Assembly (NCBI GenBank): GCA_951799445.1 | Contig: OX637290.1 | Location: 23,926,987 to 23,990,986 of the forward strand | Reading direction: 5' to 3' | DNA from: Pseudisothecium myosuroides | Lineage: Eukaryota > Streptophyta > Bryopsida > Hypnales > Lembophyllaceae | DNA: 64,000 bases | Shown: piece after piece, positions 1 to 64,000 of the stretch | Position numbering within the stretch: position 1 is the first letter of the stretch | How the letters are laid out: each line of letters opens with the position of its first letter | Notes under the pieces: model-generated | The model's database searches: none | What the model was told of the DNA's origin: nothing | The model's input: the letters and a program-made list of their open reading frames with translations, nothing else | Translations under genes and position numbers: made by a program

Positions 1-129
1 AAGCCCCTACCAATACTATTGAGTCTTTTTGTGTACTCTAAAGTATTATTTTGAGCCACAAGCTACACTTTATGCTAGAAAATGAAACTTCTACATTTTT
101 ATTTTTTTAAATTAGGAAGTGAATATGAA

Positions 130-598
130 AATTTTATTTCAAAAGTGGCTATTGTTGCCAACTAAGAGCAAAGCAGGAAGATCAAAATTAGAACTAAAAA
201 AACATTTTTAATTCAACATAAATTCAACCTGAATATAGCACACTTTAGGCCAATGTAAAACACACTTACAGCATGTTTTTGGAAACCCTCTCTTGAAATG
301 GTGTATTTGTATTAGAAGAGCTAGCCAACCAAATCTAATGACATAATTCTTCAAAAAAGGTACCCGATAGTACTAAATCCACCAAAACCACATGTATGAC
401 ATGTATGCAAAATTCAATCTCACCTATTGAATTAATTTTTTTTAAATTGAAATAATTCAAGTGCATTTTGTATTGTTTTAGGAAGCTTGATTTTGAATTT
501 CATATTCATTCAATCATTTTGCAGTACTTATAGTACAAAACAACTTCTGCATTGAACATCTGAGGAAAAATAGAATAGGCGTTTCTTGCAATCACCCA
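130..598. repeat. Dispersed AT-rich repeat, copy 1
   Basis: This stretch is repeated with moderate divergence at 25130-25830. Shared landmarks include the early GTTGCCAACTAA, the central GGAAACCC..CTTGAAATGGTGTATTTG and the terminal GTTTCTTGCAATCACCC. No coding capacity is visible. The second copy carries a 243-bp insertion that this copy lacks, so copy 1 acts as the empty-site reference. The terminal motif is shared with several other repeats in the window, which suggests a transposon end. Confidence 0.7.
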
Positions 599-2086
599 TT
601 CTAATAATGGCGCTTTGAAAAGTGGGATTTTCAAATTTTTTTATTAGAGGACCGTTGGCCAATCATTCCGACAACTTCTCACATTGTCTATGTTTTTTTT
701 TGTTTTTCTTATGTCATTTCTGCATTGGCTTATCTACATCGTTGCCTTAGCTTTGCCTAAGCAATTATCCTCATTGGTGCCGGCTCTGCGTGGCCGGGAG
801 CTAGTTAGAACCACCTACGAGTTGCTCAAGAGCCACCTAATAACCACTCATGAGCCACCAGGAGCCGAGTCCACCCACTCTAGTCCAAAAACTATAGTAC
901 ATAATGGCTACACAAAAATTCATAGGCTATGAAGAAATTCATTGTTATGGACATTCTCAAAAAATATAGGCCCTTCCTCCCACATCATACCATGAAGATC
1001 ATTTTGGAATGGAGGGAGTATATATTGTAATACCTCCCCTTTTCACACAAAATTTTGAGGATGAATAGTTGCACTTCTATCCTACATAGAAGGATTCTCT
1101 ATCATTCATCGGTTGAAAACGGCTGTGGAGTTCTTTTAAGGTTAAGGGTTAAGAAAAAGGAAATAAAAGATTTTTTTTAAAATTTGCAATTAAAGTAGCA
1201 AGAGTATGGACCCACAAACTGAAAGTACTTGCAAGTAACTAGCAATATCTAAATTGGCTAAAATTAGCTAAATTTCTACCAAAAAAATCCTAGCGCTACT
1301 ATTACATTGTAAAAAAGGGCCTTCTATGGAGACATTTTATCCAAAACTGCAACAACCAATAGAATTTGATAGCCAGTTTGCAACTTCCTCTACATTGGGA
1401 TTAGCATCTATTTAGTCAATTTTGTGTTATGTATTAGATAACCAACGAGCCGCGGTAGCGGCGAGTAGGTTATCATACATAACCGGTTGTTCACTTTTTA
1501 ATTTCAACCTTTGATCTTTGTGATCCAAGGGTGTAAGATGCAAATTGAAAGGAGAGAAGGTTATGAGTTGCAACTTGTGAAGGCGATGGTGACAGGCAGC
1601 GAATGGCACTGTTGAAAACTCAACAACCGGTTATGGTATTCCCAATAATCCTTCACAACTTACAAAATCCTTTTTTCTACTTTTTCCTTTGATACACTTA
1701 CTCTCAAGGTAGCCCAAGTTGATGCATGTCCGTCTGGAAGGTAGCATATTGCACTAAATTCCATTAATTAGTTCTGGGATCACTGAAGTAAACTTCTCTC
1801 TAATTTTAGATTATCTTCAGTCTAATTTTAGTTTCAAATTGCCAGGAGATGCCAGGTTGGACTAAGATCTCGGTTTCAAGAGCATCCGGTTCGTGTTTTG
1901 TTTCTGTTTTTTCGATTGTCGCACCGAAGTCACCGTTGGGAATTCAGCTGAATTCAATGAAATTAGGTTTCGGGTGAGGTCTCAATCTTGGAATCGGTGG
2001 AGGTTTTGCAGCATAGCTGGAGAAATTGAAGTTTTGAACGGGAAATTGGCTTTGGAGTGCCGCTGATTGTGGCGGTAGCCGGAGCT
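599..2086. other. Intergenic DNA and probable 5' UTR of the DUF1664 gene
   Basis: No convincing gene is seen; the short ORFs have no family features. A 16-bp inverted pair containing AACCGGTTGTT (about 1477-1493 and 1620-1636) may mark a small foldback element. About 1030-1110 recurs inverted near 29330-29430. The last 200 bases are richer in GC and are probably the promoter and leader of the gene starting at 2087. Confidence 0.45.
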
Positions 2087-3733
2087 ATGTCGAATCTGGG
2101 ATATACCAAGCTTATTGTTCTGGTTGGGTCGGGGTTTGCTGGATCGGTGCTGATTACGAAAAACAAGCTCGGTGAATTTCTTGGAGATCTTTCCAAGGTA
2201 TTTCTAATTGCAATTCTAAATTCTACGATGCGTCTGTTTTAACGAAACTTGGTTTGTAAGTTTATTGGGTACCGGGAGAACGAATCCTGCACAACGAAGT
2301 CACTTGGAACAGTAGTAATTGAGTTTCGCAATCTTCGTTGAATTGAATTACGCAATCTTCTTTAAGAATAACAAGCTCGGTGAACTTCTTGGAGAGCTTT
2401 CGAACTTGTGTCTGATACCAATTCTCGGTTCTACGCTGTGCCTATTGCGACATTACAAGAAATCTACGATGTTAGGGGATTTAGGGTTTGGGTAGCCATC
2501 AATTTCGTTTGTCTTGAGGATTCGCGCAAACCGGGAAATCATATTAGCGCAGGCAGCGCAAGACCAAGCATACGGTGACTTGGGCCAAGAAACCCAAATT
2601 GTTGTCATGTATTTCCAGCAGTTTTGAGTATGCTATTAGCGGACGTTCTTTTGTCCAAATACATAATATGTACTTTGACCCCATCTGAATTCTGTTCTTT
2701 TCACAATTTGACCAAACGAATTGGTCTTCTTAAAACCATGAATCCTTGGTCTTATAGGGTTAGTGTACCCAATGAATAGAATCGGGTGTAGAGCTGACCT
2801 CAGGTTGGTAATTTCATTTTTGGGTTGATGAACTTTGCGTTGACGTGCTCTTCTTAGGTTTTTTCGAAGCATTTCAAAGAAGGTGAGAAAGGAGAAGGGG
2901 GAGGAAGTGAAGCAGCTCTGATTTCACAGGTGAAGCGACTGACACAAGAACTTCGTTTGTTTGCATCGTCACCCCTGGCCGTCGTTCAAGGTGGTTCTGG
3001 CTCAGGAGTGTCGATCACAACATTCTTCTTGCCAGCTGCTGTTCTGGGAGCTCTAAGTTACGGTGGGATGAAGTGGCGAGGCTACGCATTCACAGACGTT
3101 ATGTATGTCACGAGAAAGGGCATGAATGATGCTGTGGCATCGATGGGCAAGCAGCTGGAGAATGTCTCTGCAGGTCTTTCGTCAACGAGAAAGCATATGA
3201 ATCAAAGAATGGATACGGTGAACACTAAGTTGGATGATAGCATGGTCATTACGGGGTTGATTAAGGATCAGGTGGAAGACGTGAAAGGCATAGTTGGAAG
3301 AAGTAGTCATGAGATCGAGAACGTAAATATGAAACTAGAAGGGTTAGGGTTGAAGATCGAAGAGGTTCGGGATAGCCAGAACTTCGCTAATCAAGGGATT
3401 TCCCTCTTAATTGAGTGGGTGCATCGTCTCAACGTCGCTGGTCCTAACCAACATGCAGAGCTTGCACCGGGCTTCAAATCATGGTACCAGAAAGCTATCA
3501 CCTTGGAAAAAACTTCGAAATTTGGTGGTGCTTTTACTTCCCCGGGCTTGAAGCAGCTGTTTTTAGATGGCTTGGAACCTCAGCCGGTGAACTTTTTGGA
3601 AATGGCACCTGCCGCTGAGTCGAGGCCACCTGGTTTGAATTTGCCGAGCCCTGGCGTTTCAAGGACGTTGTCTACATCTGTGTTATCGAGGTCAGATCTC
3701 CGGCGTGGCCTTTCTGGCCCGGGAGGCTTTTGA
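2087..3733 (+). CDS. DUF1664 family coiled-coil membrane protein
   Basis: Two exons, 2087-2197 and 2858-3733, join in phase 0 and give 328 residues. The gene resembles plant DUF1664 proteins, whose function is not established. An N-terminal hydrophobic stretch (residues about 9-23) is followed by a glycine-rich linker and by VKRLTQELR. A second hydrophobic segment rich in alanine and glycine lies near residues 90-107, then the family block FTDVMYVT, then a long predicted coiled coil to about residue 190. The C-terminus is rich in proline and serine. The start is the first ATG in frame; a GTG 30 bases upstream also reads in frame but is not expected in a plant. Exon 2 reads straight through from 2858, so no separate exon is needed for the linker. 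The intron contains a decayed copy of the end of exon 1. Confidence 0.85.
2366..2450 (+). repeat. Partial duplication of exon 1 inside intron 1 of the DUF1664 gene
   Basis: The bases around AACAAGCTCGGTGAA..CTTGGAGA at about 2371-2405 match the end of exon 1 (2161-2193), and similarity continues into the flanking intron. The copy still encodes NKLGELLGELS. It lacks the GT donor that follows the original exon, so it is probably a decayed duplicate and not an alternative exon. Confidence 0.7.
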
Positions 3734-4439
3734 TATTTTTCTGAGTGTTGATTTTCTGATTCATCACTTCTGAGGGAATGTAAAATCTTATATTCTAGAT
3801 TAGCTCATTTTTTGAAAGTAAAGCATAGTGGAATTTTTTTAGCCAGGTGATATGGAAGAGTTTATTACAGGCCTAAGGCCCTTTCTGGCTATAGGTCTTG
3901 ATACAGATGCAGTGTTGGAATCTCTGATTACGAGAGGTCTAATGACTGACTGACCCGTTACAGCGGACTGGTGAATGTTTTTTTTCTAAGCGGTATGTTT
4001 CGAAGGGGTTCAATTTAGATGGGTGTGACTGCCATTCTGCCAGCAGGAGTTTTGATCTGTCCGTATGAGACTTCTATGCTCATAGAGTCTTGGGTTGTAA
4101 CGGACTTGCGAGAATTTTATGTTGCAGTTAGTGAAGCTGCATGAGACTCTAAGTGAGGCGCTGATGCAGAAAGAGCTGTTTCGGTTTGTGGAATGGATTG
4201 AAAGTGCTTTTTGAAAGGTTGTCCCATGCTTGGTTTGGGTGTGAGTTGTGTGTTTTCCAAAAAAAAGAAGTTCCACTAGGTTTCTAGTATGCTTTCTAGA
4301 ACAATTTCACCATTAGAATTAGTGTGTTTCAATTACATCTTAGAGCCACTAACAATTTAGTCTTTCCTTCAATTTCATACCTGCTATTGCTTATCAATTT
4401 CTAAAAGAATAAAAGTTGTTTTGAAGTTGTTTTTGTAGA
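3734..4439. other. 3' flank of the DUF1664 gene, no further gene seen
   Basis: Probable 3' UTR and downstream sequence. AT-rich stretches near 3780-3840 could hold polyadenylation signals. Nothing else was recognised. Confidence 0.4.
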
Positions 4440-4800
4440 TTCTCAACTCAATTTGTCAATATTAAAAATAAAAAAATTCATTATCAGTAGTGCAAAAAAA
4501 TTCAGTTCAAAGATTCAAAGTCTTATTATCAAGTCACACAAATGCAAACAAACTTGTTTTCTTCACTTTAAATGCAAATTTCTTGCACTCCATGAGGCTG
4601 CAGCGAGGGCTGAAGTTTCTAAAATTTCTTCCTCACATTCTCTACAATAGTAAAAGATCCTATGATTAAATATGTGTAAAAGACAATTTTTAAAGATTTT
4701 TACTCTTTACAATAGAAATGACAATTTTGAGTGTATTCTGATGAAAATATAGCCTTAAAACCCTTAAGACTTAAAGTGACTCAAAGTATGTAAATTTGAG
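4440..4800. repeat. Relic related to the TTAA-flanked MITE family
   Basis: This block matches 6845-7180, the right part of the complete element at 6256-7184. Shared text includes CTCTCAACTCAATT, CACTTTAAATGCAAAT and GATCCTAT followed by a T-rich tract. It lacks a clear left end. About 43 bases at its right end recur inverted at about 5430-5480. Confidence 0.55.
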
Positions 4801-4991
4801 TAAAAGTAATGGGAATAGGCACCTCCACCTTACAATTAGTAACCTGGTTTAGTGATGGTCAAGTTCATCAATAAATATAAATGACAAATTCTACGTGACA
4901 AAAAAGGAATTGTTTTTTCAAATCACTATGACAAGCATTCAATACACCTTTTGATAACACTTTATTTTCATTTTCACTTGTATTTCAAATG

Positions 4992-5260
4992 CAAGACGCT
5001 AAATCCTCCATGGAAAGTGGGATCAGTAGGAAGAATTTTGTGTTCTCCAGGGTAAATGTAAAAAAAAAGCCCCCTAATTTGAGCCGTGTCTAGGGTAAGT
5101 TCTTGACCAAACCTAGCTAATTTGGGGTCTCTGATTGCAAATATGAATTCAAAATTTGCAAATTTTTATCATGTGTGGGAAATTAAAAAAAATTGCGTTT
5201 TCCCCAAGGGGTAAATTTGGTCCGCAGGGCCTACTTTAAATGGAGGATTTAGCGTCCTCC
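4992..5260. mobile_element. Mutator-type MITE with 10-bp target duplication
   Basis: Inverted ends GACGCTAAATCCTCCAT and ATGGAGGATTTAGCGTC lie close to a 10-bp direct repeat, ATTTCAAATG, at 4982-4991 and 5261-5270. Target duplications of 9-11 bp are typical of Mutator-like elements. No ORF is present, so this is non-autonomous. It is inserted in a larger AT-rich segment bounded by short inverted repeats. Confidence 0.8.
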
Positions 5261-5894
5261 ATTTCAAATGACAAAAATTAAAATATTCTAAATTGAAAAA
5301 AAAGAAGGTAAACTAAAATAATTATTTGTCTTAGGTGAAACTAGGTTGACCATCATCCATGGTACTGTAGTTCCAAACCTGGGTCATATTCCAAGTAGAC
5401 CTTCAGTTGGTAAACTACACTTATCCACTGAAGTCTTAAGGGTTTTAAGGTTATATTTTCATGAGAATACACTCAATTCAGCATACTTTGAGGTGGAATC
5501 AACACATGAAATCATTCTAAATACATTGGCAATTGAAAATAATGAATTTTAAAAAAATTAATAATTTTTTTGAATATGTATGAATATGCTATGAATTTGT
5601 GAAGTTCAAATACATGGTTTACCCCAAATTGGGTTTTGCATTCGTGTAAATTAATTGTACATTTTGGACTTCTTATATCTACATATTTTCAAAATTGGTT
5701 TAGAATACAATGTTGGAAACGGTGCCTTTACTATGTTGCCAATCTGTTCAATATACTCCTTTTGGTAACAACATGTAACTATCATGAACACAAATTGATT
5801 AACTTAATTCCTTTCGTTGATTGATTTGAGCTTGCAAATTTGTATCCCTCCGAGTGCATAACATTACTAAAATCCAAATCCCTCAATGATTATA

Positions 5895-6079
5895 CAGTAG
5901 AACCTCTCTAAGTTGATCCCCTGTAAGTTAATAAAACGTTGTCAGGAAGTATTGATTGTCGGTCCCAACTTAACAATATGAACCACATACGAACATGATG
6001 ACCCTCCCCAATGTAATAACCTCTCTAACTCAATGTGTCAGACCGGTCCCAACTCTATCAACTTAGAGAGGTTCTACTG
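5895..6079. mobile_element. pogo/Emigrant-type MITE, copy 1
   Basis: 185 bp with inverted ends CAGTAGAACCTCTCTAAGTTGAT and its complement, flanked by TA on both sides (5893-5894 and 6080-6081). The terminus is close to the known Emigrant/Lemi1 terminus CAGTAAAACCTCTATAA, and TA duplication fits the Tc1/mariner/pogo superfamily. There is no coding capacity. Confidence 0.9.
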
Positions 6080-6255
6080 TAGTACTCATGGGTGATGTTT
6101 TATACAAGTAACTTCTCATTCATCCCAAGTAATCCTTCAAAAAATATTCTTCTTCTATGACCAATGATGAAATTGTGATAAATAATATATTATTTTGTAC
6201 AAAGAAAAAATATCCAAAAATTCATATAAAGATTTTGGCTTAAATTAACTAAGAA

Positions 6256-7184
6256 TTAATCCCTAAAGGACTGTTGTTCCTTTGGTGGACAAATGCGATT
6301 TTGGGCAGGTACTTACGGGCTAAATTTTTGTTGTGATTGTTTGAATTGTTTTTTGAAGATAGACAAACTGATAAGCTTTGTGGGAATATCATTTTTTCAC
6401 AATCGGTGCCCGGGAACAACAATTATGACCAAATAAGCTCAAAACAAGGGACGGGGGGCAACCCGAGCAGCAAAAACAAATTTGCAAAAATTTGAATTAT
6501 TTTTTTAAATATTTTTTCTCATAGATTATATTTTTGTCTATCTAGAAAACTTTGATTCATTTCATTTGGATTTGTTATGAGAAAGTTATAGACATTCTTG
6601 TTTTGGGGGCAATTAGAGCATCTTCTTGAAAAAAATAACTTGTAGGATTCATTCTAAATGCAATTTTTCAAATTTCTCAAAAAAAATTTGCATGGTTTAG
6701 TTTACTTGCTAGAACAATCTCACCATTGGGATTAGTGCATTTTAATTCTATTTAAAATATATGAATATTTTAGATTTTCCTTCTATCTTGTACCTACTTC
6801 TACTTAATAATTTTTTTAAGAATGATAATTAAGCTTTTTTGAATTTCTTTTTCTTTCCCTAGACTCTCAACTCAATTCTCCACTATAAAGATTTAAAGCT
6901 CAAAACGCTGTAGTGCAAAAATTTTAAGTTAAAAATGTTCAAATTCAAAAAATTTGTCTCGCAAAGTGTTGAAAAACTTGTTTTTTCCACTTTAAATGCA
7001 AATATCTTGCAATCTGTGAGGTCAAAAATTTTGAAATTTTTCCCACACTTTTTTATACTAGTCAAGTGTAAGATCCTATAGTTAGATGTGAATTTTTTTT
7101 TTTTTTTTTTTTACTCTTTGCTATAGAAATGGCAGTTTTCAGTGTTTTTTGGTAGAGAAAAGGCCTCGGTCCTTTCAGGGTTAA
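6256..7184. mobile_element. Complete TTAA-flanked (piggyBac-type) MITE, element A
   Basis: The element is bounded by TTAA at 6256-6259 and at 7181-7184. Its ends are TCCCTAAAGGAC on the left and GGTCCTTTCAGGG on the right, an imperfect inverted pair. TTAA duplication and ends starting with CCC are the hallmark of piggyBac transposons. The interior is AT-rich and non-coding, with a T tract near 7088-7111. The left half recurs at 53131-53560 and the right half at 4440-4800. Its length of about 921 bp inside the TTAAs is close to that of elements B and E. Confidence 0.8.
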
Positions 7185-7739
7185 TCTACAAAGGTTTGTG
7201 GATCTCAAAAGTGAATGGGCCTTAGCCAACCTTCATTAAAACTTTCAAAATAACCATTTTAGATATTTGATTTAAACTAAGAAAATGAAGCTTGATAGGT
7301 TTGTTTTTTATTCCATCTTAAAATTTTGAAAAATTCCAAAAACTCAAAGAATTCTTGAAAATGCAAGCTCTATATGTTAAAATCTAAATTATATATTATC
7401 AGTGTATGCATTTCATTCATATTTTCTTCTTTTTGAATGTTTTTTTAATATTTAAATTATAAAATATATATTTTTTTACCTTTTTTATTTTTGATAAAAT
7501 TTCAAATTATTTTAACATATACTAAGGTACAATGTGCCATAGCCATAGTCAAAATAAAAGTAAAAATAAATAAATAATAATTAAATAATTAAAAATAATT
7601 AAAAAATAACTCAAAAATCCATAAGTTTCCCATCGCACCCTACGTGAAGGTCAGATTTGGCAAAAATTAAGTCATTTTGGTAAAAAAGTGCCACATGTCT
7701 CATGCTAACATTCTTGTGTCGGTCTGCACCTTTTCCCAG
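7185..7739. other. AT-rich DNA, no gene seen
   Basis: Very AT-rich sequence with simple runs around 7440-7610. It ends at a good splice-acceptor-like site, TTTTCCCAG, which precedes the first recognisable TBL exon. Upstream exons of that gene were not found. Confidence 0.4.
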
Positions 7740-9017
7740 GCCAGTGGTGGTACAAGAGGGCTGCGTATTTCGAGAAAAAGAAAGCTTTAGGTTGCCATGG
7801 ATGTCCCTCGTGTGAAAAGCAACCACGGTTCCATAAACATTACAGCAAAGCAACAAGGAACGTTCTCATGGGGAGTTTGAAAATTCCGGGATTCAACAGC
7901 ACCACTGTCCAAAGGAGGCTGTAAAACGGAGCAGGCATTAAAATGGAACATGACTCAGAGGTACATTTTGCTTTCTTCAATATCCCACCTATGCACATTT
8001 CAGGAGGTGGTCCATTTTGATGACCACAAATGACCACTTTTTTCCAACTTCAAAAATTTGTAACTAATTCCACAAAGGTCCAAAAAATATGAAACGACTT
8101 GGGTTAGATTTCAATTCCACTTGTCTTTCAAGGAAAATTTACTGAAAAATATTTCAAGATGTTTTACCTCCCCAAAATTCAGTTTCAGCGCTTAGATGCT
8201 CCATTTCTGGACCTCCTACCTTACTGGTCATTCAGTCCTGAGCATTGTGAAAACGGAGCTTGGGATACGGGTGGAGCATGCATTCGTACCGCCCCTGGGT
8301 CTCCCGATGAGCTACGACACGACCACATTGTACGACATTCAGAAGAAACAGTTTAAGAACGTTACAGGTCTGCTCTCTCCAATCCTCCTAGACTCTGCAA
8401 CAACATTCCCTTTTATGTCTCTAAAATCTTAAGACAAAGGGTATAACTTGATTACAAGGATTTAAAATTTCTTAAACATCTGTTCAAGTATTACTTTTAT
8501 GTCACTTTATGTCGCCATTCCAAGAAAGCTTTGAATTTGCATTCAGTATCCACATTTAACGCATGACCATTTGAGAGGCCATGAGAATAAAATTATTTTT
8601 TGTCACATCATTGATTACAGATGAGATTGGTAAGGACCGGCGCAAGCTGCTGGGCATTACGGAGCTTGTACAGAGTCGAGCAGATGCGCATCCTAACAAG
8701 TACCGGTCAGACGAGCAAAAGAAATCGGACAAAGGCACCAACAGGACCGTCTCAAATGACTGCCTTCACTGGTGCCTCCCGGGCCCTATTGATACAGTAG
8801 AACCTCTCTAAGCTGATCGGTCCTGAACCGATTTGAAGATTGATTTATAGAAGTTTATTGACTTAGAGAGGGTCATTTTTAGTCACAGCCTTTATTATGT
8901 GGCCCAATCTGGGACCGGTCTGACATGATTAGTTTACAGAGGTTTATCAACTTAGAGAGGATCAACTTAGAGAGGTTCTACTGTACATGGAATGACCTTT
9001 TGCACTCTGTCATGTGA
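7740..9017 (+). pseudogene. TBL/PMR5-family (polysaccharide O-acetyltransferase) gene relic
   Basis: Three coding blocks resemble the C-terminal half of trichome-birefringence-like proteins, which acetylate cell-wall polysaccharides in the Golgi. Block 1 (7740-7920) begins QWWYKRAAYFEKKK after an acceptor. Block 2 (about 8190-8366) has SFSPEHCENGAWDTGG and, one frame over, LYDIQKKQFKNVT, so a frameshift lies between them near 8310-8330. Block 3 (8618-8794) follows the acceptor TTGATTACAG in matching phase and has RADAHPNKY and NDCLHWCLPGPIDT. A MITE (8795-8983) then splits the exon. After it the frame resumes as WNDLLHSVM and stop, the expected DxWN-type end. The N-terminal half, including the GDS region, was not found. 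The frameshift and insertion argue for a pseudogene. Confidence 0.8.
8795..8983. mobile_element. pogo/Emigrant-type MITE, copy 2, inside a TBL exon
   Basis: 189 bp with the same CAGTAGAACCTCTCTAAG termini as copy 1, flanked by TA at 8793-8794 and 8984-8985. It splits the codons of the TBL relic at GATA/CATGG. With one TA and the MITE removed the reading becomes PIDTWNDLL, which fits the family. Confidence 0.95.
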
Positions 9018-9911
9018 TCTTCAAGTCAGCTGGGGAAGCTAACTTACAAAGGAAGTGCAGGATTGCACCCAATGGAAGGAAAAACAAAATTCATCTTGGC
9101 AAGTCCCAGGTGTCTTTTCGACCATTTTGCCAAGTCCTGTGTTTGAGGCAAACCGTGACACTTTCTCTTTGACTTGTCAGTAAGAGGATTGTAACATGTA
9201 ATCCTTCTTGTTCTAAGCACTTTGATTGACCCCTAAATAGTATAGATCTGAAACATTCTTGATTGAGAGAAATTATTGACTTGCCATTACGTCTGATGAT
9301 GCTGTCAAGCAGTTTCTAATCGTAGGAGAATCATCTCTGACTAAATGTTTTCAGAATTTCATCAGAATGTTTTCGTGGAGTTTTATATCCATTTGGCTCT
9401 TATGAGAAAAGCTGAGGAGGATTGGAATGGTAGAGGACACATGATCATTTTGAGAATTTGAACTAGCTTCGTGAACAAGCAGTTTCAGTTTCAGTGTTGT
9501 AGTGGAGTTGAAGATGGACTGGCTTAGTTGAAATCATGGAGGGAATCAATGGTCAAGAATAGAGGATTGGTATGCTCATTCTGGATGATGTTGAACTGGA
9601 AGATTTATTATTCTTGACAGGCATGTGAAATATTGTAACAGAGGAGTTGTCTTTGAATCTAACAGCTTTTCTTCCATATTTTTCCTTTGACCAAACTGGT
9701 TTTTGTTACACTCAGATGAAAGTAAATTCTTTTGCAAATTTTCCAAGTTGATTTTGAGTAGCGTGCTGCTTCGGTACTATAGTAAACGAGATTATCAAAG
9801 GAGATTATCAGATCAATGTCGCCGCAGTGCATCCTTTTCAAGGAGCCATTGTTACGGAAGGGAAGCCTTTTTGAAACATTGTGGTAGGCGACCACTGCAG
9901 GACGGCCAGCA
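9018..9911. other. Unassigned sequence downstream of the TBL relic
   Basis: Moderate GC at first, possibly 3' UTR of the ancestral TBL gene. The short ORFs around 9659-9915 on both strands show no family features. No RNA gene or repeat was recognised. Confidence 0.35.
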
Positions 9912-10303
9912 TTAACCCCTGAAGGAAAAAGCTGCGTTTTTGGGCAACATATCAATTTTGGGCAGCTCACTAGCTCACTATGAATGGAGTATTTATTTAT
10001 TTTCTTTGCACAACATGTGTCCGAGGAGTACATTTAAGGCTCAACAATTTTCATAACTTTTGACTAAATAGTTAAAAACAGTTATTGTATAATATGTAAT
10101 TTTCATTGAACTTTGGACAGCCTGGGCAACTCAAAAAACTTCTTTAAAAATTACTTTAAAAAAATAAAAAAAATAGAAATTGGTTCTTTAGATTTATATA
10201 TACTTGGAAAGCTTTGAATCATTCAATTTTGACTAATGAGATGAAAGTTATGAGGAGTTTTAGTTTGCAGGTAGGTATGGAGTCTCTAAAAAACATATCA
10301 TTA
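9912..10303. mobile_element. Truncated TTAA-type MITE, element D
   Basis: The left end TTAA followed by CCCCTGAAGG (from 9912) matches the ends of the other TTAA elements. The interior matches 54060-54400, for example GGGCAACAT..ATTTTGGGCAGCTCACT, CACAACATGTG and TTTTCATAACTTTTGACTA. Similarity stops where the third Emigrant-type MITE begins, so the right end is missing. Confidence 0.7.
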
Positions 10304-10490
10304 CAATAGAACTTCTATAAAGAGTTGGGCTAGGAATAGACTGACACATCACATTAGAAAAGTTAATTACATTAGGAAAAGTCATTTGCATTCATGACGT
10401 TTGTATGCAAGTTAGTCTGGGACCGGCAATCAATATTACTTTAGAAAGGTTTATTACTTTAAAGAGGGTTGCTTGTTAAAAGTTCTACTG
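10304..10490. mobile_element. pogo/Emigrant-type MITE, copy 3
   Basis: 187 bp with termini CAATAGAACTTCTATAA and AGTTCTACTG, flanked by TA at 10302-10303 and 10491-10492. The internal sequence has diverged from the other two copies, so this insertion is probably older or belongs to a subfamily. Confidence 0.8.
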
Positions 10491-12660
10491 TATTATATTC
10501 CCAAAATGGCACCTTTTGATGGTATCCAATTTCACCTTCTATAGGGAGTAGAATTGAAGTTGAAAGGAGATGAAATTGGGTTGAATAGTCATTCTTATAA
10601 GCTCCATTGGACACCCCCATCTGATTTAGACACATGGACAAAGGTTCTTTCCTTATTCCACCATTTCAAGGGATGCTTGTAGATTACCATTGCAACCGTG
10701 TAGGGAATTCACAAAATCGATGTAAGTGATAATTGTGGCTTTCAATGTACGTGTCGTGATCATTCTATACTTTCAATATACCCTTCTTGAACATTTCTGC
10801 TACTCCTATTGGTTCTGCTCTATGTGAATTGTCACCTAAATCATAGCTAATTGAAAATTGAGCAACCTACATGGCGGAAATGGAAGGGTGATCAAGAATG
10901 GATTGCTTGCCTTAATGGGACTTAAGTACCCACCCAAATAAAAAAATTGACATGTTATCACTTGTAGGCATTAATCCACTAATTTTGTCATAAAAATGAA
11001 CGGATTTGGATGTTTTTTGGACAAAATTGGGGCCAAAACTAGGGAACAGAATTAGATAGTAAACGGAATTGGGATGGTCTACTTTACCACCACAATGGGA
11101 TTGCCTATCAAACCATTATCTAAGACCCTTTATTTTTTTTTAAATTCCCATTAACTAAGGTATGTGCAGTTGGGTCCAATAGTCTTACAAACTGCCTATT
11201 GAGCCATTCCTAGATTTGGCACTTTTCTAGTTCTCCTACTTAGAGAATTTTTTTATGCTTTTCCTTTGAAGGTTACCTTCATTTTAAAAGTGTATACAGT
11301 TTCCATAATTTTTTTTTAAATTTAAAATTTTTTGTCTAATTTTAAAGTACTCCAAAAAATAAAAGCATGAGTACTATAAAACGCAATAAAATCTGGAAGT
11401 GTTTCTTGCAATCACCCCAATAGAATTTCTAGTAGAATGAAACCATGGGTTGCAAGTATTAAGGTCTATGTTGGATTTCAAGAAAAGTTTTTTGCATGGA
11501 TTTAGGATAGAACACACACACCAAGGTCTTAAGTAGAATACGTGGGTTTGAGAGGAAAAATGTACATTGCTAGTCAGAGGGAAGACCCTAGTGCTGGGGC
11601 AAAATGGTTTGCAAGTATTACAATACTTGTGCCTTCTTGCATTTCCTCTTGCCTCAATATTATCTTCTTGTAACATGCTTGCTTTGCTTCCTTCTTATGG
11701 CATGATTATTAATTGAAGTTTTGTAAACCATGAAAAAAAAATGTTCCATTGATTTTTAGGACAAGTTCTATATTGCAATCAAGGCGTAATGCCCAATTAT
11801 GTATTTTTGCCCGCATAATTGAGCATTACGCATTTTTCGTTCCAATTATTTTTGTTCATCCTATATTTCTTCTGAATTTTCTTCCTACAATTTACGCTGG
11901 GCAAAGCTTCTCGTTGTTGGGCATTGCCCTTTACAATACGGCTACAACCATCTTTGTAGCAATGATACTTCATTTATGCATCCAGAAATACATCCAAATT
12001 TTAGCTCTATTTTTCCTGAATTATGTGAGTGCTCTAGACTGTGAGACAAATTTTTTTTAACTTGTAGGGTGCAGCATCGTCTTGAGAGACATTTCTTAGG
12101 AATTTCAGAAGCTAATAAGAAAAGCATGGAGTTAGTCACGCTTAGTCACTCGTGTCTATTAATTGGACAACAAAACAACTTCATGTTTGTGGGTAGTTAA
12201 ATTTTTTCAAGATGTATAGAAGGTTAACTATTGGAAGCTCTTATTTTTCACTAAAAAAAATAAATATTTTATTTTTGAGAAGTCCTTAAAGGCATATATG
12301 TACCATTAGTGGAAGAATAAAGCTTGCCAATTTTATTTGATATCTTTGAGCAAAACTTGCCAATTGAGATCTAAAAAATTGTACTTATCTATTTGCTTTG
12401 AAAATTGTCCCTATGGAAAGAGCAAGGTGTTTTCATGATTTCACCATTGTATATTTAAATATGCAAGTGTTGGTTTGGAGTTAATATTTGTGATTTCTAC
12501 TTACTAAAACAAATTGCATTCCAACAACTGCAAGGCGAAGTGTGTAATGAATTTGATAGCTAAGCCCTTCATTTGAACTTAAGGTTTTTGGAAGTGCATT
12601 TTAGTTGTGCGAACACAATTTCTAGTTGTTCATTTCACTTCCTATCCCAAAAACTCTTAC
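10491..12660. other. Repeat-derived AT-rich DNA
   Basis: No gene was recognised. About 11190-11417 recurs inverted at about 29577-29790 and ends in the shared motif GTGTTTCTTGCAATCACCC (11398-11416). The remaining ORFs up to 103 residues are low in complexity and look fortuitous. Confidence 0.45.
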
Positions 12661-14039
12661 AGTGACTGACGAAACCGAGTACTTTTGTGAAACGTTTTCA
12701 TTCAAACAACCATACTATAAGCATCAATGGTTAAAACCCAAAAGTGTACACATGAAAGTTGTAGAGCACAACATACAACACGTTACCATGGAAGTTTAAA
12801 GAAAAAATTAGTTGTGATTTGAAAGAAAATTAATTCCAAAGTTTGCTATGTCAAAAACTCGGTTTTGTTCAACATAGTTTGGCTTTACTTTATCTTTTGT
12901 CAATTTTTTTTTTAAAACTCCTAAAAAACTTTTTGTACCTTAGCATGTTGGTATACATCATTTTTGTTTGTTGTATACAAAAATTGAAGGACTTTCACAT
13001 TTATAGAATTAAAAATATTAACAATTTAACAAACATGCAAATGATGTTGGTTCTCACAAATTTGAGTTTTTTTTGTGGAATTGAGAGCATGGGATTGCAT
13101 TAGCCATGGTAAAGAGAGTACAAGTTGAAAAATAGACCACTTTTATATCTAAATGCCCTTGTATATAAAATATTTGTTGAATTGGGCAATGTGTACAATT
13201 TATATTTTATAATTGTATAATGCATTTTTAATTTCAACTTTTGTGTTCAAAGACTAGAGTTCATGATGCATATAAATCATCCAAAAAATTTCAAAAAATT
13301 CCATCATCATTGTCTGTATTATCCAAAAACTGCTGATTTTTTGAATGTCAATGTAATTTTTGAAAATTAGTAGTTTTTGGATAATACAGACAATGATGAT
13401 GGAATTTTTTGAAATTTTTTGGATGATTTATATCATCATGAACTCTAGTCTTTGAACACAAAAGTTGAAATTAAAAATGCATTATACAATTGTAAAATAT
13501 AAATTGTACACATTGCCCAATTCAACAAATATTTTATATACAAGGGCATTTAGATATAAAAGTGGTCTATTTTTCAACTTGTACTCTCTTTACCATGGCT
13601 AATGCAATCCTATGCTCTCAATTCCACAAAAAAACTCAAATTTTGTGAGAACCAACATCATTTGCATGTTTGTTAAATTGTTAATATTTTTAATTCTATA
13701 AATGTGAAAGTCCTTCAATTTTTGTATACAACAAATAAAAATCATGTATACCAACATGCTAAGGTACGAAAGTTTTTTAGGAGTTTTAAAAAAAAATTGA
13801 CAAAAGATAAAGTAAAGTCAAACTATGTTGAACAAAACCGAGTTTTTGACATAGCAAACTTTGGAATTAATTTTCTTTCAAATCACAACTAATTTTTTCT
13901 TTAAACTTCCATGGTAACGTGTTGTATGTCGTGCTCTACAACTTTTATGTGTACACTTTTGGTTTTTAACCATTGATGCTTATGGTATGGTTGTTTGAAT
14001 GAAAACGTTTCACAAAAGTACTCGGTTTCATCAGTCACT
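12661..14039. repeat. Giant inverted repeat (hairpin) of about 1.38 kb
   Basis: The left arm begins AGTGACTGACGAAACCGAGT at 12661. The right arm ends with its near complement ACTCGGTTTCATCAGTCACT at 14039. The arms can be followed base by base for about 680 bp with only scattered mismatches and meet at a loop of roughly 20-30 bp near 13350. No target duplication is certain; TTA occurs next to both ends, one base off on the left. ORFs inside are arm sequence read in two directions. It is either a foldback transposon or an inverted duplication, and any transcript would form a long double strand. Confidence 0.95.
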
Positions 14040-14488
14040 TTATATGAAAATTTGTCAAACATTGTGGGAAGGGGCAGCATACTAAAAATAGGATAAGTAC
14101 ACTTTTCTTGTCATAATCTTACAACTCTTGTGCAATTTCACACTCAAAATTGGTAAGCATAATTATAAGCAAGCTCTTTAAACATCTGTATAGTTAGATT
14201 TTGAAAAAAAAAAAGAATTTGCTTCATTAGCATAGCTATAAGCCCATGCTCTTTTTTCACATGAAAGACACAATTGGAAAGGTTTGGGCACTTAGGGATT
14301 AAAAACTCAAATCGGTATACATTGCTCTTTTTAAAACACTTTCTATAATAATCTGAAGATTTTATATAACATCTTAACGGATATTTTTTGTTCTACAATC
14401 TAAAGCCCTTTTGTTGGGGCGAAAGAGGTTGCAAGTATTTGGGTCTGCTTTTGGTTTTGAAAAAAAGGATTTTGCATGGGTTTGGGGT

Positions 14489-14634
14489 CACTATAAAAAA
14501 ATCCATGATGTTTTATTGGACACATTTTTATGGACATCCACATGTTTTCAAGTTAACAATAATATCAAATGTAACATGAAAACAAGTGGATTTCTATAAA
14601 AATGTGTTAAAAAAACCATGGGGTTCTTATAGTG
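14489..14634. mobile_element. CACTA-type MITE with GGT target duplication
   Basis: 146 bp beginning CACTATAA and ending TTATAGTG. The trinucleotide GGT occurs immediately on both sides (14486-14488 and 14635-14637). CACTA ends with a 3-bp duplication define the En/Spm superfamily. The right terminus GGGGTTCTTATAGTG is the same as that of the element at 15606-15843. Confidence 0.8.
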
Positions 14635-15605
14635 GGTGAGCATACGCACTAGGGTTTATAATAGAACTTGCGGATTTGAGAGTACACAACTATACAAGTC
14701 CAAAAAAGGTTTGTTTGTTGCCTTCATTCTAAGTTAGCATAGCATTGATTGATAACCACAGTTGTTACATTGGACGGAATGTCCGTCCAAATTGTCTAAT
14801 TTGCCCGCCCGTTCAGGACGTCCGATGATCCCTATTCTACCCAATGTGACTACTTTAAGGTAGTTAAAGTGTCCATCAAGTTCACCCAAACTGTCCAATA
14901 TGTCCGCTTGTCCGAGACGTCTGATGATCCTAACTCGACCATTATGACAACAATGTCGATGGCCTCGACATTGACTTTAAATTTATAGAAGGAGTTGCCA
15001 TGGTTGGTGCTTAGAAAAGGATTTAGTTTCAATCTTCATAGTCTGAAAGATATTCTAAATAGCATGGTAATATTCTTGACTTTCTAAGTTTTTGAATGCT
15101 ATGAAGTTTCATTCTTTTAACATGTTACTTTTTTAAGTTGTGAAAAATTGTTGTAGGAAAATATAGGGTATAGAGTCCTATGGTTGCATGGTCTAGAATT
15201 ACTTTACATTGGTGCCCTATCATTGTACGAGAGATTTTGAGAGCTAGTGGTCTTATAGTTCACATAAGCGCTGATAGTAGTCTGGATTTTTGACGCTGTG
15301 GATATTTTTATTTTTCGTCGCAGTAGGCAAACACTTGAACTTCAAAGAACTGAGAGATGCACCTATGGTGATGCAAACCGAAGCAGTGAAGAGCGCGCGC
15401 CCAAAATTTGATTGCGGAAAATAAAACGGGGTGATGATGATTATCTAGATGTTTGTGACAATTTTTCTTATGTTTTTGTGCTTTGAATTTAACATTAAAA
15501 ATATTAATAATGTGTGATTTTAAAATTGGAGTTCCAACTAGACAAACCTTTGCATTGCACAAGAAAAATTTGTTTTGCTTTTCAACAAGAAATAACAGAG
15601 ACATG
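14635..15605. other. Non-coding spacer between two CACTA MITEs
   Basis: A segment near 14760-14960 repeats the theme TTGTCCAATATGTCCG..GACGTC..GATGATCC about twice and is richer in GC than its surroundings. It may be a transposon internal fragment. No gene was recognised. Confidence 0.35.
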
Positions 15606-15843
15606 CACTGTAAGAACCCCGCGTTTTAGGTGACGTTAGCATAATTTTAGGAGACGGATTTTAGTGGACATCCGAGAAAATACCTTATGTTTTTATGTCA
15701 ATAATAACGGCCAATGTAACAACTAGTTGTTACATTGGCCGTTATTATTGACATAAAAACATAAGTTGTTTTCTCGGACGTCCACTAATATCCATCTCTT
15801 AAAATTATGCTAATGTCACTTAAAACATGGGGTTCTTATAGTG
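15606..15843. mobile_element. Palindromic CACTA-type MITE with ATG target duplication
   Basis: 238 bp. The ends CACTGTAAGAACCCC and GGGGTTCTTATAGTG are inverted copies, and ATG flanks both sides (15603-15605 and 15844-15846). The whole element folds on itself around the centre AACAACTAGTTGTT near 15724. The inner 40 bp of each arm, reading AATAACGGCCAATGTAAC, match exactly. It has no coding capacity. Confidence 0.9.
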
Positions 15844-17369
15844 ATGAGATTGAAATGATTTTTAAATTTTATGTTTCTATATTACTATTTAACGAGTACA
15901 ACAAATACTAGTGGAAATTTTGAAAGAGTAATCTTAATCATTTCCTCTTTAATATTGGCATGACCACACAACCTCAGTTGTAATACAATATAGTATAATT
16001 CATTGTTTAAAAAAATAAGTGTTTGAAAACTCAACATTAAAAAATGAGTTTAATCATGAAGGATTTTGAAAAAGAGTGGCTAGAATAAGCATAGGGTGGA
16101 GAAATGTTTGAGGTGAGGTGGACACTTAGGGGACTAAATAAGAATAGCTGAGTAGTAGACAAATGGAGAACACTCAAATGGATTAAAAAATGCAAAGAGG
16201 GAAAGTAGAGTAGCAAAAAGAAAGAGCAAAGTAGCAAAGAGAGAAATGAGAAATGAGAGAGCTGTAGAGCCTCCTCCTATTAAAAAAATCTAAATTGGGA
16301 TTTTGAAACTTAAAACAAAAGCATAGGACTATGCTGATAACGTGTTGTGATTAAATACAAAACAAAATTATAGATTCTTTGAAGTAACAAAACCAAAATT
16401 CATTCATACAAAAAAAATATATTTTTTTTCAAAAAAGGTTCGAAGCATATACAAAGGAGAAAGAAGGTGAATAGTACTCCTCTCAAAACTCTTCTATTAT
16501 TCAATTAAAAGATTTTCACCTAATCTCTTTTAACTATTTATCTATAGTGTTTTAGAAAGCGTACATATAAATATATTTTTTAACAAAACTCATGACACAA
16601 TCCATTTTGTTTGTAAACATAAAACTACTGTGGACATAAAATGAAAACATGTCTATAGACAACACAGTAGCCACAAAGTTGAGACATAAATTGTAGCAAA
16701 AATGAATGTACAATTTTAACATATGAAACATTAATAATATTTTTTAAAGCATTTCACACATTCATCATATGAATGAAAAAAAGTAGCATATAAAAGCAAG
16801 TATAAATGCACCCCGATTGAAGATTGATTTTGTCATATAATATATTGAGAAACAGATGAAATACCAAAAAATACGTGTTTGTTCAAATCTAAACGCAATC
16901 TTGTACCAAAAAGTGCAAACAATATATTACAGATGAAACCTCATGTGATTAGGGCTTACTATTTAAGAAAAAATTAATGAGTTTTAGTGCATTGAATCTT
17001 GTACCTTACATGTTTTGGGCCTTGTAAATAGCAATTTTTTTGCAACACCTTCATTGCCTATGAAAATAACACTTGAATTTTGTTTTCTTGGTAACAAAAT
17101 TCAAGGCTTTCACTTGATTTTTTTGAAGAAGAAAATTTATTTAAAAATAACAACCTTGTCTATGTCTCGGTCTATGTAATTTATTTTAGTAATAACTTTG
17201 AGATGGAATGAATTTATTAAGACATGCTCAATGTAAAGCGAAGTTTTGATGTAATAAGAAACATTAAAAGCATATATTTTCTCTTCAAGACTGATAGGTC
17301 ATACAATGGCTGATAAAAGGGACAATTTAATTATATTATATATAGCATTTGATAGTCTATAATATGACA
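15844..17369. other. AT-rich DNA, nothing recognised
   Basis: Low-complexity AT-rich sequence with purine-rich stretches near 16100-16260. No supported gene, RNA or element termini were seen. TAATATGACA at 17360-17369 is the left target duplication of the next element. Confidence 0.4.
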
Positions 17370-17618
17370 GAGGGTTGCTATTGTGTGAGCATAGAAACGT
17401 GAGCCTATGAGCCTAGAATACTACACACCTATGTTATAGGTATATATACTATAGGAACCATCTATGATTATACAGTATATATGTTACAAATACCTATATT
17501 ATAGGTGTTTATGATACATACACCTTCTATAGTATGTGGTATCTATATTATAGATACCTATATTATAGACTCAATGCTCACAAGCTCGCATTCTTAGGCT
17601 CACATACTAGCACCGTTG
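17370..17618. mobile_element. Mutator-type MITE with 10-bp target duplication
   Basis: A 249-bp foldback element lies between direct repeats TAATATGACA at 17360-17369 and 17619-17628. The ends share GTTGCTA..TGTGAGC against its complement, about 15 of 21 bases. The interior has palindromic TA-rich steps such as TACCTATATTATAGGT. The long target duplication supports Mutator affinity. Confidence 0.75.
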
Positions 17619-17628
17619 TAATATGACA

Positions 17629-19199
17629 TTTGAGAAAAAGTCAGTACAATACCAACATGTTTTCAAAATTCATCATGGAGAAGGCATTAAGCAATTATTT
17701 AGATAAAATTTTGAAAAAATTACTAATAAATTTGTAAAAATCAAGTAGCTACTTATGTTCTTTCAAAATTATGATATGAGTTAAAACCTTCTTGTATATA
17801 TTGCGGAGTCAAATTATAAATTTTGAAAGTGAAGCCACTATTAATTTAGTTCATGAATAATCTTCAAATTTGTTTAGAATTTGAATTGAAGATTTAAAGT
17901 TTGAAGTGTATTTTGCAAATTTTTTTAATTATATTTTTAATTAAACTTTTGTAATAGAAAAAAGAACAAAAATTGTGTATTTTGATTTCAAGCATAATTA
18001 CATATGTTTCAACGTAAAATTTTCAAAAGACTCTAATGTACATATAGCGAGACATATAATTTCACAAGTCCAATACATTTATAATTATAATTATAATCTA
18101 TTAAAATATATATTAGAATTATTAAAGTAATTAATGTTACATCAAATGCAATTTCAATGAGTAAATTAATTTGCATAAAGAGACATCAGATTTTATTATA
18201 AATCACAACTAACGAAAGAATTACTTAGTATAAAGATTTTTTCATACTTTCAAATATGTTAATTTAACTCAAATTTGGGTGGTGTAAACTTAACAATTGG
18301 TGTAATGAACAACTTTCAAATTTTAGTTTTCTAATTTTATTTTGTATTATGGTTGTTGTTTTGTTTTCTATAAAAGCATTAGAAAATTTATGCGAGTTAG
18401 AATTTTTTTCTCAAGTATACTTCTACTCGTATGGAATAAAATAGGTATACTATGTAAATAAAATTTTCTTTGAAAAGGAAAAATATTTTTGTCTTCAACA
18501 TTCAAACTCACAATAGTGCGTCAATTAAAATTAAATAGATAAATGTATTCGTAGAGGCCGACCTGTCCTCCTGCATTTTCAGAGCGTTCCCTCGCGTTCC
18601 CTTAGTTTCTAAGGCTAGTTCCCGTTCCCACCCTTGTAAGCGAGGGTCCAGACTGCAGTGCAGCTTCCTGGTTTCACATTTGACCTAGAAGTCATAGTAT
18701 GCAAGGATTTTGTGGTTAGCATCTAAATTGTAGAAATAAAATACCCAGTCATGAATAGAATGTGCTAAAATTGAACAAGTAGTAGAACTTCTTTTATAGA
18801 GAAATAGTGATTAGCATTCTTTTTACACATGAAAAATTTCTTAGTTTTGGAATTATTCTTGAAGTTTTACATATAATTTTTCAATAATACACATAGTTAT
18901 TCGTATTATTTTTACATGTTAAAACTTTCTTTGTGAAAACGTTCTTGAAATTTGACATATAATATATTTCTTAATGCCACATGATTTTGTTTGGAAGAAA
19001 AGGTCATCCAAAATTATGACATGCATGGCATGAAAGGCACTCACATTCATATACGTTGAATCACAATAGATTTTCATGGTATCTTTAAAAGCACCCCAAA
19101 TGCCAGCACATGAATTTATTGCCACATGAGGGACAATATGTTTTTGGACACTTCATTAGTTGGGAGTCATTATTGTAGATAATGCAAGTACCACTCATA
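17629..19199. other. AT-rich DNA, no gene recognised
   Basis: Mostly AT-rich. A GC-rich island at about 18545-18660 with repeated GTTCCC words may be a fragment of the 243-bp MITE family seen at 24881, which has similar GGGAAC words. No ends were found. Confidence 0.35.
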
Positions 19200-20760
19200 A
19201 AAGAACTTGTTGGATAACAAATTTTGCGGCCTTGCACTTGATTTGATAAGCGTGTTCTCGAGCTCTAATTTTGCATAAGAGTCTTACGTAATTGAGTTTG
19301 AAACTACAAATGTGTCACTGGTGAGCGTGAAGGGTCCCTCTTCTTACACTTGTGTAGGTATATAATGTACATATTGATGATTGTCGTATTGATCAGGAAA
19401 AAAAATTACCCGGTGCTACCACTTGTGGGACTAGGTTTGGCAAGTGTAAGATGCTTGGAGCTAATTCGCCACATCGACGTCTCTCGTATGCATTGTGTAT
19501 TAAAGGTGAATTGGCAACTTGTGAATGTTTTTACGCGTTGCACCATCATAACGAGGTACCGAGGCCACTGGAAACTCACAAGAAAATTGCAGTGGTACTA
19601 TGTGATAGAAATAATCAATACGGACCTCTTGTCCTTCCATACTATAGCACAAATAGACCTGGACTTATACATGCGCCATTCAAGAGAGCCTTGTGTAGTC
19701 TTTGCAAATTACTTTGTGTTCTTCAATACCAATGACAAACCAATTGTGTTTGCCTAAGCTGCCCATGTCGCATATACTCCTTTTTTCAATAATTCTTTGA
19801 AAAGTGGTATGCTAGAGAAAAAAATATTCATGGCTATCACATGACCTCGGCCTCTATTGCAAACCAGCAAACACAAAACCACCTTGTGTGCTAGTCTTGG
19901 TTGTCCATGTGGTACTACTGCCTCATTTGCTAGTGCCAAATCTTTACTGCAGTAAACTTCAAAGCTTGATACAAATTTTGAAACCAAGTCTGCAAGACAC
20001 CAATTTTTTATTTCCCATTTTTGCAGCTTCTGAAGCATATATAGTCTCGCATGACAATATGTGCCTTTGAATTTGATCATCATCTCATTGATGGTACAGG
20101 ACTTCCCAAGCTTCCACGCTCGTTGAAAGTTGTGTCTTATATCGTTTATCAACCACCTCAGCTGCCCCATTTTATCATAACCCGGTAGGGCCTTGTTTTA
20201 CACATACTTTGTTGAATTTGTGAGATGAAAGCACTTCGTTAGTAACATGAAACGAGCTTGGAAAAGAAGACCGGATATTGTAGAACAATGGAATATGGAC
20301 CCTAATTTTTGCCAATACGTTTTTATATTTGGTTGCCATTTCATCCCCATATACAGAGTAATATCACTAAAAACTTACAACTCCTTTACGGTGCGAGGTG
20401 TTCAAGATACACCGCCTTCGGTATTTCTATGCTCATCAACAATAGTGACATATTGATTAGTCTTTGTGACAATATCACGCAATACATTGAAGGATCAAAA
20501 CACGAGAAATAATTGCATAAATGTAGGAAATATTGCCAATGAACATCGGAAGAAAGTACACCAATGAAAGGTATCGGCTCAGGCTCATAAGTTAAAAAGT
20601 CTTGGTTTCAAGACTCTTCTTGATAAATATATTTGATAATTCTATAGTTAGCTATTTCTAACTCATTGTCATAATTTTCTTCATCACTGAAAAGCAATTC
20701 AATATCATTGCCGCTATCATAATCCAAACAAGCGTTGGAAAGCCTCGCTCCTCAACTACT
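19200..20760 (-). pseudogene. Decayed piggyBac-type transposase
   Basis: Minus-strand translation gives the DDE_Tnp_1_7 (piggyBac) fold in order. An acidic N-terminus with DYDSGNDIELLFSDEE lies near 20640-20740, then LYMGMKWQPNIKTYW near 20350. The block INEMMIKFKG (about 20070-20100) comes next, followed by KWEIKNWCLADL, FEVYCSKDLALANEAV, HVIAMNIFFSSIPLFKELLKKGVYAT (the 138-residue ORF ending at 19754) and, near 19480, YTMHTRDVDVAN-stop-LQASY. SHKW-stop-HRVIFF and TTIINMYIIYL close it. In intact enzymes the INE and MNIFF positions carry the catalytic Asp; here both read Asn. Several stops and frameshifts are present. No TTAA-CCC ends were found around it, so limits are approximate. Confidence 0.85.
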
Positions 20761-21377
20761 GGAACCAACTACAAATTCACAATCACCGGCAAGGACGTCA
20801 TCATACAACTTTCAAGAACAAAGACCTACCTGGCCTCCATCTATTTCACCATGTGCTAGAGCACCAAGGTTTTGAGGAAGGCAAGTCTAGTAAATTTTTG
20901 TTAGTTATTGAAAGCGAAAGAGGGAGTAAAAAAACCCCAAAAAACCAGAAAGCTCTGAACACTGCAAATGTGAGCACATTTTGTCTAACCAAACTGAACT
21001 CAAGAATTCAATTTCATGAAGTCTTTGTCATAACTAGCAATATAATGTCTTCATGTATGAAAATCAATGAATATTCACTGAGGATCATATGATTCCGTTG
21101 ATGCCAAAAGAAAAAAGTTATTTCTGTACTATGGACATTGAAGAAAGCAGTAAAATGGAAATGGAAAGAGGATTACATTGTAAGGCTGGTCAACTCTTTT
21201 TTAAAAAAAAATACTGGCAAGGTTTATTTCAGCAAAGAACGCTACATTTGGATATTGTATGTAGAATTAACGAAAGATCAAAGCATTTCTATGGGATATG
21301 TTCTAAATTTTTTTTTCCGTAGTTCTACTTAATCCATAGTTTCCATCTACATGTACAAGAATTCTTAGTGATTAATT
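20761..21377. other. Flank of the piggyBac relic
   Basis: Possibly the 5' part of the old transposon. Overlapping short ORFs at 20853-21332 show no family features. No TTAA terminus with the CCCTAAAGG-type end was found here. Confidence 0.3.
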
Positions 21378-22468
21378 TTAGAGGTCCACATGCAAAATAA
21401 TTTACGGTAATTTATATTAGAATTGCAGATTCATAATAATTCATGATAATTTATATTTGAGTTAATAATTCCAGCTTCAGAATAATTCATAATTGAGGTC
21501 CACTTTCATAGTCAATCATATTTTAGTTTCACATCCCTAATAATTCATATTAGAGCTCCACATTCATGGTAATTCATATAAGAGGTCCACATCCCTAATA
21601 ATTCATATTAGAGCTCCACATTCATGGTAATTCATATAAGAGGTCCACATCCCTAATAATTCATATTAGAGCTCCACATTCATGGTAATTCATATAAGAG
21701 GTCCACATCCCTAATAATGCATATAAGAGGTCCATGTTCATAGTAATTCATATTTTAGGTCCACATGCATAATAATTCATATTCTAATCCTACTTTTGAA
21801 GTAATTTAATTTTGAGTCCCACATTCATAGTAATTCATGTACATTCTCCACATTCATAGTAATTCAATTTTCAGTTTCACATTCACAGTAATTCATATTT
21901 GAGGTCCACATTCATGGTAATTCGTATATGTCTTCCATATTCAAAGTACTCCATATTCTTCTTCCATATTCTTCTTCCACATTCAAAGTAATTCATATTC
22001 TTCTTCCACATTCAAAATAATGCATAATCTTCTTCCACATTCATAGTTATTTATATTTGAATTCAACATTTTTAGTCATTTATATTTGTGTCCCGCATTC
22101 AAAGTAATTGAAATTTGAGTTCCACATTCAAAATAATTCATATTTGAGGTCCACATTTGAAGTAATTCATATTAGTCTTTTATATTCAAAGTAATTCAAA
22201 TTTGAATTTGACATTTATAGTAAATCATAGTAGAGGTTCACATTCAAAGTAATTTGATTTTGAGATCCTCATTCATAGTCAATTATAGTTCTCTTCCACA
22301 TTTGCAGTGATTCATTTTAGAAGTCCGCATGCATAGTAATTCATATTCGTCTTCGACGTTTACAGGGATTGGTCTTTTAGTTTCACATTCATATTAATTC
22401 ATATTTTAGGTCCATAGGTGAAGTAAAATGTATTTGACTTCTACATTCATTGTAATTCACATATGAGG
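21378..22468. repeat. Degenerate minisatellite, about 29-bp unit with 58-bp higher-order repeat
   Basis: About 1.1 kb built from variants of GTCCACATTCATAGTAATTCATATTTGAG. In 21553-21720 the unit is organised as a 58-bp dimer: GAGCTCCACATTCATGG recurs at 21553, 21611 and 21669, alternating with AGAGGTCCACATCCCTAATA. Elsewhere units have diverged. No coding potential is evident. Confidence 0.9.
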
Positions 22469-24880
22469 TGAAGAAAAAAATGCAGGTCTCGTTTATTTTC
22501 ATAAAAGAACAAGTGTGTACAAACCAAAGAGTTTTCTTCTTTTTTCCTCCTTCAACCACGTAGACAAAAACACAGTAGTAGTTTCAGTTCTCTCTTTGTC
22601 CAACCCATAGACAAATGCATTTGGATATTTTATTTTATTTTCATATAAATACTTTGTAAAATGCGCAAAGAGTTATTTTGTTTATTCCTTCAAGCACATG
22701 GAGAAATTTTTATTTTTGTTTTTTGTTTTTCCTTCAAATACATGAATAACTACACTAGGGCTTCTTTTCTTTTCTTTTCTTTTTCTTTCTTCCAATACAT
22801 GGACAAGTATACAAAGAATTTTATTTTTTATTTTATTTTCATCGAAGTCATGGAAATCATAAGAGGATTTTCTTAATCAATGAAGCACTATTCAAAGTTG
22901 GAGGACATGCACTGGACTTGCGACTCTCAATCACCAGGAAGAGGAGAAGGCGAATTGGCGAAGTAAACAGGGAGAGGAATTCACCTGGCCAATCGAAAGG
23001 ACCGGATGGACTTGCGGATGTCCTGCCTAGGTGCTGCCGGTCTTTTCGTCAACTCCTCTTCCGCTAGACTTGTAGATAGCCGGTTGCTTGCCCCAACCAG
23101 CCGGTCACCTGATTCGCTGTCGTCGCCTCTGTTTTCGCAGCTCTAACTGTGTCGACAACCGACGCACTGCAACCATGACTTTGATGTGGGGATTGGAATG
23201 CATTCGTGCGATTCAACAACATCTCCAGGGGCCAGATCAATTCCTCTAATGATTGCGTCTCCGCATCTACATATTGACATTCGTAGAAGTCGTCCTTGCA
23301 TAACTTCTCTTCAAAAGAATGAAGACCTGATTGCACTAGTTCCTGAATTTCAAAGAAATTTGGATCCGCATCACCAATTTCTTTATCGGAAGTGTGGTCC
23401 ATGAAATCAGTATGAACTTTGGATAGTAGAGGTACATATAAAGGAATCGGATAACTACTGTACGGTGATGATGGTTGAGCTGATTTTGAATTTGCGGTGG
23501 TCAATGCATGCAACAGATCCCTATTGTTGGAAGCCTCGCAACCTAGTAGGCGGTAGCTTTGCCTGATAGAGAGGCCGTCCCATGCTAGCTAAAAAGAAAC
23601 ATCTTCCAATGTCGATATGGCAACATTGAATTTGAAAATTTGTCTACTGCATGTTGAACTTGGGAATGTCGAATTACAAGAAATGTTTATTTTGTTATTG
23701 TCACAATCTGTTCTCTTGAGGTGGGGCATGAGTCTTGCACTCACTACTCATGTATCGCATGTAATTCTCCTCTGTTCTACTATTGCACTAGTTGAAGCAT
23801 TAAATCGCACAATGTTCACAAGCGAAAATAGAAAGAAGTAAAGTCATGAACACCAACTACAATCATGTCAATGACATGAATGATGTTGTTGTGGACTCTC
23901 ACACTCTGAAATCAAAATTTGTAGACCATCGAAATTTAAATGCGCACAGTGGGAAACAAATCGGCAAATGAGGTTGGAAGCGACAGCATGCAACATGTAC
24001 TACAATAATGACACACTATTCACGATTGGTATAAATCAATTCAATCCACTTGTCATGCACATACATGAGGTGCTTTTTTAGACCTCAATTTTATAGACTT
24101 TGGAATATGAGTATTCTTTGGGTATTAGCCTTTCCATTCAATGCTTGGAAGTCCAGTACAAGCTGCAATTTGCAAAAAAGGCTTCAATTCCAGCATTTAA
24201 TAGGAATTTTTTCACACTTCTTACTTGTTACAAAAAGAATTCTACCTTCTACACTAAGCACATGTGCACTTCTAAATCCCAAGAAAATTGCATATTCAAG
24301 GCAAGCTGTTGATAAATTTGAGTATTGTAATAAGTACCTCCGCCTTCCTTCAATTCATGAACGAAGGCGCTCTTCAATCAGCAGGTCGCGGCGCAGGACT
24401 TGCGCTGCAGCAGCGCAAGCGCGGTGCCTGCATTGGGTGCCCCAACCACCCTGCTGCAAACTCCGTCGTCGTCCAACAATTGCCAACACTCTACGCCGTT
24501 CGCCCTCCTTGCCGCAACTCCTTGCACAAGCTGTCAAGTCCCCTCTCGACAGCTCCCACAGCGCCAATCAGAGATGGTTGCAATTTGCCCCCTACCCCTG
24601 CAAGTTATTAGATATTTTGCCCATACTTATTGCCCTACCATTAGTCAATTCACTGTGAGTAACCACATGCCTTGCCCGACTTGCCCCTCCTCCTCCACTT
24701 TGTACAAAAAATGCCATAACTTCTTGCTGGATGGTCCAAATCAAGAAAAAATTTGACCCTTGTTTACCTCTTTCAATTCTTCAGCTACAAAAAAAGTTTC
24801 AAAAAATGTTAAAAACACAAATGCTCATAGATACATTCCGAAATTGCATTTGTCCTCCAAAAAAACAACGGTCCTTTCGA
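22469..24880. other. Unassigned region with one 149-codon minus ORF
   Basis: 22500-22870 is T-rich with loosely repeated CAATACATGGACAA-like words. An ORF at 23064-23513 (-) has a plausible acidic and serine-rich composition, but I recognise no domain and cannot call it a gene. 24350-24650 is an unusually GC-rich island that reads open in several frames and may be a captured gene fragment. Nothing here could be assembled into a transcript model. Confidence 0.3.
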
Positions 24881-25123
24881 CATTAGAAGAGATTTTGGGG
24901 CATTAGAGGGCCATTTCAGGCCCATTCCCCATTTTGTTCTTGATGCAATAAAGAAATGTCGGGCGGCTGTCAGAACCCTCATTATCAAAAAATAAATAAA
25001 AAAATAAAAAAATATAACGTGGCACTCTTTAGACCACGTCGGACTACGCGTATGGCAGAGTTCCCAGGCTGGGAACGGCTTGGGAACTCGCAATATTCTA
25101 CACCCCTCAAATCTCTTCTAATG
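24881..25123. mobile_element. 243-bp MITE, copy 1 (CATTAGAAGAGAT ends)
   Basis: Begins CATTAGAAGAGATTTTGGGG and ends CCCCTCAAATCTCTTCTAATG, an inverted pair of about 20 bp. The interior has a GGGCCATTTCAGGCCC-type palindrome and GGGAAC words. Its length is identical to copy 2 at 25534-25776. No target duplication longer than 2 bp is visible. Confidence 0.8.
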
Positions 25124-25830
25124 GATTAAAAATAGTTGTTGTTGCCAACTAAAGGCAAAAAAAGAAAATCAAAGCCAAAATTAAAAAATCAATTTTAATT
25201 CAACCTAAATTTAGAATGAATATAGTACAGTTTAGGCAAATGAAAAACAAACTTGGAACATGTTTTTGGAAATCCCGCTCTTGAGATGGTGTATTTCTAT
25301 TAGAAAAACTAGCCTACCAAATTTAACAACGTAATTATTCAAAAAAGGTACTCAATATTAAAAACCACTAAAATTGTATGATTGTGTGACATATATTTGA
25401 AATTCAATCTCACCTATTGTATTTATTTTGAAACAATTGAAATGATTCAAGTACAAGTTTTATTGCTATGGGAAGCTTACTCTTAAATCTCATATTCATT
25501 CAATCAATTTTGCAATATTTTTGGCACAAAACACATTAGAAGAGATTTGGGGGCACAACAAAACTGCGAGTTTCTAGGTTGTGGGAACTCTGGGAACGCC
25601 CTGGGAACTGTAATAAAAAATTAATATTTAATTAATTTTATAAATTAATTTAATATTATATATTTTTTTAATTTTTTAATTTTTTAAATATTTATTATTA
25701 TTAAAATATCTTGATTGTTCCCAGCAAGGAGAACAAGCCTAAAATGGCCCTCCCTGCCTTCAAGTCTCCCCTAATGCTTCCGCATTGAATGTGTGACGCA
25801 AAATAGGATATGTGTTTCTTGCAATCACCG
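25124..25830. repeat. Dispersed AT-rich repeat, copy 2, with nested MITE
   Basis: Homologous to 130-598, with the same terminal GTGTTTCTTGCAATCACC. Relative to copy 1 it is interrupted near 25534 by a MITE; the sequence resumes at CTTCCGCATTGAA, matching CTTCTGCATTGAA in copy 1. Confidence 0.75.
25534..25776. mobile_element. 243-bp MITE, copy 2, nested in a repeat
   Basis: Begins CATTAGAAGAGATTTGGGGG and ends TCTCCCCTAATG. It contains TGGGAACTCTGGGAACGCCCTGGGAAC, related to the interior of copy 1. Comparison with 130-598 shows where it entered. The middle is a run of A and T around 25610-25700. Confidence 0.75.
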
Positions 25831-26326
25831 AGGATGGGATTTTGTTCCAACTACAATTACATTTATTTACTTTGAGCACTTGTATAATTGTAGGGCCGGA
25901 GGTTTTGTGAAGAAAAGGTGTTTGTATTTGGAGTTCTGTTGAGGACTATAGTAGATGTTTTATCTATATATAATTTTTTGGCGGTTGGGATTTATAATGT
26001 AGGCAAAATATTTGGATTGCTAGTTTTTTGTGGGAAATTTGGATCTTGTATTAGATGATCAATTGGATGTGCTATATGTTATAGTGTCTACTTAGAAGTT
26101 GGCTAGGATGTGTATCTAAAAATGGAAATTGGTTTGGTGTTTTTGAAGTGTATCAATGTGGATTTTGTAATATGATGATTGTAACGCTTTTGGGATTGTT
26201 CTAGGCTGCTAGTCTTGCCTAAACGCCTAGTAGATGGCTAATAAATTTGACAAAATATTATGCGGGTGTACAAGGCCATTTCTTGTTTAGGTGTGTGAAA
26301 AGCAAAGCCTAGATATCCAAAGATAT

Positions 26327-26461
26327 ACTAGTAGAAAAACATATTCTAAATGACTATCCTCAATGACTGAAAAGTGTCCACAATGACTCATTTATAGCCA
26401 TTGTAGACAAATTTTTCCTAGTCATTTAGGACAATCATTTATACCTTGTTTTCTACTAGTA
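26327..26461. mobile_element. Small palindromic MITE with ACTAGTAGAAAA ends
   Basis: About 135 bp that fold back: TACTAGTAGAAAAACA on the left is inverted as TGTTTTCTACTAGTA on the right. Internal repeats of AATGACTATCCTCAATGACT pair with AGTCATTTAGGACAATCATT. The termini resemble degenerate CACTA ends. A target duplication could not be fixed because the ends are themselves palindromic. Confidence 0.65.
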
Positions 26462-28146
26462 ATATATAGCATCTCTTTTGTTTCGAGAGTTGAATTTAGG
26501 CAATTGTGTGGGACATGTTGTAGGTGAAGAAATTTGGAGAGTGGATAATTTGAAATTTTATTATAATATTATAATAATATTAGACAAGAGAAGCAAGTAA
26601 TGTATATTGTGAGTTGCAAAGTGGGTTGCCTTTATATGTTTTTTATTTTTATTTTTCGTATAGCCATATATACAATTTTGGTTTCAAATGATTGGAGGGA
26701 TGGATATAAAAACGTGTTACATATTATGTTACTACGGTATTGTTGCTAGAGCCATCGGAGTCTTGTTTTTGAGATATTAAGGACGTATTTGTCTTTTTCA
26801 TTATACAAGTGTGCAATTTTGTGTTGCATATAGATGGTTGGAATGACTACTTCAATATCTTTGTCTGGATTACATTCAATTCAAGTGATGACAATGAATG
26901 GCATTGGCGGATTGGTGACTATGAACAATGTATCTAAATATAATGGTGTTATGATTGATTGATATATAGTTTTTATTATGTTTAATATATGCATGTTTTG
27001 TCTGATTCTATAGTATTGATGTAAAAGTTAGAGGTTGTAGGTGCATATGAATGTGTTTAAGGAAAAAGATTCATCCATAATCATCCATAGTCATCCATTT
27101 TCTTGCATTGCACCAAAAAATTCATGAAAGAAATTTTTTCCCTCTTCATAGCTTTCACGCAAAGGAAGGTCACTTTGACCCCATGTGTGCAACCAACATG
27201 TTGCTATTTTCATAAAACTCATTGTTAGCCCTTGCAATATTAATAGTATTCCAACATGTCCAATTTGTGGCTTCAAATTCGCATTTTTGGATCAAAAATA
27301 GGACTAAACCCTCCAAAATGGCCAAGGTAGACACCCAATTGTAGGCAAGTTAAAGATAATAATAATTTTTTTAATTAAAAAATTATTCAATGTTTGCAAC
27401 TATCACATCTACCTTCATTCCAAATTTCATGTGAAATAGACAAATGATGCAAAAGTTATGAGCAAAAAACCACCTATCCGAGGGCAAGGGGACAAGAAAT
27501 AGGACAAGTGTTTCTTACAATCACCCAAATATGTGTTTTGTTCACTTTGGTTGGTATATAATTGAAGAAGTACTAAGGTGAAAGTTGGTTAGTGTTTCAA
27601 GCATGGGGTTGGCATGTTGTATGATATTGTTTGTCACAAAATAATTGCGAGGCTAGTATCTATGAAGCATTCTTAATGAGAGGAGTCGGTGTAGTATATG
27701 TATAAGCAAATTGTTGTGAGAGTTGTTGAACATTGTTTGTAATGAGTTGGTCAGGAATTGGTCTAGAGTTGTAATTTGGTAGTTGGTAATTTTCTAATGT
27801 ATTTTAATGAAAAATTATCTATCAAATTGGAATACATTACAGAATTAGGATACCAAATTTGTTTGAAGCTGGTATTTGTAGTTGTGGGAATTTGGGGTAT
27901 ATATTGTGAAGGTGTATTTTTGCTTCATATATGAGGGGATAGAGAATAGGAAAAATAGGAAAGTATAGACATACAATCTTAGTGAGGAGTAGAATTTCTT
28001 AGAAGCCTCTATTTTTTATGCACAATTATATAATATTCTAGTTCTCAATAGATGGTGCTTAATCTACTTTGATCATTAAATGCATCTTTGAATTGTTCAA
28101 CAATGCATGTTAGGCATGCCGCTTTGAAGGAGAATGTTTTTAGGAG
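26462..28146. other. Repeat-derived AT-rich DNA
   Basis: About 27270-27526 ends in ACAAGTGTTTCTTACAATCACCC and matches the reversed start of the element at 28147, with shared CAAGGGGACAAGAAATAGGACAAGTG. It is therefore one end of the same transposon family; its other end was not found. No gene was recognised. Confidence 0.45.
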
Positions 28147-28510
28147 TCAATGCAAGAAACACTTGTCCTTTCTTTTGTCCCCTTGGCTTTAGACAAATAG
28201 TTTTTTGCTCAGATTTTTGTAAAGAAGAATCTTCAAGTTAGAAAAAATGTATTTTATTTATTTATTTATTATTTTCTAAAAATCAAATCCAAAAGCGTCT
28301 ATTTTCTTACATTTTCCATCACTCTTTGAAAGTGCATAATTTTTAGAGATAATTTTTTCTAGGTTTGAATTTTTCCATTCATATTATTTCGAATGCTTTT
28401 TAAATTATCCATATTTTATTCCATTGTTAAAAATTTTATTCCAAAAGTTATAGTACTCCAGTATTAAGGCCATTTTGAGCCAAAACCAGCAGGTGTTTCT
28501 TGCAACTACC
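28147..28510. mobile_element. Short TIR element with TGCAAGAAACACTTG ends
   Basis: The left end TGCAAGAAACACTTGTCC is inverted at the right as GCAGGTGTTTCTTGCA. This pair bounds about 364 bp of AT-rich non-coding DNA. The same terminus occurs singly at 579-598, 11398-11416, 25811-25829, 27507-27525 and, inverted, 29581-29595. Superfamily is unclear because no target duplication is visible. Confidence 0.6.
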
Positions 28511-30217
28511 CCTGGGTCAAATTTATTTCATGGAAGTTAATTTGTAATATTAAGTTTATTGTTGGAGAATTTTCATATATTTTTATTGAGTTTAATAAAT
28601 TTTTTGTCAAGTTTTTAAATTGATGATATAGAATATGGTACTAGATAATATGTATATCCGAGTCTAGTCTAATGACTATATCAATCATGCCTAGTTTTTG
28701 TCTCATGGAAGCTGGACTTTTGTATAATAGGTGACATTGTGTAGATAGTTTTGTTAGGGTGCTCTATTTTTGCAAGTTCCAAGTTGAATGAGGGAATAAT
28801 TTGAATATCTAGGTATGGATATGTCTCATTTTAATTAAGGACAAGGAGACTTTGACCTCGGTAGTTAATATTGTAGGATTAAACGTGTACTTTAAAAGCT
28901 TTGAGAGCCATTTTTGGTTTATGTAAATACCTAATTACTGTGCATTCAAGAACACCAACATCCATCCTTGCCCATTTACAAAATTTGTGAATTTGTTAAA
29001 TTGAGGTACATTGGATGGAGGTAATATCATTGAATAGAGAGTTCAAGTCATCAATATAGACAATTGAGTTAATGGTTGTTTATGAGGTGTAAAATATGTA
29101 TCCTTAATTGTTCTAGCTTAGCCAATGGAGTAGTGGTTCTAGAAAGATAATGAAGAAATAATGACATTCTTCTTGCATGTTTCTCGAAGAATTGAAATGG
29201 TTTTGGTTTGTTCAAAGTGTTTTCTAGAAAAAAATTTGTTGTAGAATGTTGGACTATTGTAGATAGGGATAAAATTGGACTAAAGGTGGACAATGGTTAT
29301 GCATACATTAGCTTATAAACGATACGGTAGACGGTTTGTGTCCAATTAATGACATAGAATCCTTCTATATAGGACAAAAGTGCAGTTATTCATCCTCAAA
29401 ATTTTGTTGTAAAAAGAGGAGGTCTTCTACAATAGTTTAACTTCCAATAAGTATTTTTTTTTTTTTTAAGGCAATGATTCTTATAATATTTGAAGGCATG
29501 ATTCTACAATTACGAGTCTGTTTTTTAATCCATTAAGATTTGGTTGACCACTTTCTAGTTGAAATTGACAAAAGGGTGAATGCAAGAAACACTTGCCGAT
29601 TTTGTTGCGTTTTTACAGTACTCATGGTTTTTCTTCTGGAGTACTATAAAATTAGAAAAATAATTTTTAAAAAACAAAAAAAATATGGCTAACGTATACA
29701 CCTTTAAAATGAAGGTAACCACCAAAGGAAATGCATAGAAAAATTCTTTAAGCTAGAGAACTAGAAAAGTGCCAAATCTTAGGAAAATGGATATTTTGAT
29801 GTATAAATTAGTTAAAAATAGGAAACAAAAGAAAATAATATTTTTATATGTTTCAAAATGCAAGTAGAAAGAAGCACACTTTGTGGACTTCCACACCATA
29901 TACAATTAATTATTTTTAGAATTCCTTTAGACAGTAGCTACAAGTCTACTAGAAGACCATACCCTCTAGATTTCAGCTCAAAATTCGTTTTTTTGGATAC
30001 TAAGTAGTACTAAAAACCTCCAAATTGGCAAGTGTGACATAAAATTGGGGGCTATTTTTGGACAATAAACTATTTTTGAAAATTACCAAAAAATTAGGTA
30101 AGGTGTATAATAGTCATGAATACCTTGCATATAAATCTTGAGTCATTTGGAGCCAGAATGCAAAAGTTATAACCAAAAAACAAATCAAAGCGCAAGGTTT
30201 GACGCAAAATAATAAGT
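28511..30217. other. Repeat-derived AT-rich DNA
   Basis: 29330-29430 is an inverted copy of about 1030-1110, and 29577-29790 an inverted copy of about 11190-11417. About 29980-30215 resembles 27260-27480. No gene was recognised. Confidence 0.45.
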
Positions 30218-30772
30218 AACTGTAGGATCTTATAGTACACTGATTTGAGAAGATGTGGAAAAAATTTCAAAAATTTCCACCATGTGGATTCCAAGATATT
30301 AGTGTTTGAATTGACAAAAATCTTTTTTTTGTCCCTACAAAAAAACGGGCAGCTGCACTTCACAAGGTCACATTTGTATGAAAAAATATTGAAAATGGTG
30401 GTTATCCTTTGGATTCATTCTTCAAGGCAATTAAATTGACTACATGCTTGAAAATGTTCAAATCATTTGGATTTGTACAACGTATAGGAAAAAAATAGTC
30501 AGTAGAAAGAAGTAGAAAATGATTCAAAATACAAAATTTTCAAGAATTTACTTATGGAATTGAAAAATGCCAATCCCAATGTTGTAATGTTGTAATAAAA
30601 AATCTGCATCCAATGTTTGTTTGTTTTTTTCAAAAATATTGAAAGTTGAGTTAAATAAAGGACTTCAAAGTTTATTATAGAGTAGAGATTCCATAACTAC
30701 AGTCAAACTAAAACTCCTCATAACTTTCATCTCATTAATCAAAATGAAATGATTCAAAGTTTTCCACGTATA

Positions 30773-30850
<78 letters not shown>

Positions 30851-31126
30851 ACCACTTTCAAATTTTTGTTTTTGAAAAAAGTGATTTTAAGGAATTTTTT
30901 TGAGTTACTTGGGCTGCCAGCCAAATGTGGAAAATTACATATCATGCAATAACTTTTTAACCATGTAGTCAAAAGTTAAGAAATGTGTTGGATCTTAAAG
31001 CTACTCTTCAGGCACATCTTGTGTGAAAATTTCAAAGAAAAAAAATAAAAAATTTGTTTGTAGTGAGCTGCCCAAAATTGCTACGTTGCCAAAAAACGGT
31101 GTTTCAATTGGTCCTTCAGGGATTAA
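30218..31126. mobile_element. TTAA-type MITE, element C, left end missing
   Basis: Matches element B (31690-32500) in the same orientation from GTAGGATCTTATAG onward. The right end is GGTCCTTCAGGGA followed by TTAA at 31123-31126. Its left end is replaced by another repeat. It holds a long (TA)n microsatellite at about 30769-30850 where element B has only ATACATATAAATC. Confidence 0.75.
30769..30850. repeat. (TA)n microsatellite
   Basis: About 80 bp of almost pure TA dinucleotide with one TG interruption near the start. It lies inside TTAA element C. The surrounding open frame is fortuitous. Confidence 0.95.
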
Positions 31127-31584
31127 TCGGGATGGTCAAATGCCACAAAATTTATTGCAGAGCCCTAAGCATTCACCTGGATTTCAATTGGTATGGGCAG
31201 CCTGGGTACGCAACTCCCATATTATATGGCCCTGATTATAATTACTTATAATGCATTTTAGTTCAATTTCAAGGGATACAATTTGTTTTAATGTAGAAAA
31301 TTCTTGTAGCCCTCTTAACAAGGAATCCAAAAACATAATTATATATATGAAATGATATATCTTTGGGGCCAATAATAGCATTAAAAAACTAATTATATGA
31401 AGTTTTTTAATACATGTATCATAGGACAAGCTACCCAACTTTTGGGGCTTTTTAATAAAAATTTAATTTTAATAGGAGGGAACTTTTTGTAAAGAATTTT
31501 TAAAACTATGCATAGGTGTTTCAATTCTTCAATATACATTGTGAGTTTTTTAGTCATATGTATGCAATTCAACATTTTCTACAT

Positions 31585-32524
31585 TTAACCCCTAAAGGTT
31601 TTAGACTATGTTTTCACCAAAAATGCTCCCAAACTGCCATTTCTAATACTAGTGCCAAATTTTAGAAAAAAAACATTTTTGGACACATGTAACCATAGGA
31701 TCTTATAGTAAACTTATTTGAAAAGATGTGGAAAAAATTTCAGAATTTTCCACTATGTGGATTGCAAGATAATAGCGTTTGAATTGACAAAAACCCTTTT
31801 TTTGTCCCTGCGAAAAAACGGGCAGCTGCCCTTCACAAGGTCACATTTGTATGAAAAAATGTCCAAAATGGTGGTTACTTCTTGGATTCATTCTTCAAGG
31901 CAAGTTGGCTACATACTTGAAAATTTCAGATCATTTGGAATTGTACAACATATAGGAAAAAATAGTAAGTAGGAAGAGGTAGAGAATGATTCAAAACACT
32001 AAATTGTTGAGTATTTATTTATGGAATTGAAAAATGCCAATCCCAACGGTTGTAATGTTTTAATAAACAATCTACACCCTATTTTTTTATTTTTTTTCAA
32101 AAATATTGAAAATTGAGTTAAATAAAGGACTTCAAAGTTTATTTTAGAGTAGAGATTCCATAATTATTCTCGAACTAAGACTCCTCATAACTTTTGACTC
32201 ATTGATTGGAATGGAATGATTCAAAGCTTCCCGCATACATATAAATCTAAAGAAACAATTTCAAATCTTTATTTTTCAAAAAAGTGATTTTTAAAGAAGT
32301 TTTTTTGCTGCCCGGGCTGCCTGCCGGCCAATGAAAATGACATATCATGCAATAACTTTTTAACCATGTAGTCAAAAGTTATGAAAATTGTTGGGCTTTA
32401 AAGCTACTCTTTGGGAAAATGTTGTGTGAAAATTTCAAAGGAAAAAAATAAAAACTCCGCTCGTATTGAGCTGCCGAAAAAAGCTATATTCTCAAAAAAG
32501 CATGTTCATTGCTTTAGGGGTTAA
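31585..32524. mobile_element. Complete TTAA-flanked (piggyBac-type) MITE, element B
   Basis: Bounded by TTAA at 31585-31588 and 32521-32524. The ends are CCCCTAAAGG and GCTTTAGGGG, nine of ten bases inverted-complementary. Inside the TTAAs it is 932 bp, AT-rich and non-coding. Direct homology to C and inverted homology to E at 54043-54975 show that B is a well-bounded family reference. Its ends match the CCC-starting, TTAA-targeting signature of piggyBac. Confidence 0.88.
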
Positions 32525-34799
32525 TTCTATTTTAATTTGGTCTTTACCCAACTTTTTGGTCTTTTTAATTTGATATAATTTTTACAAAAGCTGTCCTCTG
32601 AGCCGTTTTAGTGCCGATGACCCCTGTGAATAATACATGAGTTGCGTACCCGGGATGGGCAGATCTCCCAAATTTATCACAATTTGGTATTTCTTTATTT
32701 TGTTCACCCTAAAACCAAAAAAAGTCTTGCCCACCAGCCCACCTCCAGAATTGACCATAGTCCTTAACGGGTTAAGGATTAGACGTTGTCCTCGTCCTAG
32801 CATGGCTTCAGTTTGAGCAAGTGGGGAAAGCAGGAATTGTCGCTGGGAACCGTCCGCTATAATAAGCTCTTCATCTCTTGAATATACAATCTTTCGTTGA
32901 CAAATCCAACCCAGTTGCAAGCATTGACATCAGTGTCAATAAATCTAATATACTCGGTGCACTCGTCATCACTCGCAATCCATTATAACTTAAAAGCAAC
33001 TCCCCATTCTCTTCACAAATGCACTCGGCCAAGTTGACAATTATTCTGTCAGCACTCAGCAGTGAGTTGCAAGCAGCAGCTTCAGGAAGCACCCTTCAAT
33101 CACTAACCTTCCGTTCCTCGACCGACAATTCCCGATTTGCCGTGTGCTACCTCAGTTTTTCAAGGCAGCAAAACTCTTGTTTGTAAACCAAATATCATGA
33201 CTTTTGAAAACCGTCGATCAACACTTTTGACTTGTTATTAGCAGTAGCTACAGTGGATTGAATCCCATTTCACACTTCACTATCAGCAGAGGATAATTAT
33301 TACATAGTCACATGGTTGACTTTTGGCACTAGATGAGTTACACCTAGTACTTAAAAGCTAATTGCAAAACCAACCTACACTTTTCTTAGCTTCTTTTCAT
33401 GATCATGAGACGCTTAGCCTAATAATAATAGTAACTATGCTCAAATGCTTGTAGGGGCCATAGCTCTGCCATTGGCTGCAAAAAATGCTTCGTCTACCAA
33501 TCCTTGCCGCTTGCAATTGGGCTAAATGTAGTGCGATGATTGCTAAGATTTCTACCACAGAGAAGATGATCCTCCGGAATTTTGATATTAGGCATTGGAG
33601 TCAATTATAGATTTAATTTGCTGTTGATCATGAGCCTTGGAGTAACTTAGTTCGGTTTCGTTCTTTGGTTTGGGTGGGCTTGCTCCCTAACTTCTCGCTG
33701 GCTTGCGGTTCGTGTTTATCCCTCCCTAATAATCTCAGTAGAGCCTGTGTCTGCAGTCTCATTTGTTCCCCTCCAAAAGAGAAAATTCGATCTCACGACG
33801 GTTAGTATTTTGTCCTTCCTTCCACATTTTCAGGGACATTGCCGATTCAACTGAAGCTCCAGCCGATGTTCTTCCACCGGAAGCCATGGAGTTGACTTGT
33901 CATTCGACTCGGCCGTAGTTATGTTGCAACTCGATCGTGATGACGCCCAATTGAGCACGATTATCAAAATCACGAGTTCACGTGGTTCAGCACAGGAGAT
34001 AGAACATATATAGCTAGAGTTATTCACGTCTCGATCTGATCACGTAGTTTAAATTCTTCATAACTTTGGTCTTTGTCGTCACCATCCGTCTACAGTTAGT
34101 TAGTTATTAAAGTTACGCTGAGGATGCAGAGGTACGTCCTGAAGTGCTTCAGCTGGTGACTCCCCAATAGCACGTGAGCATGAAAAGCAAGCAAAAATGA
34201 ATATTATTCGTGCACACAAGATTTCAGGTATAAATACAAATGTCAACAAAAGAATGTTCTTTAAATAGCTAGGTTCTCGTCTAAGTTTCAACTGATCCAG
34301 ACACGAATTCAGAGCCTTAGTAGTTGACAGACGCGTTGACAGACCCGGGTCCGGTTGCATGGACACCAAGGTCTTCACCGTTTCCACTCAGGCTGGGGTT
34401 GAATTGCGAATCTAGTCTATATATGTAAACTAAGGATAGTAAACTACGTATGCCATGACGTTTATCCTTTGACAATTGATCGATCAAGTCTGCACCTATT
34501 TTCAATATAAAGCTCGGCATATCTGGATTGGGTCTATTCCACAACCATCTGTACTCCACCACTCACAATTTATGTCGAAAGCGTGTTTTGTACTCTACTA
34601 GAGTTTGCAATTCAGCCCACAGATAGATTCAACAGTCGGATTGAGCACCACTGCGCCGGCCGGCCAGGTCGATTTGAATTGCTTCGACAATATTATTCTT
34701 CAGAGGTTGGAGTGTCTCAAAGATAAAAGTTTGGTGTTGACGTACCGCAGGCTGAGATCTAAAACTTTCGACTAAAGCGTTTGGGTTATTGTTCAAAGA
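32525..34799. other. Unassigned region and 5' flank of the carbonic anhydrase gene
   Basis: Not repeat-like and closer to genic base composition. Minus ORFs at 32582-33092 and others to 34901 show no recognisable domain. A possible acceptor TTTTCAG near 33831 precedes a short open stretch, too little to call a gene. The leader of the carbonic anhydrase probably starts in the last few hundred bases. Confidence 0.35.
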
Positions 34800-36659
34800 A
34801 TGGCAAGGATATGGAGCTTTTTCTGGACAATAGCAGTTTGCTTGTGTCTCCAAGCCATCTGCTGTGGAGTTGTACGGGCAGGTACGTGAGATTGACCCCA
34901 TACAGATTATGCATCGTACTGGGATTCTGAGACGTACCCTAGCTTTTTGTTGCCGTACTTCGATTTTACACGTAATTATACTTCGTTTGGAAATTCAAGT
35001 TTATTTGTCATTTTGACTGAGCCTGCAGATCCTGTGAGATTTACCTATGGCGACGGGCCGACTGGACCAGCGCACTGGGGAAACTTGAACGTTAATTGGA
35101 CAACTTGCAAAACAGGCAAACAACAATCGCCCATAAGGATCACTCCCGATATTATGGTCATCGACCCCGAATTGGGTGAACTTGACGCTTCTTACTCTAT
35201 AGAGCCAGTTCCTGCGAACATTTCTATCAATGTGGGATACGCCGTTGAGGTGAGTGATGCCCTTCCCGCCTCAAAAATCCATAAATTTTGAGCTCAGAAG
35301 AAGAGCATTTCTTCGGTAGCCTGCCACGCACTCGATCCTCGTTCTCCAGTCCCAACTGAATATTTGTGAGCCCGTTTGTGAGCAGGTCAATGTGGACTCG
35401 AATGTGGGACTTTTGAAGATCAAAGGCGTGAGCTACCGACCTGCTCAGTTCCATTTCCACATGGGCAGCGAACACAAGATTCTGGGCCACAGCTTTCCGA
35501 TGGAGCTGCACCAAGTGTACGTGAGTGAAGAAGACGCAAACGTTCGTGCAGTGATCGCCTGGCTCTTCGTCAAGGGAGCGGAAAACAAATTCCTGGCCCA
35601 GGTAATAGCAAATACCATATAATCACCATTAGGAATGATAAATTATATTAGCCGGGAGATTAGCCCCGGGGCTAAACAACGTCAATTCCAAAAAATTTAA
35701 TTCCTTAAAAATGGCGCAGTTGACCCCCAAGAAAGGAAGGAAAACGGAATGATTTAGGGAGCCGGAGGGGATGGAGCTGGAAATCCTATCCTAGCTTAGA
35801 GGTGCACGATGTTGTGAATGAAGACAATTTGCGCATCTATCGGCACAACAAGCTAATGAAAATGTCAAAATGGCTTCTGGAATACCACCAAGTTGAAGGA
35901 ATTGACGAAAACCAATTTTTGAGTCTTCTTTGAAATAATTTAGTTCAATCAGGTGGCCGTGATTAGTTGCAATGAACTAATGAATGATGTGATGTGTCAT
36001 GGAACCAGTTCGATGGCAAGCTGCCGACTCAAAGCAGTTCTCCCACCGAGTTCATGCTGGATCCTATTGATTTGCCCACGTTTCAGAAAAGCTACGCCAG
36101 ATATCAAGGGTCTCTCACCACGCCACCTTGCACGGAGAATGTCACCTGGACTATCATGTTGTGGAATGTAAGCTCCTGCTACCTATTCCCCATTTCCATT
36201 TCTTCACTAATTATGAGTTTTTCCTTGAAAATTTTCAGGAGTACACCTGCATATCTGAGGGCCAATAATGGTGCTCACAACATGCTTGTGTTAGAGCATG
36301 ATCATTCTCACTTATGCTGTGAAATTAGCATGATTGTACACCAACTATTATATATTATGAAAAATTATGAATGTTTGACTAACCTCTACAAGTGTGGTAT
36401 GCGTGTGCAGTTTCCAACCATTTCAGAACAGCAGATTCAGCTATTCAAGAAAGCAATGCCGGTGTGTGCAACCTCCTCTGTCATGCATTTGGTGCCTGCT
36501 AATTTGCTAATGAAACAAGAGAATAATTGGCAGTGATCTAGCATTTTGTTGTTTCTGATCTGTGGCATTTATGCTTGTGGACTGCAGATTAAGAATGTTA
36601 GACCCTCGTCTCCAAGCAATGGACGCAAATTTCGAATTAACGTATATGGTTCCGTGTAG
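34800..36659 (+). CDS. Alpha-type carbonic anhydrase, secreted
   Basis: Six exons (34800-34881, 35029-35249, 35386-35601, 36009-36167, 36411-36461, 36588-36659) join without phase breaks to 266 residues. The enzyme interconverts carbon dioxide and bicarbonate. A hydrophobic, cysteine-rich signal peptide occupies about residues 1-27. Zinc ligands are His124, His126 (in QFHFHMGSEH) and His143 (in MELHQVY), followed by the family signature GSLTTPPCTE. A conserved cysteine pair (WTTCKTG and PPCTE) and N-glycosylation sequons (NWT, NIS, NVT) fit passage through the secretory route. Exon 4 is the least certain: the acceptor AACCAG at 36008 keeps phase but trims the usual tryptophan-asparagine part of the region, so a slightly different junction is possible. 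The C-terminus ends at the expected place with PSNGRKFRINVYGSV. Confidence 0.9.
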
Positions 36660-38758
36660 TCACTGGGAAGATTTAGTCAAGGTTACTCTTGGAGTGCATT
36701 AGTCCTCTAATCACTCGGTTCATGGCCTCCAGTTAAACCAACATGCAGAATCCCTCCGGTCAAATGTCTTCGGCGTCAAGACCTTGACGCCCAAAGAGAT
36801 AATCAGTATCTTCACTCGCAAGTGCTTGTATTTCGAGGCTCTGGGATGAGCATTATGTCGATCGGGTCATTCTCCTTGGTACTTGATTGTCCAAATTAGT
36901 TTTTCGTTCCTCATCAGATGATTAGCCATTGTGTAGAAATTATTTTGGTGTCTAGCCATTAGTGTGAAAAAATGGCTTGATCCAGTCATTCCCTTATGAG
37001 CAATTTACAGGTTGAGAAGCTCACATTATTCCCTGTTAATGTTCATTTCATGGAGAAGGCTTTCCGAAGGAGAGTTCTTCTCCGGTGGCACAGTAATAAA
37101 TTTTGCCAGCTTCTGAAATATCAACTCTCTGGAACTCTGAGACCTATCAGATTGACGTGATTGCATCCTTGCAAATTACAATGAAAATCTTCTTCGCTAT
37201 CATCTCCGGCTAGCAATTGTTGTTAATTGTGTCCATAAATTTTAGGTTTTATAGATCGATCTATATTTAACCAGGATTTCACAAAATACTGTGAGAATGA
37301 GAACGATTCTTTAAAAACAATGGATACTGATAGTGGACTCCACTGTCGCTCAACAGACTGTACTGCAATCAATCGTATGTGCGTGTGCTTGAACCTGTAA
37401 GCTTAACTTAAGTTAATATTCACTGATCATGATTGCCTGATGTTTAGTTCGTTATTGTTTTGGTTTATAAAATAGTATTTGAACAGCACAATTATTGCAA
37501 TAATTTCCCTCAAGTGGTCAAACCGGAATGTGTTTGCAAGGTCTGGCAGTCGATTATCTCTTCCTCCCTGAGGAGTTCATATTTGATGACGGCGTTCTAA
37601 CTTATCGGGGGCACAGCTGAAACAGCAAAAGCCTGCTGCTATTGAGATTCCCTTGGCAGAGTGGATTTGAGTTTCTTTTGGTGAACCCAAGGAATTCAAA
37701 ACGCTCAGAGCATGTAGAGCCTTTAGCTTGGTCTGGCGTATTAGGATTCTGGAAGCACAGGCCTTGAATTTGGAAGTGCAATGAGGAATTCCCGAAGCAC
37801 GTCCTTTGCATTACGATTGCTACTGTAGACGAAGTTAGTTTTGTATACAAAACGGGTTACTTTCTTTGAGGAATGAAGTTTTTGGAGCACAGGGGACCCC
37901 TCTTCACCGAAATGTGCAAGCACGGTGGGTTCTACTGCCCTCCGTTGAGGTCAGTTTTTGGTCAGAATTCGATTCAAACTGATAGATACCTGTATTTCTC
38001 AAGTGCCACATGGCATGCTGCCAGTGGATGAGAGTGCTATTCAATCCAATGTGTCATCTTGAATAGTAATTACTTCGACACCCAGGAATCCAAATCTGAC
38101 CATATCATGCAGTAATTGCAATAATTACAACGAAACTACATCCAGTCATCCACAGCAAAGATTTACATCTTTCTCAGAAATTCACAAAACTCGAAAAAAG
38201 TCTAACCCAAAATCCAAAAATTGCATATCTTAATCTCTTTCGGTGAATCACTGCCCCCAAGGCCGCAATCCACGCTTCCATGCAGCTTACAAAAGCCAAA
38301 CAAAGTCTCCGCTCGCCACCACTATAGACGGACCGGACACGTGTCGCAAAGCCAACTAACAAGCCTTAAGACAGCTAGCCAAGCCGCATAGTTACGGAGA
38401 AGATGCAAGAGATCTCAAACATCTGCACTCTCATCTCTATCACAGTCTTCAGACTTCTGATTCAATTTTGAACTTACCTCAGTCGCCCTGTCTTCTAGGA
38501 TTGCTCCCCTTGCTTGCAGATTTAGCTTAACTTTTGATTTCAAGTGAAGTTTAGCTGCTGAAGTGCTCGATCATGCATCAGCTAGTGATCATCCCGGCCC
38601 TTGCTTGCAGATTTGTGGAGAGATGATTTGAAGCTTGAACTCGGGCTACGGTGGACGATTCGCTAGTTGGGTTGGTCGGAGATCAACTAGTGAAGGATTT
38701 GCTAGTTGCTCGGTGATAAACTTAGTGGAGTGATAAACTAGTGGAGGTCGATTACGTC
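36660..38758. other. Intergenic DNA and probable 5' UTR of the DUF1647-like gene
   Basis: No gene was recognised. 38390-38758 is GC-richer and contains duplicated words such as CTTGCTTGCAGATTT and AACTAGTG(A/G)AGG, likely leader sequence. Short ORFs on the minus strand lack family features. Confidence 0.4.
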
Positions 38759-41700
38759 ATGAAGTATCAACGAAGTGACTCGATGACGTATAGAGGCTTT
38801 ACTCCTGAGCCTGGATTGCAAGTGCTGGGGCCGGATCACGGCAGGTGATGCTCTTTCTCCCCCAATTCCTCTTTTTTTTTTCCCCTCGGATCCTTTGATT
38901 GGGTTGCGTTTGTCATCTTTTTCCTTTTCGCTCTTCTTGTAGTGCCGGATGCGTCTCTTGCTGCTTGAATGTGTGTTGACCGCGTGTGTTCTTGTCACTA
39001 GGGTTCTTCACTTCCGAATGTGTCATTTTGTTGCTTGAATGTTTGTTGACCGCGTGTGTTCTTGTCACTAGGGTTCTTCTCTTCCGAATGTGTCATCTTT
39101 TCGTTTTTCACTTTGAGGTGGCTTGGGTACGCATTTTGTTGCTTGAATGTTTGTTGATCGGTGTGTGTTTGTGTTCGTACTGTGCTGTCGGTTGCGGGGA
39201 AAAGAGCGTGTTTGGATAGATTGGGTTGCGAGAGATCAGGGTTAGGCATTGAAAGATCGTAGGGGTTTTGGGGTGGGGCTTTTCTCTCTCTTGCCTATTC
39301 GAAAAGTTAGGTCAGATTTCGCGGAACGTAACTGTGAACCGATGCTTGGTTTGTTAAGGCCGGGAGAGGTGGGATCCTTACCAGGCTGGGGCACAGTCAG
39401 TTACTAGAGTCGTGATTGCAAGCTAAACCCCCGACGCCAGTCATGAACAGGAAAACAAGCTTCTAGATCTGGACAACAAGCCCCGGATGGCGCGCTCTCG
39501 GCTCTCCTCTCGGATCCGCGTCTGGTGTAAACCCGTACAACTCGCGGTGGCCGTAGTACTGTTCTTAACCTCCCTTGCAACCACCAGCTACTACTGGCAG
39601 TACAGTTTCGCCATTTCCGCTTGCTCCAACTCCGTGGCGGCGCTCCCCCCCGAGCGAATCCTCCACCACCGAGGAAACGCCACACACCATCACAAGATCT
39701 GCGTGGTGCTCGTGATTGGGGATGACAGTGGCGTCCCGAGTTTCAACAGTCTGCCGTTTGGGAAGTTGCGAAGGGTCTTTCAGCGTGTGCTTCATGTTGC
39801 TGGAGTGGAAGGGGAAGTGGGGATAGTGGAACCGGACTTGCAGGGCGTGTTGGTGCGCACGGATTATACATCTCTTGTTTGCAAACTAGCAAGGGATGCG
39901 ATGGGGAAGTGTGTCAAGTGCGAGAGCTTCCTCGAATTGACGGAGTCGCAGCAACCGGTTGGTTTTTTCGTACCTCGTGTTTTTGGCCATTTGCATTAAG
40001 GTAGAGGCTCCATGAACCTTACTGGCATATGCTCCATGGACCATACAGGTGAACTTTGATATGTGGTAAGTGTGTAAGCACTTAATCTATTGGCATTTAG
40101 TGTTTTTTCAATTAATTTTTAGCTTAACAATAAAATAATTGTGCAAATTTTTTTAATATGAAAATTTCTAGGTTAGTGTAGGAAGAGTCTCAAGTTCACC
40201 TGTATGGTGAATGGAACCTCTACCTTGCTGTATGGTAAATGGAGACCTTACATAGTAGAGGCTCCTTTAACCAGACAATACATTAGGTGCTCCATTGACC
40301 ATATAGGTGAACTTTGATTTGTGGTAGGGAGAGGCTCAAAGTTCACGTGTATGGTGAATGGAATCTCACCCTTGCTTTATGGTGAATGGAGACTTTACAT
40401 TACCTTTTTCAATGTTGCACCAGTCATTGACATTACGAGATGGAGCTCTCAGCTCTGAAAATTAGTCAGACAGATTTCATGTTCATCATTTTAGGTTCTC
40501 TCTAGAGCCATTTGTTTCGGATGGCTCTGTTTCTTGACCTAATGATTGTCATATGCGATGCAATTTGTTTGCTAACTTCTACTATAGAGGATTTGCCTGA
40601 GGAAAGCCAGCATACTGTAAGGTTTTTTTCTTCCAGTCTCGATACTTTGGAGATCCCCAATTTCAGCTTCAGGGTGCTCTTCAAAGACCATTAGATCATA
40701 AACCCAATTGGAGCCGAGCGAGTAGGGTTTTCGATTAGGCTGGCTAGCGTGCACGTAATAAAAAAGTTACAAGAAAATGTTCCTTAGGGTTTGATCTCAC
40801 ATGAAATTGTACAGCGTATTGAAGGAGACAAAAGTCCTATTCAAAGCGCAGATAATGTTCCTTAGGGTTTATGAAGCACGTCATCAGAATGGCAATGAGT
40901 GAGTATGAATGTATGCTTCCTCACGCGGATATGGAAAGATTTTTCTGTTTTTAAAAATCTTCTCTATGAATGTGGAGCTCATGTTCTGATGTTCGTGGTT
41001 GCCTGTTTTTAGGTAAGCTGCAAGACACTTGTGGTCGGTCACAGCACCAAGTACGTGGAACAAGCGTGTCCCTCATGGACGAAAGACATATTCTACAAGG
41101 AGCGTGAGGTGGTTTATTTGGATACGCCAGATTTGACCCAGCAACCTGTCACCCTTTCAGAGTGGAAACCCACCATAGTGACAGCATTCAGTAGCAATCA
41201 CTTCAAGTATGGACTCCTTCTTTTGAGGTCAATCGGCAAGTCTGCCTCTAGAATTAAAAAGAATTACAATGTCTCTGTGGTGGCTTGGACCATGGACGAG
41301 TTGAGCACAGAACAAGAGAGGTATCTGAATTGTGTGATCTTGGAATTGGAGAACCTGGGCATCAAGACCGAGGCTCGAAAGTTTCCCTTTGAAAATTACC
41401 CGATTTGGATGCGGCTGAATAAGGACCTCATCGCCATTCACGATGGTGGCAAAGGTGCCAGATCGTAACCCTAAATCTTATGTTTCACCGTAAACTCTTC
41501 ACATTCAACAGCCATTCCAGATGCACATATTTACTTCTTCTGAATGATATCTCTCAGGTAGTGGCGCTCGTTTGGCATGTATTGTTTGGTAGGTTTAATT
41601 TTGAATCTTTTTGGTGATGCAGGAGAGTATGCATGGAAAGCCATAATGGCTCACATTGTCTTACAAGAACGGGGCTTCATCCTGTGGCTTGATGCCGGTT

Positions 41701-42140
41701 GCCGCGTTCTCACTCCCGCTTCGTTAACTGAGAGCTTGAACTGGGTCAAAGCAAAGGGATTCGGTGGACACGTATCTGAAGGAACAGTGGAGGAATGGAC
41801 TCATTCAGGGCAGCTGAAATACTTCCAAGCCGACTATAGGTACCTCAAACGCCAGCGTAATTGTGATGCTTCCCGCATGGGCTTCACTCTAGACATTTAC
41901 ACGAAATTTTTCCGTCCTTGGTACGAATGCTCCATCACAAGGCAATGCATAGCTCCGGAGGACTCCGACCGGTTCAATCACCGGCAGGACCAAGCGGCCC
42001 TCACGGTACTGTCCTACGTGACAGGGTTTTACTGCAAAGGCTTGAGCAAGGATGTTAAAAGGCATACTGACAACTACGGATTCGACTTCTACGGTGGAGT
42101 GGATCCGACTGCTTGTTACGAGGATCCCATCAAGGTTTAG
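38759..42140 (+). CDS. DUF1647-like type II membrane protein, putative glycosyltransferase
   Basis: Exons 38759-38844, 39441-39957, 41013-41454 and 41623-42140 give 520 residues. Choosing the ATG at 38759 is supported because its exon ends in phase 2 and the second exon supplies the missing base, giving PDHGSHEQENK ahead of the internal methionine at 39487. A single membrane segment lies at about residues 63-81, with a short cytosolic N-terminus. The lumenal part carries WKPTIVTAFSSNHFKYG, then GEYAWKAI and ILWLDAGCRV, the block typical of DUF1647; Asp372 could be part of a metal-binding motif, but that is inference. A candidate 27-base microexon at 40590-40616 (DLPEESQHT) has good splice sites and keeps phase. 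The frame stays open for 13 codons beyond the TAG. Function is not established. Confidence 0.8.
38960..39105 (+). repeat. 70-bp tandem duplication in intron 1 of the DUF1647-like gene
   Basis: Two copies of about 70 bp containing TGCTTGAATG, GTTGACCGCGTGTG and CACTAGGGTTCTTC begin at 38961 and 39031. A third, decayed start appears near 39134. It lies wholly within the intron. Confidence 0.85.
39998..40375. mobile_element. Two adjacent foldback MITEs in intron 2 of the DUF1647-like gene
   Basis: Unit 1 (39998-40226) begins AAGGTAGAGGCTCCA and ends TGGAACCTCTACCTT, with inner arms CATACAGGTGAACTTTGA and TCAAGTTCACCTGTATG. Unit 2 (about 40253-40375) repeats the pattern as GTAGAGGCTCC..CATATAGGTGAACTTTGAT..CAAAGTTCACGTGTATGG. 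The two copies lie head to tail without coding content. Confidence 0.75.
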
Positions 42141-43970
42141 TTTGGAGCCGTGCTCAAGAAGGTCAACCAAAATTGGAGATGAAGCCAAAATTATCGTTGT
42201 CTCAGATGGAGCTCTGCATCTCGACCAATCGCCATGACTAGATCTGTGTGTACATCATTATGACCATGGTTGAGTGTGCACAGGAGCGCTACTTTATGGT
42301 AAGTAAAGAAAGAGTCATTCTTTAAAGAGTCATGACTTTCTGTCCCAGAATTTCTTTATCTCCATAGAATTAAAGCAATAATTCGGTGCAACCGTAACAT
42401 CCGATTTGTGGGATGCTCTATTTTTGAACTGCGTGATAAGCTTCCGAAGGTTAAAACGTGAGTCTCTGAACGCGGGTTTTGTAATGAACTGATGACAGAT
42501 TATTGAGCTTTTGATATGAGTCTACCGATGCTGTGGCAGTGGCGAACTCGGTCAAGATCAACGTGCCTGCTACTTAACTAAAGCAATGGAAAGCTTTAGA
42601 ATTGTTGCAGTCACGCACTGAGGTAAAGAATTCCATGCCCCCGCAAGTGCAAGTTGGAGAGCTGCTGAGTATAGAAATACAACAATTTAGTCCATTTAGT
42701 TTACATGTAGATATTTATGATTCTTGCCGTGGCAACGACTAGTGGCTGATATTAATGTATAGTTGATTGGTAAGTTCCGCATTCTAAGAGTGCGATTCTA
42801 ATCAACCATCGTAAATCGACCGTAATTTTGACACCATGCAGTTTTTGCTGCCATTTGTCTGAGCACAGCAACTGCTGGAGCTCAGTACTTCGTCCATGTC
42901 CTGTGTCACAGTTTTGGGTGAGCTGGGTCTCTGAATATGTATGCTGTTGCACTGATTGTTGTCTACGAGTCGGGATAGAAATTACTGCAATGATATCCAA
43001 CACCGTTGGTTCTGCACAGCACTGGATTGGTTCAGATCATGCTGGATGACTAATTTCACCAGTTTGAATCCTCATGAACCATCTCTAGCAGGCTGATGGA
43101 GGTTCAGAATATTTCTCGTCGGTTTGATCGATCACCAGGTAAACTGAAGCAGATTTTACTTGCTGAATTTTTTTTCATATATCTGTTGCTGGTTGCCTGA
43201 ACTAGCGTTCTTATCAAATTTTTGCAATAAACCTTAGTATGCGACATACCAAAAATGCGGACACAGGTTTTCTTGTCTTGATAACATTCTTAGTCTACCA
43301 ATTGCAGATGTCTAAGTGCAGTTTCAAAAATACGAAGTATATTACGTATTCCCATGACATTCATCTAAGTCCTCCATTGTGAGAAAACTATGTTTCCTCG
43401 TAAGGAATGTAACCCTGTAGACACACGACTTAAATCCTTTAGCAATGGTGGAGATCAAGATGGATCCTGCAAGTCACTCTAAGCCCCTGCACTGTGAACG
43501 AATCTTGAAGACATTATTTTTCGTGAGGCCCCGGCCGAAGATGAGATTTTTTCATGACCCTTAATCTTCAGGCCAGCGTTGTATTATGATGTTTTGAGCA
43601 CATCGATGAAACACTTCGAGATAGTTTTTCATTTAAAAATATTTTTCAACTTTTTACTGACAGATCTTGATTATCAATCCTCAATGACTCGATCTGTTTT
43701 CACCCTGTGTTCATTGCGTTGTTACTGAAAACACAGTCGGTCCATGTATCATCTTGTGGCAAAAATATGCAATTACTTCGGGTTCAAAATATTGGATCTC
43801 AAATTTATTGTAGGTTGCAAATTCTTCAAACCATGTTAGATTTCTTCAAGTCTTGTGGAATTCTTCCAAATATGTACATTTTCTGTAATTAAAAGAAACT
43901 AGAACAAAACCTGTTGCAATGCAACTGAACGGCAATGCAACATGACAAGGGCGTGATGAATATTGGGTGC
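42141..43970. other. 3' flank and intergenic DNA, no gene seen
   Basis: Includes the open extension after the stop of the preceding gene (42141-42182) and a probable 3' UTR. ORFs near 42750-43050 overlap on both strands and show no family features. Confidence 0.4.
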
Positions 43971-44050
43971 GATGAAAAGTGGGATGAGAAAAGTGGGATG
44001 AGAAAAGTGGGATGAGAAAAGTGGGATGAGAAAAGTGGGATGAAAAGATG
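43971..44050. repeat. 15-bp minisatellite
   Basis: Four exact copies of GATGAGAAAAGTGGG start at 43983, 43998, 44013 and 44028, with a shortened GATGAAAAGTGGG before them. The serine-, histidine- and phenylalanine-rich ORFs on the minus strand are products of this repeat. Confidence 0.95.
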
Positions 44051-44140
44051 ATTGTTTTCATGACATCGGTTTGTGATAGGGGTCGTGACCATCTGTACTT
44101 AATATAATAGATTAATGCAGTCGGACTCTATGTCAAGTAG

Positions 44141-44335
44141 AACCTATTTCACTTTCCCAGACTTTCTGTTTGTATTGATTGTTGTAATGCTTCACACCTC
44201 AAGGAAACCTATTTCACTTTCCCAGACTTTCTGTTTGTATTGATTGTTGTAATGCTTCACACCTCAAGGAAACCTATTTCACTTTCCCAGACTTTCTGTT
44301 TGTATTGATTGTTGTAATGCTTCACACCTCAAGGA
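44141..44335. repeat. Three exact 65-bp tandem repeats
   Basis: The unit beginning AACCTATTTCACTTTCCCAG starts at 44141, 44206 and 44271 and a fourth copy begins but breaks off after 44336. The three units appear identical, so the array is young or homogenised. Confidence 0.97.
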
Positions 44336-45188
44336 AACCTATTTGTGACTCCATAAGAAACCTTGTCAAGCAATTGTAAACCATTGCCAAGAAATTGCCA
44401 TTCATTTTTGGAGACGGGTTCTGGTTAGCAATTAGATTTTGCCCACGTAATTGGACATTATGAATCTTTCATCCAAATTCAATCTATTCTATTCATGAAA
44501 TCTAATTTCCTAGCAATAGTTTAAGTTAGTATGTTCCAACTTGTTCCAAAATCCTACAATGCAAGCCTTTATGATTCAACCCCTAAAGGTACAGAGTGTT
44601 CTCTAGAATAGACAATTTGAAAAAAATCATTATAAAGCAGTACTCCCTTTGTCTCAAAATATTACTAGTGTTTCCTTGTATTTTACAAAGGAAACACTGG
44701 TATTATTTTGAGAAAGTGAGGGAGTATTTGGAAGAATATTTTGGAATTGATATACAAATATAAGTTGTAAACTTTGAGTTTTAGATTCCATTTGTGCAGT
44801 TAGTTTCACCAATTCTATCACCAACGTTTTCTTATATCAATTTTTATATCAACATACGTTTTTATAAATTTTGAAAGGAAAATTTCAAAATTCCTTCTAA
44901 TAAAATTCAATTACAAGGAAAATACTATCATTTTTTGAATAAAATTTGTTGGAATGGATTTGAAATGAGGTTCTCTTTGACATGGGGATTTTTTGAATTT
45001 TTTTTTTTTTTAATGCATTTGTTTCAGAGAAGCTCAATCCACATTTGTCGCAGGAATTTCGATGAGAGCAGGCTTGTGATGTTTCAGCTGTCGGTGTCCG
45101 AAAAAAAAGTTAAAACGAAACTTAGGATGTGAAAAAGTAAAACTGTTAAATACATCCGAAGGAGAGAGTAAAAAAATTTAGAAAATCG
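44336..45188. other. Intergenic DNA with TTAA-family end and Stowaway MITE
   Basis: At about 44576 ATTCAACCCCTAAAGGTACAG resembles the left end of the TTAA elements with a mutated TTAA; no further homology is visible before the Stowaway-like insertion. The rest is AT-rich without genes. Confidence 0.45.
44643..44724. mobile_element. Stowaway-like MITE, 82 bp
   Basis: Begins CTCCCTTTGTCTCAAAATATTACTAG and ends with the near complement, TTTTGAGAAAGTGAGGGAG. TA flanks both sides (44641-44642 and 44725-44726). The terminus resembles the plant Stowaway end CTCCCTCCGTCCCAAAATAA, of Tc1/mariner type. Confidence 0.88.
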
Positions 45189-45261
45189 CACTCCCGGTGG
45201 GACTCGAACCCACAATCCCCTGATTAGAAGTCAGATGCCTTATCCATTAGGCCACGGGAGC
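45189..45261 (-). tRNA. tRNA-Arg (anticodon UCU)
   Basis: Reverse complement reads from GCTCCCG to CGGGAGT plus discriminator G, a seven-pair acceptor stem whose first pair is G-U. The D arm is GGCCTAATGGATAAGGC, the anticodon stem-loop CTGACTTCTAATCAG with TCT centred in the loop, and the T arm GTGGGTTCGAGTCCCAC. Internal A and B box promoters are intact. There is no intron. Four Ts follow within a few bases (complement of 45182-45185), a Pol III terminator. It lies alone between repeats and the WD40 gene. Confidence 0.97.
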
Positions 45262-46174
45262 CGAGATACCTACTGCGAACAAGTTAATATATTTATTAAT
45301 AACTGATTCCGTGGCAGACCAGTATGAAGTAAAATAATGCTGTGTTGGAGAATAGGACACAAATTCATTTTCAACGTTGTAACACTAATCGAATACTCAG
45401 ATTTGTGAACCCAGAAATCGTCACTGGAAACGAATGCAATCTGTTTCAAGAAGAAAAAAAGAATGCAATCTGTTGCAAGAAGAAAATAAAGAAGAAAAAA
45501 GAAAGCAATCTGAAAGTGTCGATTCTTGGGGCATATAACTTTTTATTCACAACAGTTTCGCTCAGCTCCGCAGCTGTCTGGAGAAGCAGATACTGAAAAT
45601 AGGTTTATCGGTGCCTTTATTTCTACCCGAGTGTTTTCAATCATTTCAAATAAGAACCAATACTAGAATGCGCTCTCAAATAATGTCTGATTGAATATAT
45701 GTCTATGAACAACATCGCCAATTCGATGCAAATTATATGGGACTGGATATACTGATCTCCAAAGAAGAGCACAATAAAACAAGAAATGGACAGATAAGGA
45801 GACGGTTAATGAGAAATTAACCAAGGATTCATCGTTTAAAATGACCAATTCAATTGATCATATTGGGAAAGTTGTATTTCAGATGGGGACAGACTTTACA
45901 TCACCCGAATCAGTGAAGGACATTGCGTGTGTTGGTAAGTAAATAAATATAATTGAACAAAAGGTCCCCATATAATCTACTCAAAACAGCTAAAAAAACA
46001 TGAGGATCAAATTTGGGCTTTAATGTCAACTGCCTGGACTAGGAGCCGCAGCAGTTGGTAATTCTGACATTTAGTAACGGATCATTAAGCTTCAGCAGCA
46101 CCACCATTGCCACCTCGCAGACAATGAGGAAACGAAATTCTCAACTGCCTAGTTAAAACAGAGATATACCAAGC
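45262..46174. other. Spacer between tRNA-Arg and the WD40 gene
   Basis: No gene recognised. An A- and G-rich stretch with repeated GAATGCAATCTGTT..AAGAAG words lies at 45430-45520. The segment near 46174 is probably 3' UTR of the minus-strand WD40 gene. Confidence 0.4.
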
Positions 46175-49100
46175 TCAGAAGTCATCGTCTTGATCCCAGG
46201 ACTGCTGTTCATCATACCACCATGTCTTCACAGTGCTATCATGCGAGCAGCTGCACACCCACAACAAGCATTAAAACCTAGAGCTGCAACAGCACGTATG
46301 ATCCAGGTGGCATGATCCATCACCATGTGCCTACCCCTCAGCGTTTGTTGGTGAACATTGAAATTTCAAACTACACTGTTCATTCTATTTAGTGTATGAT
46401 ACACAATTTCATAGGCCTATGATCCACTATGAACACCAAATATCAGTGTCCCTATTGGTGGATAAACCCTATTGATACTTGAGTGACTATTCACTCAAAA
46501 GCTTTTTGATGGTGGTCCCCAAAATACATAATTCATTTACTCTAAGGTAGATTAATCTGGTGTAACATTAAATAATTACTTAGCACACTAAATAGAACAA
46601 ATGTGCACTCAAATTAGACCATTACCTCACGAGGAGACTTTGGTGCGCATTCCAGACTGCTCGATAGGCAATATCAGTATGACTGTCAGGGCTGTGGCTG
46701 CCTAGCCTCTGCAATATCTCTCCTGTTGCTGCATCCCAAATGTACACAAAGCCATCCTGATACAGACAATACAAGAAATATACTGATTTAGAACTGGCAG
46801 CATTCAGCAATTACAAGACCTTCACGATAGCTACATAAAAGTATGAAAATAAATATAAAAGTAATGTGCACCATGCAAAATATGTGATACTGAGTGCGCG
46901 AACCTGAGACTTGCCAGGTCTGCACTCCTAAAGGCCCAAATTGGGTCTCATGATTTTCAGTGATTTTGAGGAGATAAGGAGATAATCTTTGATTCAATTT
47001 CATTTACTTTCTATCAACGCATGCAATGTTCTTCACTGATCCTAGTAGAAAAACAGGGCCCCATCCGAATCATTATCTTCATAGCTTGATCGACTTGGTC
47101 ATTTAAAAACCATGAATCCTTGGTCCTTTGGGGTCAAGCATGCGATTGAATGTGAAGATAAAGCTAGACATGCGAAGGACAAGTGCTTACTACTAGCTAC
47201 ATCAAAACTGTAAGGCAAGCTGAAAAATACCTCAGAACCACCAACAACAAGAGACTCGTCAGGCCCAAAACTCGCCCGCACAAAGTTTTTACTTGTATTT
47301 TGGTGGCCCTTGAACCTCCTAATAGGTCGTGCCTGGTAACATCATAAGAAAATCAAATTATCTGATTGGAAATTCGCATTGGAAATCCAGAAAAGTAGAA
47401 GTTGAATTCTCCCAAGTAAAAAGCACTACTGCTTTATCTTGCGGGAGCAAATTAGCTGATTCCACTCCCACAGAGATAGGTTCACAAGAGCAGAATGAAA
47501 TGATAAAAAATGAACAAAACCAAAACATATGTAAAGTTCAAAAACTGACCAGTCGCACATCCCAAAGCCGATTGGAATTATCCTTGGACCCGCTCAAGAG
47601 AAGACCACCAGCCTTGTTCATCTCAACCGAGGTTACCTCTGTAGGCAGTAAAAGAACACATAATTGTTACAATGAGGCTCTAGCCAAGGCCACACAGCAG
47701 CCTAGCCCTAAGTGACCAAGCTAAAAATAGAATTCCACTTTGGAAGCTAATAGTCAATCATATATATTTCTGTTGCTTAAAAATGCAGGGCATAATTTCC
47801 TTTTTCTATTCGTACACTCTTAAACCTAACTTGCAACTTCCTAAGTTATATACTTCAACTCCTATAGATATGGAAGCAACCACTCTTGGCCATGTAGGCA
47901 CTGAGGGTTTAAGAACACTTCAAGGCTGAAGACTAAGGAAATAATTAAATACCTCCCAAATGCGAGCTGTAAGTCTTCACACAGACGCCACTCACTAGAT
48001 CCCAGAACTTGATCGTGCTATCCTTCGAACTGTAATCACAGAAACTCAGAATTCAGTAAACAAATTTGCTTTCTCTGCAAAGAGTATGACAAGCTTCCAG
48101 CTCCAAGGCTCTTTATGTTTGGAAAACATAATCATTTATGCAGGTCAATAGCACTCACCCACTGATGACGAGGTTGCCTAAAGGATTGAAAATGACGCGA
48201 GAGACAGATGATTTGTGCCCACTGAAGGTGCGCAATAATACACCAGTCCGAGCGTCCCAAAGCTTCACGGTCTTATCATATCCCCCTGTCACTACATAGT
48301 TCTGCATGAACGATTCCATCATCAGATACTTGTAGAATGCCTTGACATCACGAATTGGAAATTTGGCATAGCTGGGCTGTAATAGTGAAGAGATTTACAT
48401 TAGACTGGTGGTATTTGACGCTGTAAACATCACCCTCGTGGCCAGTCAGAGTCGCTGAGCATGGGGATTTATTTGAACCTCGTAAGTTCCAAAACTGCAG
48501 GAAACCATTCCGATGTTACCACAAGATCTTATAAAATAAACTAGTGATGTGTACTTCAAGCTAGATTGAACCCTGTCAAACAACGGCCCAAAACGGGTGG
48601 AAAGTGAGTACCACGGATAGGTCCGTACATGGGAGTGAACCAGCCCTATTACCAAAGTTACCGAAAAAGGGACCTAGTAATTTCTACACAGAAAGGGCCA
48701 AAATGATCACAAAAAAACACAAAAAATAAACCAGTCGTGCTGTGTAGTAAATCCTAGCTAAAAAATGCAATCAAGACTTGTACCTTAATAGTGGAATCCC
48801 CAGAAGCACTGGCAATGAAGTCACCACTAGTACTAGAAGTTACATCCCAGATTCGAGATGTATGACCTCCTCCGCTGCCGAGTTCACCATCACCCAAAAT
48901 CCGTACACAGCGACCATCTTCCACATCCCATACTCTCAGTGTATTGTCACTGCATGGCAGTTACAAAAATTCATGACCATGCCACAGCCAGCTTTAACCC
49001 TAAATGGTAAGATTGACATATAGGTCAGCTCCATACAAAATGAATAGGGCATATATATGTTCTGCTCATCCTTTTTGGACATTGTTTTCATCCATTAGGA

Positions 49101-52100
49101 AGGTTTTGGGAACCAAAATCAAGCTGCCTTGCATTGGAAACTCGAACTATTAGGAATTAAACGACATGCATTTCCGCATATAGAGAAATACAAATGCTTA
49201 TGTGAATTTCAATCTCCACTTCATTCAAATTTCTCTATAAATAAGTATGTTCCGGTGAATGCACACATTCACTGACGGATAGTTACAATATCTACAGAGC
49301 CTAGATGAAACAGTGGCAACCATGTAATTGAGTTGTGGGGATATGCACCTTGAACCTGAGACAATTTGCGTGCCTTCTTCTCCTACAAATTCCACACATC
49401 TGCCCCAAAAAACAGATCACAAAGCATAAGACAGCAGCCCCTGCAGTCCTTAAACTAGGTGGCACAAGTGCAAAGAGCATGAAGTTACAACAGCGCAACC
49501 TGAATTGGCGATGTTATAGAGCAGACGATTGACATACTTGACATTGCTGCGATGTCCGCGAAATGTACTCTTCTGCGCATTGGGAAGAACAAAGCACGTG
49601 TAATCCTCCAGCAATCTGCCAGAACCAGTCCACCAATATGAGATGTTGCCGCCCAAAATCCCTTGCCCCTGCCCATCATCAGGTCCTGTTTCTTTCCATC
49701 AACATCTCCAGGGGGAGGGGCCAGGGCGAAATCTCCACATCAATTATTCATAGAACATATTAGAGGGTATATCTCACCGATTTGACTATGACAATACAAG
49801 GAAGATAACGGGGTCCAGTCAAAACTAAAATGAACAAAATATGAGAAGAGTGAGGTCGAGATTTACGTGGGGACACTAGGAACAACTTTGGGATGATATC
49901 TACTGAACTCGATCTGGTACCGCACTGCCTGCTTTAACAAATGAAGCAGCCTTTGTGGTTGCAACTCCTGCCTTGCAACTGTTTCAAATCATCATAGACA
50001 AGATCAGAAAATTCTTCCGTAAGCTTAGATCTGTATCACTAAATCGGAAGACAGGAGCTGTGCATTGAAACACCTGCAGGCAAAATGTTATTATAATCTC
50101 GTCTGAAACAAAATGACCAGATTTCATAGCTCTAATCCAGCTTGAAAATTATACAGGTTCGAACTAGGCAGACATCAGAACATTCTTGAGTAATAGTAGC
50201 GGTATGGCACCTTTTGAGAAGCGTGCCAACTAAGAGTTATTTAGAACAAAAGTCATGCCAAATCAGGAAATTAAAGCTTTAATCTCTCACGTGAAGACAG
50301 TGGCTCAATGACTTGTTCAAATTGAGCTCAATTTTGCAGAGCAAGGAGTGCAGGATCCCTTTTCATGTGTTAGGGGTTCCTTTTCATACTAGTTCAAGGG
50401 TGCTCAACACATGTGCTCAACAAGGGCTCCCTAGAATGTTATGATCACCGCTGAAACATTAACGAATTTCACTCTGCAGGGATCGTCAAGCACAAGAAGA
50501 CCTGTCTGAAAACATCAATGAAACTCAACTGGATAGAAGCTGCATTTTAAATTCACACCTGCAATATCATTATTTTCAATCTCCAGCATAGAAGAAAACT
50601 GATCCACGAGTTTTTCTCTGTACAAGACACAGAACTAGTAAATTAATACACAAATAAGGTCCCATTCTTCAAACCCCATTCTTCAATTATTTTTCAACAA
50701 GCAAGATCCAACCTCTTCATGTACTAATCAGCTTATCAATAACATGTACTCAGCACATACACTTCTACCTCCTTATCAGGAGAATACACATCTCATACAA
50801 GGACCATAGATTTCAGATATAATCTAATACAGCATGTTGATCGATTGTGTCACAAAGCAAAGAGAAAGGCCACTAAGATTATTGAGCAAATGGGAAGTAC
50901 CTCGAACTTGCAACACCCTCCCAACTCTTGAAAAAAGGTGCATCTTGAATTGACTTGCAGGTCAGAAGGTAGCATAAGTCCTTAAACTCGTTGTGCAAAC
51001 TTCCCATTTGCTCCAACGGTTTTAACCTCTTGGTTAACAATGCAAACGCCTACATCAAGCATAATACACAAGCATAAGAACACAAATCCGAAAAATGTTT
51101 TGCGACTTATTTAACGGGAAAACAAATAATTCTGCGTCAAGTTTCACAATCTGAGTACCTTTTGATACTCCAGCTGCTCAATCAGCTCGAGATACTGCTG
51201 CTTATAGACAGTGTACAGAAAGTGCTTGTGATCTTTCAGAGGCGTTTTCTGGACCAACTTCTCCATCTCCACCCATTCACCATCTACACCAAACAAATCC
51301 AGGACAAATTTATGATCATAATCTGACTCATCCCCTCAAAACGAACCACCAGAGAAGTGATAGCAGGAGCATGTAAGAAAGGCAAATGTACCCAAGATAG
51401 CCGCCTTGATGCGCTTGAAATGAGATCGGTTCCGCAAATTCTCAGTGAAACGCACACTAGCTTCGTCCTGTATTGTCATGATGGACGCAGCATAACCCTC
51501 GTCCTGCAGGTACTGGACTATCATTCGCACCACATCCTGCAATCCCACGTCCTTGTCATGATTCATACCAAGAACTTAAAATAGATTGAAGGTGCAAATT
51601 TCGACGTTGAAACACAAAACAAAAATCGAAATGTGTGGGCACTCATTTTCAGAAAATTCAGAAAATTCCATCCATCAAAATATTCTTTATCATAGTGGCA
51701 AAAAGACCACAACAGATTGAAAACGCAATCGTCATGTTACAAGTACAAAACAACCATAAAAAACTTGTACACAGTGCGATTCAGCCACTTATCGCACTTC
51801 AGAAGCGCCGTCCATCACAAGCTCTTACCACAATTTACAACAAAAACTTAAAAACTGAAGACACAATTGCAAATAGTGAACAAACACAAAAATTCAAGAA
51901 ATCCAGAACAAACATGTGATTAGTAGACTGTGTCATTATTATCATCACTTTATTTTCCCATCACTACTCTCATAAATCAAGCAACTACCTCCTTAATTTT
52001 AGGGTCATCATGGTCGAAAATCGCATCGTCGTTGCCGATTGTCCGTCGCGGCGGCCCAGCATAAACAGCAGCTCGTGCTCTCTCCGTAAGATCCACATTG

Positions 52101-52397
52101 TCGCTACCGTTCACCTCCTGCCTGAAATTACGAATCCCAAGGCGAATTTGCGAAATTCCATATACGATCAAAGTGAATGCGCACAGCAATAAGCCCTAAG
52201 AAAGAAACAGCAGGAGATCTAACTACCTAAAGGCGAGTACACCGGAGATAGAGATTTCTGTAATTTTGCATTTACAATATTTCCAAAAAACAGTAAGGAT
52301 TGATTGAGAGAGAGTACCTGGACGTGGAGGACGCCGACGAAGAAGAGCACAACGACGGACCTTGATCAAACGACGACAAAGGCGCACCATCCGCCAT
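46175..52397 (-). CDS. LisH/CTLH/WD40-repeat protein
   Basis: Seventeen exons, read from 52397 down, join in phase to 603 residues: 52318-52397, 51989-52121, 51392-51536, 51159-51283, 50901-51049, 50559-50617, 49867-49978, 49538-49615, 49349-49399, 48784-48949, 48399-48494, 48159-48301, 47953-48029, 47550-47638, 47231-47332, 46626-46756, 46175-46250. A low-complexity N-terminus (MADGAPLSSF) precedes a LisH motif at about 72-100 (DVVRMIVQYLQDEGYAAS) and a CTLH-like helical region to about 240. A seven-bladed WD40 propeller starts near residue 283 (FRGHRSNVK) and ends WWYDEQQSWDQDDDF. Such proteins act as scaffolds, often in CTLH-type ubiquitin-ligase or transcription complexes; which one is not visible here. 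A glycine-rich insert (GDGELGSGGG) sits between the first blades. The start at 52397 is favoured over the internal methionine at 51566 because the first two exons splice in phase. Confidence 0.9.
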
Positions 52398-52447
52398 CTC
52401 GGTCGGAAGCAAGCTCCTCACACAACCATCACCATCGCTTTCTTCTT

Positions 52448-52470
52448 CTGCTGCTGCTGCTGCTGCTGCT
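52448..52470. repeat. Trinucleotide repeat upstream of the WD40 start
   Basis: Seven to eight CTG units on the plus strand, read as CAG in the sense of the WD40 gene. They lie about 50 bases upstream of its ATG, probably in the 5' UTR. Confidence 0.9.
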
Positions 52471-53130
52471 CAATTTCTAGCCTCGATGTTTTCCAATTTC
52501 CTAACGCAACACCGAAGACTTCAATCTATGAAAGAGTTTCAAAGTACTAGAGATGCCCTACCGGCCGGCCAACCCCCTTACAAAAAAAATTTTAAAAAGT
52601 TTGAAGACGATTCTCGAAATCCGAATACCTAAATACTGGATTGATCATCTCGAAGAAGAGACTCCCTGCAGATGCTCGAGAAACAAAAACAAAATTAGCC
52701 ACCAAGAATTCTTTCGTCCGGATTTCGTTCTCGGTTGCTTGAGGTCTTTGCGGTCTTAGGTCCTCGGGAGGTCGGGGGACCCTTTGCCGTGGCATTCATT
52801 AGGAGACGGAGGCTTTTTATACTACCGGTGATAATAATAATCATGTGAATTTCAGATGACCATGGCAGGGTAAATTTTTGGCATGTGGCTCATGTGGCGA
52901 TTGTCTGTAAGAAAAAGACACCAATTTATTCTATTTTTAATGATGATTTTTCATTCATGTTTCATAGTTTACTATAATAATAATAATAATAACAATAAAA
53001 AATTGGCAAATCTCCAAATTTAGTAAAAAAAACTCCAAAAACCTCTTGTCTTAAAGGACTTTTCAAGGTTGGTTTTCGGTGATACATTGCCACAAACAAA
53101 TGCGCTAAGCTATAGTTGTGTGAATTTATG
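52471..53130. other. Upstream region of the WD40 gene
   Basis: Probable promoter of the minus-strand gene in the first 300 bases. A (TAA)n stretch lies at about 52976-53000. No other gene was recognised. Confidence 0.4.
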
Positions 53131-53560
53131 CTAATCTAGCCCCTAAAGGACCGTTGACCCTTCAGGGGACAAATGCAATTTTGGGCAGGTACCTACAAGC
53201 TGAATTTTTGTCATGATTTTTTGAATTTTTTTTGAAGATAGAAAAACTAATAAGCTTTGTGGGTATATAATTTTTTTCACAATCGATGCCCAGGAACAAT
53301 AGTTATGATCAAATAAGCTCAAAACAAGAGACGGGGGCCAACCTGGGTAGCAAAAAAAAATTTGCAAAAATTTGAAATTTTTTTTTGTATATTTTTTTCT
53401 CATAGATTATATTTTTGTCTATCTGGAAAGCTTTGATTCATTTCATTGAATTTATTATGAGAAAGTTATGGACAATCTTGTTTTTTGGGCAGTAAGAGCA
53501 TCTTCTTGAAAAAAAATAACTTGTAGGATTCATTTCTAAATGCAATTTCAAAATAGTGTG
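53131..53560. mobile_element. TTAA-type MITE fragment, left half of the element-A type
   Basis: Matches 6260-6660 closely: CCCCTAAAGGACCGTTG at the left end, ACAAATGCAATTTTGGGCAGGTAC, AAGCTTTGTGGG and CAAATAAGCTCAAAACAAG. The preceding bases read CTAG and not TTAA. Homology stops near 53550, so the right half is lost. Confidence 0.7.
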
Positions 53561-53862
53561 AACCATATCATTATTCAAATTTAAAATATTCAAATGTTCA
53601 CACTAATTGAACTAACTTGTGTAGTGCATGTGACACTAATTGAGGATTTTCAATAATTGTATCCCTAAAATAATCATGAATGTATTGCTTTAGGGATTCA
53701 TTGAGTATAGTAAAGTTCACTATAGCAATGGATTTACAGTAAATTTTCTTTTTTAATTTTGTAACGACACTAATATTATTTCCTCACTAAAAAAAATCAT
53801 TGTAGTTCTGGAATTAGAATGTTTTATAGTAAATAGCATTTTTGACTATTAAAAGATATAGT

Positions 53863-54997
53863 CACTACAAGAGAAAGGGGTGTTTAAAATATAGTCCTAG
53901 TAGTATAGTCCTATAAGTAATGATCTTTTAGGAGATTATTAGTATAATTTTACTGAAAACACATGATTGTATTTCTAGTAAAATTTCACTAAAAATCTTC
54001 TTAAAGGTCATTACTTATAGGACTATACTACTAGGACTATACTTAATTTCTAAATGCCCACACACCGTTTTTTGGCAACATGGTGATTTTGGGTGGTTCA
54101 CTACAAATGGAGTTTCAATTTTTTTCCTTTAAAATTTTCACACAACATGTGCCCCAAGAGTAGCTTTAAGGCCCAACAATTTTCATAACTTTTGACTACA
54201 TGGTTAAAAAGTTATTGCATAATATGTAATTTTCATTGCTTGGAGAGCAGCTCAAAAAATTCTTGAAAAATCACTTTTTTCAAAAATAAAAACTTGAAAT
54301 TGGTTTTCTATTTTTATATGTACATGGAAAGCTTTGAATCATTCCATTTTGATCAATGAGATGAAAATTATGAAGAGTTTTAGTTTGCGGGCAGTTATGT
54401 TTTCTCTACCCTAAAATAAACTTTGAAGTCCTTTATTTTACTAAATTTTCAACATTTTGGAAAAAAATAAAATCTTAGGATGTGGATTTTTTATTATAAC
54501 ATTACAACCATTGGGATTGGCATTTTTCAATTCCATAACTCAATTCTTAACAATTTAGTATTTTGAATCATTATCTACTTCTTTCTACTTATTATTTTTT
54601 CCTACATGTTATACAATTCCAAATTATCTACAATTTTCAAGCATGTAGCCAACTTGCCTTGAAGAATGAATTCAAAGAAGCAACAATATTCATTGCACAT
54701 TTTTTTCGTACAAATGTGACCTTGTGAAGTGCAACTGCCTTGTTTTTCACAAGGTAAAAAAAGGATTTTTGTCAAATTCAAACACTAATATCTTACAATC
54801 CACGGAGTGAAAAATTTTGAAATTTTTTCCACATCTTCTCAACCTAACTTACTACAAGATCCTATGATTATTTATGACCAAAAATGTGTTTTCTCTAAAA
54901 TTTGGTACTTGTACTAGAAATAGCAGTTTTGGAGCGGTTTTGGTGACAACATAGTGAAAAACATTTAAGGGTTAAGATGCCCCTTTCTCTTGTAGTG
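53863..54997. mobile_element. Foldback MITE with CACTACAAGAGAAAGGGG ends, split by a TTAA element
   Basis: The left end CACTACAAGAGAAAGGGG is exactly inverted at the right as CCCCTTTCTCTTGTAGTG. Arms TATAGTCCTAGTAGTATAGTCC and its complement fold together. Without the 54043-54975 insertion this is an element of about 200 bp. The flanks GATATAGT and ACCATATC continue the inverted repeat imperfectly, so the true outer limit and target duplication are uncertain. Confidence 0.85.
54043..54975. mobile_element. TTAA-flanked (piggyBac-type) MITE, element E, nested
   Basis: TTAA at 54043-54046 and 54972-54975 bounds 925 bp. Ends are TTTCTAAATG and CATTTAAGGG, decayed relative to CCCCTAAAGG. The interior is an inverted copy of element B: CATGTGCCCCAAGAGTAGC, CCATTGGGATTGGCATTTTTC and ACAAATGTGACCTTGTGAAG. 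It sits in the right arm of the surrounding foldback MITE. Removing the insert plus one TTAA makes that arm pair with the left arm, where the matching place reads TTTAAAATATAG. Confidence 0.9.
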
Positions 54998-55658
54998 ACC
55001 ATATCTTTCAATATTATATCAATGTTGCAAGCTAATTGGTTTGTTTATACAATGAGTAACTTCAAGAAAAAAATAGTCATACATAAATATCATGAATCAT
55101 AGCATATTTGCAAGTATTACAAAGTCGCCTATCCAAGTGTTTGTACTCATGTAGTCAAAATTGGCCATAGTAGACAAAATTGTTGTAATAACATGATAAT
55201 CAATACATCAAACCCTTGCATTAAAATCATCAAGCTAGGAGTGACCATGCTAGTCATATTACTGCAAAACAGTCCAAAATTGAATTTCTAATATATAGGG
55301 ATGTACTTCATCCATTTTTTGAAGCTTCTACCAAAGTTTTTTTGGAAGACAATACAATATTCCATTTCACAAGATCTAATTTGTCCAAGTAGGTCCTTCG
55401 AAACATTAGCCAGAGCAACGGGGGCACAAAATAAATATTGTTCCTCCTAAGCATGGTTTCTACTTAAAGCTCTTGAAATCATTCATAAAGATATGTTTGC
55501 ACTTGGTGTTAAAGAATGTTATTACTAAGGGTCTTACAAACAAATTTATACCTACTTCTCGACCGGATTCACATCCCCAATGGATGCCTAAATTCTTCAG
55601 AAATGAAGCAATCCTATTGGTTGAATTGGGTGGTTTTGAAATGGGGCAAACAATCCGG
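54998..55658. other. AT-rich intergenic DNA upstream of CTF8
   Basis: No gene recognised. An ORF near 55473-55667 has some coding-like composition but no family features. Confidence 0.35.
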
Positions 55659-55710
55659 AAACCCTAATATAAAGCGCGCGAAGTGCCACGTCTGATTTTT
55701 CCCGCCAAAA
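55659..55710 (+). promoter_or_regulatory. Telo-box, TATA-like and E2F-type motifs of the CTF8 promoter
   Basis: AAACCCTAA (telo-box) at 55659-55667 overlaps a TATA-like AATATAAAG at 55666-55674. The E2F consensus TTTCCCGCC lies at 55698-55706, within TTTTTCCCGCCAAAA. Both motifs are known from plant S-phase and cell-cycle promoters. They lie about 300 bases before the CTF8 start codon, which suits a replication gene. Binding is inferred from sequence only. Confidence 0.65.
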
Positions 55711-56002
55711 CTCCGTCACTCAGGAAACACCAGAGTATTTTGGTATCGTGTAGACCGTGAAGAATCGGCGTAGCAATTTCCAAAGGCGCGTGACATCCGA
55801 TGTTATAAAAATCACTTGCACAGAAATGCGCGTGACACCCAATTTTGCAGAAATCACAGACCTTTCGAAATCTCTTCAGAAATGGTCGTGTATTGAACTC
55901 CTGCCACCCACCATCCCTTTCCTTTCGTTTCCACAGTGCTGGATGGCGTGGTGATGCTTACTACTGGAGCCTGAAACAAAAAATAAGTTTAGGCGAGACT
56001 CG

Positions 56003-57267
56003 ATGCAGATTCCAGTTCGATGCAGCTGCGGGGAATGCAAGGATTGGGCCATGGTGGAGCTTCAAGGCTCCCTGGAGATTCAGCATTCCGCCAGCCTTCA
56101 CAATCTCGCCATCGGATCACTCTGCCGCACTTCCGCAGTACAGTACAATTCCTCTGCTTTCTATTCCGAATGTGGTTGGGATGGGAAGGTTCTTGTGGTT
56201 CTTGTATTAGGGTTTTGGGTTTCTTAGACTGGAGCAGAAGATTTTGGTAACGGAAATGTAGATTCATGTTTGAGTAGGTCGTGTGGAGACTGTTTTGTTC
56301 CAATTTTGGTTATTTATTGGCCAAGGATTGCGATGTTCTTTGGTAATGTAAAATTTGGATTATGGCGTGTACTCAACTTCTCAACTGAGATTTTTTGCTC
56401 ACTTCTCCACCAAGTAGGATGTTGGAGAGCTACTGAAAATGCAGTTTTCCTTTTGAGTATTGAGGTTGCAGCAAGTGATTTGCAGGTTTGTGATAGCAGG
56501 ATACATAGAGAGCTGACAAGCAGTTTTTTGGGGTTTTGAGCTTTCTTGCTCATTTTTAAGTCAATTATGCGAGTGATGGCTTGTTGGAAGACTGTGAACA
56601 AAGTGCTTCTACGAAGCCATTACATTCTGATGCTCAGGTCGCAACGAAGTTTGTGGCTAGGGTTTTGAATGATATCAGCACAGCGTATTTTGATGCTTTT
56701 GTTTTGTTTCTGGCGTCATTGACCTGAAATGAATGTGCACGCAGAGCGCATACAAATTGATCATTGGTTACCATGAGATTGAAGGCACAAAAGTGACACT
56801 GAAGAAGCCTCTGGTGATTTTGAAGAAGGTGAAGGAGGGCTCCGATGACATGGAGATCGATTCTGTAGCTAGCGGTGATGCAACATCTGCTCCAGTGGAG
56901 ATGCATGTCGTCGGCATCATCAGGCATAAGCTTCTCTTCAAGAGCAGACCAAAGGCTCTCATTTCAAGTAAGTTCATTTGTATGTGTTTCATGTGATAGA
57001 AGACTGTGTTGCTTGTCTAGCGAATGTCAAATTACTGTTCAAATTCCTTGTGCGAATAAGAGTTGCTGACCGGGCATTCAAAATGGGGTGTTTTTTCTAC
57101 AATTGGGAACCGAGACTTTGCTATATGTAATGTTTTTGTTTTTGAGGGTATAGAATGGCACTCTTTTAATTTCTATAACTTGTTGTGGGCTTGTTGCAGA
57201 GCAAGAGGTGAAACCCAAGAAACAGCGGACATTACCAGGTCCTCTTGTAGCACAATCCACAACATGA
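56003..57267 (+). CDS. CTF8: Chromosome transmission fidelity protein 8 (CTF8)
   Basis: Three exons (56003-56137, 56745-56967, 57200-57267) in phase encode 141 residues, the usual small size. CTF8 forms the CTF18-RFC clamp loader with DCC1 and CTF18 and acts on PCNA during replication and sister-chromatid cohesion. The start MQIPVRC and the block DWAMVELQGSLE are typical. LCRTSA then joins SAYKLIIGYHEIEGTKV, KKPLVILKK and the conserved GIIRHKLLFKSRPKALIS. The C-terminus KQEVKPKKQR is basic. A run of about 20 acidic and small residues (GSDDMEIDSVASGD) fills a variable loop. A GT donor directly after GCA at 56137 fits the family better than reading on in frame. E2F and telo-box motifs upstream suggest S-phase expression. 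Confidence 0.93.
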
Positions 57268-59373
57268 TTACAGTACTGTTCGCACTTCTTTGTAACATTC
57301 TTTAGCAGCTCCCTTAACACCCTTGGAACCGTTGATAAAATAGAACGTAGATTCCCTTTGGAGACACAATCTTGAGCTCATGACAATCTTTGCAAAGCCT
57401 CTACTCCTCGTTTTCAGTTATTTAATTTTTTCTGATCACCAAGTCCTGTGTCTCTATAGTGATTGAAATATATTTGTAGTTCGATATAATGATCTCTACA
57501 ATGAAGAAGTGTGCGCAATCCCAACAGCTCTAGGATGGTATGTTCCACATTTCTTTGGTGCATACAAGTGTCTATTTTAAGTTGCATTGATCCAAAATGT
57601 GAGTGATCTTGAAAGATGTTGACATGTATTCTTTCCAATCCTATACCACTCTTTCATTGTTCATTGTTCTAAATAGGCAATTCAATATCAAAACTTTTTG
57701 CAAATTGTCAAGCTATACTTCATATAAATTTCCATTTCAAATAATAGTATAAGGAATATCTAAAAAGTGACAATGGTTCATGTCCCTAATTCCACAAGTT
57801 CAATTAACCTCTGTTGAACTCAAAATTATATGCAAGGAGGAGTAATTTGAATTTGGCAAAGTTTGTTGAATGCATTGAAATTAGAAGTTGAATCCACAAA
57901 TAGTTAGAAGATTTTGGATATTGCATTATCTAGACCAAAATGTATGAAGCCTCATACACGTGAGTTATTCTAAAATGAGTATTGCCATTCCCAAGACTTC
58001 GTAGGTTCAAACTTGACTAAAAAAAATCCAAGTACTTGTACGAGACATTAATCCTATTGTATAATGTTGCAACATTGTTGCGAAGGATTCAAAAGCATCT
58101 AATCAGCTAATGAATGATTGTTAGGTTTTTTGTAGAAATGGATGCATCTAATCATCTAACAAGTGAGTCCTATAAAATTGCAACAATGCTACAAAGGATT
58201 CAAGTGAGTAATATAACAAAAGTGTCCAATGAATGATTGTTAGGTTTTCTATAAAAATGGATGCATCTAATTGTCTAGTAAGATGGTCATTATTTGTTGA
58301 CTACCTTAGCTTAGCAAAGGGCTCTATCCTTTCAAGGCTAAGCATGTATAGAGTTAGGGACAAAAAGATCCATTTTTCATCGAGACACTTCTCTACACAA
58401 TAAATACTTCACCAAATTTACAACTAACTATATATTCTAAAATCTATGAAAGGTAATACTTTTAATACTCTTTATTTGATATGCCTCAAAATTTATGAAA
58501 TCTATGAAAGGTAATACCTTTAATACCTTTTATAATACTATCGAGTTTTAAAAAAAGGTCTAGAACCAAGAATGTTGTTGGATATTGATGAACATGGCAC
58601 ATTCCTTGAGAATAACAAATGCAACATTGTGCTTTGCAAGGGTTAAAAGGATACAGTAGTAAGGCAACTGCCTACACCTCAAGTTTTAATCTATCTTCCC
58701 CTTTCCTCAACTTTCAAGATATGTAATACTAAGGCAATTGCCTACACCTCAAGTTTTAATCCATCTTCCCGTATCCTCAACTTTCAAGATATGTAGTATA
58801 TTAATAGTTGTAAAGTTGGTACAGAATTTGGTATGACTATGGGAAAGGCTCAAGTGAGGAATGGACTTTTGTGTCCACATCGTTACTTCTTTTCTTCACC
58901 TAATAGCTCAGTTCGTGTAGAGCAATTAGAGTCGGATGATGACCCGAATCAGTGGGTGGCCGCAATAGCCATGGGAACAGAATACCGATAGTGACGGTCA
59001 ATACTGGAATTCATGAAGACACTGAAATCCTGAAAATACATTCCCATATGATTCCTCTGCAATAGCAGTGGACACTGTATTTGGCTCTTAAAGGCGATTG
59101 CAACATTTCCCTGGTATGTTCTCTTTTCCCCTGTTCTATTTTTTTCCGACAACTACGGTAGTAAGCATCTCAAATGCAAGTAAATGCGATCCTACAAACT
59201 ACAAGACCAGGAGCGACAAACATCCTGAAAATTCGGATTCAGATAGATTACCGTACTCAATGCGGGTTTATGGTTTCTTTTGTAACACTGAAATGGAGAA
59301 AAACTGCAGCAAAACTGGAATACACTAAGCGTCACTTGTTCGCAAGTGTCAGATGTGATACGGTGGGGAAGAA
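57268..59373. other. Intergenic DNA between CTF8 and HOS1 with short tandem repeats
   Basis: No gene was recognised. About 58105-58290 repeats the theme ATGAATGATTGTTAGGTTTT..AAATGGATGCATCTAAT. 58445-58540 repeats TCTATGAAAGGTAATAC. 58661-58800 holds two 70-bp copies starting AAGGCAA(C/T)TGCCTACACCTC. The sequence near 59200-59373 is probably 3' UTR of HOS1. Confidence 0.5.
58661..58800. repeat. Two 70-bp tandem repeats
   Basis: Copies start at 58661 and 58731 with few differences and share CAAGTTTTAAT and CAACTTTCAAGATATGTA. No function is evident. Confidence 0.9.
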
Positions 59374-62300
59374 TCAAACTCGAAAACTATAGAATCTACT
59401 TCGGGACCTTCCTTGTGATTGAGAAAGAGCTTTCAGGCGTGTTGATGGTGTGCGTGTAGGTCCTGCCTCATCACTCCCTTCATCAGAGCGCCAGCGACTG
59501 CCTCCATTCTCATCAGCCTCTGCATTCCTGATCCCACAAATCAAAAGACGATCTTCTCAGTAGATTACATCAGAGTTAATAATAAACTTCTCAGCATTTG
59601 CCCTTGGCTACAAAAAACTGCAGCTTGAAAGAACCATGGGGTAGCAAGCTGGGCTTGAGTCAACACTAGAAAATGTCAGAGAATGCAAGTGAACAGAGTT
59701 AAGATAAGAGAAAATTTCACATCAGATGAAACCTACTGAGCTGAAATCCAAATGAGCCGACAAAAAAGTACTGACCCTTTGGAGGACTCCCAAGGCAATA
59801 TGCCAGTGGACACGGGTCCGTTCTCAGCGTCAACGCCGGTAAAAGTGAAATCTCTTGATGCTTCCTTTTCTCCAGTCCTCTGCAACCAGGACCGGTCTGA
59901 TGGGTGTCGCTTCCCGTTAGATGGCCAGTTACTTGTTCCCTCCAGGTCCATTTCCATTGTATCATTCTCATCTGCATGCAACCCATCTGCCCGTAATCCA
60001 TTCTCCAGGGGAACAGGTGACCCATTGCCTAAATGGGCAATCCCATTCATTTTCACTGGCATCCGCTTCTCCACCCCACTTGCCCAAGAGCCTGGTCCTG
60101 CCGCATCCAATCCATCACCCCTTTGCACATCTCCAATGTCAATAGTAGTATAAAGAGATGGCTCCCTAGGTTGTTCAGCCTCGTACCGAAGGCGCCGCCC
60201 TTGCACGGGGCTTTCTCCCAGGGCAACAAACTCACGCGCTGGAGTAGGTCCATTGATTTTAGGGAAATTCATGTTTGAGAGGAGAGGAGAGGCAGGTGCA
60301 GGAGACCTCAGCCCTAAGCGTTCCTGTGCAAAAGAAGGCTGACTATAACCAGCCCAAGCAGAGGTGGATGGAAGATTGCTTTCTTCAAATGCCATGGATT
60401 CCCTCATCAGGTTTCCCCCAGCATGATCAAAGAGTGGCGAAGCTAAGGGAGGCAATCTATGTTCCTCCACGGCCAGAGTTGCTGGTTGCGGTGACTCCAA
60501 GTCACTTTCAACAGCACCGCGAGCCAGCTGCTGCTGGACCTCGGGTAGAAGCTCCATACATTTTTCCTGTGGACAATGGATCATCCTCAGAGTCTACTAA
60601 TTAAACATTAAGCAAAAGGCGAATTTGGTAGTACGAAACATAGACCAGCACAAACAGATACCAACAACTGCGATGGACAAAGAATACACTGGCCACCGAG
60701 CTCCAACTGTGATGCCTCACTAAGATTTACATTCCCCAATTTGTAAAAAAATGTATCCTTATCCCCAACAGAAGTATGAATTCACACAGCATATAGTCAG
60801 ACTCAAAGAGTTCTTGAAGACATTTAAAACTAGCACTTGAAAAACACTTACAACAATTCGACCCCTCTGTTCACTCGCCATGCGAACCCGAGAGAACTTT
60901 GCTTCATCAGTGCACCTTTCTCCCAACAAATCCTCAAGTTCGTTCAACCTTTTGTGCACTGCATGTGCTTCAATGTATCGACATCGCTGCAAATGACGAA
61001 CACCAATAATACAAAACGCGGTCAGCTGTTGAAGGGAGCACTCAAGATTCCAAATAGATTTGCACAAGAACAATAGTGACCGATTCCTGAAATCTGCTGA
61101 CATCACTCCACATCATATATAACCAGAAACATTTAACAACGAAATCTATAATCTCGAGAAGACTATAACAGCACCAGATCGTCGTCTGCTTTAAATACGA
61201 AAATAGTAAAGGACATTCATAAGGTTTTCAGTAAAATATTACAATTGGAATAACAGGAGGTCGAACGTTGGTCCCACTCATACCAAGAATATCTATAGCA
61301 ACCATACACAAAGGTCCTAGCCCTTAACTACTTGCACACCACCTTCTTCAAGGGCAATTTGGAAAATGGCCATGCAGCAGGCAGTGAGACGAGAACTGTA
61401 CCTGTAAATAGAAGACAACCAGAAGATTCCCAGCTGTGGATGACGGGTCTTGTCCAGCACGATCAAGTAAACACTTCCTCACGTACTTCTCCTCGTCTTT
61501 TCTCCATGGTAGAACTAGCATTTTGTCCAAAATGCTCATGCCTATACATATCCTGCAAACTTCGCTCACCAACACTTCCATACTGGATAAGCAATCACCC
61601 CCTTCCCGCTTAACACCATCGACGTAAGCTCTCTGGTATAAATAACCTTCAGTAAGAAGGCCACATTGAAGCCAGACTCTGACAGCTGTAAGAGCATCTG
61701 TAAGTGGAACAAGCCCTGCGGCTTGGCCATCGCGTCCACTGGCACGAAGGACAGCAAGTGCTGCCTGAGCCTTCTGGCGCTCAAGCAACACAGTGACTAC
61801 CTTTGGATGTGTGTTGTGACTAGAAATTTCCGGCAGTAGATGACACGCCTCCTGAAATCACAAAACCATGATTCTTAAAACGCATCGTCACTCCACATAG
61901 ATTCACCATACTCAATTCAATGAAGCGATAATCACAATCGGAAGTTAAAACCCCTGGGTCTACAATAAGTATGAAATAACCAAACCAAAAAAACGTTAAC
62001 AAACCTCAAGGGCGTGATCGCTGCTGTCATCAAGAAGGAAAAAAACAAGGGACTCCAGCATAAAATGTCTTGGAATATTGAAAGCGGCGACGTAGTCATC
62101 TACCACCTCTCTCCAACTCTCGTCAGGGAGGGCCCAATGACGATCAAATAAAAAGTAAAGAAACTGCAGTAGGGTTAAGGAATAACAGAAAATCATACGC
62201 ATGTTTACTCATCTAATCCCAAAAACATAATTGCAATCGTAGAATACAGAAGATGTCAGCATAATCCCAGTCTATGTGTCAATTACTTGCACCTCCACCA

Positions 62301-64000
62301 ACTTGACCTGAGAACAATACGATAAACTAGACAACTAAATACGTACAATGATATTCCGGTTACTGTCGCCCTTGAGCACGGTCGCATTTCAGGCTAGCAA
62401 CGGATAGAAAGAGTAAAAATAGAGAAACTTGCTAGAAACAGTCACAGAAAAGCATGCAAAAGACTCGAACAAAACAGGCAATTATTGTAATCAGTGCACA
62501 AGCTTCAACATTGTGCCTATGCTAATAACAGGGAAAATGAAGGATACGATTGCCTTCTTAGCGAGTATCAGATCACACGTCCCCTCCAAAAATAGAAGAT
62601 CCACAGCTGCACGTACGCTTTCAGGCGGGTAAGGCGACCTTGATGGCATCGGCTCCAGGTCCCGTCTGAATCTAAGCGAAGCTGAAGTCTGAGCTGTAGG
62701 CCCCTGACGTAACACGGTGAGCTCTGGAAGATCTCCCAACCCCACTTCATCGTCATCCTCGCCTTCTAGAAGTCCAAGATTAGCTAATGCCTCCTCAATA
62801 AAAAGGGTAGCCGGTTGTGAGATCCCTAATTTACCATTATTGTGAGAGGTCTCCGACCATACCCTATCCTGAGCAGCTGACTTCCGTTCCTTCACTGCTG
62901 ACTGCCACTGGCTAATACTTGCATAGCTTGATCGGATCGTCTCCAAAAACTGATGTCGTGCACACCAAGCCATCACTTCCAAATGCTGCAGGACACATTT
63001 CAGGACATAAATCACGCTGCTAAACAGTGACAAGGGTACAACAAATTTAAACCAGACCCATCTTATTCAAGGAAGCAAGCATCAGACGAGATTCAGGTCT
63101 GCTTTCGTACTTCCTCCATCCCGAAATAAGTGTCCACTTTGGACCCCATGTCTATTTAAAAATTGTTTTGTGTAGGTCACATGGAGGCCTCTTGTGTCCA
63201 ATTTCATTTATAGGTTGCAATAACACATGCACTGCTCTTCATTAGTTTTGGTGATATGAAATTTGAAATCTTTCAGAATTATGTTTTTCACAATATAATC
63301 AATGAAAAATGGTATAAAAATATTTCAAAAAAACTGCGGATACTTAAATCGGGCGGAGGGAGAAATATATTAGCATTCTCCGAAAACCACAGGAGAAAAA
63401 CAGATTCTGAAACGGACTTTCTACCACCCAGCTAGAAACCCATCTCTATAATATACGTTTGCATCATGAGCTTGCACGGACATAACATACAAGACAAAAG
63501 AGAATTGGTCCCTAAAATAAGCTTACCTGAAGTACTTTACGCATTGATTCCAGAAGCTGACGGAGCTCGAACAAAGTTGCAGAAAGAGGTTGATCCACAA
63601 GTGGCGCCTCAAGAGATTCTAAAACTAAGACAACTCCTTCTAGCTTCCTCCCGTTCCAGTCAATAGCATCCGCCTTATTGATCATCTGTTTTGGACTAAG
63701 ACAATCTATGCTCCGCAAGTCAAGGGGTGTCACATGATCTACGTCAGAAACTGAAATGAAGTTTAAATACACCAAATGCTAAGCAACTGAGAGTGCCAAT
63801 ATAGCCGTAGTATTACGTAGGTGATAAACTCACAACACTGACAACCGAGAAAAAGCCATACTAAAAACAATTGAACAACAAAATAGTTAGGGAAGGATAC
63901 AGATATCTCGCAGCTGATGAGTAATGCTTTGAAAGGTTCGCTTACACCAATCTTTCACCACACCTCCGTCCAATAGTATGGACACCAATGCATTACTGGA
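59374..64000 (-). CDS. HOS1: HOS1-type E3 ubiquitin ligase, C-terminal part, ELYS-like domain
   Basis: Eight exons (63946-64000 partial, 63527-63750, 62548-62985, 62005-62163, 61402-61851, 60852-60986, 59776-60566, 59374-59527) join in phase and give 801 residues; the N-terminus with the RING finger lies beyond the window. In Arabidopsis HOS1 is an E3 ligase and nuclear-pore component that limits ICE1 and CONSTANS in cold and flowering control. Recognisable blocks are AIDWNGRKLEGVVLVLESL, DQPLSATLFELRQLLESMRK, EVMAWCARHQFLE, the ELYS-like YFLFDRHWALPDESW..IPRHFMLESLVFFLLDD, LTDALTAVRVWLQCGLLTEG, and CLLDRAGQDPSSTAGNLLVVFYLQ. A long low-complexity tail rich in proline and glycine follows, ending SRWRSDEGSDEAGP and a basic RSRSRF end, as in HOS1. 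The intron at 62986-63526 carries a Stowaway-like MITE. Confidence 0.92.
63110..63362. mobile_element. Stowaway-like MITE in a HOS1 intron
   Basis: Begins CTTCCTCCATCCCGAAATAAGTGTC and ends ACTTAAATCGGGCGGAGGGAG, an imperfect inverted pair matching the plant Stowaway consensus CTCCCTCCGTCCC. TA precedes the left end (63108-63109); the right flank reads AAATA. About 253 bp without coding content. Confidence 0.8.

Follow-up and report, generated by a model that had tools for sequence, protein, structure and literature searches.

The stretch of DNA analysed here (the window) comprises 64,000 nucleotides of a moss, Pseudisothecium myosuroides, and occupies positions 23926987-23990986 of contig C4 in a 388-Mb assembly of 222 contigs. 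Genes of the window near the transposon relic described below encode DUF1664 and ELYS domains. Among named relatives the DUF1664 protein is closest to those of Ceratodon (62%) and Physcomitrium (59%); Sphagnum reaches 47% and other sequences up to 78%. The window also holds a tRNA gene, pieces of a carbonic anhydrase gene, tandem arrays, one long decayed element and a series of short ones (Table 1).

Table 1. Features of the 64,000-nucleotide window
Feature	Position	Strand	Remarks
Relic of autonomous piggyBac element	18857..24886	-	blocks matching intact L029 and L030 in blastn; low boundary drawn where clear homology stops
Broken transposase coding region	19085..20838	-	14 in-frame stops in read-through; frame changes near 20550, 19600 and 19400
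Decayed upstream coding exon (AWDGL block)	23064-23588	-	open there; preceded by a conserved AG acceptor
Eroded 5′ terminal inverted repeat	24862..24886	-	aligned to L030 and L029; intact form TTAACCCCTAAAGGACCGTTTGTCC in family C
Short-element fragment	4253..4756		up to 71% identical
Non-autonomous piggyBac-type element, 929 bp	6256..7184		near-complete, with TTAA on either side; 82-88% identity to the eight 0.93-kb elements fetched
Fragment with one terminus-like end at 9912	9912..10306
Old short-element fragment	30216..30844		up to 63% identical; terminus-like site at 31110-31126 (-)
Older non-autonomous element, 940 bp	31585..32524		TTAA on either side; 58-62% identity to the fetched elements
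Truncated short element	53137..53552	+	up to 88% identical
Old short-element fragment	54247..54954		up to 63% identical
Carbonic anhydrase gene pieces, eukaryotic-type	34896-36536	+	the second piece passes the cut-off, the first narrowly misses it
Near-perfect tandem arrays, 14-bp and 65-bp units	43974-44043 and 44133-44344
tRNA-Arg	45188-45261	-
ELYS-domain gene	59733-63066	-

Nine pieces of the relic were scanned against Pfam. A 147-residue minus-strand piece at 19757-20197(-) matched PF13843 (DDE_Tnp_1_7) with E = 3.1e-21 (76.5 bits; cut-off 22.4), and the adjoining part of the profile was recognised at 20201-20374(-) with E = 0.022, under the cut-off. The remaining seven pieces had no PF13843 match, and none of the nine matched any other transposase family. 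The initial annotation had seen a fossil piggyBac transposase of a plant at this place, with most of the landmarks in the expected order on the minus strand, and had proposed the DDE_Tnp_1_7 profile as a check; the profile match is significant, the relic does lie in plant nuclear DNA, and the order is as described, though in changing frames. In a three-frame translation, one frame carries an acidic N-terminus to ~20550, the second frame carries LYMG..YW, FKG, FEVY and FF-S-PLF-ELLKKG-YAT to ~19600, the third carries VDVAN and SHKW to ~19400, and a Cys-rich tail follows in the second frame again, to ~19085. The tail contains CPKTYCPSCGNKFMCW; like motifs were noted on reading the sequences of three copies elsewhere in the genome (L018, L029 and L030), and the Pfam family zf-Tnp_2 gave no match to L018 at E up to 1.

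The first two catalytic aspartates of the relic have become Asn (INE, MNI) and the third is retained (VDVAN), so that two of the three are lost; intact relatives mostly have [IV]DE, MDN and VDVAD at these positions. The frames were joined by eye into one broken protein of 562 aa with an X at each of the 14 stops. With this read-through as query, 28 homologues were found, the best of which (P0001) shows 61% identity over 80% of the query (E = 1.4e-177). Judged by sequence, the match of the relic to piggyBac is far beyond chance.

The homology blocks with L029 and L030 run from 24877 downwards at the 5′ end, then over ~23678-23203 in the upstream exon and over 20730-18857 in the transposase. The span first assigned to the relic, 19200-20760, is thus its transposase core, but not its full extent: because the blocks of the 5′ end, the upstream exon and the transposase all align with open relatives, the element is estimated from these alignments to have been originally ~6 kb or more in length, not 1.6 kb. 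The AWDGL block of the upstream exon is common to the relic, L018, L029 and L030, an AG acceptor precedes the exon in all four, and its pN/pS among L018, L029 and L030 is 0.38-0.48 over 121-124 codons. At the 5′ terminus the relic reads TAATGTCGAAAGGACCGTTG where family C, a further intact element, reads TTAACCCCTAAAGGACCGTTTG. This end was recognised only through comparison with intact copies; a search of the relic's surroundings alone for TTAA-flanked inverted repeats produced nothing convincing. At the other end, alignment and an ungapped scan did not find a 3′ terminus and TTAA pair (best ungapped match to the terminus, 10/17). Tail alignments scored 95 with L030 (highest of 20 shuffles, 72), 88 with L029 (highest of 20 shuffles, 80) and 170 with family C (shuffled maximum 217). 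These alignments are AT-rich and, with that 10/17 at best, were set aside, as was a weak tail alignment reaching ~17709. A minisatellite of ~29-bp units lies at 21371-22354, between the relic's upstream exon and its transposase.

Three intact copies agree with one another at 892 aligned columns, and at 145 of these the relic departs from them, in 75 cases (52%) by C>T or G>A; against two references, the figure is 129 of 246 changes. The corresponding shares in intact copies, obtained with slightly different reference pairs, are 33/166 for L029, 44/169 for L030 and 81/310 for family C. Such an excess is the pattern expected of methylated, silenced DNA.

A PF13843 profile search of the moss's own genome gave at least 116 further matches, on contigs C1 to C11, all 116 above the cut-off. 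These were the best 116 of 899 candidates, with the relic itself outside the scored set, and therefore stand for the better end of the population. Among them 73, counted from the listing, have no internal stop, and intact copies reach 287.5 bits. A genome search with P0001, in which the best 86 of 1107 candidates were scored, was also made. Two families are made up of near-identical copies: family A has five, of 5414-5416 bp, with a mean pairwise difference of 0.037% of sites, and family B has six, of 5632 bp, with a mean pairwise difference of 0.018%. Within each family every copy is on a different contig. All 11 have TTAA at both ends together with their family's short inverted repeat, which starts with CCC beside the TTAA and is perfect over 18 nt with TTAA in family A, and 88% matched over 17 nt in family B. 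The transposase frame is open over 1091 aa in all six copies of family B, and over 1056 aa in three of the five copies of family A (901 and 895 aa in the other two). L018 to L020 make up a third group, with 98-99% identity across 7.4 kb or more. The intact copies that had been proposed as the next thing to look for exist, in families A and B and as L029 and L030; the term 'fossil' suits the relic, which is dead, but says too little, since open and near-identical copies are present in the genome as well.

In families A and B the transposase frame (L013:2672-5842, L022:2576-5836) is overlapped by another open frame upstream of it, 257 aa long in A and 281 aa in B from stop to stop (L013:2365-3138 and L022:2314-3117). 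This upstream frame is weakly conserved (33% over 129 codons, pN/pS 0.73). A Gly/Arg-rich extension lies ahead of the transposase core in both families, and neither the upstream frame nor the extension received a Pfam name above the cut-off. The family C element (L031 + L018) is ~10.2 kb long, with further TTAACCCC-type ends and several stretches resembling short elements inside it, and looks from its sequence as if other elements had inserted into it.

The catalytic triad (D233, D322 and D440) is nearly invariant, at least 90% conserved, in a 29-row alignment of intact relatives. Between the transposases of three diverged open lineages pS is 0.77-0.84, which is saturated, and pN is 0.14-0.24; the lineages are therefore old and the protein has been kept under selection. 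A structure model of the L018 transposase (mean pLDDT 84.6) has piggyBac 6x67 as its top PDB match (E = 2.2e-26), followed by piggyBat 9c0f, and the intact protein is accordingly modelled with the RNase H-like fold of piggyBac. By sequence these two are the only solved relatives of L018 at E up to 0.001.

Protein hits numbered 39 (28 + 11), 31 of which entered a quick tree of 43 rows and 26 a careful tree of 37 rows; the latter leaves out P0013, P0027, P0071, P0072, P0073 and L016 and uses one fetched copy per family. The careful tree unites the relic, 10 genome copies and 13 database hits in a single clade (100/100); the other 13 hits, Bradysia, Hyalella and Mizuhopecten among them, fall outside it. 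All hits were collected for their similarity to the queries; the named outsiders are a few animals, no row is named as fungal or algal, and Trichoplusia ni is not represented. Within the clade the relic is placed with P0001 (97/89) and with L029 and L030 (100/99), the last two from the same genome as the relic. The quick tree shows the same division.

Unoccupied sites were sought at 15 flank joints. Spanning BLAST matches were obtained for five (L026, L011, L010 and L030m among them), four from sequence other than themselves and one from itself; the other 10 joints had no spanning BLAST match. For L026 there are two paralogous unoccupied sites with a single TTAA, identical at 115/128 and 112/128 positions through the joint, and these are direct evidence of insertion at TTAA. 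The pairing of L011 with L014 was rejected as an empty site for lack of a TTAA, and that of L010 because the match is its own local repeat. On the right of L021 and on the left of L037 the flanking TTAA is also that of another piggyBac-type terminus; neighbouring elements can thus abut and use one TTAA in common.

The relic's subfamily has the terminus TTAACCCCTAAAGGACC, which occurs nine times in the window with up to three mismatches against 0.17 expected from 100 shuffles. Genome-wide, exact copies of it number 12,717 (control 0), and with as many as two mismatches allowed the count is 46,767 (control 62). Ten short elements were fetched; they were chosen for close + and - termini among the first 100 sites of the listing, which all lie on C1, so that the sample is non-random for length and likeness. 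Nine of the ten are 905-944 bp long, and eight of these nine are 81-97% identical to each other; the ninth (L039) is ~59-62% identical to the rest, over parts. The tenth (L041) is 603 bp long and has little in common with the others beyond the terminus. A MITE is recognised by lacking a transposase gene and having the ends of a transposase-bearing partner: the ends of eight of the ten match L029, L030 and family C, those of L039 match family C only, weakly, and those of L041 match by 27 nt only. Within the window 4523 bp match short elements, including 205 bp that are the relic's own end. If termini pair and the length of this non-random sample holds, there would be ~23,000 short elements in the genome, amounting to 22 Mb (5-6%). 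The ten fetched have a G+C content of 0.29-0.35, whereas that of the young families A and B is 0.49-0.51; decay of methylated copies may account for the difference. The terminal repeat of the short elements and of families B and C contains CCCTAAA, the plant telomere repeat unit; the likeness is probably chance.

Two other origins of the relic have to be weighed. Its upstream and transposase exons together make a multi-exon gene, as in host genes, and some genome copies have long open frames, both of which would suit a decayed domesticated host gene derived from piggyBac, like the PGBD genes or ciliate PiggyMac. However, the same exon pair is found in terminus-flanked copies (L029, L030 and family C), and the relic itself combines a broken frame and an eroded terminus with membership of a large repeat family, so we consider domestication very improbable. 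We give slightly less credit still to contamination or a recent horizontal transfer out of an arthropod or a fungus, although piggyBac is best known from animals and the 13 database hits in the relic's clade have no host tie. The window lies inside a 35-Mb contig next to moss genes, the 100/100 clade of genome copies and relic stands apart from the Bradysia, Hyalella and Mizuhopecten hits, and the saturated synonymous sites between intact transposases of three lineages also speak against such an origin. A contaminant scaffold had been named in the initial annotation as what would overturn its reading, and fails in view of the moss neighbour genes and of related copies on C1 to C11. In our judgement it is close to certain that the region represents an autonomous DNA transposon of the piggyBac superfamily, now dead, that belongs to the moss. 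The relic is one dead member of a piggyBac population that has recently been mobile in this land plant and whose present mobility we infer.

When whole, the relic would have been bounded by short inverted repeats like TTAACCCCTAAAGGACC; between them lay one or more upstream coding exons and a transposase exon encoding ~600 residues, with DDD at the active site. Functional relatives would move by cut and paste, their transposase binding the terminal repeats and cutting at the flanking TTAA, and insertion at a new TTAA would leave TTAA on both sides; this chemistry is assumed by analogy with the superfamily. The short elements, with related ends and without genes, presumably moved in trans. After its insertion the relic was probably silenced by cytosine methylation, and its decay seems to have been largely by C-to-T change, seen as the excess above, together with small indels.

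The nearest well-described systems are T. ni piggyBac (6x67/6x68) and Myotis piggyBat (9c0f), which have PF13843, TTAA at both ends and a short repeat starting with CCC, as in the moss. They are the best sequence and fold matches of L018, with which the IDE, DN and GVD positions align; identity in the structural alignment is ~19-22%. The moss elements differ from both in their extra upstream exon and in forming a separate clade, in a tree that holds no T. ni row. Comparison with other systems is with the available parts of the papers cited. The moss elements, at 5.4 to ~10 kb, are longer than T. ni piggyBac (2472 bp) and than bee PiggyBac-like elements (2.23-3.52 kb), which are alike in their TTAA duplications, short terminal repeats and transposase of ~580 aa (PMC10140906). 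Paramecium PiggyMac has protein extensions on a piggyBac core, as in the moss, but is a domesticated gene (PMC8086355), whereas the moss has a transposon with terminal repeats. Among land plants, the fern Ceratopteris also has a PiggyBac label, given to 1230 annotated pieces totalling 122 kb in a repeat table; unlike the moss data, the passage describes no transposase or ends (PMC6890710). Angiosperm PiggyBac-type MITEs are short and non-autonomous, like the short elements of the moss, and were assigned from terminal repeats, duplications and internal sequence (PMC10004981), whereas in the moss transposase-bearing relatives with related ends are present in the same genome. Despite the long elements, the extra exon and the clade of their own, we keep the moss elements as ordinary members of the piggyBac superfamily rather than a variant, since no decidable feature of the superfamily failed.

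The initial annotation had called piggyBac poorly documented in land plants. This broadly fits the literature, with exceptions: the fern table (PMC6890710), a survey in which PiggyBac is among the superfamilies present in all groups (PMC4438587) and a review that has it among angiosperm MITE superfamilies (PMC10004981), each as far as the available text goes. Plants are also named among piggyBac hosts, without detail in the parts available, in PMC10140906, PMC10813416 and PMC8086355, and with several papers naming plants as hosts we do not claim a first report. In the accessible text of a 2022 review of land-plant transposons six TIR superfamilies are given and the word piggyBac is absent (PMC9033089); that of a MITE survey from 2025, covering 207 plant genomes (four from bryophytes), gives five main superfamilies and one special group, with no piggyBac (PMC12550479), and the word is likewise missing from that of a further plant MITE paper (PMC12595863). 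As for moss genome papers, the available sections of PMC9631980 and PMC6723128 name no piggyBac superfamily among the repeats, and in those of PMC10619864 the word occurs as 'piggybacking'. Our literature search, with most subscription papers and preprints outside its scope, found no paper on moss piggyBac elements.

What raises the interest of the relic is the surrounding genome, with a piggyBac population that is old and diverse and seems to have been mobile recently, and with tens of thousands of termini. A wider reading is that mosses have their own old piggyBac clade, here still mobile and with ~20,000 short derivatives (perhaps 5% of the genome), an overlooked major plant superfamily whose elements exceed those described from animals in size and have an additional conserved coding exon ahead of the transposase. 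We see the case for and against this as evenly balanced, because one survey lists PiggyBac in all groups and because the clade was tested against few named hosts. If the near-identical copies are as young as they look, the moss has a native and possibly working plant piggyBac; active piggyBac in land plants would then be directly testable, and moss repeat libraries would need revision.
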